64,000 nt of DNA from Candidatus Sulfotelmatobacter sp. (GTDB lineage Bacteria > Acidobacteriota > Terriglobia > Terriglobales > Acidobacteriaceae): the NCBI GenBank assembly GCA_030041475.1, contig JASHNU010000068.1, positions 1 through 64,000 of the forward strand. Direction: 5' to 3'. Positions within the stretch are counted from its first letter, which is position 1; the number at the start of each line of letters is the position of its first letter. This document shows positions 1 through 64,000 of the stretch, piece by piece. A program made the position numbers and the translations under genes. Under the pieces are notes generated by a model. That model had not been told where the DNA came from, did not search any database, and saw only the letters and a program-made list of their open reading frames with translations.

Positions 1-2
1 TG

Positions 3-1070
3 CCCACCGCGTTGTTCAAGCTCGGCTACACGCATGAGCAGGCCGACGCCATCGTCAGCTACATCGACGCCACGGGCACCATCGAAGGCGCGCCGCACAT
101 TAAAGAAGACGACCTCGCCGTCTTCGATTGCTCGTTCAAGCCAGCCAAGGGCACACGCTCGATTCACTACCTCGGCCATCTGCGCATGATGGCCGCCGCG
201 CAGCCCTTCATCTCCGGAGCTATCTCGAAGACCGTCAATCTTCCCGAGAGCGCCACTATCGAAGACATCATGGACGCCTACCTCCAGGCCTGGAAGCTCG
301 GCCTGAAGGCGGTCGCCATCTACCGCGACGGATGCAAGAAAGCCCAACCGCTCTCGGCCGCGGGGACGAAGACCGCCTCTTCCGGTAAGGAACCGGCTCC
401 CACCCTCGACCAGCTTCGCGAACAAGAGAATCCCGATGGCCCGCCGCGCGCCGTGCGCCACAAGCTCAAAGAAGAGCGCATGTCGGTGACGCACAAATTC
501 AAAGTCGGAGATCACGAGGGCTACATCACCGTCGGCCTCTATCCCAACGGCAAGCCTGGCGAACTCTTCATCACCATGGCCAAAGAAGGATCGACCGTCT
601 CGGGCCTGATGGACAGCTTCGCCCTCGCCGTGTCCATCGCGCTGCAGCATGGCGTCCCGCTGGAACTGTTCTGCGAAAAGTTCGCGCACACCCGCTTCGA
701 GCCCAGCGGATGGTCCGGCAACCCCGAGATCGGCTACGCCAAGTCCATCATGGACTACATCTTCCGCTGGCTGCAGATGCGCTTCCTCACCGGCCAGCAG
801 CAGCTGCTTTTCGACAACCTCAGGCCGCGGACGGCAGGCGTCAGCCCTCAGCTTGAGGGCGCTACCGAAGTCAACGGCACGGCAAGCGCGTCTGCCCCGA
901 AGTCCGAGGTCCGAGGCCAGGGGTCTGGTTCGGTTCACGCCGCCGACGCGCTGTCGAGCATCGTCGACCTCGGCGACGCGCCCAGCTGCAGCTTCTGCGG
1001 CTCCATCATGACGCGGAATGGCAGCTGCTACCGCTGCATGAGCTGCGGCAGCACCAGCGGGTGTAGTTAG
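3..1070 (+). CDS. nrdJ: Vitamin B12-dependent (class II) ribonucleotide reductase, C-terminal part
   Basis: The gene enters from the left edge; the reading frame is already open at base 3, so this is only the 3' third. Class II ribonucleotide reductase reduces ribonucleotides to deoxyribonucleotides using adenosylcobalamin, without needing or being poisoned by oxygen. Visible here are the end of the catalytic barrel, a TSCPD-type domain (about residues 160-265, with YITVGLYPNGKPGELFI), a Ser/Ala/Gly-rich linker, and a C-terminal cysteine cluster (CSFCG...CYRCMSCGS...GCS) typical of the NrdJ tail that re-reduces the active site. The linker region (about bases 830-960) is low complexity and unlike the rest of the gene. 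Confidence 0.9.
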   Translation, partial: PTALFKLGYTHEQADAIVSYIDATGTIEGAPHIKEDDLAVFDCSFKPAKGTRSIHYLGHLRMMAAAQPFISGAISKTVNLPESATIEDIMDAYLQAWKLGLKAVAIYRDGCKKAQPLSAAGTKTASSGKEPAPTLDQLREQENPDGPPRAVRHKLKEERMSVTHKFKVGDHEGYITVGLYPNGKPGELFITMAKEGSTVSGLMDSFALAVSIALQHGVPLELFCEKFAHTRFEPSGWSGNPEIGYAKSIMDYIFRWLQMRFLTGQQQLLFDNLRPRTAGVSPQLEGATEVNGTASASAPKSEVRGQGSGSVHAADALSSIVDLGDAPSCSFCGSIMTRNGSCYRCMSCGSTSGCS

Positions 1071-1358
1071 GAGGGGGAAGCAATGGCATTGATTCGCTTG
1101 GCTGGCGGGCAACAGAAGACGGCAGCAGGAGCAGTCATTTTGATGATCAGCTTGTGCTCATTCGACCACAGACACGACTTCGACATGCCCCATTCGCATA
1201 CGGAATTCCCGGTCATGCCGCCGACCTCGGCGTCGGTTAGGGCGAGTGCAACGAGCACAGCAGCGTTGGGTCTGTATCTGCCCTTGATTGAAAGCCGGAA
1301 CAATCGCTGACGCAGCATTGTCTGGCCCGCGCATGCAAAACAGCTTGCGCCACCGTGG
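1071..1358. other. Intergenic stretch without a supported gene
   Basis: Between the nrdJ stop and the first palindrome I see open frames on both strands (a 75-codon one on +, a 113-codon one on -), but no ribosome-binding site, no recognisable domain and no codon pattern that favours either. The stretch may hold decayed coding sequence. Confidence 0.4.
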
Positions 1359-1760
1359 AAGAGCGGCCCTTCAGGGCCGCGTTGCTGGCCGAATAAGATA
1401 CATGCCATTTAGGGCTGGTGGTCCTTTTGCACCCACAGGGGCTAAAGCCCGGTTCCTCATAACGACGCTTAACGCGGGCCTGAAGGCCCGCTCTTTCACG
1501 GTGGCACGGACGTTCGTAGCGGACGACCCGCAGCGGCTGAAGCCGTGCCCCTCCCGGTTCATACGGGGGCTAAAGCCAGGTTAAGACATGCCCTTAAGCG
1601 TGGCCTGAAGAGCCACTCTTCTACGCTCGACAATAGGGCTTCTCTCTGTCGTTCAACAATGCCGCCTGCCGTGCCGTGGAAGAGCGGCCCCTCAGGGCCA
1701 CGTCAGGTCCTACGAGAGAGAAAGGCCTTCAGGCCAGGTGTTCCGTTTCGGAATCGGCTG
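1359..1760. repeat. Cluster of REP-like palindromes, left of the transposase remnant
   Basis: Several GC-rich imperfect or perfect dyads stand in alternating orientation: GCGGCCCT-tc-AGGGCCGC at 1363-1380, GCGGGCCT-ga-AGGCCCGC at 1474-1491, a decayed GTGGC/GCCAC copy at 1600-1616, another at 1684-1701, and GGGCT-aa-AGCCC cores at 1438-1450 and near 1565. Bases 1503-1560 recur as an imperfect direct copy at about 2305-2405 (shared GGCACGGACGTTCGT and AGCCGTGCCC). This is the arrangement of REP/BIME clusters. Confidence 0.8.
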
Positions 1761-1818
1761 CCTAAAGCTGTGACATACCTCACAGACGTCCACACACTGC
1801 CTGTCTCAGCCTCCAAGA

Positions 1819-2275
1819 ATGAACTTTGAGCGCACGTTCTTCATCACCACGATTACAGCGCAACGGCAGCCGATTTTTCGCCGTCAGCCAACAGCTGAGC
1901 TCATGATCGCCACGCTTCAGGACTATCGCGAACAAGGAAAATATCTGCTGCACGAATTTGTGGTGATGCGATCACGCGCATCTTCTTCTGACGCCCGCTC
2001 CAGATATTTCGCTCGAGCGCGCCGTGCAATTCCTCAAAGGCGGATTTTCCTTTCGATTGAAGTTTCGTGGGCCGGTGTGGCAGGCAAGTTTCACGAATCA
2101 TCGGATTCAGGATGTCGGGGATTATGAACGGCATCGCGAATATATTCGGCTGAATCCAGTGCGGGGAGGGTTAGTGAACTTGGCGGAGGAATATCCGTAC
2201 TCGTCGGCGGCGGGAATGGTGCTGGTTGACCCGGTTCCACAGGGGCTAAAGCCCCAGTCTTCTATTGCGTCCTGA
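1819..2275 (+). pseudogene. REP-associated tyrosine transposase (RAYT, Y1/IS200-like), frameshifted
   Basis: The first frame (1819-1968) reads MNFERTFFITTITAQRQPIF and ends at HEFVVM. The family motif that should follow, with the His-x-His metal site (DHAHLLLTPAP), continues in another frame from base 1970, so about one extra or two missing bases at 1969 break the gene. The second frame carries SLERAVQFLKGGFSFRLK, VWQASFTNHRI and YERHREYIRLNPVRGGL, the last holding the expected catalytic tyrosine. RAYTs are single-copy domesticated transposases that mobilise REP palindromes. The intact product would be about 150 residues. Palindromes flank it on both sides, and its 3' end runs into one of them (2242-2255). 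Confidence 0.87.
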
Positions 2276-2405
2276 CGCGGCCCTGAAGGGCCGCTCTTCG
2301 ACGGAGGCACGGACGTTCGTGGCGGACGGCCGCCTAGCGGCCGGAGCCGGTTTCTCTCTATTGCCGTCTTTTCCGCACGGCGGTAGCCGTGCCCTTCCCG
2401 GTCGT
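2242..2405. repeat. REP-like palindromes, right of the transposase remnant
   Basis: Perfect dyads GGGGCT-aa-AGCCCC (2242-2255) and GCGGCCCT-ga-AGGGCCGC (2277-2294), followed by an imperfect copy of the 1503-1560 unit (about 2305-2405). The 2277-2294 dyad has the same arms as the one at 1363-1380, with tc replaced by ga in the centre. Together with 1359-1760 they bracket the broken RAYT gene. Confidence 0.8.
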
Positions 2406-2463
2406 TCTGCCGCCCATCTTCCAATTTCCATATCTCCAAGCAGCCCGGCCACTTATTTCATTT

Positions 2464-2506
2464 TGTACGTACACCAGCGTATTGCCAACCTGTCATTGTA
2501 CGTACA
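2464..2506. promoter_or_regulatory. Two identical 10-bp palindromes, possible paired operator
   Basis: TGTACGTACA occurs at 2464-2473 and again at 2497-2506, 33 bp apart start to start, about three helical turns. The surrounding DNA is locally AT-richer than the flanks. No intact gene begins close by, so any target may have decayed. Regulator identity is unknown. Confidence 0.3.
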
Positions 2507-2582
2507 TCCTTGCACATGCAATGTTCCTTCAGGAACACTTTGCACCATTTCGCATCCGTGCGCGCTAACTCCCTGAAACACC

Positions 2583-2826
2583 TTACTTTATGTCCTTCAT
2601 GGCGAGCAACGTGCCGTAGTCGCGGCCCGAAGGATCAGTCGCGCGGGCGACCACGCCGGCAAAGGCGCGCGGATTTCGGGATACTTCGCCACCAGCGCCT
2701 TCATCACGGCGACGTTGGCGGCGTAGGCCTTGTTGCTATCGGAGACGCGTCGAGGTGAAGATCATTGCGAAGGCGACGCCTGAAACGGGGTTCCCGGTCA
2801 AGGAAATGAAGGCGCAAGTCGGTCCT
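2583..2826 (-). pseudogene. Degraded 3' end of an unidentified protein gene
   Basis: Reading the minus strand, fragments in different frames join into one protein-like tail: FISLTGNPVSGVAFAMIFTS, then SDSNKAYAANVAVMKALVAK, then a frame change near 2665-2672, then FAGVVARATDPSGRDYGTLL ending at a TAA at 2583-2585. At least two frameshifts separate the pieces and no start is visible. The fragment begins right behind the stop of the Ig-domain gene (2827). I do not recognise the family. Confidence 0.55.
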
Positions 2827-3585
2827 CTACGGCCCGACTGTGACCTGCAACCGTCCCGGCGTTTGCAGGCGCTCCCGGTAGATCAGGTTTCTCGCAGCGA
2901 CCTCGCCGATGACATCGACATTCACCACGTAGCTTCCGCGGGGCAGGGTATCGCCAAAGGGCAGTTCTTGCTCCGTGGCGCCATGGGGCAAGGGAAAGTG
3001 CTGATACCCGATCGCGGTGGCGCGGCCGTTGCTGGCCACGGCAAGCACAACGAACGTGAGATCGATGTCGTCGGGCGTGGTGTTGGAAACCTCTACGCTG
3101 CCGTCGATGCGGTTGCCCTCCACGCGTGCTGGATTTTTCCAGTTGAGATTGAATGCGGAACGAACTCGAATCAGGAATTGCCGCTGTACGGACTGGCGGG
3201 GACTGCCGCTATCGGTCACGGAGAGGGTGAATCGGAATTCGCCGCCGCGCTCGGGTTCGCCGTGCAGAAATCCGTGGGGGTCGAGCTTGAGGCCGGGCGG
3301 CAGCGCTCCGGCTTCGCGCTGCCACAGCAGCGGACCAATGCCGCCGTGGGCGGTGAATCGGATCTGGTAATTCCGCCGAGGGAAGGCGTCGGGGAGGTTG
3401 GGGTCGGTGTCGATGATCAGAGGGTTCTCCTCAGATTTCTGAGATGCGGTCGGATCTTGCGACGGAAGAGGTTGGCCTGCGTGAAGCGAGGTTGGTTGAA
3501 AGTTGGCCAAGGCGAATCCGGCAATCAGGAGCGCCGCCGAGGTCGCCGTCAAGATCAGTCGCCGTAGGCATCGAGTCCAACTCAT
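2827..3585 (-). CDS. Exported protein with a putative Ig (He_PIG-type) domain
   Basis: The 252-residue product starts with a clear secretion signal (about residues 1-27: basic MSWTRCLRR, then a hydrophobic stretch, cut near ALA). Residues about 65-135 fit the bacterial putative-Ig fold seen in surface proteins (GIGPLLWQREAGALPPGLKL, GEFRFTLSVTDSGSP). The second half (about 140-252) is beta-rich with no motif I recognise. It is probably periplasmic or surface attached. No catalytic residues stand out. Divergent from the DUF302 gene; downstream lies a degraded gene tail, so it may once have been part of a longer operon. Confidence 0.65.
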   Translation of the reverse strand: MSWTRCLRRLILTATSAALLIAGFALANFQPTSLHAGQPLPSQDPTASQKSEENPLIIDTDPNLPDAFPRRNYQIRFTAHGGIGPLLWQREAGALPPGLKLDPHGFLHGEPERGGEFRFTLSVTDSGSPRQSVQRQFLIRVRSAFNLNWKNPARVEGNRIDGSVEVSNTTPDDIDLTFVVLAVASNGRATAIGYQHFPLPHGATEQELPFGDTLPRGSYVVNVDVIGEVAARNLIYRERLQTPGRLQVTVGP

Positions 3586-3788
3586 TACGCTACCTCCGCC
3601 AGAGTCCCGGTGAGGCTTTCCCGCGTGCGTCGTACAGATCGAACCGCCATCTGAGAACGATCTGAAAGCCGGATTTTGCGAAAGCCGCCCGATCTTGCGA
3701 AACGGCTTCCTCTATTTCTTCTATCATGTCTGCCATCCCGTCCGCCCCTTGGGGGAATCTCAGCGGCAAAGGCTGTATGGAGGAATTT

Positions 3789-4178
3789 ATGACGAGGGAC
3801 AATGGACTGGTTCAGGTCCGGAGCAAACATACCGTCGATGATACGGTGGGCAGACTGAAAGCGGCTTTCGTGGAGAAGGGTATGCAGATTTTCACTGTGA
3901 TCGATCACAGTGGCGAGGCGGAAAAAGCGGGGCTGAAAATGAGACCGACCAAAGTGGTGATTTTCGGCAGCCCAAAAGGCGGAACGCCGCTGATGGTAGA
4001 GGCTCCGAGCCTGGCGATTGACCTGCCGCTGAAAGCGCTGGTGGCCGGAAACGCTGAGGGCGAGGTCTGGGTGACGTACAACAGTCCTGATTACTTGCAG
4101 CAACGGCATGGTGTGTCAGCCGAACTGATTAAGAATCTGGCCGGGGCCGGAGGCCTGATCGCCAAAGCTGTGGAATAA
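3789..4178 (+). CDS. DUF302 domain protein
   Basis: About 129 residues, a single DUF302 domain: MQIFTVIDHSGEAEKAGLKM, TKVVIFGSPKGGTPLM and DLPLKALVA match the family pattern. Function is unknown; the fold is a small alpha/beta sandwich and some members have been linked to redox or metal stress. The frame is open from 3726, but GGAGGA at 3779-3784, 4 bases before ATG 3789, favours this start. The stop overlaps the start of the DUF202 gene (TAATG), so the pair is translationally coupled. Confidence 0.85.
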   Translation: MTRDNGLVQVRSKHTVDDTVGRLKAAFVEKGMQIFTVIDHSGEAEKAGLKMRPTKVVIFGSPKGGTPLMVEAPSLAIDLPLKALVAGNAEGEVWVTYNSPDYLQQRHGVSAELIKNLAGAGGLIAKAVE

Positions 4179-4594
4179 TGCAGGCGACCAGCGGAGGATC
4201 CGTGGCGGACAACGCAAGTTCCAATGCCAATCGGGCGCGCGATCATCTGGCGAACGAACGCACGTTCCTGGCCTGGGTGCGGACAGGGGCGGCGATCGTA
4301 GTGTTCGGGTTCGCCATCGGGCGGTTCTCGATCGCCATGCGGCAGCTGGCCGCTTTTGGCGGGCATCCCGCGCGCACCCTGGGTCTCTCAGTCTGGATGG
4401 GCGCGGCTTCAATTCTGGCGGGCGTGCTGCTGGTGGTGGCGGGGCTGGTGCGGTATCGCAAGACGCGGGCGCAGCTGGATTCAGGAACATTTCAGCCCGC
4501 GGGATTCGCGGTGGATATGGTTACGATCCTGACCGTGGTGTTTGGGCTGGTGCTGGCGGGGTACTTGATTTACACGGAGAAAAGTTTGGGATGA
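4178..4594 (+). CDS. DUF202 (YidH-type) small membrane protein
   Basis: 138 residues with the DUF202 signature near the N-terminus (RDHLANERTFLAWVRTG) and three predicted membrane helices at about residues 34-54, 70-92 and 113-133. Role unknown; the family is a common small inner-membrane protein. ATG 4178 overlaps the TAA of the preceding gene by one base. Confidence 0.9.
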   Translation: MQATSGGSVADNASSNANRARDHLANERTFLAWVRTGAAIVVFGFAIGRFSIAMRQLAAFGGHPARTLGLSVWMGAASILAGVLLVVAGLVRYRKTRAQLDSGTFQPAGFAVDMVTILTVVFGLVLAGYLIYTEKSLG

Positions 4595-4643
4595 GCGTGG
4601 GCCACGCGCGAATAGGGAAGCAAGCCAAAGGCGCGATCATTGC

Positions 4644-4674
4644 TTCGCGGCTTTTCTTAATAAAAGCCTCGCGA
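4644..4674. terminator. Stem-loop downstream of the DUF302/DUF202 pair
   Basis: GGCTTTT (4649-4655), loop cttaat, AAAAGCC (4662-4668), extended with one bulge by CGCG/TCGCG on the outside. No run of T follows on either strand beyond the arm itself, so termination is possible but not certain. Confidence 0.4.
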
Positions 4675-4743
4675 TGCAGGGCGCGGCTCGGCCACATCCC
4701 TTCGGCTTCGCTCAGGGCAGGCTCTTCGCTGCGCAGAGGACGC

Positions 4744-4797
4744 TTGCTCAGGAAGACAACGGAATGCAGAGAGGGTTGCTCAGGATGACAACGGAAT
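4744..4797. repeat. Near-perfect 22-bp tandem direct repeat before rpiA
   Basis: Copies at 4744-4765 and 4776-4797 (core TTGCTCAGG-GACAACGGAAT) differ at one base and lie 32 bp apart. The second copy ends one base before the rpiA ATG. The sequence resembles the short TTCGCTCAGG-type dispersed repeats common in these genomes. Confidence 0.7.
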
Positions 4798-4798
4798 A

Positions 4799-5476
4799 AT
4801 GGCGAACGATCAGGAAAAGGAAGCGGCGGCGCGGGCCAGCCTGCAATTCATCAAGGATGGAATGGTGGTTGGGCTGGGGACGGGTTCGACCGCGGCGTAT
4901 TTTATCCAGTTGCTGGGCGAGAAGGTGAAGAACGGGCTGCGCGTGCGTGGGATTCCGACCTCGGTGCGGTCGCGCGACCTGGCGCTCAGTTTGGGGATTC
5001 CACTGACGACGCTCGACGAGTGCCAGGACATTGCGGTCACCGTGGATGGCGCGGATGAGTTCGATCCGCAATTGCGGCTGATTAAGGGCGGCGGCGGCGC
5101 ACTGCTGCGGGAAAAAATTGTGGCGTCGGCGAGCCGGCAGGTGGTGATCGTGGCCGATCCGTCGAAACGGGTTCCGGTGCTGGGGAAATTTCCATTGCCC
5201 GTGGAAGTGATCGGGTTTGCGCAGGCGCTGGTGGCCAAGCGGATCCGAGCTCTGGGCGCGGAGGTGAAGCTGCGGACTGGGGCCGACGGCAACCCTTATG
5301 TCACCGACGAGCAGAACCATATTCTCGACTGCCACTTTGGACAGATTTGCGACGCCGATGTCCTGGCGCGGCAGTTGAGCGATATGCCGGGCATAGTCGA
5401 GCACGGGCTATTCATTGGGGTGGCGAGTGCGGTGCTAATCGCGCGGGGGAGCGAGGTTGTGGAGTTGCGACGTTAG
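4799..5476 (+). CDS. rpiA: Ribose-5-phosphate isomerase A
   Basis: Interconverts ribose 5-phosphate and ribulose 5-phosphate in the non-oxidative pentose phosphate pathway (cytosol). The 225-residue length is normal for RpiA. Signature motifs are present in order: GLGTGSTAAYF (phosphate-binding loop, about residues 26-36), TVDGADEFD (catalytic Asp region, about 81-89) and KGGGGALLREKI (about 95-106, with the catalytic Glu and Lys). It would supply or consume the ribose phosphate generated by deoC/rbsK-type reactions encoded further right. It has its own intergenic region, so probably its own promoter. Confidence 0.96.
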   Translation: MANDQEKEAAARASLQFIKDGMVVGLGTGSTAAYFIQLLGEKVKNGLRVRGIPTSVRSRDLALSLGIPLTTLDECQDIAVTVDGADEFDPQLRLIKGGGGALLREKIVASASRQVVIVADPSKRVPVLGKFPLPVEVIGFAQALVAKRIRALGAEVKLRTGADGNPYVTDEQNHILDCHFGQICDADVLARQLSDMPGIVEHGLFIGVASAVLIARGSEVVELRR

Positions 5477-5484
5477 GGATCAGT

Positions 5485-5555
5485 CTCGCTTCGACGTCGC
5501 GCGATCGGGCCACGGCCAACAGCAGATTCCTCGCTTCGCTCGGAATGACAAAAGA
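5485..5555. repeat. Dispersed GAGCGAAGCGAGGAAT-type repeat
   Basis: Read on the minus strand: TGTCATTCCGAGCGAAGCGA followed by GGAATCTGCTGTTGG. A related sequence starts at about 44366 (TGTCATTCCGAGC...TTCCTCGC) and a shorter trace at about 20254 (TGTCATTCCGA). It lies in the gap between rpiA and the PilZ gene. Confidence 0.5.
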
Positions 5556-5568
5556 CTGAGGTCGTGAT

Positions 5569-6555
5569 TTGGCTGCAGGAACTGCACAGAATGAGATGTG
5601 GCCATCGCGTCGGCGGATGCCGCGCTTCGAGATCCGGGCCCCGCTGGACGTTACCGTACTGCGATCCGGGATTCCGGACACAGTGCCGGGGCGTGCGCTG
5701 AACCTGAGCGAGCGCGGGATGGCAGCCATGATGGCTGGCGAACTGGCCGCCGGCGAGACAGTGGGAGTTGAGCTGCGTCTGCCCATGACGACCGATCCGC
5801 TGCGCGCCCGGGCCCTGGTGAAATATCAGGACAAATTGCGTTGTGGAATGGAGTTTGTCGGGTTCAGCGAGGAACAGCGGGCGGCGGTTCGAGATTGGGC
5901 CAAGGCGGCGAAATTGGAATCGGACAAAGATGGGAGCGCACAGCGGGAAGGGAAAGAGGCAGACTTACAAGCAGTGGAAGCAAAGATGTCCAAGGCAAGA
6001 GCGATGGAAGTACGAAAGCCAGACACGAAAGGCGGCGAAGCCAGTTCGGCTGAGAAACCGGTGCCGAAGGCGGCGAGCGAAGCTGTGTGGAAGCAAGGTG
6101 TTCGCGAGCAAGGAAAGAGAAAATGGATCACCGGTCCGTGGGCCACCGTTTTGGTCCTGGTTCTGATCTGGGCGGCGATCGGGCTCGGAATCTTCTGGTG
6201 GAGGTGGAACCGGTCCTGGGCGGAGCTGGAGTCTGGTCTGGAAAACCAGAATGCGGCGGCCGCGGAGAAGCCACAGGCACAGGTTTCCGCGGAAGTGATG
6301 CAAAGGCTGGTGACGCATCGCGTGGAACCGGTTTATCCCGCCGAGGCGCGGCAATCGAATCTGCAGGGGATCATCGCGCTCGACATTGTCGTGGGACGGG
6401 ACGGTTCCGTGGTCAGCATGCGCGCACTGAATGGTCCCGATGTGCTGGCCCGGGCGGCGATGGACGCATTGCGCTGGTGGAAATTTGCGCCGTATCGAAT
6501 TAACGGCGAACCGGCCGTGGTGGAGACCACGGTCGCGGTGGAGTTCAAACGGTAG
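5569..6555 (+). CDS. PilZ domain - transmembrane - TonB C-terminal domain fusion protein
   Basis: The 328-residue protein combines three parts. Residues about 12-112 form a PilZ domain with the c-di-GMP contacts in place (RRRMPR and NLSERG). A charged linker follows, then one membrane helix (about 188-210), and residues about 235-328 form a TonB C-terminal domain (RVEPVYPAEARQ...GIIALDIVVGRDGSV...ALRWWKFAPYRING). PilZ domains bind c-di-GMP in the cytosol, and TonB C-domains act in the periplasm; one helix gives that topology. It may couple the second messenger to an envelope transducer. TTG 5569 has GAGG 7 bases upstream; ATG 5596 is an alternative start. Confidence 0.85.
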   Translation: MAAGTAQNEMWPSRRRMPRFEIRAPLDVTVLRSGIPDTVPGRALNLSERGMAAMMAGELAAGETVGVELRLPMTTDPLRARALVKYQDKLRCGMEFVGFSEEQRAAVRDWAKAAKLESDKDGSAQREGKEADLQAVEAKMSKARAMEVRKPDTKGGEASSAEKPVPKAASEAVWKQGVREQGKRKWITGPWATVLVLVLIWAAIGLGIFWWRWNRSWAELESGLENQNAAAAEKPQAQVSAEVMQRLVTHRVEPVYPAEARQSNLQGIIALDIVVGRDGSVVSMRALNGPDVLARAAMDALRWWKFAPYRINGEPAVVETTVAVEFKR

Positions 6556-6616
6556 ACCGTCTTAACCCTACGGTGTGTGTCTGGCTCCCGAACAATTCTT
6601 TCGCGAAGGTGAAATC

Positions 6617-8608
6617 ATGACTGCAAACATGGTCGGGAGAATCGCTGGTCTGCTGATGGTCGGTTTGATCGCAACCGCGAGCTTGCTGGCGGCAGACTCG
6701 CCCGCAAACTCCCCCGTCGCAAACTCGGCCGATGACCGGCAGATTACCGATCCGAAGTCTGTGGTATCAACGACGAATCCAGCAGCGGGGCCGGTTCCGA
6801 TTCCCCAGCTTTATTACACGCGGAGCACGTCGCAGCCAGCCTGGTCTCCGGATGGGCGCGAGGTAGTTTTCACCACCAATCTGACCGGGCGGTTCAATCT
6901 GTGGAAAGTGTCGGCCGCGGGAGGATGGCCGGTTCAACTGTTGCAATCCGACGACCGGCAGTTCAGTGCGGTGTGGTCTCCGGATGGTAAATGGGTCGTC
7001 TACGAGCAGGATTTTGGCGGAGGAGAGCTTTACGATTTGTTCGCGGTGGCGAGCGACGGCGGCGAGCCAATCAACCTGACGAATACGCCGGATGTGTCGG
7101 AGACGAACGCGCACTGGTCTCCCGACGGCAGCACGCTGGCCATTTCTTACCGGCCAAAGACTTCATCGAATACCGACATTGCACTGCTCGACTGGAAAAC
7201 GCGAAAGGTCAGCAAGCTTACCAATGAACAGATGAAGAACCGCGAGTGGGATGTGGCGAGCTGGAGCGCGGACGGGAAAACCATCTATGCGAACCGCTAC
7301 AATGCCGGCTTCACCGACTCGGAAGCCTACCGAATCGATGTCGCCAGCGGCAAACTGGAAAATCTTACTCCCCACCAGGGCGACGTCCTCTATGTCGTTT
7401 CGTCGGTCTCTCCTGACGGCCGCACATTGCTGCTCACATCGAACGAAAAGGGCGGATACCAGAATGTTGCGCTGGTAGATATTGCCAGCAAGCAGCGAAC
7501 CTGGGTGACGGATTTGCAGTGGGATGTTGAAGCGGGAGAATTTTCTCCCGACGGCAAGAGTTTTACGTACACAACGAATTTCGATGGACGGTCGGACCTC
7601 TATTTGGTGGACCGCGCGACTGGCCAGGCAGCAGTGTTACGGCTCGGTGCGGGGATCACGCGTCCGGATGGCAATCCTACGGCATTTTCGCCCTCTGGTG
7701 ACCGGCTGCTGGTTTCGCATCAAAGCTCGACCCAGCCGGCTGATTTGTGGGTGTACGACATTGCGGCGCATCAGCCGCGGCAACTGACTTTTTCTGCGAT
7801 TGCCAGCCTGAACCCATCGCGTCTGCCGGCCTCGCAGCTGGTGCACTACAAAACATTTGACGGCAAGACGATCAGCGCTTTCCTGTGGGTGCCGTTCAAC
7901 TTGAAGCGCGACGGAACAAATCCAGGAATCGTGCTTCCGCACGGTGGCCCGACCGGGCAAACGACGGACAGTTTCAGCAAGACGGCTGCTGCTCTTGCGT
8001 CGCGGGGCTATGTCTGCATTGCGCCGAATGTGCGTGGGTCGACCGGGTACGGGATGGAATTTCAGCGGGCGAACTACAAAGACCTCGGCGGCGGCGATCT
8101 CCAGGACGAGGTTTATGCTGCACATTTTCTGGTCGCGACCGGCTACGTCGACGAGCACAAGATCGGCATCACGGGCGGCTCGTATGGCGGATATATGGCC
8201 ATGATCGCGATCGGCAGAACTCCGGACGTGTGGGCGGCAGCGGTTGAGCTTTTTGGCATCACCGATTGGCTGACGGAGCAGGAGCATGAAGAACCCGAGC
8301 TTCAGCAATATGACCAGTCGATTCTGGGAGACCCGGTGAAGGATCGCAAGTCTTATGAGGATGCATCGCCGATCAAGTACTTCAAGGACGCGAAGGCTCC
8401 ACTGCTGATTTTGCAAGGAGCGAACGACATTCGCGATCCGAAGGAAGAAGCCGAACAGGCGGAGACGATTCTGAAAAAGGAAGGCAAGATCGTTGATGCC
8501 CATTACTATCCCGATGAAGGGCACGGGTTCGCCAAGCGTGAGAATCAAATTGACGCGATGGAGCGAACCGTCGCGTGGTTCGATCGATATCTGAAGAACA
8601 AGCAGTGA
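6617..8608 (+). CDS. S9 family serine peptidase (prolyl oligopeptidase / acylaminoacyl-peptidase type)
   Basis: About 663 residues: signal peptide (residues about 1-26, ending LLAADS), a seven-bladed beta-propeller built from PD40/WD40-like repeats (AWSPDGREVVFTTN, VWSPDGKWVVYEQD, HWSPDGSTLAISYR and others, about 70-400), then an alpha/beta hydrolase domain with a full catalytic triad: Ser522 in GGSYGG, Asp604 in GANDIRDP, His636 in DEGHGF. Such enzymes trim oligopeptides; the signal peptide places this one in the periplasm or outside. The frame is open from a GTG at 6575, but ATG 6617 starts a cleaner signal peptide and has a GAAGGTGA sequence before it. Confidence 0.93.
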   Translation: MTANMVGRIAGLLMVGLIATASLLAADSPANSPVANSADDRQITDPKSVVSTTNPAAGPVPIPQLYYTRSTSQPAWSPDGREVVFTTNLTGRFNLWKVSAAGGWPVQLLQSDDRQFSAVWSPDGKWVVYEQDFGGGELYDLFAVASDGGEPINLTNTPDVSETNAHWSPDGSTLAISYRPKTSSNTDIALLDWKTRKVSKLTNEQMKNREWDVASWSADGKTIYANRYNAGFTDSEAYRIDVASGKLENLTPHQGDVLYVVSSVSPDGRTLLLTSNEKGGYQNVALVDIASKQRTWVTDLQWDVEAGEFSPDGKSFTYTTNFDGRSDLYLVDRATGQAAVLRLGAGITRPDGNPTAFSPSGDRLLVSHQSSTQPADLWVYDIAAHQPRQLTFSAIASLNPSRLPASQLVHYKTFDGKTISAFLWVPFNLKRDGTNPGIVLPHGGPTGQTTDSFSKTAAALASRGYVCIAPNVRGSTGYGMEFQRANYKDLGGGDLQDEVYAAHFLVATGYVDEHKIGITGGSYGGYMAMIAIGRTPDVWAAAVELFGITDWLTEQEHEEPELQQYDQSILGDPVKDRKSYEDASPIKYFKDAKAPLLILQGANDIRDPKEEAEQAETILKKEGKIVDAHYYPDEGHGFAKRENQIDAMERTVAWFDRYLKNKQ

Positions 8609-8646
8609 AGGGTCACTCGGCAGACACTGAGAGGAGGGCGTCAGTC

Positions 8647-9084
8647 TCATCTTCTGCGCAGCCCGTGCAGCACAAACATGCCACCGAGGGCAAAGCAGAG
8701 CACTGCTCCCAGAGCGGCGACCTGCATGAGGTTCGAACTGAGGTGGAGGCGGTCGGCGAAAACCGCGCCGATTGCGAAGACAAGTCCCAACCCATTCAAC
8801 CATACCGGCGCGCGCACGGAAGCGCTCACATCCTTGCGCAGGCGCAATTGCAGCAGCAGGGCTGCAAGTCCGATGGCAGCCACGACCACCAGTGCCAGCG
8901 GACTCAGAAACGCGGCGCGGGTCGTGTAGATGACGACCAACGCCAATGCAAGCAATAGCAGGCCGGCGGCGATGATCGTCCAGCGGCGCGAGGAGGGCGA
9001 CTTGGGATCGGCATCGGGCAAGGAGTCAAGTCCCAAGTTATACAGGCGGAGCACAGGGTTTTCAAATGGAGAGGCAGAACTCAT
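8647..9084 (-). CDS. Small membrane protein with four or so helices, unknown function
   Basis: About 145 residues. After a hydrophilic N-terminus (about 1-30) four hydrophobic stretches are visible (WTIIAAGLLLLALALVVIYT, FLSPLALVVVAAIGLAALLL, APVWLNGLGLVFAIGAVF, LMQVAALGAVLCFALGGMFV). No family recognised. ATG 9084 overlaps the TGA of the upstream LuxR-type gene (ATGA), so the two are coupled and probably act together. Confidence 0.7.
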   Translation of the reverse strand: MSSASPFENPVLRLYNLGLDSLPDADPKSPSSRRWTIIAAGLLLLALALVVIYTTRAAFLSPLALVVVAAIGLAALLLQLRLRKDVSASVRAPVWLNGLGLVFAIGAVFADRLHLSSNLMQVAALGAVLCFALGGMFVLHGLRRR

Positions 9085-9812
9085 GCGCGCGGCGAGTTCT
9101 GGCCGATGCTGACAAGCCACTCGGCTTGGCGCGGGTCTCCATTGTTGACGGCGTACAGCACGAGTTCGACGCGGCTGGAGATGCCGAGCTTCTCGAAGAT
9201 GCGGAAGAGGTATTTCTTGATGGTATGTTCGCTGAGGCTGAGTTCGCGGGCGATCTGGCGATTGCCCAGGCCTTCGGCGACGAGAGCGACCACCTGCTCT
9301 TCGCGTGGAGTCAGCAGGGAGCTGCCGTGAGAATTGAGCACCCGCAGCGAGGGGACCTCAGAGACGAGATCGAGCAGGTAGCCGAGTTGTTCTGTGTTCG
9401 CCCAGATCTGGCCGCCAGCCACGCGCAGCAGGCATTTGCACAACAATTTCAGATTGGAGTCGGTGAGAGCGAAGATGCCGCGAACTCCAGAACGAAAGGC
9501 GCTGACGACCAATGCGCGGTCGCAGGCAGCGACCAAGAGAACTTTGGGAATTTCGGGATGGGCGAGATGAAAACTCCGCAGGGTCGTCACGGTTTCCACA
9601 ATGTTGGCGGGCGGATTTAATGAGAGCAATGCGACGCGGGGAGGTTTGGACGTGACGGCCTGAAGGATGGACACGGTGTCCATGTGGCACGTGGCAATAC
9701 GGAACTCCGGACGGCGACGCAGGGCACTGGTCAGCAATTGGGCCTGCATACGGTTGGAATCCGCCACGAGGACTTGCACGGCGTCCGAAGTGGCGGCGGA
9801 CGACGGGCACAT
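9081..9812 (-). CDS. LuxR/NarL-type regulator with degenerate receiver domain
   Basis: About 243 residues. The N-terminal half has a receiver (REC) fold, but the phospho-acceptor position in PPRVALLSLNP is Ser instead of Asp and the conserved Lys near GIFALTDS is missing, so phosphorylation is unlikely. The C-terminal part (about 170-232) is a complete LuxR helix-turn-helix: LLTPREEQVVALVAEGLGNR, QIARELSLSEHTIKKYLFRI. It likely binds DNA constitutively or responds to another input. ATG 9812 gives a compact protein; an in-frame ATG at 9866 is possible. It diverges from the exopolysaccharide locus across a 600-bp gap and may regulate it. Confidence 0.88.
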   Translation of the reverse strand: MCPSSAATSDAVQVLVADSNRMQAQLLTSALRRRPEFRIATCHMDTVSILQAVTSKPPRVALLSLNPPANIVETVTTLRSFHLAHPEIPKVLLVAACDRALVVSAFRSGVRGIFALTDSNLKLLCKCLLRVAGGQIWANTEQLGYLLDLVSEVPSLRVLNSHGSSLLTPREEQVVALVAEGLGNRQIARELSLSEHTIKKYLFRIFEKLGISSRVELVLYAVNNGDPRQAEWLVSIGQNSPRA

Positions 9813-10031
9813 AGAAAAGGGTCCCCCGCAAAAACAGCAAAGTATTCTCCGATTGTAGGGACGCATGAGAATTGTTCACAGGGCTCGTGCCTTAAAATCT
9901 GTGCGCGATTTTCAAAACGGGAATTGGAATTTTGCGCGGAGATTGAAGCCTGAAATACGATTGAGATTGTGGAAGGCTGTTCGTAACGCGGTGTGGGGCA
10001 AGGCCTTGAGCGCTGAGCGAAGGCAAGGTTT

Positions 10032-10047
10032 TGTGATGGCAATCACA
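10032..10047. promoter_or_regulatory. CRP/FNR-family binding site, exact TGTGA-N6-TCACA
   Basis: TGTGATGGCAATCACA is a perfect match to the E. coli CRP consensus half-sites with the correct 6-base spacer. It lies about 373 bp upstream of the first exopolysaccharide gene. Confidence 0.6.
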
Positions 10048-10062
10048 GCTTCGATTTTTTGT

Positions 10063-10078
10063 TGTGATTGCGATCACT
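10063..10078. promoter_or_regulatory. Second CRP/FNR-like dyad (TGTGA-N6-TCACT)
   Basis: TGTGATTGCGATCACT lies 31 bp (three helical turns) downstream of the first dyad, on the same DNA face. One half-site base deviates. Between them is a T-tract (10055-10060). Confidence 0.55.
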
Positions 10079-10419
10079 GGCTCAGTTTCATCACGGGAAA
10101 TTCGCGGGGCGCACATTTCTTGACCTTGTGATCTGGCAAAAACACAAGTCCACTTTTGTGGGTACCCCGAAGGTAGGCCCCGCCCCGGAACTTGGTACCC
10201 GCCTTTTCTGATGTGAATCTCCGCAAGCAGTTGATTCGATACGACCCTTCGTGTGGCTGAACGTTTTTCCCGCCGCTTGCTGCTATCCACTTTTGTATAC
10301 ACCACTTCCCATGTCTTGTTGATCGCGAGAGGTGCGATTAACTTGCGCAATAGAGAGTCATTCAGAAATGAGAATGACCTCCTTTGCAGAGTTAGACGTT
10401 GAGGAAGTTCGGAGAAAGA

Positions 10420-11178
10420 ATGAAGCGCGTAGCAATCGTGCTTCTGGTAGTGCAGTGTTGGTCGGCCGCCTGCGCGCAGACTCAAGAGCTAAGCGCAGGC
10501 AAAGAGACCTCCTCGTCAGGCTTAACCGGAGCCGGGGCGGGAGGCAGCAGCACAACGGCCGCAAAACCCGGGCGGGCGGATGGCCTGGGAAACCCTTTAC
10601 TCGGAGGGGAGCGCCATCCGCTCTACCGGTTACGGCCCAGCGATGTTGTGACCATTAGTTTCACGGTGGCGCCGGAGTTCAACCAGACCCTGACCGTGCA
10701 GCCGGACGGTTACTTGATGTTGAAAGACGTGGGAATGATTGAGGTGCAAGGTTTGAATCTCGAGCAATTTCAGGAGGCCGTGCAAAAGTCGTATCGCAGA
10801 TATCTGCATGACCCGCAGGCGGCGGTTGCATTAAAGGATTTTGCACGACCGTACTTCATCGTTGGTGGGCAGGTCGAGAGGCCGGGCAAGTATGAATTGC
10901 GCTCGGACACAACCGTCGCCGAGGCCGTGCAGATTGCAGGTGGCCTGACCCTGATGGCGAAGTGCTCGCAGATCGTGCTGTTTCGCCGGGTGGACGACGA
11001 CCTGGTGGAGACGCATCTGCTCGACCTTAAAAAGATGCTCAAACAGAAGAGCCTCAAAGAAGATGCGCATTTGCGCCCCGGCGATCTCGTTTTTGTTCCA
11101 CAAAATGCGATTTCGAAAATTGCGCCTTTCCTGACCAGGCCCTCCATGAGCATGTATGTAAATCCGACTGAATTTTGA
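10420..11178 (+). CDS. Polysaccharide export protein (Wza/Poly_export family, SLBB domain)
   Basis: About 252 residues. A signal peptide (MKRVAIVLLVVQCWSAACAQ) is followed by a Poly_export domain (YRLRPSDVVTISFTVAPEFN, VQPDGYLMLKDVGMIEVQGL, about residues 70-150) and one SLBB domain (FIVGGQVERPGKYELRSDTT, about 155-225). Proteins of this type form the outer-membrane/periplasmic channel for exopolysaccharide. A cysteine near the cleavage site could be lipidated, but the lipobox is poor. GGAG 7 bases before ATG 10420 supports this start. It opens the exopolysaccharide operon; the next gene starts at its stop codon. Confidence 0.92.
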   Translation: MKRVAIVLLVVQCWSAACAQTQELSAGKETSSSGLTGAGAGGSSTTAAKPGRADGLGNPLLGGERHPLYRLRPSDVVTISFTVAPEFNQTLTVQPDGYLMLKDVGMIEVQGLNLEQFQEAVQKSYRRYLHDPQAAVALKDFARPYFIVGGQVERPGKYELRSDTTVAEAVQIAGGLTLMAKCSQIVLFRRVDDDLVETHLLDLKKMLKQKSLKEDAHLRPGDLVFVPQNAISKIAPFLTRPSMSMYVNPTEF

Positions 11179-12698
11179 CCGTGACTTCCCTCACTCGCAT
11201 GCCAGACGAAGACCCAATCCGCCGACGAAGCCAGACACCAGCACCAACTGTGCGGGAAGTGGCGACCGTGTTGTTCCGCCGGTGGAGGGTCTTCGTCTGG
11301 ACGTCGGGGCTGGTGTTGGCCGCGGCGGTTCTGTATGTGGTCGCTGGAGCGAGATATGAAGCCGAAATGAAAATTCTGGTGCGGCCAGGGCGCGCGGACG
11401 CCCCGGTCAGCGCACAGGAGAATGCTCCGCTGGATTTGACGCGTCTCGAGATCACGGAAGAAGAACTGAACTCGGAGGTGGAACTGCTGCAAGACGAGTC
11501 GGTCTTGCGCAGGGTGGTTGAGGACAACAATTTGGGCGGTCGCGACTGGCTGCATTTCCTGCGGCTGGACGAAGGTCATGCTGAACGGGTGGAGCGCGCG
11601 GCTCGGCGCCTGGCCAAGAAGTTGAAGGTTGAACCCGTCAAGAAAACAAATCTGATTACCGTGAAGTATCCCTCGGAGGATCCACAACTGGCAGCGAAGG
11701 TTCTGCAGTCATTGGCGGATGCGTACGTGGAAAAGCATGCGGTCGTGCATCGGCCGGGCGGTGAAGTTCATTTTTTCGAGAAACAGACATCCGAATCTCG
11801 CCGCCAGCTGGAAGAGGCGCAGCAGAAACTGCTCGACTTTATGACGCGGCGCGAAGTCGTTGTGGCAGCTCAGGAACGCGATCTGGCGCTGCAACGACTG
11901 AGCGTGGCTGACGCCAGCTACCACGAGACTCGCGTGGAGTTAGCGGAGACCAGAGAGCGGGTACGGGAATTGGAGGCGCAGTTGAGGGACTTGCCGGAGC
12001 GCGCAACCACGCAGATTCGTTCGGCGGACAATCCCGAGGTACTCGCCGCATTGAAGTCGACTTTACTCGGCTTGCAGGTGAAGCGGGTCGAATTGTTGAC
12101 CAAGTTTGAGCCCGCGCACCCGCTGGTACAGGAGATCGAGCAGCAGATCGCGCAGACACAGGCCGCGATTATGACTGAGAACCAGCACCCTGTTCGCGAC
12201 GAGACCACCGACAAGAACACGCACTATGAGTGGGCCAAGTCGGAATTGCAGCGGGCGCAGGTGCAGTTGAAGGGATTGGAGGCCCGCGTCGCGGCGACCG
12301 GAGCGCAGGAAGCAGAGTACCGGGCGACGGCGCGGCGTTTGGGCGAGGATGCGATCACGCAGGACGACCTCGTGAATACAGAACACGCGGCCGAGGACAG
12401 CTATTTGCTTTATGTGAAGAAGAAGGAAGCGGCGCGCATGGCAGATGCGCTTGATGAGCGCGGCATCGTCAACGTTGCTATCGCAGAACAGCCGGTCGCT
12501 CCCGCGCTGCCCCGATGGTCCACCTGGGCTGTGCTGGCGGTCGGATTGGTGGCGGGCAGTGTGGCCGGCACGGGAGCGGCCTTCGCGGCCGACCATGCCG
12601 ACGCCGGTTTCCATACCCCGGATGACGTGCTGGTCTACCTGGATGCTCCGGTGCTGGCGTCCTTGCCGTGTCCTGCACGAGGAAGGCTTCCAGCATGA
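11175..12698 (+). CDS. Polysaccharide chain-length determinant (Wzz/GumC family)
   Basis: 507 residues with the standard layout: N-terminal membrane helix (about 38-58), a Wzz domain just after it (YEAEMKILVRPGRADAPVSA), a long alpha-helical coiled-coil middle (about 180-400, e.g. RRQLEEAQQKLLDFMTRREV), and a second membrane helix near residues 447-470. It sits in the inner membrane and sets polymer length with its kinase partner and the export channel. Starts TTG 11175 (overlapping the previous TGA), GTG 11181 and ATG 11199 are all possible. The stop overlaps the following gene (ATGA). Confidence 0.9.
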   Translation: MTVTSLTRMPDEDPIRRRSQTPAPTVREVATVLFRRWRVFVWTSGLVLAAAVLYVVAGARYEAEMKILVRPGRADAPVSAQENAPLDLTRLEITEEELNSEVELLQDESVLRRVVEDNNLGGRDWLHFLRLDEGHAERVERAARRLAKKLKVEPVKKTNLITVKYPSEDPQLAAKVLQSLADAYVEKHAVVHRPGGEVHFFEKQTSESRRQLEEAQQKLLDFMTRREVVVAAQERDLALQRLSVADASYHETRVELAETRERVRELEAQLRDLPERATTQIRSADNPEVLAALKSTLLGLQVKRVELLTKFEPAHPLVQEIEQQIAQTQAAIMTENQHPVRDETTDKNTHYEWAKSELQRAQVQLKGLEARVAATGAQEAEYRATARRLGEDAITQDDLVNTEHAAEDSYLLYVKKKEAARMADALDERGIVNVAIAEQPVAPALPRWSTWAVLAVGLVAGSVAGTGAAFAADHADAGFHTPDDVLVYLDAPVLASLPCPARGRLPA

Positions 12699-13342
12699 GT
12701 GGGAATGCTTTAAGTGCGGGCTGGCTGGAGCAGGCTGAAGTTCCGCAGACGCCTGCTTGGGAAGAATCCGCGGCACAAGCCAGCGCAACATCTCCGGCGA
12801 GATGGAATCCGGAGGACTTCGCCCGGGAGCAGATTCGCGGATTGGTGCGTCAGGTGTTCTTCTCGGGCGGCCCGCGCCCGGTGCGGCAAGTCGTTTTCAG
12901 TGCCGTGGAGGCGGAGACGGAAGTGTGGGGCATCTGCCGACGAGTGGCAGAAGCTCTGGCGCTGGAGACGGCAGGGCGTGTTGCCGTAGTCGGCAGAAAC
13001 CGGCCGATCTCGGTTCGGCGGGGAAGCCTATGGACGGTACAGGCGGAGGAGGGCAGCGGCGAAGTGGTTACAGCGTCGGCGCTGCATTCGCATCTGCAGG
13101 GTCTGCGTGCGGAGTTTGAGTATTCCATCGTCGAGGCCGCGCCGGCTGGAGAATCGCATGAGGCTGCGGCAATGGCTCAGTTCGCCGACGGAATCATTTT
13201 GGTGCTGTCGGCACAACGCACTAGGAGGGCCACAGCGCGAAAAATCAAAGAATCTCTGGAGAGAGCGCAGGCACGACTGCTGGGGACTGTGCTGAGCGAC
13301 AGGCTATTTCCGATCCCGGAGGCGATCTACCGGCGGCTGTAG
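12695..13342 (+). CDS. BY-kinase-like protein without Walker A (CpsD/Wzc-type pseudo-ATPase)
   Basis: About 215 residues. Position after the Wzz gene and the pattern EQIRGLVRQVFF, then VRQVVFSAVEAETEVWGICR...GRVAVVGRN match the cytosolic kinase partner of chain-length proteins (compare EGKTTxxxNLA...VLLVD). The P-loop that should read GEGKTT is replaced by AETEVWGI, so ATP binding by the usual mode is lost; the later YSIVEAAP and ADGIILVLSAQRTRR strands and LLGTVLSDR are retained. No terminal tyrosine cluster is seen. It is probably a regulatory pseudokinase. ATG 12695 overlaps the previous TGA; the upstream in-frame GTG-type start at 12668 is less likely. Confidence 0.75.
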   Translation: MSGNALSAGWLEQAEVPQTPAWEESAAQASATSPARWNPEDFAREQIRGLVRQVFFSGGPRPVRQVVFSAVEAETEVWGICRRVAEALALETAGRVAVVGRNRPISVRRGSLWTVQAEEGSGEVVTASALHSHLQGLRAEFEYSIVEAAPAGESHEAAAMAQFADGIILVLSAQRTRRATARKIKESLERAQARLLGTVLSDRLFPIPEAIYRRL

Positions 13343-13401
13343 GGGGGAGGCAAGCAGGCTCCCGTTCGAGGTTAGAAGTTACAAAGCGGAGCTGATCTCA
13401 C

Positions 13402-15024
13402 GTGTCGATTGCGGGCATTAATCCTACGCAGCAAGAGAAACCACCAAGCGGCTGGGAACGGATGATTCCAGGCGCAACGGCTGTACCGCGGGAGGCGTTC
13501 GGGGGGCAGAAAAAACCGCCACGCTCGGTGAGGCCCGCGGAGTTGGCGGAAGTAACCGAACTCCCGAGCCAGCCCGCGATCGGTCATGAGAATCGGTTGA
13601 GGCTCCTCGTCCCGGGTCCGCTGCAGAAACGCACAGCGTGGAAGTGGCTGCGCTCCACGGCAACCGACTTCGCGCTCGTGGCTTTGAATTGGCTGCTGAT
13701 GGGAGCGGTGCTGGTGCCGCTACGGTCCGCGTTTCCTCGAGTTCGCTTGTTCGAGTATGCCGCGGGCGCACCCGTGTCCCTGCTCGGAATTGCAATCTTG
13801 CATGCGGCCCTGATTACGCTGCTCAGCTACACAGAAGGTTTGTACGGATCTGGCGTCGATTTGCGAGCGGAAGTGCGAATTCTTGGCAAATCGATCCTGC
13901 TCGCCACGACAGTGCTGGTTCTTGCCTACGGATTGCAGGGATTTCCCTTGGTCACCGCCGCACTGTTCTTTGCCGCCGGATGGCTACACTTTGGTGCTTT
14001 AACCGCATGGCGCTGGCAGGCCGACCGGCAACAACGGCGCGGCGAAATCTGCAGCAGACATCTACGAAACGTGTTGATCGTTGGGGCGAACGGCGTTGGG
14101 CGATGGATGGCGTCGCACGTTGCGGCGCATCCTGAGTCCGGGAGGGTAGTGCGCGGCCTGCTGGATAACGAAAGGCCGCTCGGCGACGGGGTCATTGGGC
14201 GTGTCAGCGATCTGGCGCGGCTGGCGCGCACGGCATTTGTCGACGAGGTCATTCTGGCGGCGCCGCGTGACCGCAACCTGACTCTGCAAGTGCTGCAAGA
14301 GGCGCGGCGTTTGCGGTTAGACGTGGAACTCGTTCCCGAGCTCTTCGGGTGCAAACCATCCGCGAGTGAAGTGGACCGCGTTGGAGAGCTGCCGGTGATC
14401 TGCCTGCACTCAGAGCGGCTGCCCACGGCGGCACTGGTACTGAAGCGGCTTGTGGATGTGGCGGCATCGGGGCTGGCGTTGCTGGCGTTGTCACCGCTGC
14501 TTGCGGCGATTGCGGCGCTGATCAAGCTGGACTCGCCGGGGCCGGTGTTCTACAGCGCTTTGCGCGCGGGCCGGAAGGCAAGGCCGTTTCGTTGCTGCAA
14601 GTTCCGCACCATGGTAACGAATGCCGACGATTTGAAACTGCACTTGCGGCAGCAGAACCAGAGGTCGGGGCCATTCTTCAAGATCACCCACGATCCGCGC
14701 ATCACGCGGGTGGGACGCTTCCTGCGGCACTACAGTCTCGACGAGCTTCCCCAGCTTTGGAACGTATTGAAGGGCGACATGAGCTTGGTGGGGCCCAGGC
14801 CGCATCCGCTGGACGATTTTGCGGAGTATGAGATTGAGCACCTGGCGCGGCTGGACGTGACGCCGGGCATCACTGGCCTGTGGCAGGTGACCGCACGACG
14901 CGATCCGTCGTTTCAGCGGGGCATGGAACTGGACCGGGAGTACATCCGGACTTGGAGCCTGGTCCGCGACGTGCAAATTCTTTTGAAGACGGTGGCGGCT
15001 GTGGTGCACGGGAGCGGGGAGTGA
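13402..15024 (+). CDS. Polyprenyl-phosphate sugar phosphotransferase (priming glycosyltransferase, WbaP/WcaJ type)
   Basis: 540 residues. It starts repeat-unit synthesis by moving a sugar phosphate from a nucleotide sugar to undecaprenyl phosphate in the inner membrane. The N-terminal half has about four membrane helices and a Rossmann-like CoA_binding_3 domain (VLIVGANGVGRWMASHVAAH, about 220-300). The C-terminal half is the bacterial sugar transferase domain: KRLVDVAASGLALLALSPLL, FRCCKFRTMV, LDELPQLWNVLKGDMSLVGP, GITGLWQV. GTG 13402 has GGAG about 10 bases upstream. Its stop overlaps the next start (GTGA). Confidence 0.94.
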   Translation: MSIAGINPTQQEKPPSGWERMIPGATAVPREAFGGQKKPPRSVRPAELAEVTELPSQPAIGHENRLRLLVPGPLQKRTAWKWLRSTATDFALVALNWLLMGAVLVPLRSAFPRVRLFEYAAGAPVSLLGIAILHAALITLLSYTEGLYGSGVDLRAEVRILGKSILLATTVLVLAYGLQGFPLVTAALFFAAGWLHFGALTAWRWQADRQQRRGEICSRHLRNVLIVGANGVGRWMASHVAAHPESGRVVRGLLDNERPLGDGVIGRVSDLARLARTAFVDEVILAAPRDRNLTLQVLQEARRLRLDVELVPELFGCKPSASEVDRVGELPVICLHSERLPTAALVLKRLVDVAASGLALLALSPLLAAIAALIKLDSPGPVFYSALRAGRKARPFRCCKFRTMVTNADDLKLHLRQQNQRSGPFFKITHDPRITRVGRFLRHYSLDELPQLWNVLKGDMSLVGPRPHPLDDFAEYEIEHLARLDVTPGITGLWQVTARRDPSFQRGMELDREYIRTWSLVRDVQILLKTVAAVVHGSGE

Positions 15025-16346
15025 CGCAGGCAATTGTGCTGGGGGCGGAACGTCGAAACGTGGCCGGACCTGCGTTCGCGGCAAGCGCGATCAGAGCTGT
15101 CTTGGCGTTGATGCAGGCGTTGATCGCAGCCCCTTCGCTCCTGTTTCTTGGAGCTCTGACCGCGATGCTGCTGCGCCATCCAGACGTCGCATTCTATGAG
15201 ATTGACCGCGTGGCTTTTGCTCTCTTAGTGGTGGGTGTAGCCGCGCGTGCGGTGATTTTCCGGCAGCGTTTGCTGGTGTGGGAGCGGGCGACCTGGCCGA
15301 TGATCGGGCTGACTCTTCTCGCGGTAGCGAGCCTAGTGGGGCGTCCATTCGATCATGAAGCCGGGTCGCTGCTGGCGTCGAAGTTCATCGTTCCGTTCAC
15401 GCTTTTTCATCTCGCGAGGCTGGTATTCGCGGGGGAAGGAAGGTTTCGGCAGTTTGAAGTGTTTGCGGTGATCGTGCTGGCCTATTTGAGTTTCACAGCA
15501 ATCGCGTTTCTGGTGGGGGCTCGGGAGCTGATCTTTCCCCGATTCATTCTCGATGAAAGCCTGGGGTTTCATGCCGATCGGGCTCGTGGCCCTCTGCTCC
15601 AGGCGGTTGCCAATGGTGTTTCCATCAACTTGCTGGGCCTGCTGGCGCTGCACGCCTACCGTCGGAGAAGCATGAGAGGCGCGGCGATGCTTCTGCTGCT
15701 GGTGTCGGTTCCGGTTGCCATCCTTGCGACCATGACGCGGGCTGTATGGGTCTCGTTTGTCGGCACGATCCTCGCCCTCGTCTTTCTCTCCAGGAAGCGG
15801 ACGCTGCGTCTCCTCTGCGTGGGTAGCATGTTCGCGGCCGGATTGGGCCTTGCGATTCTTCTGGGTTCGACGGAGATGGGAAGCGCTCTGAGCGATCGAC
15901 TAGAGGAACGAGGGCCGGTGGATTATCGCGCTGCGGTTTACGCCGGCGGATGGCAGATGTTTCTGGAGCGTCCGCTCACCGGTTGGGGCTTCCATCAGAT
16001 GCCGGACGAATTGCCCCGGTTTGTCACCGGCTACCACGAAAAGGTTCTGTACCCGCATAACACCTACTTGGAGCTGTTAGTGGAGCACGGCATTGTCGGC
16101 CTGGCTCTGTACTTGTGGTTGATGTACGAACTGTGGCGACTGGGTCGAGGGAAAATTCCGGACGAAGAGAAAAACGGATTTCTCGATGCCACATTTCACC
16201 GTTGGTGGACAATTCTGTTGGTTGTGTATTGGGCGAACGCGGCGATGGTGGTGATGAGTTACCAGTTCGTGAATGGCTTGCTCTTTGCCCTGGCAGGGAT
16301 GCTGGCGGCGCAGCACCGCAGAGCGGAGGCTGGCAGCGCGTGTTAA
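15021..16346 (+). CDS. O-antigen polymerase/ligase family membrane protein (Wzy_C)
   Basis: About 441 residues with ten or more membrane helices and the Wzy_C-type periplasmic loop: RPLTGWGFHQMPDELPRF followed by LYPHNTYLELLVEHGIVGLA, whose HN-x-x-L-E motif is diagnostic. It either polymerises repeat units or ligates the polymer to an acceptor; sequence alone does not decide, but its place between the priming enzyme and the glycosyltransferases favours the polymerase role. GTG 15021 overlaps the TGA of the previous gene. Codon usage matches its neighbours. Confidence 0.9.
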   Translation: MTQAIVLGAERRNVAGPAFAASAIRAVLALMQALIAAPSLLFLGALTAMLLRHPDVAFYEIDRVAFALLVVGVAARAVIFRQRLLVWERATWPMIGLTLLAVASLVGRPFDHEAGSLLASKFIVPFTLFHLARLVFAGEGRFRQFEVFAVIVLAYLSFTAIAFLVGARELIFPRFILDESLGFHADRARGPLLQAVANGVSINLLGLLALHAYRRRSMRGAAMLLLLVSVPVAILATMTRAVWVSFVGTILALVFLSRKRTLRLLCVGSMFAAGLGLAILLGSTEMGSALSDRLEERGPVDYRAAVYAGGWQMFLERPLTGWGFHQMPDELPRFVTGYHEKVLYPHNTYLELLVEHGIVGLALYLWLMYELWRLGRGKIPDEEKNGFLDATFHRWWTILLVVYWANAAMVVMSYQFVNGLLFALAGMLAAQHRRAEAGSAC

Positions 16347-17767
16347 CCGTCGCCTATCTCGCGAATCAGTTTCCTTCCCCGGTAGAACCTTACGTCGTCG
16401 AGGAGATTGAAGAATTGCGGCGGCGCGGCGTAACGGTAATCTCGGGCAGTGCGCGGAAACCGAGGGCTGGCGATTCAGGAGCGGGCGGCCAGTTGCTCCC
16501 GGATATCGTGCTGCAGAGTCTCGGAGTTGCTGTGTTCCTGCGGGCCTTGTGGCTGTGCGTGCGGCAATGGCGTCGGATTTCTGATTTGATCGCGTGCGTG
16601 GCCTACTGTGGTCGCGAAGGGTGCGTGCGACGCGTGAAGGCTCTGCTGAACACGTTGTTGGGAGCCTGCTACGCGATTCAGTTGGAACAGTACGGCATTC
16701 AGCACATTCATGCGCATCATGGATACTTCGGTTCCTGGATCGCGATGGTGGCAGCCAGATTCCTTGGAACCGGATTCAGCATGACGCTGCACGGTTCGGA
16801 CGTGTTGCTCGAGGGCCGAAACTATCTCGATGTGAAGCTCGAAAACTGCAGATTCTGCCTGACCATCTCCGAGTACAACCGGCAGTACGTGCTGAACCGC
16901 CATCCCGAGATTCCGGCATCGAAGTTGATTGTGTCACGGCTGGGAGTGGAGGTGGAGGATCGGGCAGGGTTGCCCGCAGTCAGGCTCGAGAGAGGCCGAT
17001 CCCGGCTCGTGCTGCTCACCGTGGGCCGGCTCCATGCCGTGAAGGATCACGCGTTTCTTGTACGCGCCTGCGCCGAGCTGCGCACCCGTGGTGTCGACTT
17101 TGAATGTTCGATTGCGGGGGACGGCCCCGAGCGCCGGCGGCTCGAATCGCTGATTGAGAAATGTGGCCTTGAAGGGCGGGTCACGTTGTTGGGGCATGTC
17201 GCGCGAGAACAGATGAACTCACTCTACGACCGCGCCGACATTGTCGTGCTGACCAGCCGCAGTGAAGGCCTTCCGCTGGTGCTGATGGAGGCCATGGCGC
17301 GCAGCAAGATTGTGCTGGCGCCAGACATCACCGGAATTCCCGAGCTTGTGATCGCCGGCAAGACAGGCTTTCTCTATGAGCCTGGTTCACTGGGCGACTT
17401 TGTTTCGCGCCTCCTGATGATTCGTTCGCTCATCCAGGAGCAGGAACTACCCGACTATCGGAGCGCCCCTTCTCATACTTCCGCACGCCAACTCTTCTCG
17501 GCGGCGCAACTGGACTGGATGCGGCACGCGGCCCAGGTGCAGGTCCGCCTCAATTTCAACAGCAGCAAGAATCTGAAAGCATTTGCCGAACTATTCATTC
17601 AGCAGATCGTTCGGCAGCAGATCATTCCGCAGGAAAGCATTCATCATGAGGATTCTTTATTGCAACAAATACAATCACCGGTTCAGTGGAACCGAGGTGT
17701 ACCTGTTCGAACTCATGGAGCTGATGAAAGCGCAGGGGCACGAAGTAGCGTTGTTCTCGATGTCTGA
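16340..17767 (+). CDS. GT4-type glycosyltransferase, C-terminus overlapping the next gene
   Basis: About 475 residues. The N-terminal half shows the GT-B acceptor domain (LTVAYLANQFPSPVEPYVVE, IQHIHAHHGYFGSWIAMVAA, FSMTLHGSDVLLEGRNYLD), and the second half the group 1 donor domain (LLTVGRLHAVKDHAFLV, CSIAGDGPERRRLESLI, VVLTSRSEGLPLVLMEAMAR with the E-x7-E region). It is cytosolic and adds a sugar to the lipid-linked repeat unit. GTG 16340 overlaps the end of the polymerase gene by 7 bases. The last about 40 residues (17646-17767) are read from DNA that also codes, in another frame, for the start of the next enzyme. Confidence 0.92.
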   Translation: MLTVAYLANQFPSPVEPYVVEEIEELRRRGVTVISGSARKPRAGDSGAGGQLLPDIVLQSLGVAVFLRALWLCVRQWRRISDLIACVAYCGREGCVRRVKALLNTLLGACYAIQLEQYGIQHIHAHHGYFGSWIAMVAARFLGTGFSMTLHGSDVLLEGRNYLDVKLENCRFCLTISEYNRQYVLNRHPEIPASKLIVSRLGVEVEDRAGLPAVRLERGRSRLVLLTVGRLHAVKDHAFLVRACAELRTRGVDFECSIAGDGPERRRLESLIEKCGLEGRVTLLGHVAREQMNSLYDRADIVVLTSRSEGLPLVLMEAMARSKIVLAPDITGIPELVIAGKTGFLYEPGSLGDFVSRLLMIRSLIQEQELPDYRSAPSHTSARQLFSAAQLDWMRHAAQVQVRLNFNSSKNLKAFAELFIQQIVRQQIIPQESIHHEDSLLQQIQSPVQWNRGVPVRTHGADESAGARSSVVLDV

Positions 17768-20159
17768 TCCGCGCGGAGAACCCACCGCCTACGATCACCA
17801 CTTCGTGCCCCCCATCGACTTCAAGCAGGACTGCGGCTTGTGGCAAAAGGCGCGACGCGCGGCTCACGCCATTTATTCCGTCGGGGCGCGGCGGCGAATC
17901 CGCGCTATGATCAAAGAGTTCCGGCCCGATGTGGCGCATGTGCGCAACATCTACCACCATTTGTCGCCATCAATTCTTTGGGAACTGAAGGCGCAAGGTG
18001 TCCCCGTCGTTTATCACCTGAACGATTTCAAACTGTTGTGTCCCAGCTACAACCTGGTCTCGCAAGGTGAGTCGTGCGAGGCGTGCAAGGGAGGGGCATT
18101 CTGGCACGCCCTTCCGCCAAAGTGTTATCCGGGGATGGGCGCGCGGGTAACCTTAGCGTTGGAAGCCTACGTTCACCGCGGGCTGGGCACGTATCGCAGA
18201 TGCGTAGACCTTTTCCTGGCGCCCAGTCAGTTTGTGCGCGACAAGTTCGTCGAGCACGGTTGGGATGGATCGAAGTTCGAAGTTCTCCCGCACTTTCAGC
18301 AGATTCGTGAAGCGCGCCCGGACTCCGCCGAGGGTCACGCGCCGATCCTGTACTTTGGGCGGTTGTCAGCAGAAAAGGCAGTGGACGACTTGCTGCGGGC
18401 GATGCTGCAAGTGCCGCATATGTGGCTGATCATTGCAGGCGATGGGCCGGAGCGGCCTGGCCTGCAGGAACTGGCAGCCGGGCTGGGCCTGAACAATGTT
18501 CAATTCGTGGGGCAAGTTGGCCACGCCGAACGCGATGCCTTGATCGCGCGGTCGCGCTTCACGGTCTTGCCTTCGCACGCTTACGAAACGCTTGGAAAGA
18601 CCATTCTCGAGTCTTATGCGCAGGGGCGGGCCGTGGTTGCGTCGGACTTGGGGTCGCGCAGGGAGCTGGTGCGCGACGGAGAGACCGGACTTCTCTATCG
18701 CACCGGGGATGTGAAGCAGCTCGCCGAAGCAATTGCAAGGCTCGGAGCCAGGCCCGACGTGGCCAAACGCATGGGAGCGGCGGGACGGGACTTGGTTCAG
18801 CGCAGTCACACCCCGGAGGGGCATTACCGCAAGCTGATGAGTATCTACCAGCGCTTGTTCGCCGCGCGGATGCAGCGGCGGCCCGCGCTTGTCGCCGTTG
18901 CAAGCCGTGTGCGGATTGACGGTCCCGGGCGACGGATGCTATCTCCCGGCGCCGAGGCGGCAACTGCTCCCACGAGGAGGAAGCTGCGGTTGGCCTTCAT
19001 TGGCGGGCGGGGCGTGATCTCAAAATACAGCGGCATTGAAGCCTATTACGAAGAGGTTGGAAAGCGCCTGGCGGCCATGGGGCATGATGTGACGGTGTAC
19101 TGCCGCACCTATTTCACGCCGGCGCTTTCAGAGCACAACGGCATGCGTCTGGTGCGCCTGCCAACTATCCGGTCCAAACATCTGGAGACCTTCGTACACA
19201 CCGTCCTGAGCACAGCACACGCCATGACTCGCGGCTTCGACGTGGTGCACTACCACGCACTGGGGCCAGCTCTGTTTTCCATTTTCCCGCGGTTGTTGGG
19301 GATTAAAACCGCCGTGACCGTGCAGGGTCTTGATTGGCAGCGAAGAAAGTGGGGGCGGCTGGCTTCGCAGGTATTGCGCGCGGGAGAACGAGCCTCGGTG
19401 CGATTTCCGAATGCGACGATGGTAGTGTCGCAGGTCCTTCAGCAGCGTTATCGTGACGTCCACGGGATTAACGCGTTTTATGTGCCTAACGGCGGCGTGA
19501 TGCGGGAAAGGAAGGAGCCACGGAAGATTCTGGAGTGGGACCTGGAGCCGGGCAACTACGTTTTGTTCCTGGGCAGATTCTCGCCCGAGAAAGGCTGCCA
19601 CCTGCTCGTCGAAGCCTTTGAGCAACTAAACACCGACGCAAAGCTGGTGATGGCAGGAGCCTCGAGCTATTGCGACGACTATAGCAAGGAACTGCGGACG
19701 CATGCTTCCGAACGGATTCGCATGCTCGACTGGGTGTCGGGCGAGACTCTCGATGAACTGATCACGAACGCCATGATCTTTGTCCTGCCGTCGGATCTGG
19801 AAGGCCTGTCTTTGGCGCTGCTCGATGCCATGGCCGCCGGGCTCTGTGTGTTGACCAGCGACGTTCCCGAAAACCGCGAAGTGGTAGACGGGGCGGGCTA
19901 CACCTTTCGGCGCTGCGACTCCGGGGATCTGGCCGATCGCCTGCGCTTCCTCATCGCGAATCCGGCGGTGCGCGAGGCCGCCGGACAGGCGGCGCGGCGG
20001 CGAATTCAAGAGCAATATCACTGGGGCAAGATTGCCGCCGACATCGAGAGAGCGTACTTCGACATCATGGAATGTCCTGAGGTGGCGCCAGCCAAGAAAC
20101 CGAGCGTCCCCACCTCTGCCGCTAATGCAGGCATAGTTCCGGAGCGTCGCACAGGATAA
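17646..20159 (+). CDS. Double glycosyltransferase: two GT4 enzymes fused head to tail
   Basis: About 837 residues holding two complete GT-B folds. Unit 1 (about 1-415): MRILYCNKYNHRFSGTEVYL, PILYFGRLSAEKAVDDLL, LIIAGDGPERPGLQEL, VLPSHAYETLGKTILESYAQ. Unit 2 (about 445-815): LRLAFIGGRGVISKYSGIEA, VLFLGRFSPEKGCHLLVEAF, FVLPSDLEGLSLALLDAMAA. Each has its own donor-site Glu region, so both may be active and add successive sugars. A Pro/Ala-rich linker joins them. ATG 17646 begins at the true N-terminal strand; the upstream in-frame extension to 17583 is spurious. The final 25 residues are disordered. This is the last gene before the rml block. Confidence 0.92.
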   Translation: MRILYCNKYNHRFSGTEVYLFELMELMKAQGHEVALFSMSDPRGEPTAYDHHFVPPIDFKQDCGLWQKARRAAHAIYSVGARRRIRAMIKEFRPDVAHVRNIYHHLSPSILWELKAQGVPVVYHLNDFKLLCPSYNLVSQGESCEACKGGAFWHALPPKCYPGMGARVTLALEAYVHRGLGTYRRCVDLFLAPSQFVRDKFVEHGWDGSKFEVLPHFQQIREARPDSAEGHAPILYFGRLSAEKAVDDLLRAMLQVPHMWLIIAGDGPERPGLQELAAGLGLNNVQFVGQVGHAERDALIARSRFTVLPSHAYETLGKTILESYAQGRAVVASDLGSRRELVRDGETGLLYRTGDVKQLAEAIARLGARPDVAKRMGAAGRDLVQRSHTPEGHYRKLMSIYQRLFAARMQRRPALVAVASRVRIDGPGRRMLSPGAEAATAPTRRKLRLAFIGGRGVISKYSGIEAYYEEVGKRLAAMGHDVTVYCRTYFTPALSEHNGMRLVRLPTIRSKHLETFVHTVLSTAHAMTRGFDVVHYHALGPALFSIFPRLLGIKTAVTVQGLDWQRRKWGRLASQVLRAGERASVRFPNATMVVSQVLQQRYRDVHGINAFYVPNGGVMRERKEPRKILEWDLEPGNYVLFLGRFSPEKGCHLLVEAFEQLNTDAKLVMAGASSYCDDYSKELRTHASERIRMLDWVSGETLDELITNAMIFVLPSDLEGLSLALLDAMAAGLCVLTSDVPENREVVDGAGYTFRRCDSGDLADRLRFLIANPAVREAAGQAARRRIQEQYHWGKIAADIERAYFDIMECPEVAPAKKPSVPTSAANAGIVPERRTG

Positions 20160-20473
20160 GCACCCACAAGCCGCGGTGACTCGCCCCCAAGCACCGGCCA
20201 CAATCAGGCAATCGGATACCGGGCGGGCCAAGCGGTAGTGGTGCAGTTTGGTTGTCATTCCGAACAAGCGTTTTTTGCGTCGTGAGGAACTTGGGCGAGC
20301 CGCGCGATGCGTCGCGTTTCTTGCGACGCACTAATCGCGCGTTTGGCTCGCTTCCTCATCAAACTGCACCACTACCGGCCAAGCCCGTCCTTTTTGTTTC
20401 AACCGATTCTTTATTACAATCAATTGCTCGTCCCGCGCCGCGCAGGGAAGGCGCCGAGCCAGCCACACTTCGC
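20160..20473. other. Intergenic region between the glycosyltransferases and rmlB
   Basis: About 310 bp without a gene. Contains a long inverted repeat at 20296-20353 (separate entry) and a TGTCATTCCGA trace near 20254 of the dispersed repeat. A frame open from 20252 runs into rmlB but lacks any domain before residue 75 and is not taken as coding. Confidence 0.55.
20296..20353. repeat. Long imperfect hairpin (about 58 bp)
   Basis: Inner stem GCGTCGC (20309-20315), loop gtttctt, GCGACGC (20323-20329); outer arms GCGAGCC and CGCGAT pair with ATCGCG and GGCTCGC further out, interrupted by short bulges. It could end transcription of the upstream operon or be a mobile palindromic repeat; no T-tract follows. 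Confidence 0.6.
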
Positions 20474-21538
20474 ATGCGAAATACGATTGTCGTCACCGGC
20501 GGCGCCGGATTCATCGGGTCCAATTTCATTCTGCAGCGGATGCAGGAGAAGACCGCCCCGATCATCAATCTGGATAAGCTGACCTACGCCGGGAACTTGC
20601 GCAATCTGGGCAGCGTGGCAGAAGACCGAGGGTATGAGTTCGTCCGCGGCGACATCGCGGAGCGTGCTCTGGTGCGCCGAGTACTCGAAACGCGCCTTCC
20701 CGGCGCGATTGTGCACTTTGCGGCGGAGAGCCATGTGGACCGGTCCATTCGCGGACCTGAAGACTTTATCCGTACCAACGTTGACGGAACGTTCGTGCTT
20801 CTCGAAGAGGTTCGCGCTTACTGGAGCAGCCTGAGCGCCGACGAGCAGAAGCGTTTTCGCTTTCTGCATGTGTCGACCGACGAGGTGTACGGTTCGCTGG
20901 GACCTGACGATCCGCCGTTTTGTGAGACCACGCCTTATGCACCGAACAGTCCGTATGCAGCTTCGAAGGCCGCGTCCGATCATCTGGTCCGGGCCTATCA
21001 CCACACCTATGGACTGCCCACGCTCACGACAAATTGCTCGAACAACTACGGCCGCTTTCAGTTTCCGGAAAAGTTGATTCCGCTGATGATCCTCAATGCT
21101 CGGGATGGGAAGTCACTGCCCGTCTATGGAGACGGGAAAAATGTGCGCGACTGGCTCCATGTGGAGGATCACTGCGACGCTATTTCGAAAGTGCTGCAAG
21201 GCGGGCGACCCGGAGAGGTGTACAACATCGGTGGCTGGAATGAAAAACGGAATCTGGAAATCGTGGAGACGGTTTGCGAACTCGTGGATGAGATGGCGCC
21301 GCGCCTCCCACGCCCGCGCCACGACCTGATCACTTTTGTCAAGGATCGGCCTGGGCACGACCGGCGGTACGCCATGGACGCGCGTAAGATCGAACGCGAA
21401 CTCGGCTGGAAACCGAAAGAGACGTTCGAGACCGGCATCCGCAAGACCGTACGCTGGTATCTTGAGAATGACGAGTGGGTACGCGGCGTGACCAGCGGAA
21501 GTTACCGTCAGTGGATTGAAACGCATTATTCGAGCTAG
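20474..21538 (+). CDS. rmlB: dTDP-glucose 4,6-dehydratase
   Basis: 354 residues. Second step of dTDP-L-rhamnose synthesis. An extended short-chain dehydrogenase with the NAD-binding [10 protein letters not shown] near the N-terminus, [12 protein letters not shown], the [10 protein letters not shown] motif with the dehydratase Asp/Glu pair nearby, and the catalytic YAASK. Starts at ATG 20474 because the Rossmann strand begins immediately after. First of four consecutive rhamnose genes (B-A-C-D) that feed the exopolysaccharide glycosyltransferases to the left. Confidence 0.97.
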
Positions 21539-21579
21539 GGTCAGAAGGAAGTCGAAAGGGGCTGAACATAGAGCAAACG

Positions 21580-22473
21580 ATGCAGGAAAGCAGGCGCTAC
21601 AAGGGGATTGTTCTGGCCGGGGGATCGGGCACGCGCCTTTATCCGGTGACGCAGGCCATGGGGAAGAGTCTGCTGCCGGTTTACAACAAGCCCATGATTT
21701 ACTACCCGCTGTGCACGCTGATGCTGGCGGGCATTCGGGATATTCTGATCATCTCCACTCCGGAAGATGTGCCCAAGTTTCAGGCGCTGCTGCGGGATGG
21801 GAGCCAGTACGGAATTCTCCTGCAATATTGCGTACAGCCCAGGCCTGAGGGGATTGCACAGGCGTTCGTGCTGGGGCAGGATTTTCTGGCCGGCAGCCCG
21901 TGCGCGCTGGTACTGGGGGACAACATCTTCTACGGGCACGATCTGGCCAAAGATTTGCGAGAGGCTGTGCAGAAGACGCAGGGTGCGCGTGTGTTCGCCT
22001 ATCCGGTGCACGATCCGGAGCGCTATGGAGTGGTGGAATTTGACGCGCAAGGCCGCGCACTGAGCATCGAGGAGAAACCGGCGCAGCCCAAGTCGCGGTA
22101 CGCTGTCACGGGCCTTTATTTTTATGACGAGCGCGTGGTGGAAATTGCGAAATCGCTCAAACCGAGCGCTCGCGGAGAACTCGAGATCACCGACGTCAAC
22201 AAGGCGTATCTGCAAGAAAAGCAACTCGATGTGGTTGTAATGGGCCGTGGCATGGCGTGGCTCGATACTGGCACGCATGAATCGTTGATGGATGCCGCGC
22301 TCTACATCCAGGCAATCGAAAAGAGGCAAGGCTTGATGGTGGCGTGCCCGGAAGAAATCGCCTACCGCTACGGCTACATCACGGCTGCGCAGATCGAGAA
22401 GATCGGACGCTCCATGAAAAACAGCAGCTACGGGGCCTACCTGCTACAGCTTCTGCGGGAAAAGGTATTCTGA
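21580..22473 (+). CDS. rmlA: Glucose-1-phosphate thymidylyltransferase
   Basis: 297 residues, the normal length. Makes dTDP-glucose from dTTP and glucose 1-phosphate. The nucleotide-binding signature [13 protein letters not shown], the [16 protein letters not shown] stretch, the metal-binding LGDNIFYG and [10 protein letters not shown] are all present. Its TGA overlaps the ATG of rmlC (TGATG). Confidence 0.97.
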
Positions 22474-23051
22474 TGAACGCGGGTCCGGTGCGCTCAATGA
22501 CAGAAGCAATCAAGACAATTCCGACCTCACTCCCCGGCATGCTCATTGTCGAGCCGCGCGTGTTTGGCGACGAGCGCGGATTTTTTCTTGAGAGCTACAA
22601 CGAGCGAGTGATGGCCGGGATCGGCATTCGCGAACGTTTCGTGCAGGACAACCATTCCTGTTCGAGACACAATGTGCTGCGCGGGCTGCATTACCAGATC
22701 ACGCAGGCGCAGGGAAAGCTGGTTCGCGTTGTAGAGGGAGAGATCCTCGACATTGCAGTCGATCTGCGCCGCAGTTCGCGCGCGTTCGGTGCGTGGGAGG
22801 GCGTGCGCCTGTCCGGTGAAAATAAACGCATGCTGTGGATCCCAGCCGGTTTTGCGCACGGATTCCGAGTGGTCTCCGAGAAGGCGCATGTTCTCTACAA
22901 GGCCACCGACTACTATGCGCCGGAACACGAACGCACGCTGGCATGGAACGATCCCGAACTGAAGATCGACTGGGAACACGACGGCAAGCCGATTGTGTCC
23001 GCCAAGGATCAGCGCGGTGTCGCTCTGCGGGATGCCGAAACCTTCGACTAG
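22473..23051 (+). CDS. rmlC: dTDP-4-dehydrorhamnose 3,5-epimerase
   Basis: About 192 residues, a cupin-type epimerase: VFGDERGFFLESYNE, FVQDNHSCSRHNVLRGLHYQ (with the catalytic His in the RGLHYQ motif), VVEGEILDIAVDLRRSS, and WIPAGFAHGFRVVSE. Third step of the rhamnose pathway. The start ATG 22473 overlaps the rmlA stop; ATG 22497 is a possible alternative. Confidence 0.96.
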   Translation: MNAGPVRSMTEAIKTIPTSLPGMLIVEPRVFGDERGFFLESYNERVMAGIGIRERFVQDNHSCSRHNVLRGLHYQITQAQGKLVRVVEGEILDIAVDLRRSSRAFGAWEGVRLSGENKRMLWIPAGFAHGFRVVSEKAHVLYKATDYYAPEHERTLAWNDPELKIDWEHDGKPIVSAKDQRGVALRDAETFD

Positions 23052-23069
23052 CGGCAGGAAAATCGCAAA

Positions 23070-23906
23070 ATGAAAGTCACGATCTTCGGCGCTTCGGGCC
23101 TTCTCGGCAAGGAGCTTTTGCGGGAGTGGACTGGCGATCATGTCGTCGGTCTGAATTCGCGCGACGCCGACATTCGCGACGCAAGCCAAGTGCGAGACGC
23201 TGTGGAGCGCACCAGCCCGGAGTGGATCATCCTGGCCGCTGCTTACACCGATGTGGACGGTTGCGAGAGTCATCGCGATCTTGCGTTCGCAGTAAATCGC
23301 GATGGAGCGGCCAACGTGGCGCAGGCGGCCAAACGCGCGGGCGCGAGGCTGTTGTTCCTCAGTTCCGATTACGTTTTCGACGGAACGAAAAACTCTCCCT
23401 ATGAAACTGGCGATCCGCGCAATCCGCAGAGCGTCTACGGTCGGTCGAAGGCTGAAGCAGAGATTCGTCTGCTCGAGATCATGCCCGAGTGTTGCATTGC
23501 GCGGACGTCCTGGCTGTTCGGCGTGGGCGGCAAGTGTTTTCCGGATACGATTCTCAGATTAGCAGCGACTCGGCCGACACTCGATGTCGTCAACGACCAG
23601 CGCGGCTGCCCGACCTACGCGGTGGACCTGGCTCGCGCCATTGTCGAACTCTGCCGCCGGAACGCGAGCGGAATCGTGCACGTGACGAATTCCGAAGACT
23701 GCACGTGGTTTGATTTTGCGCGCCAGATCATCAGGGGCGCGAAGCTGGCTACGGAAGTACGTCCCTCGACCAGTCAGCAAATGGCTCGCCCGGCGCCCCG
23801 TCCGGCGTATTCGGTTCTGTCCCCGGCCAGCCTGCATCACTACGGCGTCGTCATGCTCCCATGGCAGGATGCGCTCCAGCGCTATCTGCGGCAGCGGTTG
23901 AGCTGA
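23070..23906 (+). CDS. rmlD: dTDP-4-dehydrorhamnose reductase
   Basis: 278 residues. Reduces dTDP-4-dehydro-L-rhamnose to dTDP-L-rhamnose. Short-chain dehydrogenase features: MKVTIFGASGLLGKELLREW, DVDGCESHRDLAFAVNRDGA, LSSDYVFDG, and the YGRSKAEAE active site. The C-terminal substrate-binding part is typical. Last gene of the rml block; the tryptophan-degradation operon begins only 38 bases further on. Confidence 0.96.
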   Translation: MKVTIFGASGLLGKELLREWTGDHVVGLNSRDADIRDASQVRDAVERTSPEWIILAAAYTDVDGCESHRDLAFAVNRDGAANVAQAAKRAGARLLFLSSDYVFDGTKNSPYETGDPRNPQSVYGRSKAEAEIRLLEIMPECCIARTSWLFGVGGKCFPDTILRLAATRPTLDVVNDQRGCPTYAVDLARAIVELCRRNASGIVHVTNSEDCTWFDFARQIIRGAKLATEVRPSTSQQMARPAPRPAYSVLSPASLHHYGVVMLPWQDALQRYLRQRLS

Positions 23907-23944
23907 ATTCACGTCGTTGCTTCCTCTGACGCCGGGCTGCTACG

Positions 23945-25420
23945 ATGCCGCAGGGTTTTCACCCAGTGAAGTCCATTCTCAATTACATTGGTGGCGAGTT
24001 TGTCCGCGGGAACCTGGAGTTCGCCGACGTGAATCCTGCAGATGGAAGCGTGATCGCGCAGGTTTCGCACGCGGACGAGAGCATTGTGGATCAAGCGGTC
24101 CAGGCCGCGCGGAAAGCCTTGCGTGGCGCGTGGGGACGGTTGGGGGTTCGCGATCGTGCGCAACGTTTGCATAAAGTTGCGGATGCGATCGAGACCCGGT
24201 TCGACGATTTTGTTCAAGCCGAAGTCGCAGACACCGGCAAGCCAGCGGCTGTGGCGTCAAGGCTGGACGTTCCGCGCGCAGCTGCCAACTTTCGAGCCTT
24301 CGCGGATCTCATCAAAACAGTAGGCCTCGAATCCTTTTACACAGAAACTCCCGATGGAAAGAGCGCGCTGAATTATGCGGTGCGCAAACCGCTCGGTGTG
24401 GTTGGGATCATCACTCCGTGGAACTTGCCGCTATTGTTGCTGACCTGGAAAGTCGCTCCGGCGCTGGCCTGTGGAAATGCGGTCGTGGTGAAGCCCTCCG
24501 AGGAGACTCCGGCTACGGCCACGCTGCTGGCTGAAGTCACGGCGGAAGCCGGCATTCCGCACGGAGTCTACAACGTGGTACACGGATTCGGACCGAACTC
24601 TGCGGGCGAGTGTCTCACTCGGCACCCTGACATGAATGCAATCACCTTCACGGGAGAGTCGCAGACGGGAGCCGCGATCATGAAAACCGTCGCCGCTTCG
24701 GTGAAGCCGGTCTCGTTTGAGCTGGGTGGCAAGAACGCCGCGATTGTCTTCGCCGACTGCGATTTCGAAGATACGGTGAACGGTGTCGCCGAGGCTGTGT
24801 TCCTCAATACCGGGCAAGTGTGCCTGTGCGCAGAGCGCGTCTACGTGGAGCGCGCGATGTTTCCCCGTTTTGTTGAGGCGCTCAAGCACAAAGCGGAACA
24901 TTTGAGGATCGGCTCGCCGCTAGACTGCGCAACGGAGCTCGGACCTCTGATCTCAGCCGCACATCGCGAGAAGGTGCTTTCGTATTATCGCTTGGCGAGC
25001 GAAGAGGGAGCGACGGTCGTGGCTGGGGGCGGCGTTCCAGAGTTCGGCAATACGCTCGACAAAGGCTTTTACATACAGCCGACGATCTATACTGGGCTGG
25101 CAGAATCGGCTCGCTGCGTAAAAGAAGAAATTTTCGGGCCGGTCTGTCATATCGCTCCGTTCGACGCTGAAGAAGAAGCCGTGGCGATGGCCAACGACAC
25201 GAGATACGGGCTGGCTGCCTCCATCTGGACTACAAATCTAAAGCGCGGCCACCGCGTGGCACAGGAGATGAACGCCGGCATCACTTGGGTGAATTGCTGG
25301 TTCCTGCGCGATTTGCGCACGCCATTCGGAGGCATGGGGCTCTCCGGCATTGGGCGCGAAGGTGGGATGCACTCGCTGAATTTTTATTCCGAGCTGAACA
25401 ATATCTGTGTTCGACTGTAA
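23945..25420 (+). CDS. amnC: 2-aminomuconate 6-semialdehyde dehydrogenase (ALDH family)
   Basis: 491 residues, one complete NAD-dependent aldehyde dehydrogenase: [20 protein letters not shown] (cofactor site), [23 protein letters not shown] with the general-base Glu, and the nucleophile in [14 protein letters not shown]. The 2-hydroxymuconic/2-aminomuconic semialdehyde dehydrogenase assignment comes from [20 protein letters not shown] near the C-terminus plus its place next to the RidA, dioxygenase and decarboxylase genes. It would oxidise the semialdehyde formed after ACMSD to 2-aminomuconate. ATG 23945 or GTG 23966 are both possible starts; neither has a strong ribosome-binding site. Confidence 0.88.
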
Positions 25421-25445
25421 GAGGTGGGGCAAGCTGGTTAGAGGT

Positions 25446-25868
25446 ATGGGGAACGTTGAAAGCAAAGTTATTGCGGGCAAGGCGAAACCGCGCGGCAAGT
25501 ATCCGCACATCAAGCGTGCCGGCGATTTTCTGATTGTGTCCGGTACCAGTGCCCGCCGCGCTGATAATACGATCGCTGGCGCGCAGGCCGACGAATTCGG
25601 CACGACGCACCTCGACATCCGCGAGCAGACCAGAGCAGTGATCCAGAACGTTCACGACATTCTGCGCAGCGCCGGCGCCGAACTGAAAGACGTGGTGGAA
25701 GTGACGACGTACCTGGTCACGATGAATGATTTTGCGGGATACAACGACGTGTACGGCGAGTATTTCGGCTACGACGGGCCTGCACGGACAACCGTTGCCG
25801 TTCACCAGTTGCCGCATCCTCACCTGCTGATTGAAATTCGTGCAGTGGCTTACAAGCCGGAGAGATAG
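25446..25868 (+). CDS. RidA-family protein, probable 2-aminomuconate deaminase
   Basis: About 140 residues, a RidA/YjgF trimer-type fold: [52 protein letters not shown], and [15 protein letters not shown] at the C-terminus, where RidA proteins carry their catalytic Glu/Arg region. In 3-hydroxyanthranilate and 2-nitrobenzoate pathways the RidA-like enzyme deaminates 2-aminomuconate to 4-oxalocrotonate; the neighbours here make that role likely. ATG 25446 chosen because upstream residues do not match the family. The gene is 25 bases behind the dehydrogenase gene. Confidence 0.85.
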
Positions 25869-26410
<542 letters not shown>

Positions 26411-26411
<1 letters not shown>

Positions 26412-28264
26412 TGCGCGTCATCGACATACACAATCATTTCTTCCCGCGTCAATGGCCGGACCTGGCCGCGCGCTACGGCACTCCCAATTGGCCGTGGATT
26501 AAACACACGGCGGCGGGGAAAGCGGAAATCATGGTGGGCGATCGCTTCTTCCGCCTGATCTATTCCGCATGTTGGGACCCCGAACTGCGCTCGCGCGAGA
26601 TGGACCGCGACGGCGTTGACCTGCAGGTCATCTCGGCCACGCCGGTGCTGTTTGCCTATGACCGCCCGGCGGAGCATGCCCTCGATTGTGCGCGGCTTTT
26701 CAACGATGCAGCGCTTGAACTCTGCGCGCGTGGAAATGGACGCCTGCGGTCGCTGTGCCAGGTGCCTCTGCAAGACGTCGATGCTGCGTGCAAGGAAGTG
26801 AGCCGGTGCGTTGGCGCCGGACACCTCGGCGTCGAAATTGGAAACCACGTTGGCGACAAAAATCTTGATGATCCCGGCATCGTGACCTTTCTGCATCATT
26901 GCGCAGATGAAGGCGCGGCCGTGTTGGTTCATCCCTGGGATATGTTCGGTGCGCGGCGCATGCCGAACTACATGATGCCGTGGACAGTCGGTATGCCTGC
27001 CGAAACGCAGCTCGGCATTGTGGCGATGATTCTGGGCGGAGCGTTCGACAAGCTGCCGAAAAGTCTGCGCATTTGCTTTGCCCATGGCGGAGGAAGTTTT
27101 GCATTTCTGCTGGGACGCCTGGAGAACGCATGGCAGCATCATCCGCTGGCTCATGGCGTTTGCGAGCAGGCGCCCAGCAGCTATTTGAATCGCCTTTATG
27201 TGGATTCGGCGGTGTTTGATCAGCGAGCGCTGCAGTTTCTGGTTGGAACTATGGGCGCGGAGCGCGTGATGCTGGGATCAGACTATCCCTTCCCGCTCGG
27301 CGAACACGGCATTGGAAACCTGATTCGATCGAGCCAGCTCGACGCGCGAGCGAAAGCTCGTCTGCTGGGTGAGAACGCGACCGAGTTCCTCGGACTTGAG
27401 CGTGATCAACCCGCGGCTGGCAAGAATCACCAGAACATGCCCATTGTTGTCAACAGCGAACAGCTCACTTACAGCTCGTACTTGAAAGTTCCGGAGTTGC
27501 TCGAACTGCAGCATCCGCAGTCTTCGCCTCCGCATCACGACGAGTTGCTGTTTATCATTGTGCACCAGACCTACGAGTTATGGTTCAAGGAACTGCTGCA
27601 CGATTTGGACGCGGTGGTAAAGAATTTGCGCGATGCGGGAGCCAATCCGAACTCGCGCGACGAAGTCTACGAGGCGGCACGGCTGCTGCGCCGCTGCACG
27701 GAAATTACGCGTGTGCTGGTGGAGCAGTTCACCATTCTGGAAACTATGCTCCCTACTCACTTTCTGGCATTTCGGGGCAAGCTCGAGCCGGCAAGCGGGT
27801 TCCAGTCGGAGCAGTTTCGAGAATTGGAGTTCCTGTGCGGTCTGAAAGACGAAAAAATGCTCGCGTATCATCGCCCTACTCCAGAGGGCCACGCACTGCT
27901 GGAACGCAGGCTCCGCGAGCCTTCTCTGCGGGACGTATTTTTTGATGCGCTGCAAGCCATGGGCAGACTGAAATGTGAGGAGAACGCGACGGAGCGCCAG
28001 CGATTCGAGGCGCGTGCGCGGGCCATTCTGTCGTTGTATCGGGACGAACATAACAACCGCGATTGGATCGACGTCTGCGAGCGGCTCACAGAATTCGACG
28101 AACTGGTCGTGAGCTGGCGGCTGCGTCACATTCAGCTGGTCGAGCGCACCATAGGAGTTCGAATGGGAACGGGAGGAAGCGCCGGGTCATCGTACTTAAA
28201 GCTTACGCTGGACAAGAAATTCTTCCCCGAGTTGTGGGAGGCGCGCACGCTGCTGACGCAGTAA
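26411..28264 (+). CDS. Fusion enzyme: 2-amino-3-carboxymuconate 6-semialdehyde decarboxylase + tryptophan 2,3-dioxygenase
   Basis: One open frame of 617 residues with two complete enzymes. Residues 1-335 are an ACMSD amidohydrolase: His7 and His9 (DIHNHFFP), His174 (VLVHPWDMFG), His225 (CFAHGGGSFAF) and Asp291 (GSDYPFPLGE) form the zinc site. Residues 343-617 are a heme tryptophan 2,3-dioxygenase: LTYSSYLKVPELLELQ, active-site His385 (IIVHQTYELWF), ASGFQSEQFRELEFLCG, heme-ligand His573 (RLRHIQLVERTIG) and MGTGGSAGSSYLK. A linker of only about ten residues joins them, and I read the bases through the junction (27390-27480) without a stop or frame change. An internal ATG (27437) marks the ancestral dioxygenase start but has no ribosome-binding site. 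The dioxygenase opens the pathway; the decarboxylase acts four to five steps later. Confidence 0.93.
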
Positions 28265-28339
28265 GGAAGATCGGAAACGGCGCACTCGTTTGTTCCCAGA
28301 CTCTGTTTCTTAGATGCGACCATTCTTGATTCCATTCTG

Positions 28340-29707
28340 ATGCCTGCAAAACCGCAAACGATCACATTGGTGGGCGCGGGGCTCAACGGTCCACTGCTCG
28401 CAATGGGCCTGCGCCGGCACGGCTTCACCGTCGAGATCTACGAGCGGCGCTCTGACATGCGGCGCGTGCGCATGAGCGCCGGACGATCCATCAACCTGGC
28501 CTTGTCTGCACGAGGAATTCATGCCCTGACCGACGCGGGATTGTGGGGCAACATGAGGAAAATCATCACCCCTATGAAAGGCAGGATGATGCATTCCGTC
28601 GCCTCGGAGCTCACATTTCAGCCTTACGGAAAAAATGAAGCCGAGGTCATCAATTCGATCTCCCGCGCCGAACTGAACATAGCATTGATGAACGCGGCGG
28701 AAGCCGAGGGCGTCAGGATCTTTTTTCAGCAGCGCTGCACGGGAATGGACCTGAAAACCGGATTTGTCCATCTCCATGATGAGCAAACGGGTGAAGAGAG
28801 GACGGTTGAGTCAGCAGTTGTGATCGGATGCGACGGGTCGGCATCGGCGATTCGCAACGAGATGCTGAAGCTGAACCGCTTCAAGTTCTCCCAGCAGTAT
28901 CTCGATTACGGCTACAAGGAACTGACGATTCCAGCAGGCCCGAATGGAACTCACGTAATCGAGGAAAATGCACTGCATATCTGGCCGCGAGGCAATTACA
29001 TGCTGATTGCTCTGCCGAATATCGACGGCACGTTTGCCTGCATTCTTTTCTTGCCTTTTGAAGGGAACGACAGCTTTGCGCAACTGAACAAGCACAACGA
29101 AGTGCTCGGGTTCTTCCAGTCGCGCTTCCCGGATGCGGTTCCGTTAATGCCGCAACTGACGGACAATTTCTTCAGCAATCCCACAGGAGCCATGGTGACC
29201 GTCAAGTGCTCGCCCTGGCATGTGGAGGGAAAGGCGCTTCTGCTGGGCGATGCCGCGCACGCGATCGTGCCGTTCTTCGGGCAGGGCATCAACTGCGGCT
29301 TCGAGGATTGCACCTGCCTGCTGGAGTTGCTCGACCGCCATGGAGCAGACTGGGCGCGATTGTTTCGGGAGTTTGAGCAGGCGCGAAAGGTAAACACCGA
29401 TGCCATCGCAGACATGGCGGTAGAAAATTTCGTGGAGATGCGCGATCGCGTCGCGGACCCGAAGTTTCTCTTCCGCAAGCGGGTCGAGCTGGCGCTGGAA
29501 GAAAGGTTTCCACACCTATTTGTGCCCAAGTATGCGATGGTCACATTTCATCGCATTCCCTACGCCACTGCGATGAAACGCGGCACAGTGCAGGAGCGCA
29601 TCCTCGCAGAGCTGTGCGCTTCGATCGAACGAATTGACGAGCTCGATTGGGGCAAGGCCGAGCGGATGATCGGTGCCGACTTGACTCCGCTGGAGCTGGC
29701 TGCTTGA
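28340..29707 (+). CDS. kmo: Kynurenine 3-monooxygenase
   Basis: 455 residues, an FAD-dependent aromatic hydroxylase that converts kynurenine to 3-hydroxykynurenine with NADPH and O2. It has the FAD-binding GAGLNGPLLAMGL near the N-terminus, AGRSINLALSARG (a kmo-specific stretch), NSISRAELNIALM, CDGSASAIRNEM, and the second FAD motif LLGDAAHAIVPFFGQGINCG. The C-terminal substrate/membrane region is full length. It follows the fusion gene after a 75-base gap and overlaps kynU (TGATG). Confidence 0.96.
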   Translation: MPAKPQTITLVGAGLNGPLLAMGLRRHGFTVEIYERRSDMRRVRMSAGRSINLALSARGIHALTDAGLWGNMRKIITPMKGRMMHSVASELTFQPYGKNEAEVINSISRAELNIALMNAAEAEGVRIFFQQRCTGMDLKTGFVHLHDEQTGEERTVESAVVIGCDGSASAIRNEMLKLNRFKFSQQYLDYGYKELTIPAGPNGTHVIEENALHIWPRGNYMLIALPNIDGTFACILFLPFEGNDSFAQLNKHNEVLGFFQSRFPDAVPLMPQLTDNFFSNPTGAMVTVKCSPWHVEGKALLLGDAAHAIVPFFGQGINCGFEDCTCLLELLDRHGADWARLFREFEQARKVNTDAIADMAVENFVEMRDRVADPKFLFRKRVELALEERFPHLFVPKYAMVTFHRIPYATAMKRGTVQERILAELCASIERIDELDWGKAERMIGADLTPLELAA

Positions 29708-30993
29708 TGGAATTTTCTTTTCAGGACGGCCCGGAGTTTGCCGCGGCCATGGACGAGCGCGATCCGCTCTCGCATTTCCGGGAACGCTTCTACATTCCAA
29801 AAACCAAGAACGGCAAGGAGTGCATTTACTTGTGCGGGCACTCGCTCGGTCTGCAGCCGAAAACGGCCAAGCCCTGTCTGGAGCAAGAGCTGCGCGACTG
29901 GGCCGAGCTGGGGGTTGAGGGCCATTTTCACGCGAGAAATCCCTGGGTGCCCTATCACCGCCTTCTGACGCAACAAACCGCAGCGCTTGTCGGAGCGAAA
30001 CCTTCCGAAGTCGTGGTCATGAATTCTCTGACGGTAAACCTGCACCTCATGATGGCGACCTTCTACCGTCCGACGGAGCGGAGACACAGGATTCTGGTTG
30101 AAGGAGGCGCGTTCCCATCGGATCAATATGCGGTGAAGTCGCAGATTCAGTTTCATGGATTCGATCCGGTGTCGTCTCTGGTGGAGCTTACTCCGCGCCA
30201 GGGCGAGTTTTGTCTTCACGATGAAGATATCGAATCGCTAATCGAACGCGAGGGCGGGTCCCTCGCGCTCATTTTGCTCGGCGGCATTAACTACGTGACC
30301 GGACAACTTTTCGACATGGCGAAAATCACAGAGAGCGGACGCCGCGCAGGATGTATCGTGGGCTTTGACCTGGCACACGCGGCGGGCAATGTGCAGCTCA
30401 AGCTGCATGAGTGGGGCCCGGACTTCGCCGTGTGGTGCAGCTACAAATATCTGAACGGCGGCCCGGGATGCGTCGGCGGGTGCTTCGTGCATGAACGGCA
30501 CGGACGCTCGTGGGATCTGCCTCGCTTTGCCGGCTGGTGGGGGCACGACGAAAGAAGCCGATTTCAGATGGGGCCGGATTTTCGTGCGATGGCGGGCGCC
30601 GAGGGCTGGCAGTTGAGCAATCCGCCAATCCTTGCGCTCGCCCCGCTGCGCGCGGCTATGAATATTTTTGCCGAGGCTGGGATGGACCGGCTGCGCGCCA
30701 AAAGCGTTTCACTGACCGCATATATGGAATTTCTCTTGGGGAAGCAAGCGTCGTCGCAATTCGAAATCATCACTCCGAAGGATCCGAGCCGTCGAGGAGC
30801 CCAGATCTCGATTCGCCTGCCTCGCAACGGCCGACAGCTCTGCGACAACCTCATCGCCGAAGGCGTGATCGGCGACTGGCGCGAGCCGGACACCTTCCGC
30901 GTTGCGGCGGTACCCCTATACAACTCATACCAGGATGTTTACCGTTTCGCTCAGCACTTTTCCAAAAGGTTGTCCGGCGGTAAATACTTCTGA
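29707..30993 (+). CDS. kynU: Kynureninase
   Basis: 428 residues, a PLP enzyme that splits 3-hydroxykynurenine into 3-hydroxyanthranilate and alanine. The family motifs are visible: YLCGHSLGLQPKTA at the N-terminus, FDLAHAAGNVQLKLHEWG (cofactor Asp), and WCSYKYLNGGPG with the PLP lysine at residue 247. ATG 29707 overlaps the kmo stop. It ends the operon; a short dyad (GTTACC-tc-GGTAAC, 31007-31020) follows. Confidence 0.96.
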   Translation: MEFSFQDGPEFAAAMDERDPLSHFRERFYIPKTKNGKECIYLCGHSLGLQPKTAKPCLEQELRDWAELGVEGHFHARNPWVPYHRLLTQQTAALVGAKPSEVVVMNSLTVNLHLMMATFYRPTERRHRILVEGGAFPSDQYAVKSQIQFHGFDPVSSLVELTPRQGEFCLHDEDIESLIEREGGSLALILLGGINYVTGQLFDMAKITESGRRAGCIVGFDLAHAAGNVQLKLHEWGPDFAVWCSYKYLNGGPGCVGGCFVHERHGRSWDLPRFAGWWGHDERSRFQMGPDFRAMAGAEGWQLSNPPILALAPLRAAMNIFAEAGMDRLRAKSVSLTAYMEFLLGKQASSQFEIITPKDPSRRGAQISIRLPRNGRQLCDNLIAEGVIGDWREPDTFRVAAVPLYNSYQDVYRFAQHFSKRLSGGKYF

Positions 30994-31050
30994 CCCCCGT
31001 CGGTTGGTTACCTCGGTAACAGTTGCTCAGGTCCGCATAACAATACAATT

Positions 31051-32910
31051 TTGCTCGTGGGGAAAACTCCGCACCAACACGCCCGGACGTGGACAATCGT
31101 GGTGTGCGCAGTGGTGTGCCTGCACATCGCGATCTCGATTCTCGCTCCGCGCAGCTTCCCGCTGACTGCCTTCGGCGATCTTCTCCAGAACACTGTTCTT
31201 TTGGGCGCTACAGTGACTTTTCTGCTTAAGGTCAGAACGGCGGCGCGCAGAGCGCGCCTGTTCTGGGTGCTCATGTCTCTAGGCCTGGGGATGTGGCTCA
31301 TTTCGCAAGTCGGTTGGACGTATTTCGAGATCTATCTGCGACAAGAGGCGCCGAACCCATTTGTTGGGGACGTGATTCTTTTTCTGCACATCGTTCCCAT
31401 GATGGCGGCCGTGGCCCTCCAGCCCCATGTTCAACGAGATGATCGCACCATCCGAGTCGGAACACTCGATTTCGCCCTTCTGCTCACGTGGTGGCTGTTT
31501 CTGTACCTCTTTGTGGTGATTCCGTGGCAGTACGTCCATCCTACAGAAGCGCTGTATGGCCGAAGCTTCGATTCGCTCTACGTGAGTGAAGAACTCGTCC
31601 TCGCCGGGGCGTTGATCCTGGTGTGGCGGCGGAGCCAGGGCGCATGGAGAAGCATTTATCTGCACCTGTTCGGGGCAACGCTGTTATATTGCGTGGCCTC
31701 GGTCGTCGCCAGTGAGGCTATTGATTTACACCTGTATCACACAGGCAGCCTCTTCGACGTACCGCTGGTTGCGTCGATGCTGTGGTTTGTGCGCATCGGT
31801 TTTCTGCCGTGTGACGACGCCGCGGCAAGCCCGGCGGCGACCGCGACAGGCTATGGCATCTGGAAGGCTCGCCTGTCGATGGTGGCCGTTTTTGTCACTC
31901 CTTTGATGATGGCGTGGGCACAGTTTGGGGGCGACGCGCCGCGCAGAGTCCGTGAATATCGGCTGTTGATCACGGTTGCCGTCATGATCGTGATGGGAGC
32001 GCTGGTATTTCTCAAGCAACATCTGCTCGATCGAGAGTTACTCAATTTGCTGCGGTCGTCGCGCGACAACCTGGACGAGATGTGTCGGCTGAAAGATGAG
32101 CTGGAGAACAAGGAACACTCGCTGCGTTGGCACAGCCTGGAATTGCAGCGGAAGAACCTGGAATTACAAGAGATTTCCTTCACCGATGTATTGACGGGAG
32201 TCTGGAACCGCCGCTACATGGAGGAGATTCTCATTGCCGAAGCGGGGCAAGTGCTGCGGAATTACCAGCGAGCGCGCGGCAGCGGCATCCGAAAGATGGA
32301 TCATCGTGATCTCGTCTTCATCATGGTGGACGTGGATTTCTTCAAAGAAGTGAACGATCTGCATGGCCATCCCGCCGGCGACCGGCTGCTGCAACTGGTG
32401 GCGCAAAGGTTGTCGACAGTGGTGCGCAAATCGGACGTGCTGGTGAGGTGGGGCGGGGAGGAATTTCTGATCATGAGCCGCTCCACTGATCCTGGTGGCA
32501 CACCGGCATTCTGCAGCCGCGTGCTGGAAGTGATGTCTTTGGAGCCGTTCGACCTGGGCCACGGCATCACCGTGAAGAAAACTTGTTCTGTCGGCTGGGC
32601 GCCTTATCCCTGGAGCCGTGCCGCATTTGAGGCGATCTGCGCGGAGGAAGTCATCGCCCTGGCCGACGCCGCCCTGTATCGCGCAAAGGCATTGGGCAGA
32701 AATCAGGGGGTGGGATATGTGCCCGGGGATGCGGTTGCGCGCAATCCGGAAACTGTAGATTTAAAGTCTGTGCGCGACGGCAAACCGCCTCTGGTTCACG
32801 TTGTGCGAACCGAATGTCCCAGCAGCAGTGGCGTTGGAGCCGAGGCTGATGCCACTGACACAGGCAGCGATTTGCGGAAGGAGTTTTCTTCTTCCATCGA
32901 TCCCGCCTGA
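31051..32910 (+). CDS. Membrane-bound diguanylate cyclase (GGDEF)
   Basis: About 619 residues. Residues 1-330 hold nine or ten membrane helices in a sensor-like arrangement; a short coiled coil (about 335-372, HSLELQRKNLELQEI) joins it to a GGDEF domain. The active motif is GGEEF (468-472) and the product-inhibition site RKSD lies exactly five residues before it (459-462), so the enzyme should make c-di-GMP under feedback control. The C-terminal 70 residues are disordered. Start is uncertain: TTG 31051, GTG 31057 or later. It could supply the ligand for the PilZ-TonB protein at 5569, but distance makes that speculative. Confidence 0.92.
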   Translation: MLVGKTPHQHARTWTIVVCAVVCLHIAISILAPRSFPLTAFGDLLQNTVLLGATVTFLLKVRTAARRARLFWVLMSLGLGMWLISQVGWTYFEIYLRQEAPNPFVGDVILFLHIVPMMAAVALQPHVQRDDRTIRVGTLDFALLLTWWLFLYLFVVIPWQYVHPTEALYGRSFDSLYVSEELVLAGALILVWRRSQGAWRSIYLHLFGATLLYCVASVVASEAIDLHLYHTGSLFDVPLVASMLWFVRIGFLPCDDAAASPAATATGYGIWKARLSMVAVFVTPLMMAWAQFGGDAPRRVREYRLLITVAVMIVMGALVFLKQHLLDRELLNLLRSSRDNLDEMCRLKDELENKEHSLRWHSLELQRKNLELQEISFTDVLTGVWNRRYMEEILIAEAGQVLRNYQRARGSGIRKMDHRDLVFIMVDVDFFKEVNDLHGHPAGDRLLQLVAQRLSTVVRKSDVLVRWGGEEFLIMSRSTDPGGTPAFCSRVLEVMSLEPFDLGHGITVKKTCSVGWAPYPWSRAAFEAICAEEVIALADAALYRAKALGRNQGVGYVPGDAVARNPETVDLKSVRDGKPPLVHVVRTECPSSSGVGAEADATDTGSDLRKEFSSSIDPA

Positions 32911-32995
32911 GGCGCGTCGCGGTCGGCGCTTGACCTGCGAGGGGCCGTTGAATACAGTGAAAAGCCGGCCTCACAAACTCAGAGGCACGGTCCTC

Positions 32996-33565
32996 ATGAA
33001 CGCCAAAAATCCTTCGCGCAAAACGGGCCTTCGCCAGAAGGCCCAGCTTATGTCGGCATCCGAAATTGAACGCACGCTCGTGCGGCTGGCTTACGAGATC
33101 GTGGAAAAAAATGGTGGCGTGGACGGCCTGGGGCTTGTGGGCATTCGCCGCCGGGGCGTGCCCCTGGCCGAACGCCTGGGCAAGATCATCGCCCGCATCG
33201 AAAGCGCGCAAGTCCCCGTTGGCACGCTCGACATCACTTTCTACCGCGACGACCTCTCCACGCTTGGCCCCAAGCCTGTCGTCCAGGAAAAAGAAATAGG
33301 TTTCGAGATCGAAGACAAGAGCATCGTTCTTTGCGACGACGTCCTCTACACCGGCCGTACGACTCGGGCGGCGCTGGACGCGCTGTTCTCTCACGGCCGG
33401 CCACGCCGCGTGCAACTCTGCGTGCTGATTGACCGGGGCTGGCGCGAAATTCCAGTCGAAGCCACGTTCGTCGGCCGCCATGTCCAGACCACTGCCAACG
33501 AAGTGATCGAAGTCAAACTCACCGAGATCGACAATGCGGAAAAAGTCCTGCTGATGGAAAAGTAG
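32996..33565 (+). CDS. pyrR: PyrR-type pyrimidine regulator / uracil phosphoribosyltransferase
   Basis: About 189 residues. PyrR proteins bind pyrimidine-operon leader RNA to attenuate transcription and have uracil phosphoribosyltransferase activity. Seen here: LVGIRRRGVPLAERLGK, DITFYRDDL, and the PRPP loop VLCDDVLYTGRTTRAALDAL; the C-terminus RGWREIPVEATFVGRHVQTT matches the family. ATG 32996 adds a basic N-terminal tail; ATG 33050 begins closer to the conserved core. No other pyr biosynthetic gene is adjacent, and a terminator follows at once, so here it stands alone at the edge of a pyrimidine-catabolic region. Confidence 0.93.
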   Translation: MNAKNPSRKTGLRQKAQLMSASEIERTLVRLAYEIVEKNGGVDGLGLVGIRRRGVPLAERLGKIIARIESAQVPVGTLDITFYRDDLSTLGPKPVVQEKEIGFEIEDKSIVLCDDVLYTGRTTRAALDALFSHGRPRRVQLCVLIDRGWREIPVEATFVGRHVQTTANEVIEVKLTEIDNAEKVLLMEK

Positions 33566-33595
33566 CGGGCGAGGAAACATCGCCCACAAAACCGA

Positions 33596-33632
33596 AAGGA
33601 CGGTGGCCGTAACCACCGTCCTTATCATTTTC
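33596..33632. terminator. Rho-independent type terminator after pyrR
   Basis: Perfect 11-bp stem AAGGACGGTGG (33596-33606), loop ccgtaa, CCACCGTCCTT (33613-33623), followed by atcatttt. It lies between the converging pyrR and aldehyde dehydrogenase genes and may work in both directions. Confidence 0.85.
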
Positions 33633-33672
33633 AGAACGATTTAGCTTCCAGCCGAACTAGCTTCCGGCCAAT

Positions 33673-35175
33673 CTAGCCGATTCTCGCGCACACTGCTTTC
33701 GTCTGGGTGTAGTTGTTGAGCACATCGTGTCCCATCTCTCGTCCCCAGCCGGACTGCTTGTACCCTCCGAACGGCAGGGCCGCATCGAAAATGTTGTAGC
33801 AGTTGATCCACACTGTGCCCGCGCGCAGCTGCGCTGCCATGCGATGCGCTTTGTCGATGTCCTTTGTCCAGACCGCCGCCGCCAGGCCGTATGTGCTGTC
33901 GTTGGCACGAGGAATAATCTCCTCCGGATCACTGAACGGCATCGCCGCCACCACGGGCCCGAAGATTTCTTCCTTCACCACCTTCATGTTTTCGGTCGTG
34001 TCTACCAGCACCGTCGGCTCCACGAAATATCCGCGATCGCCGGCCTTGTGCCCGCCGACCACAGCCTTCGCACCTTCCGCGAATCCGGCTTCGAGATATC
34101 CGCACACGCGATCCAGTTGTTCGGTCGAAACCAGCGGTCCCATCTGCGTCTTCGGATCCAGCCCTGAGCCCACGCGGATCTTCTTCGCCTGCGCCGCGAC
34201 TCCCTCTACCACTTGATCGTAGATCGACTTCTCCACATACAACCGCGATCCCGCGCAGCAGCACTGCCCGTGATTGAAGAAGATGGCGCTCGCCGATCCG
34301 GGAATCGCAACCTCCAGGTCCGCATCCTTGAACACCACGTTCGGAGACTTTCCACCCAGCTCCAGCGTCACTTTCTTCAAGTTGCCGGCTGCCGCGTGCA
34401 CGATCAGCTTGCCCACCTCGGTTGATCCCGTGAACGCAACCTTGTCCACATCCGGATGCGCCGCCAGCGCCGCACCAGCCGTTTCGCCGTAGCCAGTTAC
34501 GATGTTGACCACTCCGTCGGAGAAGCCTGCCTCGCAGATCAACTCACCCAGACGCAGCGCCGAGAGCGGCGTCTGCTCCGCCGGCTTCAACACAACAGTG
34601 CAACCCGTCGCTAGCGCCGGACCCAGCTTCCACGCCGCCATCAGCAGCGGGAAGTTCCAGGGAATAATCTGCCCCACCACGCCCACCGGCTCACGCAGCG
34701 TATAGGCCAGATACTGCGCTCCCGGCGTATACGGAACGGACAGCGGAATGGTGTTGCCTTCCAGCTTCGTCGCCCATCCCGCCATATAGCGAAACAGCTC
34801 CGACGCCAGCGGCACATCCGCCGCCTTCGCGATCGTCAGCGGCTTGCCGTTATCGAGGCTTTCCAGATAGCCGAACTCTTCATTGTGGGCGTCGATCAGA
34901 TCGGCTAGCTTCCACATCAACCGTCCGCGCTCCGACGCCGTCATCCGGCTCCACGGGCCCTCAAATGCCTTGCTTGCTGCCCGCACCGCCCGCTCGATAT
35001 CTTCACGATCTCCTTCCGCGATCTTGGCCAGTACTTCACCCGTTGCAGGATTGTATGTTGGAAACGTCTTGCCGGAAGCGGCTTGAACCCACTTGCCGTT
35101 GATCAGCATCGGCCGTGGCTTGTCGATGAACTCGGCCACTTGCGGATGAATTTCCGGGGAAACTGCGATGCCCAT
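33673..35175 (-). CDS. NAD-dependent aldehyde dehydrogenase
   Basis: 500 residues, a complete class 1/2-like aldehyde dehydrogenase: GQIIPWNFPLLMAAWKLGPA, FTGSTEVGKLIV, LELGGKSPNVVF (base Glu) and the nucleophile in NHGQCCCAGSRLYVEKS. PFGGYKQSGWGREMG closes the fold. Excellent ribosome-binding site AAAGGAGG four bases before ATG. It is the third gene of a leftward deoC-ALDH16-ALDH unit, where acetaldehyde released by deoxyribose-phosphate aldolase is the natural candidate substrate; this is inference from position. Confidence 0.93.
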   Translation of the reverse strand: MGIAVSPEIHPQVAEFIDKPRPMLINGKWVQAASGKTFPTYNPATGEVLAKIAEGDREDIERAVRAASKAFEGPWSRMTASERGRLMWKLADLIDAHNEEFGYLESLDNGKPLTIAKAADVPLASELFRYMAGWATKLEGNTIPLSVPYTPGAQYLAYTLREPVGVVGQIIPWNFPLLMAAWKLGPALATGCTVVLKPAEQTPLSALRLGELICEAGFSDGVVNIVTGYGETAGAALAAHPDVDKVAFTGSTEVGKLIVHAAAGNLKKVTLELGGKSPNVVFKDADLEVAIPGSASAIFFNHGQCCCAGSRLYVEKSIYDQVVEGVAAQAKKIRVGSGLDPKTQMGPLVSTEQLDRVCGYLEAGFAEGAKAVVGGHKAGDRGYFVEPTVLVDTTENMKVVKEEIFGPVVAAMPFSDPEEIIPRANDSTYGLAAAVWTKDIDKAHRMAAQLRAGTVWINCYNIFDAALPFGGYKQSGWGREMGHDVLNNYTQTKAVCARIG

Positions 35176-35285
35176 AGGTCCTCCTTTAGTCGACGTGGAC
35201 TTGCAAGAATGAAAAGATACCAGACGGAAAACGCTTGCTGAATGCTAGCTCTGGGAGCGGGCAAAAGCAAATCGCCAGCGGGTGG

Positions 35286-37673
35286 CTACTCTCCGTAGGG
35301 CACCCAGATATTTTTCACTTGAGCGGCATGTTCCAGAAACCAGCGCCCCTCCCCTTGTTTCGCGTCAAACCAGTCAATCGCGCGGCCTTCATTCGTCCAC
35401 ACCTGTTTCAGGTTTCCCGTCGACATCGCCTTGGCCGCGGACACCAGGGCATCGTCGCCGCAGCACCAGATGGCATCGACGTCGTCGTGTTCCGCAATCG
35501 TTTGCAGAAGTTGAGACGCGTACCCCGTCACGATGTTGACGGCACCGCCCGGCAGATCGCTGGTATCGAATAGCTGGTAAAGGTCGCCGGTGATCAGCGG
35601 ATACTTCTCCGAGGGCACAGCGATCACGGCGTTGCCCACCGCGAGCAAAGGCATGACGAGCGAGAAGAAGCCGAGCAGCGGCGCCTCGGCCGGGCAGATT
35701 ACGCCGACGGTTCCGATGGGTTCATTCATTGCAATTGCAATGTTGCGGAATGGCGGATTATGCACCGCGCCGTCGTATTTATCTGCCCAGGCAGCGTAAC
35801 TGAAAATGCGTTCGATTCCGAGATCGACTTCCGTACCGGCTTGCCTTTCGCCGACAGCCTCCGCCAGATGATGAACAATCTCACTGCGGCGCTGTGACAG
35901 ATTTTCTGCGCAGTAGTACAGCACCTGGGCGCGGTTGTGGGCAGTTGCCTTCGCCCAGGCGTCCGCCTTACGGGCCGCTTCGACGGCGTTGCGCACGTCT
36001 TTGCGATTGCCCAGCGGCGCTTCGCCCAGCAGTCGACCATCGGCAGCACGAACTGGCATGCTGTATCCGGAGTCCGGCCGCACCTGCTTGCCACCGATGT
36101 AGAGCTTCACTGTCCGATCGATTGCCGGCGTGCTGCCTTCAATTTCTTCTTCTGATGTCGGAGCTGCGGCCGCGGTAGCCGTGAATTTCGGCGCGTGCTT
36201 GAACCACGCCGGCTCCATATATTCGAGCATGCCTTCGCGCCCGCCTTCGCGGCCGTACCCGCTCTCGCGATATCCCCCAAAGCCGCATGCTGCATCGAAT
36301 AGATTTGCGCAATTCACCCAGACCACACCAGCCTTAAGCTGCGCTGCCACATGCAAAGCAACGTTGATGCTCTCGCTCCACACGCAAGAGGCCAGCCCGT
36401 AAACAGTATTGTTGGCGAGTTCGACTGCTTCTCTCGGCGTGCGGAACGTCATCGCCGCAAGTACCGGACCAAAAATTTCCTCCTGCGCTACGATCGAAGT
36501 CGGGTGCACGTTGCTCAGCAACGTTGGCGGATAATAGAAGCCACGCGAAGGCAGGGCCATCGGCGGCTGCCAGCAGGTCGCGCCCTCCGCTACGCCCTGC
36601 GCCACCATGCGCTGAATGCGATCCAGTTGCACGCGGGCGACAATCGCGCCAATGTCAATCGCCTTGTCGAGTGGCGGCCCTACGCGCAACGTGCTCATGC
36701 GGTCGCGGATTTTCGAAATCAACGTCTCCGCGATGCTTTCCTGCATCAGCAGCCGCGAGCCAGCGCAGCAGACCTGCCCCTGGTTGAACCAGATCCCATC
36801 GACCAGGCCTTCAACGGCGCTGTCGAGATCGGCGTCCTCAAAAATGATGAATGGAGATTTTCCTCCCAGCTCGAGCGAGAGCCTTTTGTGGCCGGGAGCG
36901 GTTGCGGCTCGGATCGCGCGTCCGACTTCGGTCGATCCGGTGAAGGCAATCTTGTCCACGTCCGGATGCTTCACGAGCGCTTCACCCGTGGAGCCGTCTC
37001 CCGTGACGATATTTACGACTCCATCGGGCAGCCGGGCTTCCTGGCAAAGTTCGGCGAATGCGAGCGCAGTGAGCGGAGTAAATTCCGCCGGCTTCAAAAC
37101 CACGGTATTTCCTGCCGCCAGTGCCGGAGCAATTTTCCACGCCAGCATCAGCAGAGGAAAATTCCACGGAATAATCTGCCCGACGACGCCGCAAGGCACG
37201 TGATCAGGAAATTCCTGCGCGATCAACTGCGCCCAGCCCGCATGATGATAGAAATGCCGCGCCACCAAGGGAATGTCGATGTCGCGGCTCTCGCGGATGG
37301 GCTTGCCGTTGTCCATGGTCTCGAGCACCGCAAGCAACCGCGAATGCTTCTGCACCAGTCGCGCCAATCCGTACAGATATCGCGCACGGAAGTGTGGTGT
37401 GAGTGCTTGCCATTTCGGGGCCGCGATCCGTGCCGCACGCACGGCCGCGTCGATGTCAGCGGGGGTGCCTTGCGCGATCGAGGCTAATTTTTCGCCGGTG
37501 GAGGGATCGAGCGTGTCGAAATATCCGCCGGCTGCCGGCGCGTGCCATGTGCCGCCAATGAAAAATCCGAAGCACCGCCCGTGGCGGTCGAGCCAGGCTA
37601 GCGACTCTTTAGGATCCTCGGGCGCGGGTCCGTATTCCATGCTGACGAATTTTTCAGCGATGCTCATCTTCAA
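35286..37673 (-). CDS. Double-domain aldehyde dehydrogenase (ALDH16-like)
   Basis: 795 residues. The first unit (about 30-500) is a full aldehyde dehydrogenase: GQIIPWNFPLLMLAWKIAPA, FTGSTEVGRAI, LELGGKSPFIIF and the nucleophile in NQGQVCCAGSRLLMQ. A linker rich in Ala/Thr/Glu follows, then a second, shortened unit (about 525-795) with the N-terminal ALDH fold (YIGGKQVRPDSGYSMPVRAA, GTVGVICPAEAPLLGFFSLV) but no catalytic-Cys region: after TNEGRAIDWF the protein ends. This layout matches ALDH16, whose second half is non-catalytic and structural. The gene lies between deoC and another ALDH in one transcription direction. Confidence 0.9.
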   Translation of the reverse strand: MKMSIAEKFVSMEYGPAPEDPKESLAWLDRHGRCFGFFIGGTWHAPAAGGYFDTLDPSTGEKLASIAQGTPADIDAAVRAARIAAPKWQALTPHFRARYLYGLARLVQKHSRLLAVLETMDNGKPIRESRDIDIPLVARHFYHHAGWAQLIAQEFPDHVPCGVVGQIIPWNFPLLMLAWKIAPALAAGNTVVLKPAEFTPLTALAFAELCQEARLPDGVVNIVTGDGSTGEALVKHPDVDKIAFTGSTEVGRAIRAATAPGHKRLSLELGGKSPFIIFEDADLDSAVEGLVDGIWFNQGQVCCAGSRLLMQESIAETLISKIRDRMSTLRVGPPLDKAIDIGAIVARVQLDRIQRMVAQGVAEGATCWQPPMALPSRGFYYPPTLLSNVHPTSIVAQEEIFGPVLAAMTFRTPREAVELANNTVYGLASCVWSESINVALHVAAQLKAGVVWVNCANLFDAACGFGGYRESGYGREGGREGMLEYMEPAWFKHAPKFTATAAAAPTSEEEIEGSTPAIDRTVKLYIGGKQVRPDSGYSMPVRAADGRLLGEAPLGNRKDVRNAVEAARKADAWAKATAHNRAQVLYYCAENLSQRRSEIVHHLAEAVGERQAGTEVDLGIERIFSYAAWADKYDGAVHNPPFRNIAIAMNEPIGTVGVICPAEAPLLGFFSLVMPLLAVGNAVIAVPSEKYPLITGDLYQLFDTSDLPGGAVNIVTGYASQLLQTIAEHDDVDAIWCCGDDALVSAAKAMSTGNLKQVWTNEGRAIDWFDAKQGEGRWFLEHAAQVKNIWVPYGE

Positions 37674-37699
37674 AATGCCAATTCAACCTTGACAACCCA

Positions 37700-38740
37700 C
37701 TACGCAATCGGATGCCGGTACTCGGCAGAATACCGCCCGTTGGCGTAGTGATCCAATTGCCGCTCGATATCCCCTAGCAATCCGCTCACTCCGAAGCGGA
37801 ACATCTCCGCACGCAGCCACGAATCCCCGAGTTCCTCTTTGATCAACGCGAGCCAGTCGAGGGACTGCTTGGCGCTGCGGATTCCTCCCGCCGGCTTGAA
37901 GCCGACCGCCATTCCGGTCTGCTGCGCATATTCACGAATTGTGCGCAGCATCACCAGGCTCACAGGCAGCGTGGCGTTGGTAGGTTCTTTCCCGGTCGAG
38001 GTTTTGACGAAATCCGCTCCCGCCATCATGGCGACGACGCTTGCCCGCGCGACGTTGCGCAACGTGAGCAAGTCACCCGTGCCGAGGATCACCTTCATGT
38101 GTGCCGGTCCACAGGCCTGCCGAAATGCCGCGATCTCATCGTACAAGGCCTGCCAACGTGCGCCGAACACATGTCCCCGGGTGATGACAACATCAATTTC
38201 GTGCGCACCGGCCTCTGCCGAGCGGCGAATTTCCGCCACGCGCTCGGCCAGAGGCGATAGTCCCGCAGGAAAGCCGGTTGAGACGGCAGCCACTCGAATG
38301 CCGCTCCCTTCGAGCGCGGTCAAAGCGGTCTCGATGAACGCGTGATAAACGCAGACCGCCGCGACTTTGATCCCCAATTCCTCGATTCCGAGCTTTTGCA
38401 CCAGGTCCTGCTGAAGCGGTTGCCGCGCCTTGGCGCAGAGACGGCGCACGCGCTCTTCGGTATCATCGCCGGAGAGTGTAGTCAGATCCATGCAGGTGAT
38501 TGCACGCAACAGCCATGCCGCCTGCCATTGTTTTTTCACGGTCCGACGCGCTACCTGTGACTGGCCGCGGTGCTCCACTGCACTGGTGTTCACGCGCACT
38601 TGCTGAATCCAGTTCAGATCGAGAGGAATACCGGAATTGGCGAGCAGCGGACGCCCGCCGAGCGTGGCGATGGCGCGCGCGGAATGCGGAGGTCCTACTG
38701 CGATTTCGCTTTCTGTCCGTCTATCTTGACCGGCTGGCAT
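37700..38740 (-). CDS. deoC: Deoxyribose-phosphate aldolase
   Basis: About 346 residues from ATG 38740 (368 if ATG 38806 is used). Cleaves 2-deoxyribose 5-phosphate to glyceraldehyde 3-phosphate and acetaldehyde. The Schiff-base lysine is in ADFVKTSTGKEP, and VAAVSTGFPAG, EIDVVITRGHVF, MKVILGTGDL and VGFKPAGGIRS follow the DeoC order. The N-terminal about 80 residues extend beyond the common short form. First gene of the leftward unit; it diverges from cdd across roughly 95 bases that should contain both promoters. With deoA on the other side, it completes deoxyribonucleoside breakdown apart from a phosphopentomutase. Confidence 0.94.
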   Translation of the reverse strand: MPAGQDRRTESEIAVGPPHSARAIATLGGRPLLANSGIPLDLNWIQQVRVNTSAVEHRGQSQVARRTVKKQWQAAWLLRAITCMDLTTLSGDDTEERVRRLCAKARQPLQQDLVQKLGIEELGIKVAAVCVYHAFIETALTALEGSGIRVAAVSTGFPAGLSPLAERVAEIRRSAEAGAHEIDVVITRGHVFGARWQALYDEIAAFRQACGPAHMKVILGTGDLLTLRNVARASVVAMMAGADFVKTSTGKEPTNATLPVSLVMLRTIREYAQQTGMAVGFKPAGGIRSAKQSLDWLALIKEELGDSWLRAEMFRFGVSGLLGDIERQLDHYANGRYSAEYRHPIA

Positions 38741-38835
38741 TGCAGGCACCGAGTTGTAATTGTACGGCAGGCTATCGCGTAACGCGAATTTCAGCCCGGC
38801 CTGCATTAAGCCATGAACTTGTCCGAAGGTTTACA

Positions 38836-39273
38836 ATGGCGCACGATTTCCGACGTCCTATGCCCAAGACTCCGAAAATATCCGCTGCGGTGCGAAGAAA
38901 ACTCGAGACGGTTGCGGTAAACGTGATGAAGAACGCGCATGCTCCCTATTCGAACTTTCACGTTGGCGCAGCAATTCTGCTCACGAACGGCAAGATTTTT
39001 TCTGGTTGTAACGTGGAAAACGCCTCTTATGGGATGACGAACTGCGCTGAGCGTACTGCGATTTTTTCTGCCGTGGCTCAGTTGGGGCCAAAAATCGAGA
39101 TTCGCGCCGTGGCCGTGGCCAACGATCACGGCGTCGCATGTTCTCCGTGCGGCGCATGCCGCCAGGTCATTTACGAATTTGGCCCCGACGCGACAGTTTT
39201 CTTCCAAGGCACACACGGTCCGAAACGGGCACACATTACCGAACTCCTTCCGGAGGGATTCCGCCTCCAGTGA
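38836..39273 (+). CDS. cdd: Cytidine deaminase
   Basis: About 145 residues, a homotetramer-type cytidine deaminase that makes (deoxy)uridine. Zinc ligands Cys70 (NCAER, with catalytic Glu72), Cys105 and Cys108 (SPCGACRQVI); CNVENASYGMT is the substrate-binding stretch. The frame is open from 38500, but homology begins near ATG 38860/38836. Its TGA overlaps the GTG start of deoA, so cdd, deoA and nupC form a tight salvage operon. Confidence 0.96.
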   Translation: MAHDFRRPMPKTPKISAAVRRKLETVAVNVMKNAHAPYSNFHVGAAILLTNGKIFSGCNVENASYGMTNCAERTAIFSAVAQLGPKIEIRAVAVANDHGVACSPCGACRQVIYEFGPDATVFFQGTHGPKRAHITELLPEGFRLQ

Positions 39274-40625
39274 GCCAGCCCACGCCTATTCCCGAAACCT
39301 TCCGCGCCATCGACGTCATTCGAAAGAAGCGTGACGCGCTGGAGTTGTCTCGCTCCGAAATCGAGGCGTTGGTCAACGCCTACACGCGCGGCGATATTCC
39401 CGACTACCAGGTTTCCGCCTGGCTGATGGCCGTGGTGCTGCGCGGCATGACTCGCGCGGAAACCGCCGCCCTGACCGACGCCATGCTGCGCTCGGGTGAG
39501 GTGCTCGATCTTTCTGCGTTGCCGGCCAGAAAGGTGGACAAGCACTCGACCGGCGGAGTCGGAGACAAGACCTCGCTCGTGCTGGCTCCTCTCGTGGCTG
39601 CGGCCGGCATAGCTGTGCCCATGATCAGCGGGCGCGGTCTCGGTCACACCGGAGGAACTCTCGACAAACTCGAGGCCATCCCCGGCTTCAACGTGAATCT
39701 TTCCGTGGTCGAGTTTCGCCGTGTGCTCGAAACCTGCGGCTGCGCCATGATCGGTCAGACCGCCGAGATCACGCCCGCAGATCGCAAGCTGTACGCGTTG
39801 CGCGACGTCACCGGCACGGTCGAAAGCCCATACCTGATTTGTGCTTCGATCATGAGCAAAAAGCTGGCGGAAGGTATCGACGCGCTGGTGCTCGATGTGA
39901 AGACCGGTTCCGGCGCATTCATGAAGAAGGAGCAGGACGCCGTCTTTCTTGCCGAGTTGATGGTCGAAACCGGCGAACGCATGGGCAAGCAGGTGGTCGC
40001 GCTGATTACCGACATGGATCAGCCCCTCGGCAACATGATCGGTAGCGCGCTGGAGGTGGTCGAAGTCGTCGACATCCTGCGGGGCGGTGATCCGCAGGAT
40101 TTGCGCGAACTCTGCCTCGAACTCGCCGCATGGATGCTGCAACTGGGCGGCGCCGCGGAAACCGTTTCGGAAGGGAAACAGCAGAGCGCGCGGCTGATTC
40201 GGTCCGGCGCGGCGCTCGAAAAGTTTCGCCAAATGATCGAACTGCAGGGTGGAGACCCTCACGTGATCGACGACGCCAGTCATCTTCCACAGGCACAACA
40301 CACGATGAAAGTCATCAGCGCACGAGCGGGCTATGTTGCGGCGATGCAGTGCGAACAGATCGGCACGGCGTGTGTGATTCTGGGTGGAGGACGCGAGTGC
40401 AAGGAAGATGCGGTGGATCCCTCGGTCGGCATTGTGCTGCACAAGAAAGTGGGCGATCGCGTCGTCATCGGCGAACCGCTGGCCACGATCTATTACAATG
40501 CCGAGGCCAAGGCGCAGCGCGCCCGTCAATTAATCGAAGCGAGTTGCCAGATCGCCGATGCGCCGCCGAGCGTTAAACGGCCGTTGATTCATCAAGTAAT
40601 CGGCAAATCCGGAGAGAAACGCTGA
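39270..40625 (+). CDS. deoA: Thymidine / pyrimidine-nucleoside phosphorylase
   Basis: About 451 residues. Splits thymidine, deoxyuridine or uridine with phosphate. Signature KHSTGGVGDKTSLVLAPLVA (phosphate site), GRGLGHTGGTLDKLEAIPGF, and KTGSGAFM are present; the C-terminal PYNP domain (about 345-435) is complete. GTG 39270 overlaps the cdd TGA. The upstream in-frame extension from 39138 lies inside cdd and is not coding for this protein. Followed directly by the transporter. Confidence 0.96.
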   Translation: MSQPTPIPETFRAIDVIRKKRDALELSRSEIEALVNAYTRGDIPDYQVSAWLMAVVLRGMTRAETAALTDAMLRSGEVLDLSALPARKVDKHSTGGVGDKTSLVLAPLVAAAGIAVPMISGRGLGHTGGTLDKLEAIPGFNVNLSVVEFRRVLETCGCAMIGQTAEITPADRKLYALRDVTGTVESPYLICASIMSKKLAEGIDALVLDVKTGSGAFMKKEQDAVFLAELMVETGERMGKQVVALITDMDQPLGNMIGSALEVVEVVDILRGGDPQDLRELCLELAAWMLQLGGAAETVSEGKQQSARLIRSGAALEKFRQMIELQGGDPHVIDDASHLPQAQHTMKVISARAGYVAAMQCEQIGTACVILGGGRECKEDAVDPSVGIVLHKKVGDRVVIGEPLATIYYNAEAKAQRARQLIEASCQIADAPPSVKRPLIHQVIGKSGEKR

Positions 40626-41855
40626 ATGGGACATTTCACCGGCATTCTCGGCCTGTTGTCCATGCTTGGCCTCGCGTACACGTTTTCCACGAACCGGCGC
40701 GCCATTCGAGTCAAGACCGTTGCCTGGGGTCTTGGCCTACAGATCGCGTTCGCCATCTTTGTGCTGAAGGTTCCTTTCGGTCGCGATATGTTTCAGAGAA
40801 TCGGAGACGCCGCCAACAAGGTGCTCAGTTATTCCTTCGTCGGATCGGAGTTTGTCTTCGGTGCGCTGGGCAAGCAAAATTCGAGCATCGGATTTATTTT
40901 TGCATTTCAAGTGCTGCCGGTCGTGGTCTTTATTTGCGCGCTGTTCGCGATCCTCTACCACTTCGGCATCATGCAGATCGTCATTCGCATAGCCGCTTGG
41001 ATCATGATTCGGATCATGGGCGCCAGCGGCGCCGAATCACTTAATGTCGCGGCGAGCATCTTCATGGGGCAGACCGAAGCCCCGGTCACGATTCGTCCGT
41101 TTCTGCCGGAACTCACCCGTTCCGAACTGATGACTGTGATGACCAGCGGTATGGCTCACGTTTCCGGATCGATCATGGCTGCGTACTTCGCCTTCGGCGC
41201 CGAACCGCGGCACGTATTGAGCGCCGTCATCATGACCGCTCCCGGCACCATCCTCGTATCGAAAATGCTCGTGCCCGAAACGGAGGAGCCAAAGACCGCG
41301 GGAAAAGTCGTGATGAGCGCTGAGGAAGAAGAGAAGGAAAAACATGAAAATCTTCTCGGCGCAATCGCTCGCGGGACTGGCGACGGTCTGCATATGGCGC
41401 TCAACATCGGAGCCATGCTCATCGCCTTTCTCGCGCTCATCGCGCTGCTCGATGGCATTCTCGGCGGCATTCACCGCCACGCCGTATGGTTCCCTGCAAG
41501 CCTTGAAGGAGTTCTCGGCGTCATCTTTTCGCCGGTGGCGTGGGTCATCGGTATCCCCTGGCACGACTGCCGCGCGATCGGAAATCTGCTGGGCACGCGG
41601 ATGGTGCTTAATGAACTTGTCGCTTTCTCCATGCTCGGCCCGCAGAGAGCGGCGCTCGATCCTCGATCGTTCACCATCGCCACGTTTGCGTTGTGTGGCT
41701 TCGCCAATTTGAGTTCGATTGGAATTCAGATCGGCGGCATTGGCGCGCTCGCGCCGAACAAACGTGGTGAACTCGCGCGGCTCGGGGTTCGAGCCATGCT
41801 TGCGGGCACGATGGCTAACCTGATGTCGGCTTCGATTGCAGGGATCTTACTCTAA
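40626..41855 (+). CDS. nupC: Concentrative nucleoside transporter (CNT family)
   Basis: 409 residues, about ten membrane helices. Imports nucleosides with H+ or Na+. The family signature is seen as ESLNVAASIFMGQTEAPVTI and the later CGFANLSSIGIQIGGIGALA near the C-terminus. A charged loop (EEEEKEKHEN, about residue 235) separates halves. ATG follows the deoA TGA immediately, so deaminase, phosphorylase and importer are expressed together. It converges with the minus-strand ureide-permease-like gene 13 bases downstream. Confidence 0.95.
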   Translation: MGHFTGILGLLSMLGLAYTFSTNRRAIRVKTVAWGLGLQIAFAIFVLKVPFGRDMFQRIGDAANKVLSYSFVGSEFVFGALGKQNSSIGFIFAFQVLPVVVFICALFAILYHFGIMQIVIRIAAWIMIRIMGASGAESLNVAASIFMGQTEAPVTIRPFLPELTRSELMTVMTSGMAHVSGSIMAAYFAFGAEPRHVLSAVIMTAPGTILVSKMLVPETEEPKTAGKVVMSAEEEEKEKHENLLGAIARGTGDGLHMALNIGAMLIAFLALIALLDGILGGIHRHAVWFPASLEGVLGVIFSPVAWVIGIPWHDCRAIGNLLGTRMVLNELVAFSMLGPQRAALDPRSFTIATFALCGFANLSSIGIQIGGIGALAPNKRGELARLGVRAMLAGTMANLMSASIAGILL

Positions 41856-41868
41856 TTCCCGATGGCGG

Positions 41869-42846
41869 CTAGCCGTTGGCGCGAGCCACGAGCAGAATTG
41901 CCAGGATGTAGAAAACAAACATGAGCGCCAGGAACATCCTGGCGCGCGCGTTGGATCCGGCAAATTCTTTCCATACAAAAACTCCCCACAGCGCCGCGAC
42001 CATGGGGGCGGACTGTCCGATAGCGTACGAGATGGCGAAGCTGGTGGACTTTCCCGCGACCACGTTAAACATCGTGCCCACACCCCAGATGCAGCCGCCA
42101 AGCAAACCGAGCAGATGGCCGGAAGGCGGTGCGCTGAAGAATCCGCTAATTCCAACTGGTTCGCCAACCAACGGCTTCCTCATGAAGTACACGTTCCACA
42201 CGAAACATGAGAGCAGCGCGCCAAGCGTAAGAAATACGACAGAACCATAAGGCGTCAGAGAGTTTCCACGGGTCGAACCGTATGCCACGAACGGATTCCA
42301 AAGCCCCATCAGCACGCCCGAAACGATGCATGTGACGATGCTCTTGCGCTCGATCGAACGCCCCACGCTGGTTAGGCTGCCGTACGCTTTGCCATCCAGG
42401 ATCACCGCGATCAGCGCGCAGGCGACGCCGGTCATCAAGAACAGCAGATTGCCTTTTGGCTGCAGGATGTAGCTGAGGACTGTTCCAACCACCAATGCGA
42501 TTCCAATCGAAACAGGAAAAGCGACAGCCAGCCCGGCCATGTCGATCGCGGCCACAAGCAACAGATTCGCCAGATTGAAAATTGCCCCGCCCACCAGCGT
42601 CGAGACGATGTTGGACGCATCGGCGGACTGCACATTGTTCAGGAAGCTCTCGGCGTTATGGCCGGTGCTTCCCATCGTCACGGCCAGAATCAGAGAGATC
42701 AGAAAAATGCCAATTGCATAGTCCCAATAAAAAAGTTCGAAGCGGTAGTTCCTTACGCCCTTGTAAGTGTTGGCCCACGAACCCCAGCAGACGGCGCTGG
42801 CAATCATCATCGCAAGCGCGACGGTCAGATTCGGCGGTGTGAACAT
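41869..42846 (-). CDS. Ureide-permease-like / DMT-superfamily transporter
   Basis: 325 residues with ten membrane helices of the drug/metabolite-transporter type. ASAVCWGSWANTYKGVRNYR, FELFYWDYAIGIFLISLILA and SYILQPKGNLLFLMTGVACA recall the ureide permeases (allantoin/uracil carriers) and sugar-type GRP/RhaT relatives. Gene order suggests substrate: it lies 41 bases behind dihydropyrimidinase on the same strand, so import of a pyrimidine, dihydropyrimidine or hydantoin is likely. A sugar or other amide substrate cannot be excluded. Confidence 0.75.
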   Translation of the reverse strand: MFTPPNLTVALAMMIASAVCWGSWANTYKGVRNYRFELFYWDYAIGIFLISLILAVTMGSTGHNAESFLNNVQSADASNIVSTLVGGAIFNLANLLLVAAIDMAGLAVAFPVSIGIALVVGTVLSYILQPKGNLLFLMTGVACALIAVILDGKAYGSLTSVGRSIERKSIVTCIVSGVLMGLWNPFVAYGSTRGNSLTPYGSVVFLTLGALLSCFVWNVYFMRKPLVGEPVGISGFFSAPPSGHLLGLLGGCIWGVGTMFNVVAGKSTSFAISYAIGQSAPMVAALWGVFVWKEFAGSNARARMFLALMFVFYILAILLVARANG

Positions 42847-42887
42847 TTGTTCTTCTCGGAACGCTCGTAGGCGTAAAGCAGGGTATA

Positions 42888-44297
42888 TTACCCGTTTACC
42901 GGAGCATAAGTTGCGCGGCGCAGAAATTCGCCCTGCCCGGCGTTGCCCAGAAACTTGTCCCCTTCCACGAGAATCTTTCCCCGTGACATGACAACATCCG
43001 GCATTCCGGTGACCTGGATGCCCTCAAACATCGAATAATCGACGCGCATGTGGTGCGTGGCGGCGCTGATGGTGTGCTTGCGCCCAGGATTAAAAATCAC
43101 GAGATCGGCGTCGCTGCCCACCCCGATCGTTCCTTTGCGCGGATAGAGCCCAAATAATTTTGCCGGTGTGGTCGAAACCAGTTCAACAAAACGATTGGCG
43201 CTGAAACGGCCGCCGGCTACGCCGCCGGAATAAATCAGACTCATGCGATGTTCGACGCCTGGTCCGCCGTTGGGAATTTTGGTGAAGTCGTCGCGGCCCA
43301 ACTCCTTCTGCTCTTTGAAACAGAACGGGCAGTGATCGGTCGAGACCACCTGCAGATGGTCGCGCTTTAGTCCGTTCCAGAGTTTTTCCTGATGCCATTT
43401 TTCGCGGAGCGGCGGCGTGAAGACGTATTTCGCACCCTCAAAGCCAGGCGCGTCGAAGTTTTCGATGGAAAGATACAGATACTGCGGGCAAGTTTCGGCA
43501 TAAACCGGGAGACCGCGGTCACGAGCTTCGCGAACTTTTTCGAGGGCGTCATTGCAGCTCAAATGCACGATGTAGATGGGCGCTCCTGCCATTTCGGCCA
43601 GAGCAATGGCGCGGGCCGTGGCCTCGGCTTCCGCCGTGGTCGGACGCGTCAACGCGTGATACTTCGGAGCCTTCTTCCCTTGCGCCAGAGCCTGTTGCAC
43701 GATGACATCGATGGCGCTGCCGTTTTCGGCGTGCATGCAAATCAGGCCGCCATTCTTTGACGTCGTCTGCAAGGCCTTGAGGATGCTGGCATCGTCGAGC
43801 ATGAAAAGGCCTGGGTAGGCCATGAAAAGTTTGAAGCTGGTTACGCCGTCGTGCACCAGATCGTTCATTTCGGAAAGCTGGCCGGAGGAAACGTCGGTCA
43901 TAATGCAATGAAACGCGTAGTCGCAGACGGCTTTGCTCGCAGCTTTGCTCATCCACGTATCAAAAGCTTGCCGCAGGCGCTGGCCTTTGTATTGAATGGC
44001 GAAGTCGATGAGCGTGGTCGTACCGCCGAAGGACGCTGCACGCGTGCCAGTTTCAAAATCGTCGGCACTGGTCGTGCCGCCGAAAGGCATGTCGAGATGG
44101 GTGTGGACATCGATGCCCCCAGGGAGGACGAGCTTGCCTGCTCCGTCGAAAATTTTCGCGCTCGACTGTCCTACGCCCGACGATTCCAGGTCTGCGCCGA
44201 TAGCGGCGATCTTGCCGTCGGCGATGGCAACGTCTGCGCGGTAAGTGTCCGTGGCAGTAACCACCGTACCGTTCTTAATGATCGTGTCGAAGCCCAT
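42888..44297 (-). CDS. hydA: Dihydropyrimidinase / D-hydantoinase
   Basis: About 469 residues. Opens the ring of dihydrouracil or dihydrothymine (or hydantoins) to N-carbamoyl-beta-amino acids. Binuclear metal site: His65 and His67 (DVHTHLDMPF), carboxylated Lys156 (SFKLFMAYPG), further His in MHAENG and IVHLSC, and Asp in STDHCPF. ATG 44297 has GGAGGG just upstream; the in-frame extension to 44423 covers a repeat and is not used. Second-step enzyme of reductive pyrimidine catabolism; third-step candidate at 46893. Confidence 0.95.
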   Translation of the reverse strand: MGFDTIIKNGTVVTATDTYRADVAIADGKIAAIGADLESSGVGQSSAKIFDGAGKLVLPGGIDVHTHLDMPFGGTTSADDFETGTRAASFGGTTTLIDFAIQYKGQRLRQAFDTWMSKAASKAVCDYAFHCIMTDVSSGQLSEMNDLVHDGVTSFKLFMAYPGLFMLDDASILKALQTTSKNGGLICMHAENGSAIDVIVQQALAQGKKAPKYHALTRPTTAEAEATARAIALAEMAGAPIYIVHLSCNDALEKVREARDRGLPVYAETCPQYLYLSIENFDAPGFEGAKYVFTPPLREKWHQEKLWNGLKRDHLQVVSTDHCPFCFKEQKELGRDDFTKIPNGGPGVEHRMSLIYSGGVAGGRFSANRFVELVSTTPAKLFGLYPRKGTIGVGSDADLVIFNPGRKHTISAATHHMRVDYSMFEGIQVTGMPDVVMSRGKILVEGDKFLGNAGQGEFLRRATYAPVNG

Positions 44298-44360
44298 CGT
44301 CCCTCCGATTGAAAGGAATTCTATGCTACACTGCCCCTCCTTGGCCGGTAGCGGCAGATT

Positions 44361-44460
44361 TTGTTTGTCATTCCGAGCACAGTTCCTCGCGCAAGGAATT
44401 TGTTTTTGTCGGAAATGGAACACAGCAGGTTCCTCGTCGCTTCACTCCTCGTGACAAAGA
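44361..44460. repeat. Dispersed repeat with partly inverted ends, between hydA and the LLM oxidoreductase
   Basis: The left end reads TTTGTCATTCCGAGC, and the right end, read on the minus strand, TTTGTCACGAGGAGTGAAGC. A middle TTCCTCGC motif recurs as in the 5485-5555 repeat. The span of about 100 bp lies in the divergent promoter region of the two genes. Confidence 0.45.
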
Positions 44461-44485
44461 CGAAGAAGGACAGAACGGGAAGGAC

Positions 44486-45475
44486 ATGCACTTCGGCATC
44501 ACGTTGAAGCCTGATATTTCCGTCGAGCGCATATTGGGCCTGACGCGGCAGGCCGAGGGCGCCGGATTTGAGTACGGCTGGATTTTCGACTCCCACGTGT
44601 TGTGGATGGAACCGTATCCGCTCATGACGCTGATGGCGGCGAATACGAAGCGCATGCGGATTGGCACTTGTGTGACCAATCCCGCGACGCGCGATCTTAC
44701 GGTGACGGCGAGCCTGTTTGCAACCCTCAACCTGATCTCCGGCGGGCGCATGGAACTTGGCATCGGCCGCGGCGACAGCTCGCGGCGTGTCATGGGGAAA
44801 AAGCCGGTGACCTGGTCGCAGTTGGAACATGCCGTCAAGGAATTTCGCGATCTGACATCCGGGAAAGAAGTTCTGCATGACGGCCAGCCTACACGGCTGA
44901 CATGGGCGAAAGCACCGCCGCGAGTCTGGGTTGCCGGATACGGCCCGAAGGTTTTGCACATGGCCGGTCGCGTGGCGGATGGAATTATTTTGCAGTTTGC
45001 CGATCCCGCATTGATCGACTGGTGCCTGGGTTTCGTGAAGGAAGGCGCACGCGCGGCGGGACGCGATCCGGCCAGGATCGAAGTTATGTCGGCTGCGCCG
45101 GTCTGGGTCTCTGACGATGCGACGCTCGCGCGCGAACGCGTGCGCTGGTTTCCCGCGCTGGTTTCCAATCACGTGATGGATTTGATCCGGCAGTACAAAC
45201 CGGAGGATCTTCCACCCGCGCTGACGTCATACGTGCAGGATCGCGGCCACTACGACTACCAGCATCATTGCGAGGTGGGCAGCGACAATGCGGACTTTGT
45301 TTCCGATGAAGTGATTGACCGCTTCTGCCTTCTGGGGCCTGCCAAGGATCATCGCAAGAAACTGCGCGAGCTACAGAGGGTCGGTGTCACCCAGTTCAAT
45401 ATCTACCTGATGTGCGGGGATGAAGAGCACACGCTGGTGGACTATCAGCGAGACGTGCTGCCGGAGTTTCTCTAA
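44486..45475 (+). CDS. LLM-class (luciferase-like, F420- or FMN-dependent) oxidoreductase
   Basis: About 329 residues, a bacterial luciferase-type TIM barrel: HFGITLKPDISVERILGLTR, GAGFEYGWIFDSHVLWMEPY, IGTCVTNPATRDLTVTASLF, ELGIGRGDSSRRVMG and VWVAGYGPKVLHMAGRVADG. Members use F420 or FMN to oxidise or reduce small molecules. The frame is open from 44309, but ATG 44486 is where homology and the GGAAGG site are. It lies divergently next to dihydropyrimidinase and converges with the NCS1 permease, so a role in pyrimidine or hydantoin metabolism is probable; see the finding on the missing dehydrogenase. Confidence 0.85.
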   Translation: MHFGITLKPDISVERILGLTRQAEGAGFEYGWIFDSHVLWMEPYPLMTLMAANTKRMRIGTCVTNPATRDLTVTASLFATLNLISGGRMELGIGRGDSSRRVMGKKPVTWSQLEHAVKEFRDLTSGKEVLHDGQPTRLTWAKAPPRVWVAGYGPKVLHMAGRVADGIILQFADPALIDWCLGFVKEGARAAGRDPARIEVMSAAPVWVSDDATLARERVRWFPALVSNHVMDLIRQYKPEDLPPALTSYVQDRGHYDYQHHCEVGSDNADFVSDEVIDRFCLLGPAKDHRKKLRELQRVGVTQFNIYLMCGDEEHTLVDYQRDVLPEFL

Positions 45476-45485
45476 GGCTTCCGGC

Positions 45486-46889
45486 TTACGATTCTCGGCT
45501 CATGGCGTAGTAGGCCACGAAAGACACGGCAAATCCTACGAACCAGGAATAGTCGTACAAAGCGCGCACGGAATTGATAACCAATCCTGCCAGTGCGGTG
45601 CCCGAGCCCAAGGACAGCGCGATCAGCGCGCGCCTGTTGAACCCACGCGAGTATTCGTAGACTCCGTCGCGAAGATAGAGGTCGTCCAACACCAGTTCGC
45701 GATGGCGGATGACGAAGTAATCGCAGATCATGATGCCTGCGACCGGTCCGAGAAACGCCGCGTAGCCGCCAAGCCAGCCAAAAATAAATGTGCCGTAATC
45801 GGAGAGCAATTTCCACGGCATCATGGCCACGCCCATGAAGCAGGTGATGACGCCGCCGATACGAAAGCTGATGCGCCGCGGCCACAAATTCGAAAAGTCG
45901 TTGGCCGGCGAAACAACGTTGGCGCCGATGTTCACGTTGAGCGTGGCCAGCAGGATCGCGAACAGCGAGATCACGACAGCGATCGGCGAATGGAATCGGC
46001 TGAGCAACTGGACCGGATCCCAGATTGCCGTTCCATAGATCACGACCGTAGCCGAGGTCACAACGATGCCGACCATGGCGTAGAGTGTCATCGTGGTCGG
46101 CAGAGCCAACGCTTGGCCGATGACCTGTTCGCGCTGGCTGCGCGCGAAACGCGTGAAGTCGGGGATGTTAAGCGAAACGGTGGCCCAGAAGCCGACGGTG
46201 CCGTTGAGAGCAGGAACCAGAAATTTCAAGAACGCCGGGAAACTCGTGAAACGCGAGGGCGCGGAAAACATCGGGCCGAAGCCGCCCGCGGTACGATACG
46301 CCCAGGCGAGAAGCAGCAATCCCACGCCGAGAAGAATCGGCGCGCTAATTCCTTGCAGAATGCGGATATATTCGATGCCCTTGAGCACGACGGCAAGATT
46401 GATCAGCCAGAAAATCAGGAAGCAAACACCGTCGCCGTAGGCAAAACTTTTCCATGCGGGTACGAGTGTCGCCAGCAACGTGCTGATGGCTTCGCCGCCT
46501 ATCCAGGTTTGAATGCCGAACCATCCGCAGGCCACCAGCGCGCGGAGAACAGCCGCCACATTCGCGCCAAGCACCCCGAACGAAGCTCGCGCCAAAACCG
46601 GGAAGGGAATTCCGTACTTCGCTCCAGGGTGCGAGTTCAGGAGCATGGGTGCGAGTACGATTACGTTGCCGAGAAAAATGGTGGCGACGGCTTGCTTCCA
46701 GTCCATGCCTCCCTGAATCAGGCTGGCGGCCAGCATGTAGGTGAGAATGTTGACCGACATCGATACCCAGAGCGCGGCGAAGTTGTATGTGCCCCAGTGT
46801 CGTTTTTCTGTGCTCGCTGGGGCGAGGTCGGGGTTGTAGAGCGAACTGGATTCGATGCGGAAAGTTTGGGTGGTGTGATTTGCGTTCAT
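45486..46889 (-). CDS. NCS1 nucleobase:cation symporter (uracil/hydantoin/allantoin type)
   Basis: About 467 residues with twelve membrane helices. NCS1 signatures: NPDLAPASTEKRHWGTYNFA at the N-terminus, ALWVSMSVNILTYMLAASLI, GWFGIQTWIGGEAIS and DYFVIRHREL near the C-terminus. Imports nucleobases or hydantoins with Na+ or H+. ATG 46889 lies 3 bases behind the stop of the nitrilase-type gene (a TTG at 46892 is also in frame), so uptake and breakdown are co-transcribed. Confidence 0.94.
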   Translation of the reverse strand: MNANHTTQTFRIESSSLYNPDLAPASTEKRHWGTYNFAALWVSMSVNILTYMLAASLIQGGMDWKQAVATIFLGNVIVLAPMLLNSHPGAKYGIPFPVLARASFGVLGANVAAVLRALVACGWFGIQTWIGGEAISTLLATLVPAWKSFAYGDGVCFLIFWLINLAVVLKGIEYIRILQGISAPILLGVGLLLLAWAYRTAGGFGPMFSAPSRFTSFPAFLKFLVPALNGTVGFWATVSLNIPDFTRFARSQREQVIGQALALPTTMTLYAMVGIVVTSATVVIYGTAIWDPVQLLSRFHSPIAVVISLFAILLATLNVNIGANVVSPANDFSNLWPRRISFRIGGVITCFMGVAMMPWKLLSDYGTFIFGWLGGYAAFLGPVAGIMICDYFVIRHRELVLDDLYLRDGVYEYSRGFNRRALIALSLGSGTALAGLVINSVRALYDYSWFVGFAVSFVAYYAMSRES

Positions 46890-46892
46890 CAA

Positions 46893-47786
46893 TTAATCCG
46901 CGGCGGCCGACGAGGCGCTTTGTGTCGTCAGCGGGCCGTAAGTCTCAGGCCTACGATCGCGGAAAAACTGCCAGACTTTGCGCACCTCGGTGATCATGTC
47001 GAGGTCGAGATCGGCGACGACAACTTCGTCTCTGTCGCGCCTTGCCTGAGCAATGATCTTTCCGCGCGGATTGCAGAAATAGCTCTTACCGTAGAATTCG
47101 CCGATGCTCCAGGGTTTCTCCGTGCCCACTCGGTTTATCGCGCCGACAAAGTAACCGTTGGCCACAGCGTGGGCCGGCTGTTCGAGTTCCCACAGATATT
47201 CGGAAAGTCCCGCGACCGTCGCCGAGGGGTTGAACACGATCTCGGCGCCGTTCAATCCCAGGATGCGTGCGCCTTCGGGGAAATGACGGTCGTAGCAGAT
47301 GTACACACCAATGCGTGCGTACTTTGTCTCGAATACAGGATAGCCCAGGTCGCCGGGAGTGAAATAAAACTTCTCCCAAAATCCCGGATGACAGTGCGGA
47401 ATGTGATGCTTGCGATATTTACCCAGATAGCGGCCATCGGCATCGATCACCGCCGCGGTGTTGAAATAGACGCCGGGCATGTGCTCTTCGTAAACCGGAA
47501 CCACAATGGCCATGCGATGTTTGGCTGCGATTTTCTGCATCAGGCGCGTCGTGTGGCCGTCGGGCACGCGTTCGGTGAGTTCGTACCAGCGTGCATTCTG
47601 CTCAGCACAGAAGTAGGGGCCGTAGAAAAGTTCCTGCAGGCACAGAATCTGGGCTTTCTTTTTCGCAGCCTGCGCAATCAGCTTCAGGTGCTTGTCGATC
47701 ATGGCCTTGCGAATTTGCGCGAGCGGGCGCTCGCTGCTCAGGGCGTTGCTGGCCTGAATCAAAGCGCAGCGAACATTGCGGGCCAT
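46893..47786 (-). CDS. Carbon-nitrogen hydrolase, probable beta-ureidopropionase
   Basis: 297 residues, nitrilase superfamily with the full Glu-Lys-Cys triad: Glu52 (CLQELFYGPY), Lys126 (KYRKHHIP) and Cys164 (VYICYDRHFPEG). N-carbamoylputrescine amidase and beta-ureidopropionase are the closest types; the neighbouring NCS1 permease and dihydropyrimidinase favour hydrolysis of N-carbamoyl-beta-alanine (or -beta-aminoisobutyrate) to the beta-amino acid, CO2 and ammonia. ATG 47786, with AGGAG a few bases upstream. Confidence 0.9.
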   Translation of the reverse strand: MARNVRCALIQASNALSSERPLAQIRKAMIDKHLKLIAQAAKKKAQILCLQELFYGPYFCAEQNARWYELTERVPDGHTTRLMQKIAAKHRMAIVVPVYEEHMPGVYFNTAAVIDADGRYLGKYRKHHIPHCHPGFWEKFYFTPGDLGYPVFETKYARIGVYICYDRHFPEGARILGLNGAEIVFNPSATVAGLSEYLWELEQPAHAVANGYFVGAINRVGTEKPWSIGEFYGKSYFCNPRGKIIAQARRDRDEVVVADLDLDMITEVRKVWQFFRDRRPETYGPLTTQSASSAAAD

Positions 47787-47942
47787 AGATCTCCTCCAAA
47801 GCTTCAGGAGTGCGAAATGAACTGTCGAGGAACGAAACTATAGCAGATTGCGCAGGGGCGGACACCGCGTCGGTCCGCGAATTGACAGCTACCTCTTGCG
47901 CTCACTAGACTCGCCGTGCTTCGGAGAAAGCGAACACGACCC

Positions 47943-48872
47943 ATGGCAAGACGGCCCCGCATTGCGGTAGTGGGCAGCGCCAACGTCGACCTGACCACAT
48001 TCACCGACCGGTTTCCCCAGCCGGGCGAGACGATCTTTGCGCCGCGGTTTGATCTGGGCTTCGGCGGCAAGGGAGCAAACCAGGCCGTTGCGGCACGCCT
48101 GTGCGGCGCCGAAGTGTTTATGGTGGCGCGTGTGGGTAGCGATCTCTTTGGTCCAGCGACGATTGAAAATTTCCGCAAGCAGGGGATTGACCCCACACAT
48201 GTGAAACAGGTCGAGGGACTCTCGAGCGGCGTGGCGCCGATCTTCGTCGAGCCCAGCGGACAGAACCGCATCCTCGTGGTGAAGGGCGCCAACGATGCGC
48301 TGCAGCCCGCAGACGTCGACGCCGCTGCTGAGATTCTGAAGAGCGCCGACTGCATTGTGCTGCAGTTTGAAATTCCGATCGAGACGGTTTATTACACCAT
48401 CGCATTTGCGCGAAAGCATGGCATTCGGTGCATCGTAAACCCGGCGCCAGCCCAGCCGATCGATCTGGCTGCGCTCCAGGGACTCGACTATTTTGTCCCC
48501 AACGAAAGCGAGGCGCAAACGATCACCGGAATGCCGGTGAAGAATGCCGAGCAGGCAAAGGCGTGCGCCGAGAAGCTTGTTGCGGGCGGCATTCGCCGGG
48601 TCATCATCACCTTAGGTGCGAACGGCGCGCTGGTGGCAAGCCCACACGGCAGCGAACACGTGCCGCGCTATGTGGTGAAGAGCGTCGACAGCACAGGCGC
48701 CGGCGACGCGTTCATCGGCAGCTTTGCCGTTTTTCTGGGCGAGGGCGCGCCCGAGAGAGAAGCGGTGCAACGGGCGAATCTTTACGCCGCATTGTCCACC
48801 ACCAGCGTCGGTACTCAGAAGTCGTTCTACAACCGGGCGCGGTTCAACGCAGAGTGGGCGGCGAGAGGCTAG
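47943..48872 (+). CDS. rbsK: Ribokinase (PfkB family)
   Basis: About 309 residues. Phosphorylates ribose (or deoxyribose) at the 5-hydroxyl. PfkB features: VVGSANVDLTTFTDRFPQPG, GGKGANQAVAARL (substrate-binding), and the catalytic STGAGDAFIGSFAV with its Asp. ATG 47943 begins right before the core; ATG 47916 is upstream in frame. It fits the surrounding nucleoside-breakdown genes and rpiA further left. It diverges from the nitrilase gene. Confidence 0.93.
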   Translation: MARRPRIAVVGSANVDLTTFTDRFPQPGETIFAPRFDLGFGGKGANQAVAARLCGAEVFMVARVGSDLFGPATIENFRKQGIDPTHVKQVEGLSSGVAPIFVEPSGQNRILVVKGANDALQPADVDAAAEILKSADCIVLQFEIPIETVYYTIAFARKHGIRCIVNPAPAQPIDLAALQGLDYFVPNESEAQTITGMPVKNAEQAKACAEKLVAGGIRRVIITLGANGALVASPHGSEHVPRYVVKSVDSTGAGDAFIGSFAVFLGEGAPEREAVQRANLYAALSTTSVGTQKSFYNRARFNAEWAARG

Positions 48873-48977
48873 AGTTTACGGGCTGCCACCGGCGATCGCG
48901 TGCGCTTCCGGGACAGAGTACCGACGGGCTAGTTTCCACTAGAAAACTTCTTGACTTATTGATACTAGGCAATTTAT

Positions 48978-48985
48978 AAGCGCTT
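48978..48985. promoter_or_regulatory. LacI-family-like palindrome (AAGCGCTT)
   Basis: A perfect 8-bp dyad of the type at the centre of LacI/CcpA-family operators lies about 90 bp upstream of the TonB-dependent receptor start, in an AT-rich stretch (48950-48980). The flanks do not extend the symmetry, so the call is weak. Confidence 0.3.
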
Positions 48986-49003
48986 GCTTGCAGACTCAAG
49001 GCA

Positions 49004-49041
49004 CCTCCCAGCTGGTGTGAAATAGGGAGGGTCTTTTTCTT
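49004..49041 (+). terminator. Terminator-like hairpin in the leader of the TonB-dependent receptor
   Basis: CCTCCC (49004-49009) pairs with GGGAGG (49025-49030), followed by tctttttcttt. An alternative pairing CACC...GGTG (49002-49017) uses part of the same arm and would exclude it. It may end rbsK transcription or act as an attenuator for the receptor gene that starts 36 bases further on. Confidence 0.5.
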
Positions 49042-49076
49042 TGGGGCGTGGTACCACCGAAAGGGGTTCAGAAAGA

Positions 49077-52000
49077 ATGTCAAAAAAGACGCTTTGCGCG
49101 TTGACTTTCTGCGTAGTCGTGTGTCTCTGCAGTTCCTTGCTCTATGGCCAGGCCACTGGCAGTTTTTCAGGCACGGTGTCAGACAAGGCGGGCGCAGTCA
49201 TCAGCGGGGCGAGAGTCGTGGCAACGTCGCAGGAAACAGGGCTGGCGCGTGAGGCGCTCACGGACGATTCCGGCCATTACCTGATTCCCTTGCTGCCGGT
49301 CTCCTTCTTCCGCATTCGTGTAGAGGCTAAGGGCTTCGCTCCGGCCGAACAGAAAGACATTCGCCTGCAACTGGACGAACACCGCGAAGTGGACTTTACG
49401 CTACAGCCTGCCTCGGTGAGCACCACAGTGGAAGTAAACGCGACAGAAGTGGCTGTCGAGACCACGACCCCAACGCTGGGCCAGGTTATTACTTCGGAAC
49501 AAGTGTCCGAGCTTCCCCTGAATGGCCGGAATTTCGTGCAGTTGGCGACGCTGACGCCAGGCACGACTCAATCCACCAGCCCGGTGAGTTTCTTCACGAA
49601 TGCCGCCAGCAGTGAAGCCGCCACACGCGGAGCTTTCTCGCTTTCGTCGGGCGGTTCGCGCGAACAGGAAACCGACTGGCTCCTCGACGGCAACGACAAC
49701 AACCAGCTGGATGAAGGGGGGATCGCGATCTTCTCTTCGATCGACGACATTCAGGAATTTAAAGTTCTTACGTACAACTATTCCGCGGAATATGGCGAGC
49801 GCGCCGGCCCCACAGTCCTTGTCACGACGAAATCAGGATCCAATGCTTGGCATGGCACTCTGTTTGAATTTTTCCGGAACACGAAGCTCGATGCCACTCC
49901 GTACTTCTCCACGACCGGGCCCGAGAAATTCAATCTGAATCAGTTTGGTGGGTCGCTTGGCGGCCCGATCAAGAGGGACAAGACGTTTTTCTTCGCTGAC
50001 TATCAGGCGAAAATGCAGCGGGAGGGCGTGAGCTTCACGGGATATGTGCCATCGCCGGACGAACTGAAGGCGGACGGCAACGGCAATTACAATCTCAGTA
50101 GTAACCCGCTCCAGATAACGCAGTTTACCAATCCCTACACTCCGGAGCAGGTGATCCCTCCGAACACTACCCCGACCCCGGTTCCGTTCCAGTGTTACAT
50201 CACGAGTGGGCTCCCGGAGACTCCAGTGAATGGGAGCCAACCATATGTGTCCGGTACGACCCAGGCTTGTCCGATCATTCCTGGGTCGCTTGTGAATCAC
50301 ATTGGCTTGCAGGTGGCATCGCTCTACCTGGACGGCGCGACGCCCAACGCGCCGCCGGGCGCAGTTGGCTATAACTACACCAACACGCCAGACCGGAAAC
50401 TCAACGAGGGCACGTGGGACGTGCGGCTCGACCATAATTTTTCGACGAAAGATTCGGCATTCGCTCGTTTCAGCTACGACCAGGCGACGAACTTCATTCC
50501 CGGCGGATCGCCAACCTATGCGGAGGCCAACGCGTTCGGCAGCAATCAGTACATCAACAATCACGGGCGAAATGCAGTACTGACGGAAACGCACGTGTTT
50601 TCCCCGAATACCATCAATCAGGCCCTGGTGGGGTATAGCCGGATTTTCAATCACATTCTTTCTTACGCCACCGGTTCGTGCCTGGCGGCGCAACTAGGCA
50701 TTCTGGGAGCAGATCTGGGCAGCAAGTGCGACGGAATTACTGGCTATCCCGCGAGTTTAAATCAATCGAGTAAGGATTGCGAAAGCTGCGGCATGACATC
50801 GTTCCAGATGTCCAGCTATTTCTCGCTAGGCGATCGTGGATACGCGCCCTACCAGGGAGGGACGAACGTGTATTCGGCGTCGGATACGCTTGACTTGATT
50901 CGTGGCCGACATGAGATCCGCTTCGGTGTCGTTTTTCGCGCCAACGAGATGAACGTAAGAAACAACGCGTTCCAGGATGGTTACGTGGTTGAGAGCGGCA
51001 CCGCTACGGGCGACGACATCGCTGATTTGCTGCTGGGCAGTACGGGTGTTTTTGCGGCCCACGACCAGACCTTTCTCGGCGCAACGACGGGTCGCCGCTG
51101 GAAGCTGGTGCGGCCGTTTGTGGAGGACGAGTGGCGCGTCACCAACAACCTGACATTGAGTCTTGGTTTCGCCTGGGCGCTGGCCACCCCGGAAACCGAG
51201 ATTCACAATCGGATGGCTGAGTATGACGTGAGGAGCCTGAAGTGGTATGTGCCAACAGGCAGTCCCACACTGGCTAGCTGCACGATTTGCGTTCCATCGA
51301 ATAGCGCAGCAGGCCTCCAATTTGACAAAACAGCCGTAGAGCCCCGCATTGGATTCGCCTGGAAGCCGACCAGGAGCGACAAGACGGTGGTGCGCGGAGG
51401 CTACGCCATTTTCCACGACTCCGCCTGGAACCAGGGTGGTCAGGGCCTTTGGCAGAATCCGCCATACTACGCGGAAGTGGATCCGGATAGTTTTCCCAAT
51501 GTGCTGCTGAACTCCTTCTTCCTTTCGACGGGACTTTGCAATCCATTCGGAAATACCCAGTGCGGTCTCACTAACGGGTTTCTAAATGCGACACCCTCAA
51601 ATCCCGCGTGTCCTCCGGCGGGAATTCTCACAGGCCCTGTGAACCCGGCCTGTTACACCGGTACCATCCAGTCGGCCAACCTGAACTTCAGGCAAGGTCA
51701 GGTTCAACAGTTCAATGCGAACATTGAGCATGAGTTTCCAGGAAATCTGGTGGTGACGGCGGGCTATGCTGGGTCTCGCGGCCATCACCTTCTGGTGAGT
51801 CAGGTTAACGAAAACCTTAACCAGCCAAGCGCCTGCGGCACAGGGACTTACACCCTTGGTTGTGGCTTTGGAAGTTTCCCTTACGCGGTAAATCAGCCAA
51901 ATGGCGGAGCCTATCAGACCGTCGATAGCAACAACAGCATTGGCGCGAGCCAGTACGACTCCATGCAGATTAAGGCTGAAACGAAGAGCGCTCGACACGG

Positions 52001-52811
52001 CCTCTACGCATTGCTCGGCTACACGCTGTCGAGGAATTACGATTCGGGCATGCCGGACGGCCTGGGAACCAATCCCGGCGCGCTTTACTGGCCTCTGCCC
52101 GGATCAGCGAAATTGGATTGGGGCTTGTCGCAGCTGAACCTGACTCACAGCTTCACAGCGAGCGTCCTTTACGATTTGCCATTCGGTAAGGGCAGGACTT
52201 ACGGAAGCGACTGGAACGGCGCTACAAATGCGATCTTGGGCAATTGGCAGTTGGATGTGATCGAAAGAGCCACTTCCGGCTTTCCACTATTTGTGGTGGA
52301 TAGCGCCGACGAGTCGGGCACGTTCTTCTCCTACAACGGGTTCACTTTGCAGCGTCCAAACGAAATATCAAATCCGCTTGTTGCCGGACCTGTGCCTGCG
52401 AATCCCAATTCTCAATGCCAAGTCTTGGTCGGACAGATCGACCCAGTGAGCGGCAACCCTGGACTTGCCCCGCCCGCCATTCATACCCATACAGCCTGGT
52501 TCAATCAATGCGCATTCGCGCCAGCTCCGGCCGGCGAGCTCGGCTCGGCTGTTCGTGCGCCTGTCATCGGCCCGCGTTTTATCAATACCGACTTCTCGAT
52601 CATCAAGAATATTCCGTTGGCATGGCGAGAGGGGACGAGCCTGCAGTTCCGGGCCGAGTTCTTCAACGTCTTTAACCATCCCCAATTCTGGATGTCTGGT
52701 GTCGGCGACAGCGGGCAACAGGACATCAACACGCCCAGCACGTTCGGCGTGATCAACCAGTCGGTGAACAACCCGCGCTTGATTCAGTTTGCGTTGAAAT
52801 TGAAGTTCTAG
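49077..52811 (+). CDS. TonB-dependent receptor with N-terminal carboxypeptidase-regulatory domain (acidobacterial Oar-like)
   Basis: About 1244 residues. A signal peptide (MSKKTLCALTFCVVVCLCSS, cut near YGQA) is followed by a CarboxypepD_reg-like beta-sandwich (GSFSGTVSDKAGAVISGARV, about 28-115), then a plug domain (SEQVSELPLNGRNFVQLATL, about 140-260) and a long beta-barrel ending in a hydrophobic C-terminal strand (LIQFALKLKF). Such receptors span the outer membrane and import large substrates using TonB; families of them are typical of Acidobacteria. Substrate unknown; the neighbouring ribokinase hints at a sugar or nucleoside but this is weak. The start is set by the signal peptide at ATG 49077; a strong terminator follows. 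Confidence 0.93.
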   Translation: MSKKTLCALTFCVVVCLCSSLLYGQATGSFSGTVSDKAGAVISGARVVATSQETGLAREALTDDSGHYLIPLLPVSFFRIRVEAKGFAPAEQKDIRLQLDEHREVDFTLQPASVSTTVEVNATEVAVETTTPTLGQVITSEQVSELPLNGRNFVQLATLTPGTTQSTSPVSFFTNAASSEAATRGAFSLSSGGSREQETDWLLDGNDNNQLDEGGIAIFSSIDDIQEFKVLTYNYSAEYGERAGPTVLVTTKSGSNAWHGTLFEFFRNTKLDATPYFSTTGPEKFNLNQFGGSLGGPIKRDKTFFFADYQAKMQREGVSFTGYVPSPDELKADGNGNYNLSSNPLQITQFTNPYTPEQVIPPNTTPTPVPFQCYITSGLPETPVNGSQPYVSGTTQACPIIPGSLVNHIGLQVASLYLDGATPNAPPGAVGYNYTNTPDRKLNEGTWDVRLDHNFSTKDSAFARFSYDQATNFIPGGSPTYAEANAFGSNQYINNHGRNAVLTETHVFSPNTINQALVGYSRIFNHILSYATGSCLAAQLGILGADLGSKCDGITGYPASLNQSSKDCESCGMTSFQMSSYFSLGDRGYAPYQGGTNVYSASDTLDLIRGRHEIRFGVVFRANEMNVRNNAFQDGYVVESGTATGDDIADLLLGSTGVFAAHDQTFLGATTGRRWKLVRPFVEDEWRVTNNLTLSLGFAWALATPETEIHNRMAEYDVRSLKWYVPTGSPTLASCTICVPSNSAAGLQFDKTAVEPRIGFAWKPTRSDKTVVRGGYAIFHDSAWNQGGQGLWQNPPYYAEVDPDSFPNVLLNSFFLSTGLCNPFGNTQCGLTNGFLNATPSNPACPPAGILTGPVNPACYTGTIQSANLNFRQGQVQQFNANIEHEFPGNLVVTAGYAGSRGHHLLVSQVNENLNQPSACGTGTYTLGCGFGSFPYAVNQPNGGAYQTVDSNNSIGASQYDSMQIKAETKSARHGLYALLGYTLSRNYDSGMPDGLGTNPGALYWPLPGSAKLDWGLSQLNLTHSFTASVLYDLPFGKGRTYGSDWNGATNAILGNWQLDVIERATSGFPLFVVDSADESGTFFSYNGFTLQRPNEISNPLVAGPVPANPNSQCQVLVGQIDPVSGNPGLAPPAIHTHTAWFNQCAFAPAPAGELGSAVRAPVIGPRFINTDFSIIKNIPLAWREGTSLQFRAEFFNVFNHPQFWMSGVGDSGQQDINTPSTFGVINQSVNNPRLIQFALKLKF

Positions 52812-52830
52812 GGCACACGACAGCTGGTTT

Positions 52831-52870
52831 CGGGCAGACAAGAAGCGTCCAGTCTGCCCGTTTTTTCTTT
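52831..52870 (+). terminator. Rho-independent terminator after the TonB-dependent receptor
   Basis: Perfect 9-bp stem CGGGCAGAC (52831-52839) / GTCTGCCCG (52852-52860) with a 12-base loop, followed directly by TTTTTT (52861-52866) and cttt. Confidence 0.93.
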
Positions 52871-52975
52871 CGCTTCTCCATTGGCGCTCTTCAGTCGAGC
52901 GGGCCCTTCTCCGACCGTGCGGCTGGCACCGAAGTTGGGAACAGCATACAATGACGTTCTGCGAGCTTTCTGACT

Positions 52976-53452
52976 ATGTCTCCCATTCCAGACGACCTTT
53001 CCACGGTGAAAGACGACATGATCGCTTTCATCGAAGGCCATGGCATGCGCCGCTTTAATGGATTCGTGGATTACGAAGAAGTGCAGTGTGTCATGTGGGA
53101 TATGGAGAGCAATCCCGACGGCTGGAAGGATTTTGTTGAGCTTGCCAAGACTGCAAACGCGCCCTTTCTCACCATGCATTCCTGGACGCTCGAGCGTGAA
53201 GAACTAGATGAACTGTTAGAGCGCCTAACGAACTCCGAATTCACAGACCGTGACGATGTTGAGGATGCGCGCTGGCTTCGCACCCACGCCGGCAAAGTCG
53301 GCTACCTGCAGTTGGGTTGGGCGTATCAGGGGACAATGTTTCTCTGCGAGGTTTCGACCGACTGGTACGATCGCTACCAGCGGCTGCTTGAAGTCTCCGA
53401 CGAATTCGGCGGCCTTACTATGGATGAGCCGGACCAGGACGAAGAGAACTAG
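52976..53452 (+). CDS. Conserved-looking acidic protein of unknown function, upstream of recJ
   Basis: 158 residues, strongly acidic, no signal peptide or membrane helix. It begins MSPIPDDLSTVKDDMIAFIE and has a compact middle (FVDYEEVQCVMWDMESNPDG, HAGKVGYLQLGWAYQGTMFL) with an acidic tail (DEPDQDEEN). I do not recognise a family. Coding is supported by length, codon bias and a two-base gap to recJ, with which it must be co-transcribed; a role in DNA repair is only guilt by association. Confidence 0.75.
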   Translation: MSPIPDDLSTVKDDMIAFIEGHGMRRFNGFVDYEEVQCVMWDMESNPDGWKDFVELAKTANAPFLTMHSWTLEREELDELLERLTNSEFTDRDDVEDARWLRTHAGKVGYLQLGWAYQGTMFLCEVSTDWYDRYQRLLEVSDEFGGLTMDEPDQDEEN

Positions 53453-53454
53453 CC

Positions 53455-55449
53455 GTGCGCTGGGAGCTTCACTCGGAAAATGCGACGCAGATCCGCAATC
53501 TGGCCGCGGCTCTCGCTGATCTGCCAGTGCTCAAAGCGCGGCGGTCTTCCCATCGCGATTCCAGTTATAGCGATTCAAGTCACCAGGGTTCAGATCGGCT
53601 GCCGGCCACGCTGGCTGCATTGCTGCTGCGGCGCGGCATCGCGGACGCCGAGTCGGCGGCAAACTTCCTTTCACCTTCACTCTCACATCTGCATGCGCCC
53701 GAGCAAATGACTGGCCTTTGCGCGGCAGTTGATCGACTCGACGCCGCCATCGAGCGCAAGGAGCCGATTCTGATCTACGGCGATTACGATGTGGACGGAA
53801 CGATGGCCGTCATCATCCTGAAAACCGCGATCGAGTTATGCGGGGGAACTGCTGACTTCCACGTTCCCCACCGCATTCACGAAGGCTATGATCTGCGCGG
53901 AGATGTCATTGAGCGCGCCGCCGCGGCCGGGATTCGGTTGATCATCAGCGTGGACATGGGCATTCGCGCTTTTGCTCCTGCGGAAACCGCACGGCGCTTG
54001 GCTGTCGACCTGATTCTGACTGACCATCACCTGCCCGGGCCGGATGGTGTGCCCAAGGCGCTGGCCGTGGTGAATCCCAATCAGGACGGTTGCTCGTATC
54101 CCTACAAACAACTCTGCGGGGCAGGCGTGGCATTCAAGCTGGCACAGGGACTACTGCAGCGGCGGCTGGACGCGAAAGATCACACCAAACTTCTACTTTC
54201 GTTCATGAAAGTCGTGGCCATCGCGACGATCGCTGACGCCGTTCCCCTCACCGGCGAGAATCGCATCTTCGCTTCTCTGGGCCTTGACGCGCTGCGCAAG
54301 GCCGTGAATCCAGGTCTGAAGGCGCTGCTCGAGGTAGCCCAGATTTCGGCGCAGCGGCCGCCGACCTCGGGCGAAGTTGGATTCCGCATCGCGCCACGCA
54401 TCAACGCAGCCGGCCGCATGGACATAGCCCGCGACGTCATCGAACTGTTCAGCGTAAAGGACACAGCCCGGGCCCGCGAACTGGCGGCAAAACTCGACCG
54501 GCTCAACACCGACCGACAGGAGGAAGAACGCCGCATCCTGCGCGAGGTCGATGAGCGATTCGCGGCCAATCCCGCTCTGTGCGACGCGTACTGCATTGTG
54601 GTGGATGGCGATGGCTGGCATCGCGGCGTCATCGGTATCACCGCGACCCGCGTGGTGGAGCGCTACAACCGGCCCACGGTGGTGATTGCGCGCGACGGCG
54701 ACGAGGCGTTTGGTTCGGGACGCTCGATTCGGGCTTTTCATCTGCTGGAGGCGATCGAATCGTGCCGCGATCTGTTCTCGCGCTATGGCGGCCACGCCCA
54801 CGCCTGCGGATTCGCCATGCCTGCGACGAATGTTGCCGAGTTGCGCTCGCGTCTCGATGCCTTCGCCCGGTTCCGGCTCACTCTGGCGGATTTCGATCCG
54901 GTTCTGGATCTCGACGCAGAACTTGATCTGCGCGACATCAACCCGGAGCTCTTCCAGGCAATGCGTTTGCTGGAACCATATGGCGTGGGAAATGCCGAGC
55001 CCGTGTTTGCGGCGCGAGGCGCACAGTTGACCGCGCCTCCGCGCATTCTCAAAGACAAGCACGTCAAGCTAAAGCTCAGGTCAGGAGATCTTCCAGCGGC
55101 TGATGCGTCACATTCACGACCTGAACAGTCAGAACTTTCCCCAGCGGCAATCTTGGCAACCCCACGCTGCCATCCCGATGGTTCCGCAATCCGCCGTAGT
55201 GAATTGGCGGCTGCGGTCGCCGAGCGCGGCGGCGCCCCACAAGGATTCGGGAACTCCGCACCGGCAACTGGAATCGCCAGCAAGATCATGTTCGACGCTC
55301 TCGGCTGGCACATGGCGGAACGGCTCCAGCAAAAGCCATTGCTCGCCGGAGACAAGCTGGACATTGCCTTCACGATAGGGCACAACGATCATCCGGATTA
55401 TGGCGGGATCGAACTTTCTCTTCGCGATTTCAAGGCGAGCGCGCGTTAG
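53455..55449 (+). CDS. recJ: Single-stranded-DNA-specific exonuclease RecJ
   Basis: 664 residues. 5'-3' exonuclease of recombination and mismatch repair. The DHH phosphoesterase core is intact: LIYGDYDVDGTMAVIILK, LILTDHHLPG, AGVAFKLAQGLLQ, and the DHHA1 part RIAPRINAAGRMDIA ... SGRSIRAFHLLEAIE ... YGGHAHACGFAM. Two low-complexity insertions stand out: a short one near residues 28-45 (SSHRDSSYSDSSHQGSD) and one of about 65 residues in the C-terminal OB domain (bases about 55083-55270), between KHVKLKLR and FDALGWHMAERL. GTG start at 53455. Confidence 0.95.
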   Translation: MRWELHSENATQIRNLAAALADLPVLKARRSSHRDSSYSDSSHQGSDRLPATLAALLLRRGIADAESAANFLSPSLSHLHAPEQMTGLCAAVDRLDAAIERKEPILIYGDYDVDGTMAVIILKTAIELCGGTADFHVPHRIHEGYDLRGDVIERAAAAGIRLIISVDMGIRAFAPAETARRLAVDLILTDHHLPGPDGVPKALAVVNPNQDGCSYPYKQLCGAGVAFKLAQGLLQRRLDAKDHTKLLLSFMKVVAIATIADAVPLTGENRIFASLGLDALRKAVNPGLKALLEVAQISAQRPPTSGEVGFRIAPRINAAGRMDIARDVIELFSVKDTARARELAAKLDRLNTDRQEEERRILREVDERFAANPALCDAYCIVVDGDGWHRGVIGITATRVVERYNRPTVVIARDGDEAFGSGRSIRAFHLLEAIESCRDLFSRYGGHAHACGFAMPATNVAELRSRLDAFARFRLTLADFDPVLDLDAELDLRDINPELFQAMRLLEPYGVGNAEPVFAARGAQLTAPPRILKDKHVKLKLRSGDLPAADASHSRPEQSELSPAAILATPRCHPDGSAIRRSELAAAVAERGGAPQGFGNSAPATGIASKIMFDALGWHMAERLQQKPLLAGDKLDIAFTIGHNDHPDYGGIELSLRDFKASAR

Positions 55450-55453
55450 TTGG

Positions 55454-56566
55454 TCAAAACGCTGTGCGCAGGAACGAAGCCAGTTGCCAGCCGTCAATGT
55501 ACTTGTATGGTGTCTCTCCAGTTGTGTAGTGACCGCAAGGCAGAGCGACCACTTTGTGGTCAAGACCGTGGCGCGCGAATTCATCCACGACTTGCCGCGA
55601 AAATTCCGGCAGGAACGTCAGGTCGTACTTAGCGTAGATGATCAATGACTTTTTCTGCCAGCGCGCAAACTGCCGGAAGAACGACATTGGACTGATCGCC
55701 AGCCACGCATGCCGCAATTCTTCCAAATCAATCTTCTGTTCGATTCCCTGGCGGATGTGACGCGTAGATTGCCCGTGCCACACCACATCTGCGAAATAAG
55801 TGGATGCGTGATTGAATGCGGCCACGCGAATGCGCGGATCGTGCGCCGCCGCGAGAAAGGCGTAGCATGATCCCAGGCTCGTACCCACAATGCCAAGTCG
55901 TGTGTAGCCTTGTTCCTCGAGCCAGTCGAGGCAGCAACGGACATCGATTACGCCCTGGCGCGCAGCGTCGAGGGTGCGGCCGATGTTCGCCGAAACGGCA
56001 TAGTCGGCCCGGCGGATTTCGGCGGGCATGCGAATGTCGTGATAGGGCATGCTCAGCCGCAGCACCGAAATCCCCAGCAGGTTCAGCACGCGGCACAGGC
56101 TGGTGTAGGCGATCGCATCGGAATTCCAATGTGGCAGCAGCACAACCGCACGCCGGCCCTGCGCCGGAAACCAGCGGGCATTCGCAAAGTTATTTTCCGG
56201 ATAAGGCGTTCTCACCGGTGAGGTGAAGCGCAGAAACTGGGCAAACGTTCCTTTCACCTTGGCATCAAGCCGGGGATCAGGAACTTCGCGGGTGGAGAAA
56301 ACCTGCACTTCGCGGCGCTGCAGCTGAAAATCCGTTGGACGCTCGTAGGAATAAAATTCATCGCTCGCTGCCAGAATGCGACAGTTGTAATCGAGAAAGA
56401 ATTTTTCAGGATCATCCGCCGCATGGCCCGGCGAAAAGCCGTTTCGGCAGGGCCACTCCCGCACCCATTCCAGGCCCCATTCCAGCGGACGCACCACGCG
56501 ATTATTATCGACGGAGGTGAGTCGGTGCTCCCAGTCGTACATCCATTGTGCGTAACGGGAAGGCAT
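55454..56566 (-). CDS. Alpha/beta hydrolase of unknown specificity
   Basis: 370 residues. The core from about residue 140 shows an alpha/beta hydrolase fold: RRAVVLLPHWNSDAIAYTSL, RLSMPYHDIRMP, the nucleophile elbow GIVGTSLGSCYAFLAAAHDP, an acid candidate in IIYAKYDLTFLPEF, and a His in LPCGHYTTGETPYK. The N-terminal 130 residues (PEKFFLDYNCRILAASDEFY) have no recognised motif. No signal peptide. It converges with recJ, their stops being 4 bases apart. Substrate not predictable; I do not see features of kynurenine formamidase. Confidence 0.85.
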   Translation of the reverse strand: MPSRYAQWMYDWEHRLTSVDNNRVVRPLEWGLEWVREWPCRNGFSPGHAADDPEKFFLDYNCRILAASDEFYSYERPTDFQLQRREVQVFSTREVPDPRLDAKVKGTFAQFLRFTSPVRTPYPENNFANARWFPAQGRRAVVLLPHWNSDAIAYTSLCRVLNLLGISVLRLSMPYHDIRMPAEIRRADYAVSANIGRTLDAARQGVIDVRCCLDWLEEQGYTRLGIVGTSLGSCYAFLAAAHDPRIRVAAFNHASTYFADVVWHGQSTRHIRQGIEQKIDLEELRHAWLAISPMSFFRQFARWQKKSLIIYAKYDLTFLPEFSRQVVDEFARHGLDHKVVALPCGHYTTGETPYKYIDGWQLASFLRTAF

Positions 56567-56688
56567 GGTGAGATTTCAGTGTAACAAGTGGAACGGCGCT
56601 ACTCCGAAGTGAAGCAGCTAACGGTTGGAATCAGCCATTGGCGGTCGGCGCTGGGCCTCTGAGTGGGCCGGCTGCAGGTGAAAAATAG

Positions 56689-57924
56689 TCAGCTCACGTA
56701 CCGGCGCGGAACGCGCTTGGAAATATTGCAGAGAATCTCGTAGGGAGAGCTGCTGGCGAGCCGCGCGTGCTCCATCGCATCCACGTTCATGCCGGCGCAA
56801 TTCCCGAGCAGGATGACCTCATCTCCGACCGAGATGCCGGGAATGCCGGTCACATCCACCAAAGTCAGGTCCATCGAGATGCTGCCAACGATCGGCGCGT
56901 AGTGCTCGCGCACAATCACGCGTCCGCGATTCGAAAGCTGGCGATTATATCCGTCGGCATAGCCAACCGGAAGCACAGCCACGTGCGCCGGAGCTTTTGT
57001 CACATATGTCCCGCCATAACCTAAGGCATGATTCGCACCGAAATCGCGCAACGACAGAATGCGCGTCTTCCAGGTGAGGATTGGCTTTACCGGTAAGCGC
57101 AAGGTGCCTCCGCTGACTTCACGCCCTGCCCGCAGAAACGACAGATAGTAGCCGTAAAGCGCAATGCCAGGGCGCACCATGCTGTTGTGTTTCGCAGGGA
57201 TTTTCTTGTCTGCCGGTCTGTTCCCGTCTGACCGATTTTCCTCTGACCAAGTTTCGCGCCGCGAGATGACCGCGCTCGTGTTGGCCATGTGGACCAGAGC
57301 GGGCTCAAGACCCGCCTGACGAGCCATGCGGCGGCCTTCGTCGAAATTTCGCTGCTGCTCGGCGACGGAAGGCGCGTCCATGATCTCGGAAGACGCGAGG
57401 TGCGTGGAGAGTCCCTCGAGCTCGAGATGCTTCGCGCCCCGCACGACGTTGAGCAGCGCCGGAAGCTGATCGAGTGCAACGCCCAGACGGCCCATGCCGG
57501 TGTCAACTTTCAAGTGCACGGGATGCCGTGCGACTCCGAGCGCTGCGGCAGCGGTCTCAAGCGATTCGATTTGCCACGGCTCCCACACGGTCGGCGTCAG
57601 CCGCAGGCGCACGATCTCGCTCTCTTCGCCGCGCCAGAAGCCGGTCATGAGCAGAATGCTTGCGTTGATCCCAGCCTCACGCAGCGGGATCGCCTCGTCG
57701 AGCGAAGTTACGCCCAGCCAGCGCGCACCTTCGTCTTCCAGCGCATGCGAACATTCGACGGCGCCGTGACCGTAGGCATCCGCCTTTACGACAGCGCATA
57801 CCGTGACGTTCGCACCGACGTGCTTTTGTACGGTGCGGAAGTTTTGCCGCAGGGCGGCGAGCGAGACTTCGGCCCAAGTGGGACGCGTCGCCACGCGACT
57901 CAGAATTTCTGCTGTGGTTGCCAC
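56689..57924 (-). CDS. alr: Alanine racemase
   Basis: 411 residues, PLP-dependent, interconverts L- and D-alanine for peptidoglycan. PLP Lys47 in AVVKADAYGHGA, the substrate-side motif NHALGYGGTYVTKAPAHVAV, the RPGIALYGYY Arg/Tyr region, and ISMDLTLVDVT. An insertion of about 20 charged residues (SEENRSDGNRPADKKIPAKH) precedes RPGIALYG. Stands alone between the hydrolase and tonB on the same strand. Confidence 0.95.
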   Translation of the reverse strand: MATTAEILSRVATRPTWAEVSLAALRQNFRTVQKHVGANVTVCAVVKADAYGHGAVECSHALEDEGARWLGVTSLDEAIPLREAGINASILLMTGFWRGEESEIVRLRLTPTVWEPWQIESLETAAAALGVARHPVHLKVDTGMGRLGVALDQLPALLNVVRGAKHLELEGLSTHLASSEIMDAPSVAEQQRNFDEGRRMARQAGLEPALVHMANTSAVISRRETWSEENRSDGNRPADKKIPAKHNSMVRPGIALYGYYLSFLRAGREVSGGTLRLPVKPILTWKTRILSLRDFGANHALGYGGTYVTKAPAHVAVLPVGYADGYNRQLSNRGRVIVREHYAPIVGSISMDLTLVDVTGIPGISVGDEVILLGNCAGMNVDAMEHARLASSSPYEILCNISKRVPRRYVS

Positions 57925-57988
57925 TCTCGCGATTATAGCGGGATTAGCTGGGGTCCGAAGGTTACGCAGGGGCTACTCCCGCCTAACG

Positions 57989-58741
57989 CTAGTTTCCTGA
58001 CAACGTGAAGTTCACCGTGATCTCTGTCTCCACTTCCACCGGTTCGTTGTTCAGAATGTAGGGACGATAGCGCCACTGGCTTACGGCATCGATCGCTGCT
58101 TTAACCAGCATGGGATGACCGCGTAGAACCCGCAGATTTTCGATCGCGCCCGCCTTGCTGATGGTCGCAGAGAGAACCACTTCGCCTTGAATCCGCGCGG
58201 CTCGAGCTAATGGAGGATAGACCGGCCGCGCGCGAAGGTAGAGGCTGCCCTCCAGCATCTTCGAAGTGCGGAAGGTACGAAGCGTTGCAGCTGGCGTTGC
58301 GGGCATCACGGGCCGTGTTCCTGTGATCGGCAAAGGAAACTCCGGAGCACCCGGCAGCTCAATTTCCGGCGCTCCGTCGCCTCCACTACCGATCTGCGGC
58401 GCGGAATCGTCCCCGCCCGCCGAGTTTGATTCGTGCGGTGCGCCACTCCAAAGATATCGCACGATTGCTGGGTTGCTCGGAGTAGCCGGTGCGCTCCCGC
58501 TTCGTAGCCTCGGTGTGAGTGGCATGGGCACTGGGCGCCCGATGCGAATTGGTGTAGAGACTGTTCGAGCTGCCGGAAGCACCACCGTCCTCAGCAACGG
58601 AATCAGGAGCAGCAGGCTGATCATGACGGCCTGCAGTCCGAATGAAGTGAGCGTCGAGCAGCCGCGGCGCGCGCGCTGCGTCCACGAGGTCTCCAGCAAA
58701 CTCTCGGCAAACATCGCATGCTTGAAGATGGTCTCTTCCAT
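57989..58741 (-). CDS. tonB: TonB energy transducer
   Basis: About 250 residues from ATG 58741 (six more from 58759). One membrane helix after a cytosolic N-terminus (FGLQAVMISLLLLIPLLRTV, about 38-58), a Pro/Ala/Gly-rich periplasmic stretch, and a TonB C-terminal domain (RARPVYPPLARAARIQGEVV, IENLRVLRGHPMLVKAAIDA, WRYRPYILNNEPVEVETEIT). It would energise TonB-dependent receptors such as the one at 49077. No exbB/exbD is adjacent. It resembles the TonB domain of the PilZ fusion at 5569. Confidence 0.88.
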   Translation of the reverse strand: MEETIFKHAMFAESLLETSWTQRARRGCSTLTSFGLQAVMISLLLLIPLLRTVVLPAARTVSTPIRIGRPVPMPLTPRLRSGSAPATPSNPAIVRYLWSGAPHESNSAGGDDSAPQIGSGGDGAPEIELPGAPEFPLPITGTRPVMPATPAATLRTFRTSKMLEGSLYLRARPVYPPLARAARIQGEVVLSATISKAGAIENLRVLRGHPMLVKAAIDAVSQWRYRPYILNNEPVEVETEITVNFTLSGN

Positions 58742-58830
58742 CCTCGCCTGTTCCACCATAGTTTCCTCCAGCAGGGAACTGTTTGCTCATATGGACACCA
58801 CGAGCGGCTTCACTGGCGGTACTAGAGCAA

Positions 58831-58858
58831 AGAAAAAGGCCGCACCTTCGTGCGGCCT
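58831..58858 (-). terminator. Rho-independent terminator after the bamA-skp unit
   Basis: On the minus strand: AGGCCGCAC, loop gaag, GTGCGGCCT, followed by TTTTTCT (plus-strand A-run 58831-58837). The 9-bp stem is perfect. Confidence 0.92.
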
Positions 58859-58895
58859 GCCGGAACTTTTGCGAGGGAAGTGGTGTCCCCCTTGG

Positions 58896-59696
58896 CTATT
58901 TTGGCTGGTTCGAAGACGGAGCTGGAGCCTTCGGCGTGGTCGCCGCCGGCGTCTTCGGTGCTGCGGGTTTTGCCGAGGCGGGGTTGGCCGGCGCGGGCAC
59001 GCCCGACTGCACGTTGTATGCCTCAATCACGGGCTTGGTGATGTCGACTTTGTCCGGGTTCCACCAGAGAATCGGGCTTTGCGGCCAGGGATTGGAAGTA
59101 TCCACGATGATGCCGAATCCGTTTTCCTGCGAGTACTTCACGATCACCGGCGCCAGCTTCTGCAGGATACGGGTCGCAATTTCCTGCCGCTGATTGCCGA
59201 AGTCTTCCTGCGCGTCCTGCACCGCGCGGTCGAATGTCTTCTGCTTGCTCTCGATCTGCTTCTTGAGGTTGGCCGCAGCCTCGTCGTTCAGTTTGTCTTT
59301 CTGGGTGTCGAACTGCTTCTTCAAAGCCTCGAGCTCATCGTTCTGGCCCTTGAGTTCCGCCTGCTTAGGCTCGAACTTTTTGGACAGGGCCTCGAGGTCG
59401 CGGGCTCCTTCGTTGCTGGCGAAAATGGCCTCGGTGATATTGATGGCTCCCACCTTGTTGCCGCCTGCCGCTGTGATCGCCCCGGTACTGGCGCTGGGTG
59501 CCGAAGGCAAGGGATTGCCCGGGGAGGCGGTGGGTGCCGCGCTCGACGGTGCCGATGCAGTGCTGGTTTGGGCTGATGCGGAAATCGCGAAGATCACTGC
59601 GACCGCCAATAAAACTTGCATGAACGCTTTCGTTATCGTCCGGCCAGACGCGTCTCGGTTGGACGTGGTTCGCTTAGACATAGTTCGGTTGAGCAT
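58896..59696 (-). CDS. skp: OmpH/Skp-family periplasmic chaperone
   Basis: About 266 residues. A basic N-terminus and hydrophobic signal (FMQVLLAVAVIFAISASAQT) are followed by a Ser/Ala/Pro-rich stretch and the Skp domain: KVGAINITEAIFASNEGARD, a long charged coiled coil (KKFEPKQAELKGQNDELEAL...KQIESKQKTFDRAVQDAQED), and APVIVKYSQENGFGIIVDTS. The tail is Pro/Ala/Lys-rich and longer than in E. coli Skp. Holds unfolded outer-membrane proteins for BamA, encoded directly upstream. ATG 59696 or 59681 are the likely starts; the frame is open to 59840. Confidence 0.9.
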   Translation of the reverse strand: MLNRTMSKRTTSNRDASGRTITKAFMQVLLAVAVIFAISASAQTSTASAPSSAAPTASPGNPLPSAPSASTGAITAAGGNKVGAINITEAIFASNEGARDLEALSKKFEPKQAELKGQNDELEALKKQFDTQKDKLNDEAAANLKKQIESKQKTFDRAVQDAQEDFGNQRQEIATRILQKLAPVIVKYSQENGFGIIVDTSNPWPQSPILWWNPDKVDITKPVIEAYNVQSGVPAPANPASAKPAAPKTPAATTPKAPAPSSNQPK

Positions 59697-59997
59697 GGAT
59701 CGGTTGAACTCCTTGGAACATTCACGTTGTTCCGGGAATGAACTTCGAATATCGCTCTCAGATCGCTTCTTCAGTCGACACCGGGCCGCACTTGAATGAG
59801 GTCTCCGCCGTATTCGCGGCCGCCATCGGAAAAGGCGCACCAGACTGCCAGCGTCACAGGCATCGCCCTGTGGGCGCGCGCTCCACCCCTCTTTAGATTC
59901 CTAAGCGGTGTGGAAGACATTATAGAGACCCTGCTCTTTGCGCGTCAAACATAGCCTGACTGGCGAACCAGTACAACAAACCTTGCCAAACAAAAGC

Positions 59998-62835
59998 CTA
60001 AAAGGTCGTGGCCACCGTAAACCGGAACGTCTTGCGCGGCTCCCGCAACAGGAAGTTCGGCGCGTAGGTATTCACTGCCAGGTGATAGGTGTAATCACCC
60101 GCTGCCCCCGGTGGGAACATGGAGCGCGTAATCGGTATCGGCGGTGTAGCACCTTCGTCGAGCCGCAGCGGATTGTACGCCCAATAAATGCGGAACGGAG
60201 CATTCACGACGGGCAGGAACATCTGCAGTTCGAGTCCCGTCGATGCGCGAGGCCTCCAGTTGGTCTGCCCGAGCACCTGTAACTGCTGTGACGGTTGCGG
60301 ATTCAGACGCGCATTTCCTATGCAATTGTAGCCGGCGTCGAGGGCCGGACAACCGAAGTACGTGCTGATCACGGTGTCGTATTGAACCTGTGCAATCTGC
60401 AGCTGGGAACGCCGCAGAATCGGATCGATGCCGGTGTCGAGGAAAGGAGCAATGGCCACCGGCCCGGCGATCGTAATGCGGTACTCCAGGTTCGTCCAGA
60501 TGCTCATGTCGCCGCCGGGGAACACGATCTGATCGACTGGAATGGGAACGGTCCAGTTCCCCTGCCGCGGATTCAATGGATTCTTCGGAACCGGTGTTCC
60601 GTCCGGGTTGGTGAGGACGATCGCATTCGCGTTGGGGAGAAACGCGATCGGCGAGACCGATCGGATGTCGAAACCGCGGATGTCGTTCTCGCCGCCCATG
60701 TAGAAGCGCTGGAACGGCGGTGCCACCAGGCCACCCCAGCCGCTGATAAACGACCCGTTCACGCTGTAGCCGATCGTATTGCGCTTGTGCTGGACCGGAT
60801 AAAATCGCTTGTATTGAATAACCGGGCGCACCGACCGGACGGTGCCGCCGATGCCTGCAAACTCCACGCCCGTGGTCATCTGGTGGCCGCTGTGCGGCGA
60901 AATTCCGCTATCCAAAGTGTTGAATGAAAAGTTGGGATAAATCTTGCTGGTAATGATGCCATTCACCGCTACCGGCCCTGAAATGCCGCGGAAGGCAAGG
61001 TACTCGAAAAGATTTTTCGATGCCGTGCTCAAAGGCAGAAGGTTCGAACGGTCGAGCGAGTACGTGATGCCGACGCGCTTCGGCAGCCGGAAGGCATGGC
61101 GTACGGGATAGCTCAAGGACGTATTGAATCCCACCGCGGATTGCGAGTAGTTCTGCAGATTTTGCAAGACTGCGCTGGGCAGATTCAGCGTCTGCCCACT
61201 GAAGATGGAAAGTTGCCGCGCCTGGTCGTACTTGATCCGGTTGCCGAACACCGAGACGCCGAACTGCAACGGCCGGTCAAACATGTACGGCTGGGTGTAT
61301 CCAACGAGAACATTGCGCGCCAGGTTTCCCAGGCTCAGCTGGAAATTGAAAGTCTCGCCCCGGCCCATCAGGTTGTTGGTGGAGTAGTTCAGTCCGATGA
61401 ACGCGCCTTCGAGCCCGCTGACGCCGCCGTTGAGTCCGATGCTGTTCTTGCCCTTTTCATGCACCTTGAGCGTCAGGTCCACCAGTCCGTTCTTTTCGTC
61501 CAGTTTCTTGTCGGTGACGTTCGGATCGTCTGCTTTCAGTTGATCGAAGTAAGACAGCTGATTCAATCGCAGCAGGCTCAGTTCCCACAGACGGGAGTTG
61601 TAGACGCCACCTTCCTCGAGCGCCAGTTCGCGGCGGATCACTTTGTCGCGAGTGGTGGTATTGCCCACGAATTCGATGCGGCGCACGTAAAACTGCTTGC
61701 CTTCGTCCACGTCAATTTCCACGTTCACCAGTTTCTTGTCTTCGTCGAAGCTGGTGTTCGGGACGGGAGTGAAGTTGATGTATCCGTACTCGCCGTAAGC
61801 TTTCCGCAGATTTTCGAGGCCCTTGGCGATTTTTTCGCGACTGAATACGTCGCCGTCCTTGAGCGGGAACAGGGCGCGCAGGCCAGCGTTATTGGTGATG
61901 GCCTTGTTGTTCTTGAACGTGATCTTGCCCAGCCGGTATTTGTCGCCTTCCTCGACCGGCATGGTAATGTCGACGGCCTTGCCCGGACCGGATTGCAGCA
62001 GCCAAATGTGAAAGCCCTTATGTCCAGTGTCGTGAATCTCGGTTTTGGGATCGTTCACGACAACTTTGAAATAGCCGCGGTTCTGGTACTCCGCGCGCAC
62101 GCGCTCCGTATCTTCTTCCAGCTTGGTGGCGTCGTAGGTCTTGGCGAACAGCGCTTCGAGGAAAATGGAGTGAGGAATACCGATGGGCTTCAGGTTCTTC
62201 ATGGCCGCTCGCAGCACGCGGCTCTTGATATTCTTGTTGCCCTCGAACCTGATCTTGCCGACTTTGACCTTTGGCCCTTCCTTGATCACAAATGTAATCC
62301 CCACGGCCGCTGGTGGAATATCTCGTTTTTCGGTGCGAATGGTGGCGAACTGGCGGCCATGCTCGGCCAGCAGATTCTTGATCGAGACTTCTGCCTTCTT
62401 GATGCGAGTTGGGTCGTATTGGCTCTCTACCACCAGACCGACCTTGTCCTGCTTGAACCGATCGAGAATGTCGCTGGTCGAAACCGAACTGGCTCCGACG
62501 TAATTGATTTCACGGATGGTTGGCTTTTCCTTGACCTGCACGATGATCCGCCAGCCCTTCGGCGTTTGCTCGCGCATGAACCGGATGTCTTCGAAGTAGC
62601 CGGTATTCCACAGAGAGTTGAAGTCGCGTTCCAGTGACGCCGGATCGTAAATATCGCCCGGCTTGGTGAAAATGCGGGCCTTGATGGTGTCAGCAGGAAT
62701 GCGCCGGTTCCCGTTGACGACAATTTCCGAGATGAGGTCGCTTTGCCCCAAGGCGAGCGCGGAGACCATCAAAATCATGCCCGCCAGCAGCAGGCAAGTG
62801 GTGCTCAGCCGTCGGCCCATTCGGAGCTGTTTCAT
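59998..62835 (-). CDS. bamA: Outer-membrane protein assembly factor BamA
   Basis: About 945 residues. Signal peptide (STTCLLLAGMILMVSALALG), then five POTRA domains (about 35-410; e.g. ISEIVVNGNRRIPADTIKAR, KVGKIRFEGNKNIKSRVLRA, FYVRRIEFVGNTTTRDKVIR) and a 16-stranded barrel (about 450-945). The conserved loop-6 region appears as FYMGGENDIRGFDIRSVSP, a G-x-x-x-R-G-F/Y variant of the VRGF motif. Inserts outer-membrane beta-barrels. Longer than E. coli BamA mainly in barrel loops. ATG 62835 or 62820 start; GAGG lies close before the former. Followed by skp on the same strand. Confidence 0.96.
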   Translation of the reverse strand: MKQLRMGRRLSTTCLLLAGMILMVSALALGQSDLISEIVVNGNRRIPADTIKARIFTKPGDIYDPASLERDFNSLWNTGYFEDIRFMREQTPKGWRIIVQVKEKPTIREINYVGASSVSTSDILDRFKQDKVGLVVESQYDPTRIKKAEVSIKNLLAEHGRQFATIRTEKRDIPPAAVGITFVIKEGPKVKVGKIRFEGNKNIKSRVLRAAMKNLKPIGIPHSIFLEALFAKTYDATKLEEDTERVRAEYQNRGYFKVVVNDPKTEIHDTGHKGFHIWLLQSGPGKAVDITMPVEEGDKYRLGKITFKNNKAITNNAGLRALFPLKDGDVFSREKIAKGLENLRKAYGEYGYINFTPVPNTSFDEDKKLVNVEIDVDEGKQFYVRRIEFVGNTTTRDKVIRRELALEEGGVYNSRLWELSLLRLNQLSYFDQLKADDPNVTDKKLDEKNGLVDLTLKVHEKGKNSIGLNGGVSGLEGAFIGLNYSTNNLMGRGETFNFQLSLGNLARNVLVGYTQPYMFDRPLQFGVSVFGNRIKYDQARQLSIFSGQTLNLPSAVLQNLQNYSQSAVGFNTSLSYPVRHAFRLPKRVGITYSLDRSNLLPLSTASKNLFEYLAFRGISGPVAVNGIITSKIYPNFSFNTLDSGISPHSGHQMTTGVEFAGIGGTVRSVRPVIQYKRFYPVQHKRNTIGYSVNGSFISGWGGLVAPPFQRFYMGGENDIRGFDIRSVSPIAFLPNANAIVLTNPDGTPVPKNPLNPRQGNWTVPIPVDQIVFPGGDMSIWTNLEYRITIAGPVAIAPFLDTGIDPILRRSQLQIAQVQYDTVISTYFGCPALDAGYNCIGNARLNPQPSQQLQVLGQTNWRPRASTGLELQMFLPVVNAPFRIYWAYNPLRLDEGATPPIPITRSMFPPGAAGDYTYHLAVNTYAPNFLLREPRKTFRFTVATTF

Positions 62836-63146
62836 CCTCAACCAAAGCCACTGAAATGAATGGGATGGGGCAAACACTGCGCTCTCGGCGCAGGCGCGTC
62901 CGGGCACAACAAGATTCTCCTGATGAAAGCGAAAAGGAATCGCTACGACCTCAGCCTCTGGGATGTAAGAAAACTGCCATTATACGGTAGAGCAATGGGA
63001 AGCGTCCAAGTTGAGGCGTTATGCGGGCATTCAGCCCGCAGCCGAAATCCTGAGCGAAGCGAAGATCTTCTCACCGAACAGTCTTCGCATCTGGATCGCT
63101 TCCGGTCAGTTTGAAACCCGTGTTGAGCCTCGCACGCCCCTTGCTA
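62836..63146. other. Intergenic region upstream of bamA with a REP-like stem
   Basis: About 310 bp without a supported gene. TGCGGGC-attca-GCCCGCA at 63022-63040 is a perfect stem, followed by CCTGAGCGAAGCGAAG, which resembles the dispersed repeats elsewhere in the window. The bamA promoter should lie here. Confidence 0.5.
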
Positions 63147-64000
63147 CTATTGCTTGGCGTTTGGCTGGATTCGTTCTACCTCCACCAAGACGGAATAAAA
63201 CGTCGCTGAGTTGCCCATGTCGGTAAGTTTTTCTGAGGTCAAAGCATTGATACTCTGGAAGCCGGGCGTCATCTTGGCCCAGTTCAGATGGGCCGAGACT
63301 ACGCCCGGTTGAACCTTGCCATCAACCCGCGCCCGCAAGAGCATCTCCCCTCGCCCGTTGAACACCCGGACGCGATCGCCTTCGCGTATGCCGCGCGCCT
63401 CGGCGTCCGTGGCGCAAATCTCGAGCAGGCCGGGTTCTTCCATTTCCTGCACTGCAGGCAGGTTGGAAAAGGTGGAATTCAGAAAGTTATCCGCCTTGCG
63501 CGCCAGCAACTCCAGCGGAAGCTTGTTGACGTTTTTTCCATGCCGCGATTCGGTCGGCGGCGTGAAATCTGCCACGGGATCCAGCCCCTGCGCCTGCAGC
63601 GCTTCGTTGTAAAGCTCTGCTTTTCCTGAAGCCGTGCGGAAGTTGCCATTGGCAAATGGAAGGAATGGCTCATCGGAACGTGTACGGACAGCCGCCCTCG
63701 GCTGTCCAGCCGAGCTAGATGCCGCAAAGTTAAACCTTACATGCTCCTGCTCCAGCCGCTCGCGGTCGATTCCCTGCATCCACGGATCTTTCTTCGTAGA
63801 ATCCAGTGCCAGGTCGATCATTTCGTCCACAGTTTCATGAAAGCATTTTTCCTGAAATCCCATGCGCTCCGCGAGCACCCGGAACACTTCAACATTCGGG
63901 CGGCATTCGCCGAGCGGCGCAATCGCCTGATTTGACACCTGAATGTAATAGTGTCCGTACGCCTTCTGCAGATCCTTGTGCTCGAAGAAAGTCGTCGCCG
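63147..64000 (-). CDS. Molybdopterin-dependent oxidoreductase, C-terminal part
   Basis: The gene runs off the right edge; the frame is open from 64000 leftward (TTFFEHKDLQKAYGHYYIQV precedes the first in-frame GTG). Molybdopterin oxidoreductase features: QVSNQAIAPLGECRPNVEVF, RTASGKAELYNEALQAQGLD, and the dinucleotide-binding C-domain LLEICATDAEARGIREGDRV, VSAHLNWAKMTPGFQSINAL. The C-domain LTSEKLTDMGNSATFYSVLV is complete to the stop. Substrate cannot be told from this part. A palindromic repeat lies in frame inside the gene at 63686-63707. Confidence 0.9.
   Translation of the reverse strand, partial: ATTFFEHKDLQKAYGHYYIQVSNQAIAPLGECRPNVEVFRVLAERMGFQEKCFHETVDEMIDLALDSTKKDPWMQGIDRERLEQEHVRFNFAASSSAGQPRAAVRTRSDEPFLPFANGNFRTASGKAELYNEALQAQGLDPVADFTPPTESRHGKNVNKLPLELLARKADNFLNSTFSNLPAVQEMEEPGLLEICATDAEARGIREGDRVRVFNGRGEMLLRARVDGKVQPGVVSAHLNWAKMTPGFQSINALTSEKLTDMGNSATFYSVLVEVERIQPNAKQ
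63686..63707. repeat. Perfect palindrome inside the molybdopterin oxidoreductase gene
   Basis: GGACAGCCG-ccct-CGGCTGTCC, a 9-bp stem with a 4-base loop. It encodes the residues GQPRAAVR in a loop that separates conserved blocks, so it appears to have inserted in frame. Confidence 0.65.

Follow-up and report, generated by a model that had tools for sequence, protein, structure and literature searches.

A tandem pair of CRP/FNR-type dyads far upstream of an exopolysaccharide operon looks like part of a redox-type rather than a cAMP control network

The exopolysaccharide locus and its dyad pair

The window, a 64-kb stretch of DNA from the soil Acidobacterium Candidatus Sulfotelmatobacter (G000:C38), belongs to an assembly of 4.63 Mb that is 99.56% complete. 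It carries an exopolysaccharide (EPS) operon, preceded by a regulatory gene in divergent orientation. The dyads and several conserved elements lie between the two.

9081-9866, minus strand: divergent LuxR/NarL-type regulator (GerE HTH), likely true start near 9812
10032-10047, no strand: dyad 1, TGTGATGGCAATCACA, exact TGTGA-N6-TCACA, putative operator of CRP/HcpR type
10063-10078, no strand: dyad 2, TGTGATTGCGATCACT, one mismatch (final base T instead of A), putative operator
10148-10163, no strand: distal EPS box, GTCCAC-TTTT-GTGGGT, near-palindromic; consensus in relatives approximately GTCTACTTTNGTRGGT (alignment of 30 loci and genus scan)
10285-10300, no strand: proximal EPS box, ATCCAC-TTTT-GTATAC; consensus in relatives approximately YCCACNTTGGTAGAC
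10303-10344, plus strand: promoter-like block, CACTTCCCATGTCTTG...TAACTT, conserved in the locus alignment
10423-11178, plus strand: first EPS gene, polysaccharide export protein (Poly_export, SLBB)
11175-12698, plus strand: chain-length determinant-like protein (TIGR03007, 135.7 bits, under its cut-off)
13402-15024, plus strand: bacterial sugar transferase (initiating glycosyltransferase type)

The initial annotation placed an exopolysaccharide operon downstream of the dyads, and matches to Poly_export, sugar transferase, Wzy_C and glycosyltransferase families bear this out. The GerE domain of the divergent LuxR/NarL-type protein is matched in Pfam, and no Pfam family was matched for a receiver domain. 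Judged by eye, the N-terminus of this protein is receiver-like, with LSLN at the position expected for the phospho-acceptor aspartate. For many of the LuxR/NarL-type proteins of relatives, the alignment begins only at about residue 11-19.

The exact dyad and its one-mismatch copy are present as first described, with a start-to-start distance of 31 bp. They begin 391 bp (dyad 1) and 360 bp (dyad 2) before the EPS ATG at 10423, which confirms their location far 5' of the first EPS gene. In Desulfovibrio, the CRP/FNR-family regulator HcpR is described with the consensus wTGTGAnnnnnnTCACAw (PMC1274295). Dyad 1 matches the core of this motif and its left flanking T fits w, while the base flanking it on the right is G; dyad 2 has T as its last base.

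Taken singly, dyads with at most one mismatch are unremarkable in the 64-kb window, where 3 are observed and 1.36 expected (a count of 3 is attained in 15 of 100 shuffles), and the significance lies only in the close pair. A pair spaced 16-60 bp apart and containing an exact member appeared in 0 of 600 dinucleotide shuffles of the window, and any close pair with at most one mismatch per dyad in 2 of 600. The two dyads are real, non-random sites of the CRP/FNR type. Another exact dyad, TGTGACATACCTCACA, is found at window positions 1769-1784.

Dyads across the genome and the genus

A genome scan for the motif, suggested as a check in the initial annotation, detects 27 exact TGTGAN6TCACA sites, compared with 0 for the reversed-pattern control. 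By our own arithmetic about 4 are expected in 4.6 Mb at equal base frequencies, so some of the 27 may be due to chance. Close GTGAN6TCAC pairs number 5, against 0 for the reversed control. The proposed CRP/FNR-type nature of the window's sites holds, and they are members of a genome-wide set. Across 45 genomes of the genus, 100 tandem pairs are distributed over 35 genomes, and the reversed control yields 2. This excess points to a regulator of TGTGA-N6-TCACA specificity, frequently using tandem sites, which very probably operates in the genus.

The spacing could be tallied for the 80 of these 100 pairs with readable letters (75 from the genus scan and 5 from the genome itself), which are not independent because orthologous promoters recur. 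A distance of 22 bp is found in 44 pairs, 34-35 bp in 16, 31 bp in 4 and other values in 16. The dominance of 22 and 34-35 bp rules out 31 bp as the standard spacing of the genus, and a role of 31 bp as a preferred cooperative distance is not supported. A second pair of identical form, with an exact dyad followed by a T-ending copy at 31 bp, is present in the same genome at G000:C43:29863. An AdhE-like gene begins approximately 770 bp beyond it (NF010378, E 7.6e-90; the match is a partial fragment under the whole-protein cut-off). The association of this pair with AdhE is loose, since a small ORF without a Pfam match lies in between.

Neighbouring genes were annotated at 18 of the 27 exact dyads, the window's own two being among the 9 left out; the neighbours were chosen by eye from ORF lists, with no background control. 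Nine of the 18 sites have plainly redox, respiratory or fermentative neighbours: 2-hydroxyglutaryl-CoA dehydratase, two PFOR-type proteins, AdhE, NiFe hydrogenase, cytochrome c, ETF, an Fe-S flavoprotein and a cytochrome assembly protein. A generous count reaches 13 by adding acetate permease, methylmalonyl-CoA mutase, a radical-SAM protein and citrate synthase. The remaining 5 do not fit (tRNA synthetase, AsnA-like, GalT-like, LpxK-like under its cut-off, and carboxypeptidase-regulatory-like). At the pair loci of relatives, 10 of which were annotated among 30 fetched, the neighbours are mixed: radical SAM in four cases, glutamate dehydrogenase, a glycosyl hydrolase, OTCase, a TonB-type protein, and two without a match.

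One 34-bp tandem pair (L151, G000:C43:227798-227845) has a radical-SAM gene on one side and a multihaem cytochrome gene on the other, and pairs of 34-35 bp resembling it recur in relatives. The gene for a candidate regulator, L035 (C43:221593), is located about 6 kb from this pair and about 15 kb from a PFOR dyad. Because C43 is a large contig, the presence of two regulators and several dyads on it carries little weight. Elsewhere, an exact dyad (L005, G000:C33:8317-8332) is flanked by an acetate-permease-like gene on one side and on the other by the CRP/FNR gene L037, which it precedes by around 550 bp, and autoregulation of L037 is possible.

Conservation of the divergent promoter region

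We aligned 30 loci, the best 30 EPS matches among 61 genomes. The LuxR/NarL-type gene adjoins the EPS gene in 29 of them and is divergent in 28 of those. Both boxes, distal and proximal, as well as CATGTCTTG can be recognised in 28 of the 30 loci; the exceptions are L047 and L048, and L064 is degenerate. In the genomes of these two exceptions (G004 and G001, respectively) the boxes are present in separate matches. In G004, approximately 1.4 kb separates the promoter block from the EPS gene, as if by insertion (L022 / L047, G004:C157). In G001, the EPS export gene has the opposite of its usual orientation with respect to the divergent promoter region (L048 / L018, G001:C100), which is either a real inversion or an effect of assembly or contamination.

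The distal box is a candidate site for another regulator, and its pattern with up to one mismatch occurs in 39 of the 45 genus genomes, partly at loci other than EPS. The EPS box CTAC-N4-GTAG has some resemblance to a BlaI/MecI operator. At L183, L184 and L186 (G065, G030 and G026), copies of the same GTCTACTTTNGTAG palindrome are found within an apparent dispersed intergenic repeat, TGTCAAGTCTACTTT. Within the promoter-like block, a -35 element TTGTTG (10316-10321), a 17-nt spacer and a -10 element TAACTT (10339-10344) can be read by eye, with a start near 10351. A consensus promoter scan of 9800-10450 on both strands reported none. Relative to the predicted start, the dyads are at about -281 and -312.

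The dyads are poorly kept. An exact GTGAN6TCAC is present in the intergenic region of 3 of the 28 divergent-order loci (G000, twice, G022 and G034), and two more contain the core with one mismatch, close to the shuffling level. G001, with its reoriented EPS gene, has GTGAN6TCAC at the dyad 2 position; the further regions of G004 and G064 are without it. The dyad 2 position is thereby occupied by the core in 3 of 31 relatives (G001, G022 and G034). No counterpart of dyad 1 was found in the regions of the 31 relatives examined, nor was the pair found conserved as a pair among them. On a midpoint-rooted tree, G000, G001, G022 and G034 fall into one supported group that comprises 12 of 27 rows. 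The dyad 2 label requires at least 2 changes on that tree, and 6 of 500 shuffles are equally low. In G015 (L021, G015:C480, 479), a GTGAN6TCAC is enclosed by the two EPS boxes, distal and proximal, a position unlike that of the window's dyads.

The retention of boxes and block in 28 of 30 loci, set against the poorly kept dyads, suggests that the main control of the operon is located within 10148-10344. The boxes and the promoter-like block, perhaps via the linked LuxR-type protein, are probably the main switch. The dyads look like a minor, lineage-specific addition to a far better conserved promoter.

It is possible, if rather unlikely, that the operator serves the divergent LuxR/NarL-type gene and affects EPS indirectly through that regulator. 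The gene stands beside the EPS gene in nearly all aligned loci, mostly in divergent orientation, and the dyad centres are about 173-204 bp above 9866 (about 230-260 bp above 9812), nearer than to the EPS start. However, no clear promoter can be assigned to it near the dyads, with none reported by the scan on either strand, and direct activation would still have to span a long distance.

The sites could also be vestigial or neutral, bound without regulatory effect, as is common far from start points. The restriction of dyad 1 to this genome and of dyad 2 to three relatives, next to conserved boxes and promoter block, agrees with such a state. We nevertheless consider it doubtful: the shuffles make the chance persistence of two near-perfect, in-phase dyads unlikely, the dyad 2 position is kept inside one clade, and tandem dyads are widely used in the genus.

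Candidate regulators and the role of the pair

The PF13545 profile identifies four CRP/FNR proteins above its cut-off in the genome (L035, L036, L037 and L038), in agreement with Pfam. In an alignment with E. coli CAP, three of the four (L035, L036 and L038) retain the DNA-contact residues R180, E181 and R185. L037 keeps R180 and E181, has T at 185, and has R at 82 and 123.

G000:C43:221593, C43:189868 and C18:108028: candidate regulators of the pair

The residues E72, R82, S83, R123, T127 and S128 are the cAMP-contact positions of CRP. None of them is kept in L035, L036 and L038 in the alignment with CAP, where E72 falls in a gap. These three proteins share an N-terminal C-X2-C-X8-C motif, and a candidate fourth cysteine, judged by eye, is present in L038 only. 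The cysteine spacing differs from that of E. coli FNR, so that Fe-S binding by the candidates is a guess.

All four proteins stay below the NCBIfam cut-offs. Their top models are CRP for L038 and L037, FtrB followed by Fnr for L035, and Fnr and FtrB about equally for L036. The curated Fnr model, with a cut-off of 228, gives L035 only 62 bits and L036 67.1 bits. The closest solved structures of L035 are other CRP/FNR regulators; FNR-type structures come after these and align from residue 12-14.

Classical cAMP-CRP control of the capsule by catabolite state is very unlikely, even though the dyads agree with the E. coli CRP consensus and the DNA-contact residues match CRP. It would also fit the best scores of L038 and L037 on the CRP model (below cut-off) and the R at 82 and 123 in L037. 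Yet a search for class III adenylate cyclases, limited to PF00211, gave 0 matches in the 99.56% complete genome, while the same search in control genomes found matches in 5 of 14. Moreover, L037 lacks R185, and the dyad neighbours point toward anaerobic metabolism. cAMP as the ligand, one of the options in the initial annotation, is therefore not borne out: no PF00211 cyclase was found, and, unlike E. coli CRP, the three proteins that keep the DNA contacts have lost those for cAMP.

It is highly improbable that the dyads are chance palindromes or a terminator or hairpin component: they are able to base-pair with one another, but the shuffles and the reversed-pattern controls oppose chance, and the absence of a terminator-like site in 9800-10450 rules out the terminator or hairpin reading.

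The reading we prefer, with moderate confidence, is that the pair is a tandem operator for an FNR/HcpR-like, non-cAMP CRP/FNR regulator that may modulate the EPS region from afar. The pair appears to belong to a control network that responds to oxygen or redox state, not to cAMP. Two regulator dimers would bind on one face of the DNA, three helical turns apart, in the stretch between the divergent LuxR/NarL-type gene and the EPS operon. With the dyads some 280-310 bp above the start predicted by eye, class I or class II contact of a dyad-bound regulator with RNA polymerase is unlikely. The dimers would instead act over a long range, either on the divergent gene or by assisting or impeding a regulator bound at the conserved boxes. 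Low oxygen or redox state would in this way adjust EPS output. The sequence shows the sites, their non-randomness, the genome-wide set to which they belong and the DNA-contact residues of the candidates; binding, signal, direction of effect and target gene are inferred. More tentatively, an FNR-like redox regulator with CRP-type DNA specificity could serve, from about 300 bp away, as an architectural partner of the regulator at the GTCTAC-N4-GTAGAC boxes of the widely conserved LuxR/EPS divergent promoter.

Several known systems offer parallels. At malK-type promoters, CRP is found beside an activator of the LuxR-HTH kind. The window resembles these E. coli promoters in combining a divergent region with CRP-type sites, and differs in that its dyads sit outside the two boxes. 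CRP is described as a structural element at E. coli malK (PMC8844925). The same source describes a site for the CRP-like regulator MrpC at dmxB of Myxococcus xanthus whose centre is at -409 relative to the start codon; it lies 112-274 bp above the mapped starts and is too distant to block RNA polymerase (PMC8844925). The CRP-like sites of the window are at a comparable distance, for which MrpC would be a precedent of remote action; the target gene and the consensus are different, and the evidence is direct for MrpC and drawn from sequence here.

A further parallel is HcpR, which is involved in stress regulation in the anaerobe Desulfovibrio. According to the source on this regulator, positions 180 and 181 track the bases of the motif, and the HcpR, DNR and NnrR proteins analysed there are without the FNR-type cysteine motif (PMC1274295). 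Our system shares with HcpR, as described there, the CRP-like dyad and candidate regulators with R180 and E181. Unlike HcpR, the candidates carry an N-terminal cysteine cluster. A literature search on exopolysaccharide control in the group turned up nothing in the sources it covered, and control of this operon seems little studied; a search on tandem CRP sites together with EPS returned nothing relevant.

The pair is a real but ordinary regulatory element, and its interpretation has moved from cAMP to redox. If the dyads work as proposed, EPS production would be responsive to oxygen or redox state. The conserved two-box EPS promoter with its linked regulator is the better experimental target and the more interesting lead, and a tandem-dyad regulon across the genus likewise emerges from the comparison.

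Follow-up and report, generated by a model that had tools for sequence, protein, structure and literature searches.

A single-origin fusion of ACMSD and tryptophan 2,3-dioxygenase in an acidobacterial kynurenine operon

Enzyme fusions usually join consecutive steps of a pathway or subunits of one complex. The window analysed here, a 64,000-nucleotide stretch of a Candidatus Sulfotelmatobacter genome, holds a gene in which ACMSD is joined to tryptophan 2,3-dioxygenase (TDO), that is, a drain of the kynurenine pathway to its inflow, five reactions apart, where an unstable intermediate splits between catabolism and NAD. Is such a gene real, how did it arise, and what might the joining do? By sequence comparison, it is a fusion of single origin that lies in a kynurenine operon, reads as one unbroken frame and keeps the active sites of both enzymes.

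One reading frame with two enzyme domains

The fusion frame runs from an ATG at 26411 to a TAA at 28262–28264 and encodes 617 residues with no stop within (Table 1). The earlier note had described a single frame of this length with a complete ACMSD and a complete TDO, and its coordinates, strand and length were all exact. Pfam places Amidohydro_2 at residues 4–329 and Trp_dioxygenase from residue 349, and the residues that the note had named (His7, His9, His174, His225, Asp291, His385, His573 and the motif GTGGSAG) are confirmed by alignments and conservation.

Table 1. Features of the fusion gene and its operon, in window coordinates
Feature	Position	Strand	Basis
AMSDH (2-aminomuconate semialdehyde dehydrogenase-type ALDH)	23945..25420	+	TIGR03216, 857 bits vs cut-off 693; position kept in relatives
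RidA-family protein, probable 2-aminomuconate deaminase	25407..25868	+	PF01042; position kept in relatives
HAO (3-hydroxyanthranilate 3,4-dioxygenase)	25878..26411	+	TIGR03037 and NF009763 above cut-off
HAO stop / ACMSD-TDO start overlap, TAATG	26409..26413	+	sequence
ACMSD-TDO fusion gene, 617 aa	26411..28264	+	frame without stop; Pfam and structure-sequence matches
ACMSD domain, aa 1-329, amidohydrolase-2 fold	26411..27397	+	2hbv match, predicted fold, invariant active site
Linker, aa 330-351, disordered, sequence-neutral, in frame	27398..27463	+	pLDDT, dN/dS, linker comparison
MPIVVNSEQ, likely remnant of ancestral TDO N-terminus	27437..27463	+	likeness to f83 TDO starts
TDO domain, aa 352-617	27464..28261	+	PF03301 E 1.4e-57; XcTDO 2nw7 E 8e-52
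KMO-like FAD monooxygenase (kynurenine 3-monooxygenase)	28340..29707	+	PF01494; operon position conserved
KYNU (kynureninase)	29647..30993	+	TIGR01814, 450 bits vs cut-off 246

The first half matches the ACMSD of P. fluorescens (PfACMSD, PDB 2hbv) over residues 4–328 with an E value of 1e-120, against 1e-26 for the next amidohydrolase decarboxylase family. The predicted fold superimposes on PfACMSD with Z ~50 and an rmsd of 1.3–1.4 (next family, Z 36); by both sequence E and structure Z, this half groups with characterised ACMSD and not with other amidohydrolase decarboxylases. His7, His9, His174, His225 and Asp291 align with PfACMSD H9, H11, H177, H228 and D294. The zinc ligands H7, H9, H174 and D291 are invariant across 16 fusions and 35 stand-alone rows, and the catalytic H225 and the substrate arginines R48 and R236 are likewise invariant (Pf H228, R51 and R239*, the last from the neighbour subunit). 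PfACMSD and human ACMSD have the same fold, zinc ligands, catalytic histidine and substrate arginines as the fusion, with structural-alignment identities of 53% and 40%, respectively, but both are stand-alone proteins without the C-terminal TDO that the fusion carries.

The second half scores 196 bits against PF03301 (curated cut-off 34.9) and matches the TDO of X. campestris (XcTDO, PDB 2nw7; Table 1). It misses the cut-off of the tryptophan 2,3-dioxygenase equivalog TIGR03036 (238.3 versus 390.7 bits) with nearly the whole model covered, and, lying above the Pfam cut-off and below the NCBIfam one, it is best regarded as a divergent TDO. His385 and His573 align with the distal H55 and the heme ligand H240 of XcTDO, and H573, H385, R455, T587, Y354 and Y357 (Xc H240, H55, R117, T254 and Y24/Y27) are invariant in the 16 fusions. 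The heme histidine, distal histidine, tryptophan-carboxylate arginine and N-terminal tyrosines are thus common to both proteins; XcTDO, however, stands alone, and the fused TDO belongs to a divergent acidobacterial type closest to stand-alone TDOs of family f83. The identity of this half rests on sequence, because ACMSD-type chains fill the whole fold-search list.

Between the halves lies a linker that had been put at about ten residues and is in fact about 20 long: the ACMSD fold ends at around residues 329–334, the conserved TDO start LTY occupies residues 352–354, and residues 336–349 are predicted to be disordered (pLDDT < 50). The structure model, built from an 86-row alignment, has a mean pLDDT of 91 and two confident domains (an earlier model from 13 fusion rows reached 68), and because its pTM is low (0.59) it gives no defined domain–domain arrangement. 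Forty distinct linkers were compared; they are 6–50 residues long, rich in A, S, P, E, G, T and Q, and every one is open and in frame. Purifying selection on each half is strong, with a median dN/dS of 0.085 for the ACMSD half and 0.062 for the TDO half, and the linker stands at ~0.97. Since dN/dS is about 1 there and yet all 40 linkers are in frame, the linker sequence is free to drift while the frame is not. A disordered, sequence-neutral linker rich in A, S, P, E and G would also suit a chain that is made whole and then cut into two ordinary enzymes, but the 40 linkers show no conserved cleavage motif and an in-frame linker does not in itself demand cutting, which leaves such processing improbable.

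A Cys-Pro motif, GCP[FVA], which recalls heme-regulatory CP motifs, occurs in the longer linkers of loci L031–L037 (genera g32, g43 and g68); neither the window's genus nor the stand-alone TDOs have it.

Distribution and origin of the fusion

Among 61 genomes searched, the full-length frame was found in 29 of the 37 belonging to the window's genus, the window included, and the other full-length members share 76–85% identity with the window's fusion. Two more genus genomes have the frame broken inside a domain and not at the junction, and one further genome has the fusion split over contigs, so that the genus carriers number 32 (29 full-length and three broken or fragmentary). The earlier note had proposed looking for the same domain pair in other Acidobacteriota, and it is present across several genera and families: a class-wide sample placed it in genera g32 and g43 of the same family and in g68 of another, and a contig scan added at least two Bryobacterales MAGs. 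This wider scan used two ACMSD peptide patterns, and its fusions are those among the matches listed; others may be missed. In all, both domains lie in one frame at 56 loci, some of which represent one genome reached twice. Named carriers include Candidatus Sulfotelmatobacter MAGs and further peat and soil MAGs of the Acidobacteriaceae. The fusion is the only TDO of the window's genome, and a plasmid search returned no record covering 80% of the query.

Two suspicions already voiced in the earlier note, a sequencing error at the junction and separate initiation at ATG 27437, do not survive this comparison. In favour of an assembly or sequencing artefact, or of an internal start giving separate proteins, most relatives are MAGs and the window does have an in-frame ATG at the junction. 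However, assemblies made independently, by different projects and from different sites, are all fused, among them G276, a single-contig genome of 5.7 Mb. ATG 27437 is missing in most relatives, many linkers have no in-frame ATG, GTG or TTG at all, and the 40 distinct linkers share neither an internal start nor a Shine-Dalgarno sequence. With the frame intact in 29 of the 37 genus genomes, the two breaks inside domains and no conserved start in the linker, we dropped both readings as extremely improbable. On this comparative evidence the fusion is natural and conserved, and no artefact.

The fused TDOs form one clade (support 100/86) whose nearest relatives are the stand-alone TDOs of family f83, in the same phylum. 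The fused ACMSDs also form one clade (support 100/99), which falls inside proteobacterial ACMSD and apart from other Acidobacteriota ACMSDs. The two trees indicate a single joining event, between a proteobacterial-type ACMSD and an acidobacterial TDO. In all that was sampled beyond the fusion clade, ACMSD and TDO have a gene each, in keeping with what the earlier note had said of other bacteria.

The proteobacterial AMSDH–RidA–HAO–ACMSD block of the tryptophan / 2-nitrobenzoate degradation type has the same gene order and closely related ACMSDs; in Proteobacteria the ACMSD frame ends at a stop and other genes come next, whereas in the window the fused TDO and then KMO–KYNU follow. In the simplest history, such a block would have been put before tdo–kmo–kynU and the acmsd stop lost. 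Stand-alone f83 TDOs start with MNTQSPIKPESDQLTY, MAHDSPLIPSPDQVTY or MTPQAPLKPTEEQLTY, and the fused linkers end similarly (window, MPIVVNSEQLTY; others, ...SPIAPEPGQLTY and ...APIVPHAEQLTY). From this short similarity we infer that part of the linker is the old TDO N-terminus. It is very probable that the gene encodes one bifunctional polypeptide with both activities, born when the upstream proteobacterial-type acmsd, its stop lost, ran into the 5' end of the neighbouring tdo, whose former N-terminus became part of the linker.

Full-span matches at three alphaproteobacterial loci, of Emcibacterales and Kordiimonadales (L078, L080 and L132), were rejected as fusions in another phylum. Here acmsd and tdo are adjacent in the order and on the strand found in the fusion but, unlike it, are two ORFs with a distant TDO type, and nadA is present. 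The acmsd-adjacent tdo of these loci is very divergent, and two of the three come with a second TDO elsewhere.

The earlier note knew of no described example, and our literature search likewise turned up no prior description of an ACMSD–TDO fusion, with most subscription journals and InterPro architecture lists outside its reach. Both domains are familiar ones; what seems new, as far as could be searched, is their architecture and the joining of an entry enzyme to a branch enzyme.

Operon, NAD genes and possible function

The operon order is AMSDH, RidA, HAO, ACMSD-TDO, KMO and KYNU, so that TDO, KMO, KYNU and HAO of kynurenine-route NAD biosynthesis are all encoded in it. The overlap of the HAO stop with the fusion start makes translational coupling likely, and KYNU probably has its real start at ~29707. 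No NCBIfam equivalog scored above cut-off for the KMO candidate, and a PF04199 family search for kynurenine formamidase, the enzyme of step two, found no cyclase-type enzyme in the window's genome, which otherwise has the pathway.

nadA was found in none of the 32 fusion carriers of the genus and nadC in 30 of them; the window's genome has no nadA, and its nadC is split over two contigs. By comparison, two of the five genus non-carriers have nadA, and these two are without any TDO or ACMSD. nadA is also present in all 21 non-carriers sampled from other genera of the family; a Fisher test on the nadA and fusion counts ignores shared ancestry and is descriptive only. The absence of nadA with nadC kept, a pattern of the bacterial kynurenine route to NAD, is probably the signature of that route in the window's genus too. 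Classical NAD-type bacterial kynurenine pathways are not known to include ACMSD, whereas here ACMSD, which drains the precursor of quinolinate, shares one frame with the entry enzyme. The distribution of nadA and the fusion fits the published statement that the aspartate and the kynurenine routes to quinolinate operate together in few if any bacteria (PMC4217691).

This association is not universal. Two carriers outside the genus, G276 and G375, keep nadA, so a general equation of the fusion with nadA loss failed for two genera, and the fusion neither needed nor forced that loss. nadC is also missing in four of the six g68 genomes and in both Bryobacterales carriers, where quinolinate therefore cannot feed NAD. 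Most genomes of the genus also have nicotinate salvage (PF04095), and the kynurenine route thus need not be their sole NAD source.

Six fusion carriers had neither nadA nor nadC detected; possibly de novo NAD synthesis is lost in them, or the MAGs are incomplete. The only nadA-bearing members of the genus are G010 and G029, and the nadA of G029 (~315 aa, E 7e-115) has a score similar to that of nadA in distant groups, so that gene transfer may have exchanged one NAD route for the other.

As to purpose, the earlier note had suggested that the fusion enforces equal amounts of the two enzymes and so avoids quinolinate formation. Equal amounts remain a sensible idea, but avoidance is not supported: the genus carriers, all without nadA, nearly always keep nadC, which uses quinolinate for NAD, so that quinolinate is probably needed and part of the flow would have to reach it. 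We tentatively favour a source–sink ratio device, at somewhat less than even odds. ACMS cyclises unaided to quinolinate within minutes, and ACMSD competes with this reaction (PMC11650718). TDO would set tryptophan inflow and ACMSD would drain the branch point, from which ACMS goes to catabolism by decarboxylation or to NAD by its own cyclisation to quinolinate. In a fixed 1:1 pair, the steady-state level of ACMS would depend on per-molecule turnover and not on protein amount, the spontaneous leak would stay constant over a wide expression range, and the branch could serve as a controlled NAD supply, under which the aspartate route (nadA) could be lost, as in the window's genus. More doubtful than the device itself is this whole chain, from a fixed entry/branch ratio through a leak independent of enzyme amount to a dependable NAD supply that allows nadA loss.

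A steady-state model illustrates the idea. At 1:1, enzyme amount cancels and the flux to quinolinate approaches k*vT/(kcat/Km), where vT is inflow per TDO, k was assumed to be 5e-4 to 5e-3 per second and the PfACMSD constants came from the literature (PMC11650718). With constants so borrowed from a homologue and the in-between enzymes assumed not to be limiting, the modelled flux when fused is ~1–90 uM/h and flat over 0.1–10 uM enzyme (100-fold), against a 24- to 1000-fold spread for independent enzyme levels (CV 0.5), a gain that the model overstates because co-transcribed separate genes would also correlate enzyme levels. If TDO turnover exceeds that of ACMSD, modelled quinolinate rises steeply, as an overflow whose size tryptophan sets. 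Against a ratio device counts that the product of TDO must pass four further steps before it becomes ACMS, and the reading is weakened further by the lack of a PF04199 cyclase-type formamidase match in the genome, by the nadA of G276 and G375, by the carriers without nadC and by nicotinate salvage. Direct channelling between the domains was rejected, given the five reactions that separate them and a disordered, length-variable linker; the earlier note had rightly seen in two complete enzymes of non-consecutive steps no simple substrate-channelling pair.

The fusion might instead serve assembly, with the TDO tetramer as a tether that raises local ACMSD concentration and keeps its active dimeric or tetrameric state. 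Only dimers or larger oligomers of ACMSD are active, since the neighbour subunit's Arg239 completes each active site, and the enzyme's activity tracks its oligomeric state (PMC10143591, PMC11650718); R236, its equivalent, is invariant in the fusions. TDOs are homotetramers in which each active site is completed by the N-terminal segment of an adjacent subunit (PMC5071832), and two domains modelled as well folded on a flexible linker would suit tethering. On the other hand, ACMSD stands alone in every other bacterium sampled, and a linker of 6–50 residues is hard to square with a finely built assembly, although simple tethering could tolerate it. We consider a scaffold rather unlikely, and we give about the same low weight to a neutral operon fusion, in which a stop was lost once, both enzymes remained fine and nothing was gained in function. 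Such a fusion would have been kept because splitting it would need a new start site. The neutral evolution of the linker sequence, its eightfold length variation and the non-consecutive steps all agree with this, and the adjacent separate genes of Emcibacterales and Kordiimonadales suggest that adjacency is easily reached; but no intact re-split copy was seen among the sampled carriers despite wide divergence, the fusion is spread over several genera and families, and nadA loss is associated with it at genus level. Taken as a whole, a single-origin, bifunctional fusion acting as a source–sink ratio device is the best explanation, with a probability of roughly 45%.

The steady quinolinate level has been called 'perplexing', and transient HAO–ACMSD–AMSDH complexes have been proposed (PMC10143591). 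A natural fixed-ratio fusion, found in lineages with and without nadA, would make control of the spontaneous branch directly testable. The carriers are soil and peat Acidobacteria, most of their genomes without nadA, and the ACMSD–TDO architecture could mark these kynurenine-route Acidobacteria in metagenomes.

Genes around the operon

Directly upstream of the kynurenine operon, across a gap of 38 bp, lies rmlBACD (dTDP-rhamnose; window 20252–23906). Its position is conserved in most of the genus (same place in loci L056–L072), and co-transcription is possible. After the operon comes a GGDEF diguanylate cyclase (31051–32910), also conserved in position among relatives. A single ALDH (33673–35175) adjoins a 795-residue protein on the minus strand (35286–37673) that carries two aldehyde dehydrogenase domains in an ALDH16-like layout, the second of them partial. 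Another natural fusion is found at 17583–20159 (+), where an 858-residue frame holds two tandem GT4-type glycosyltransferases.
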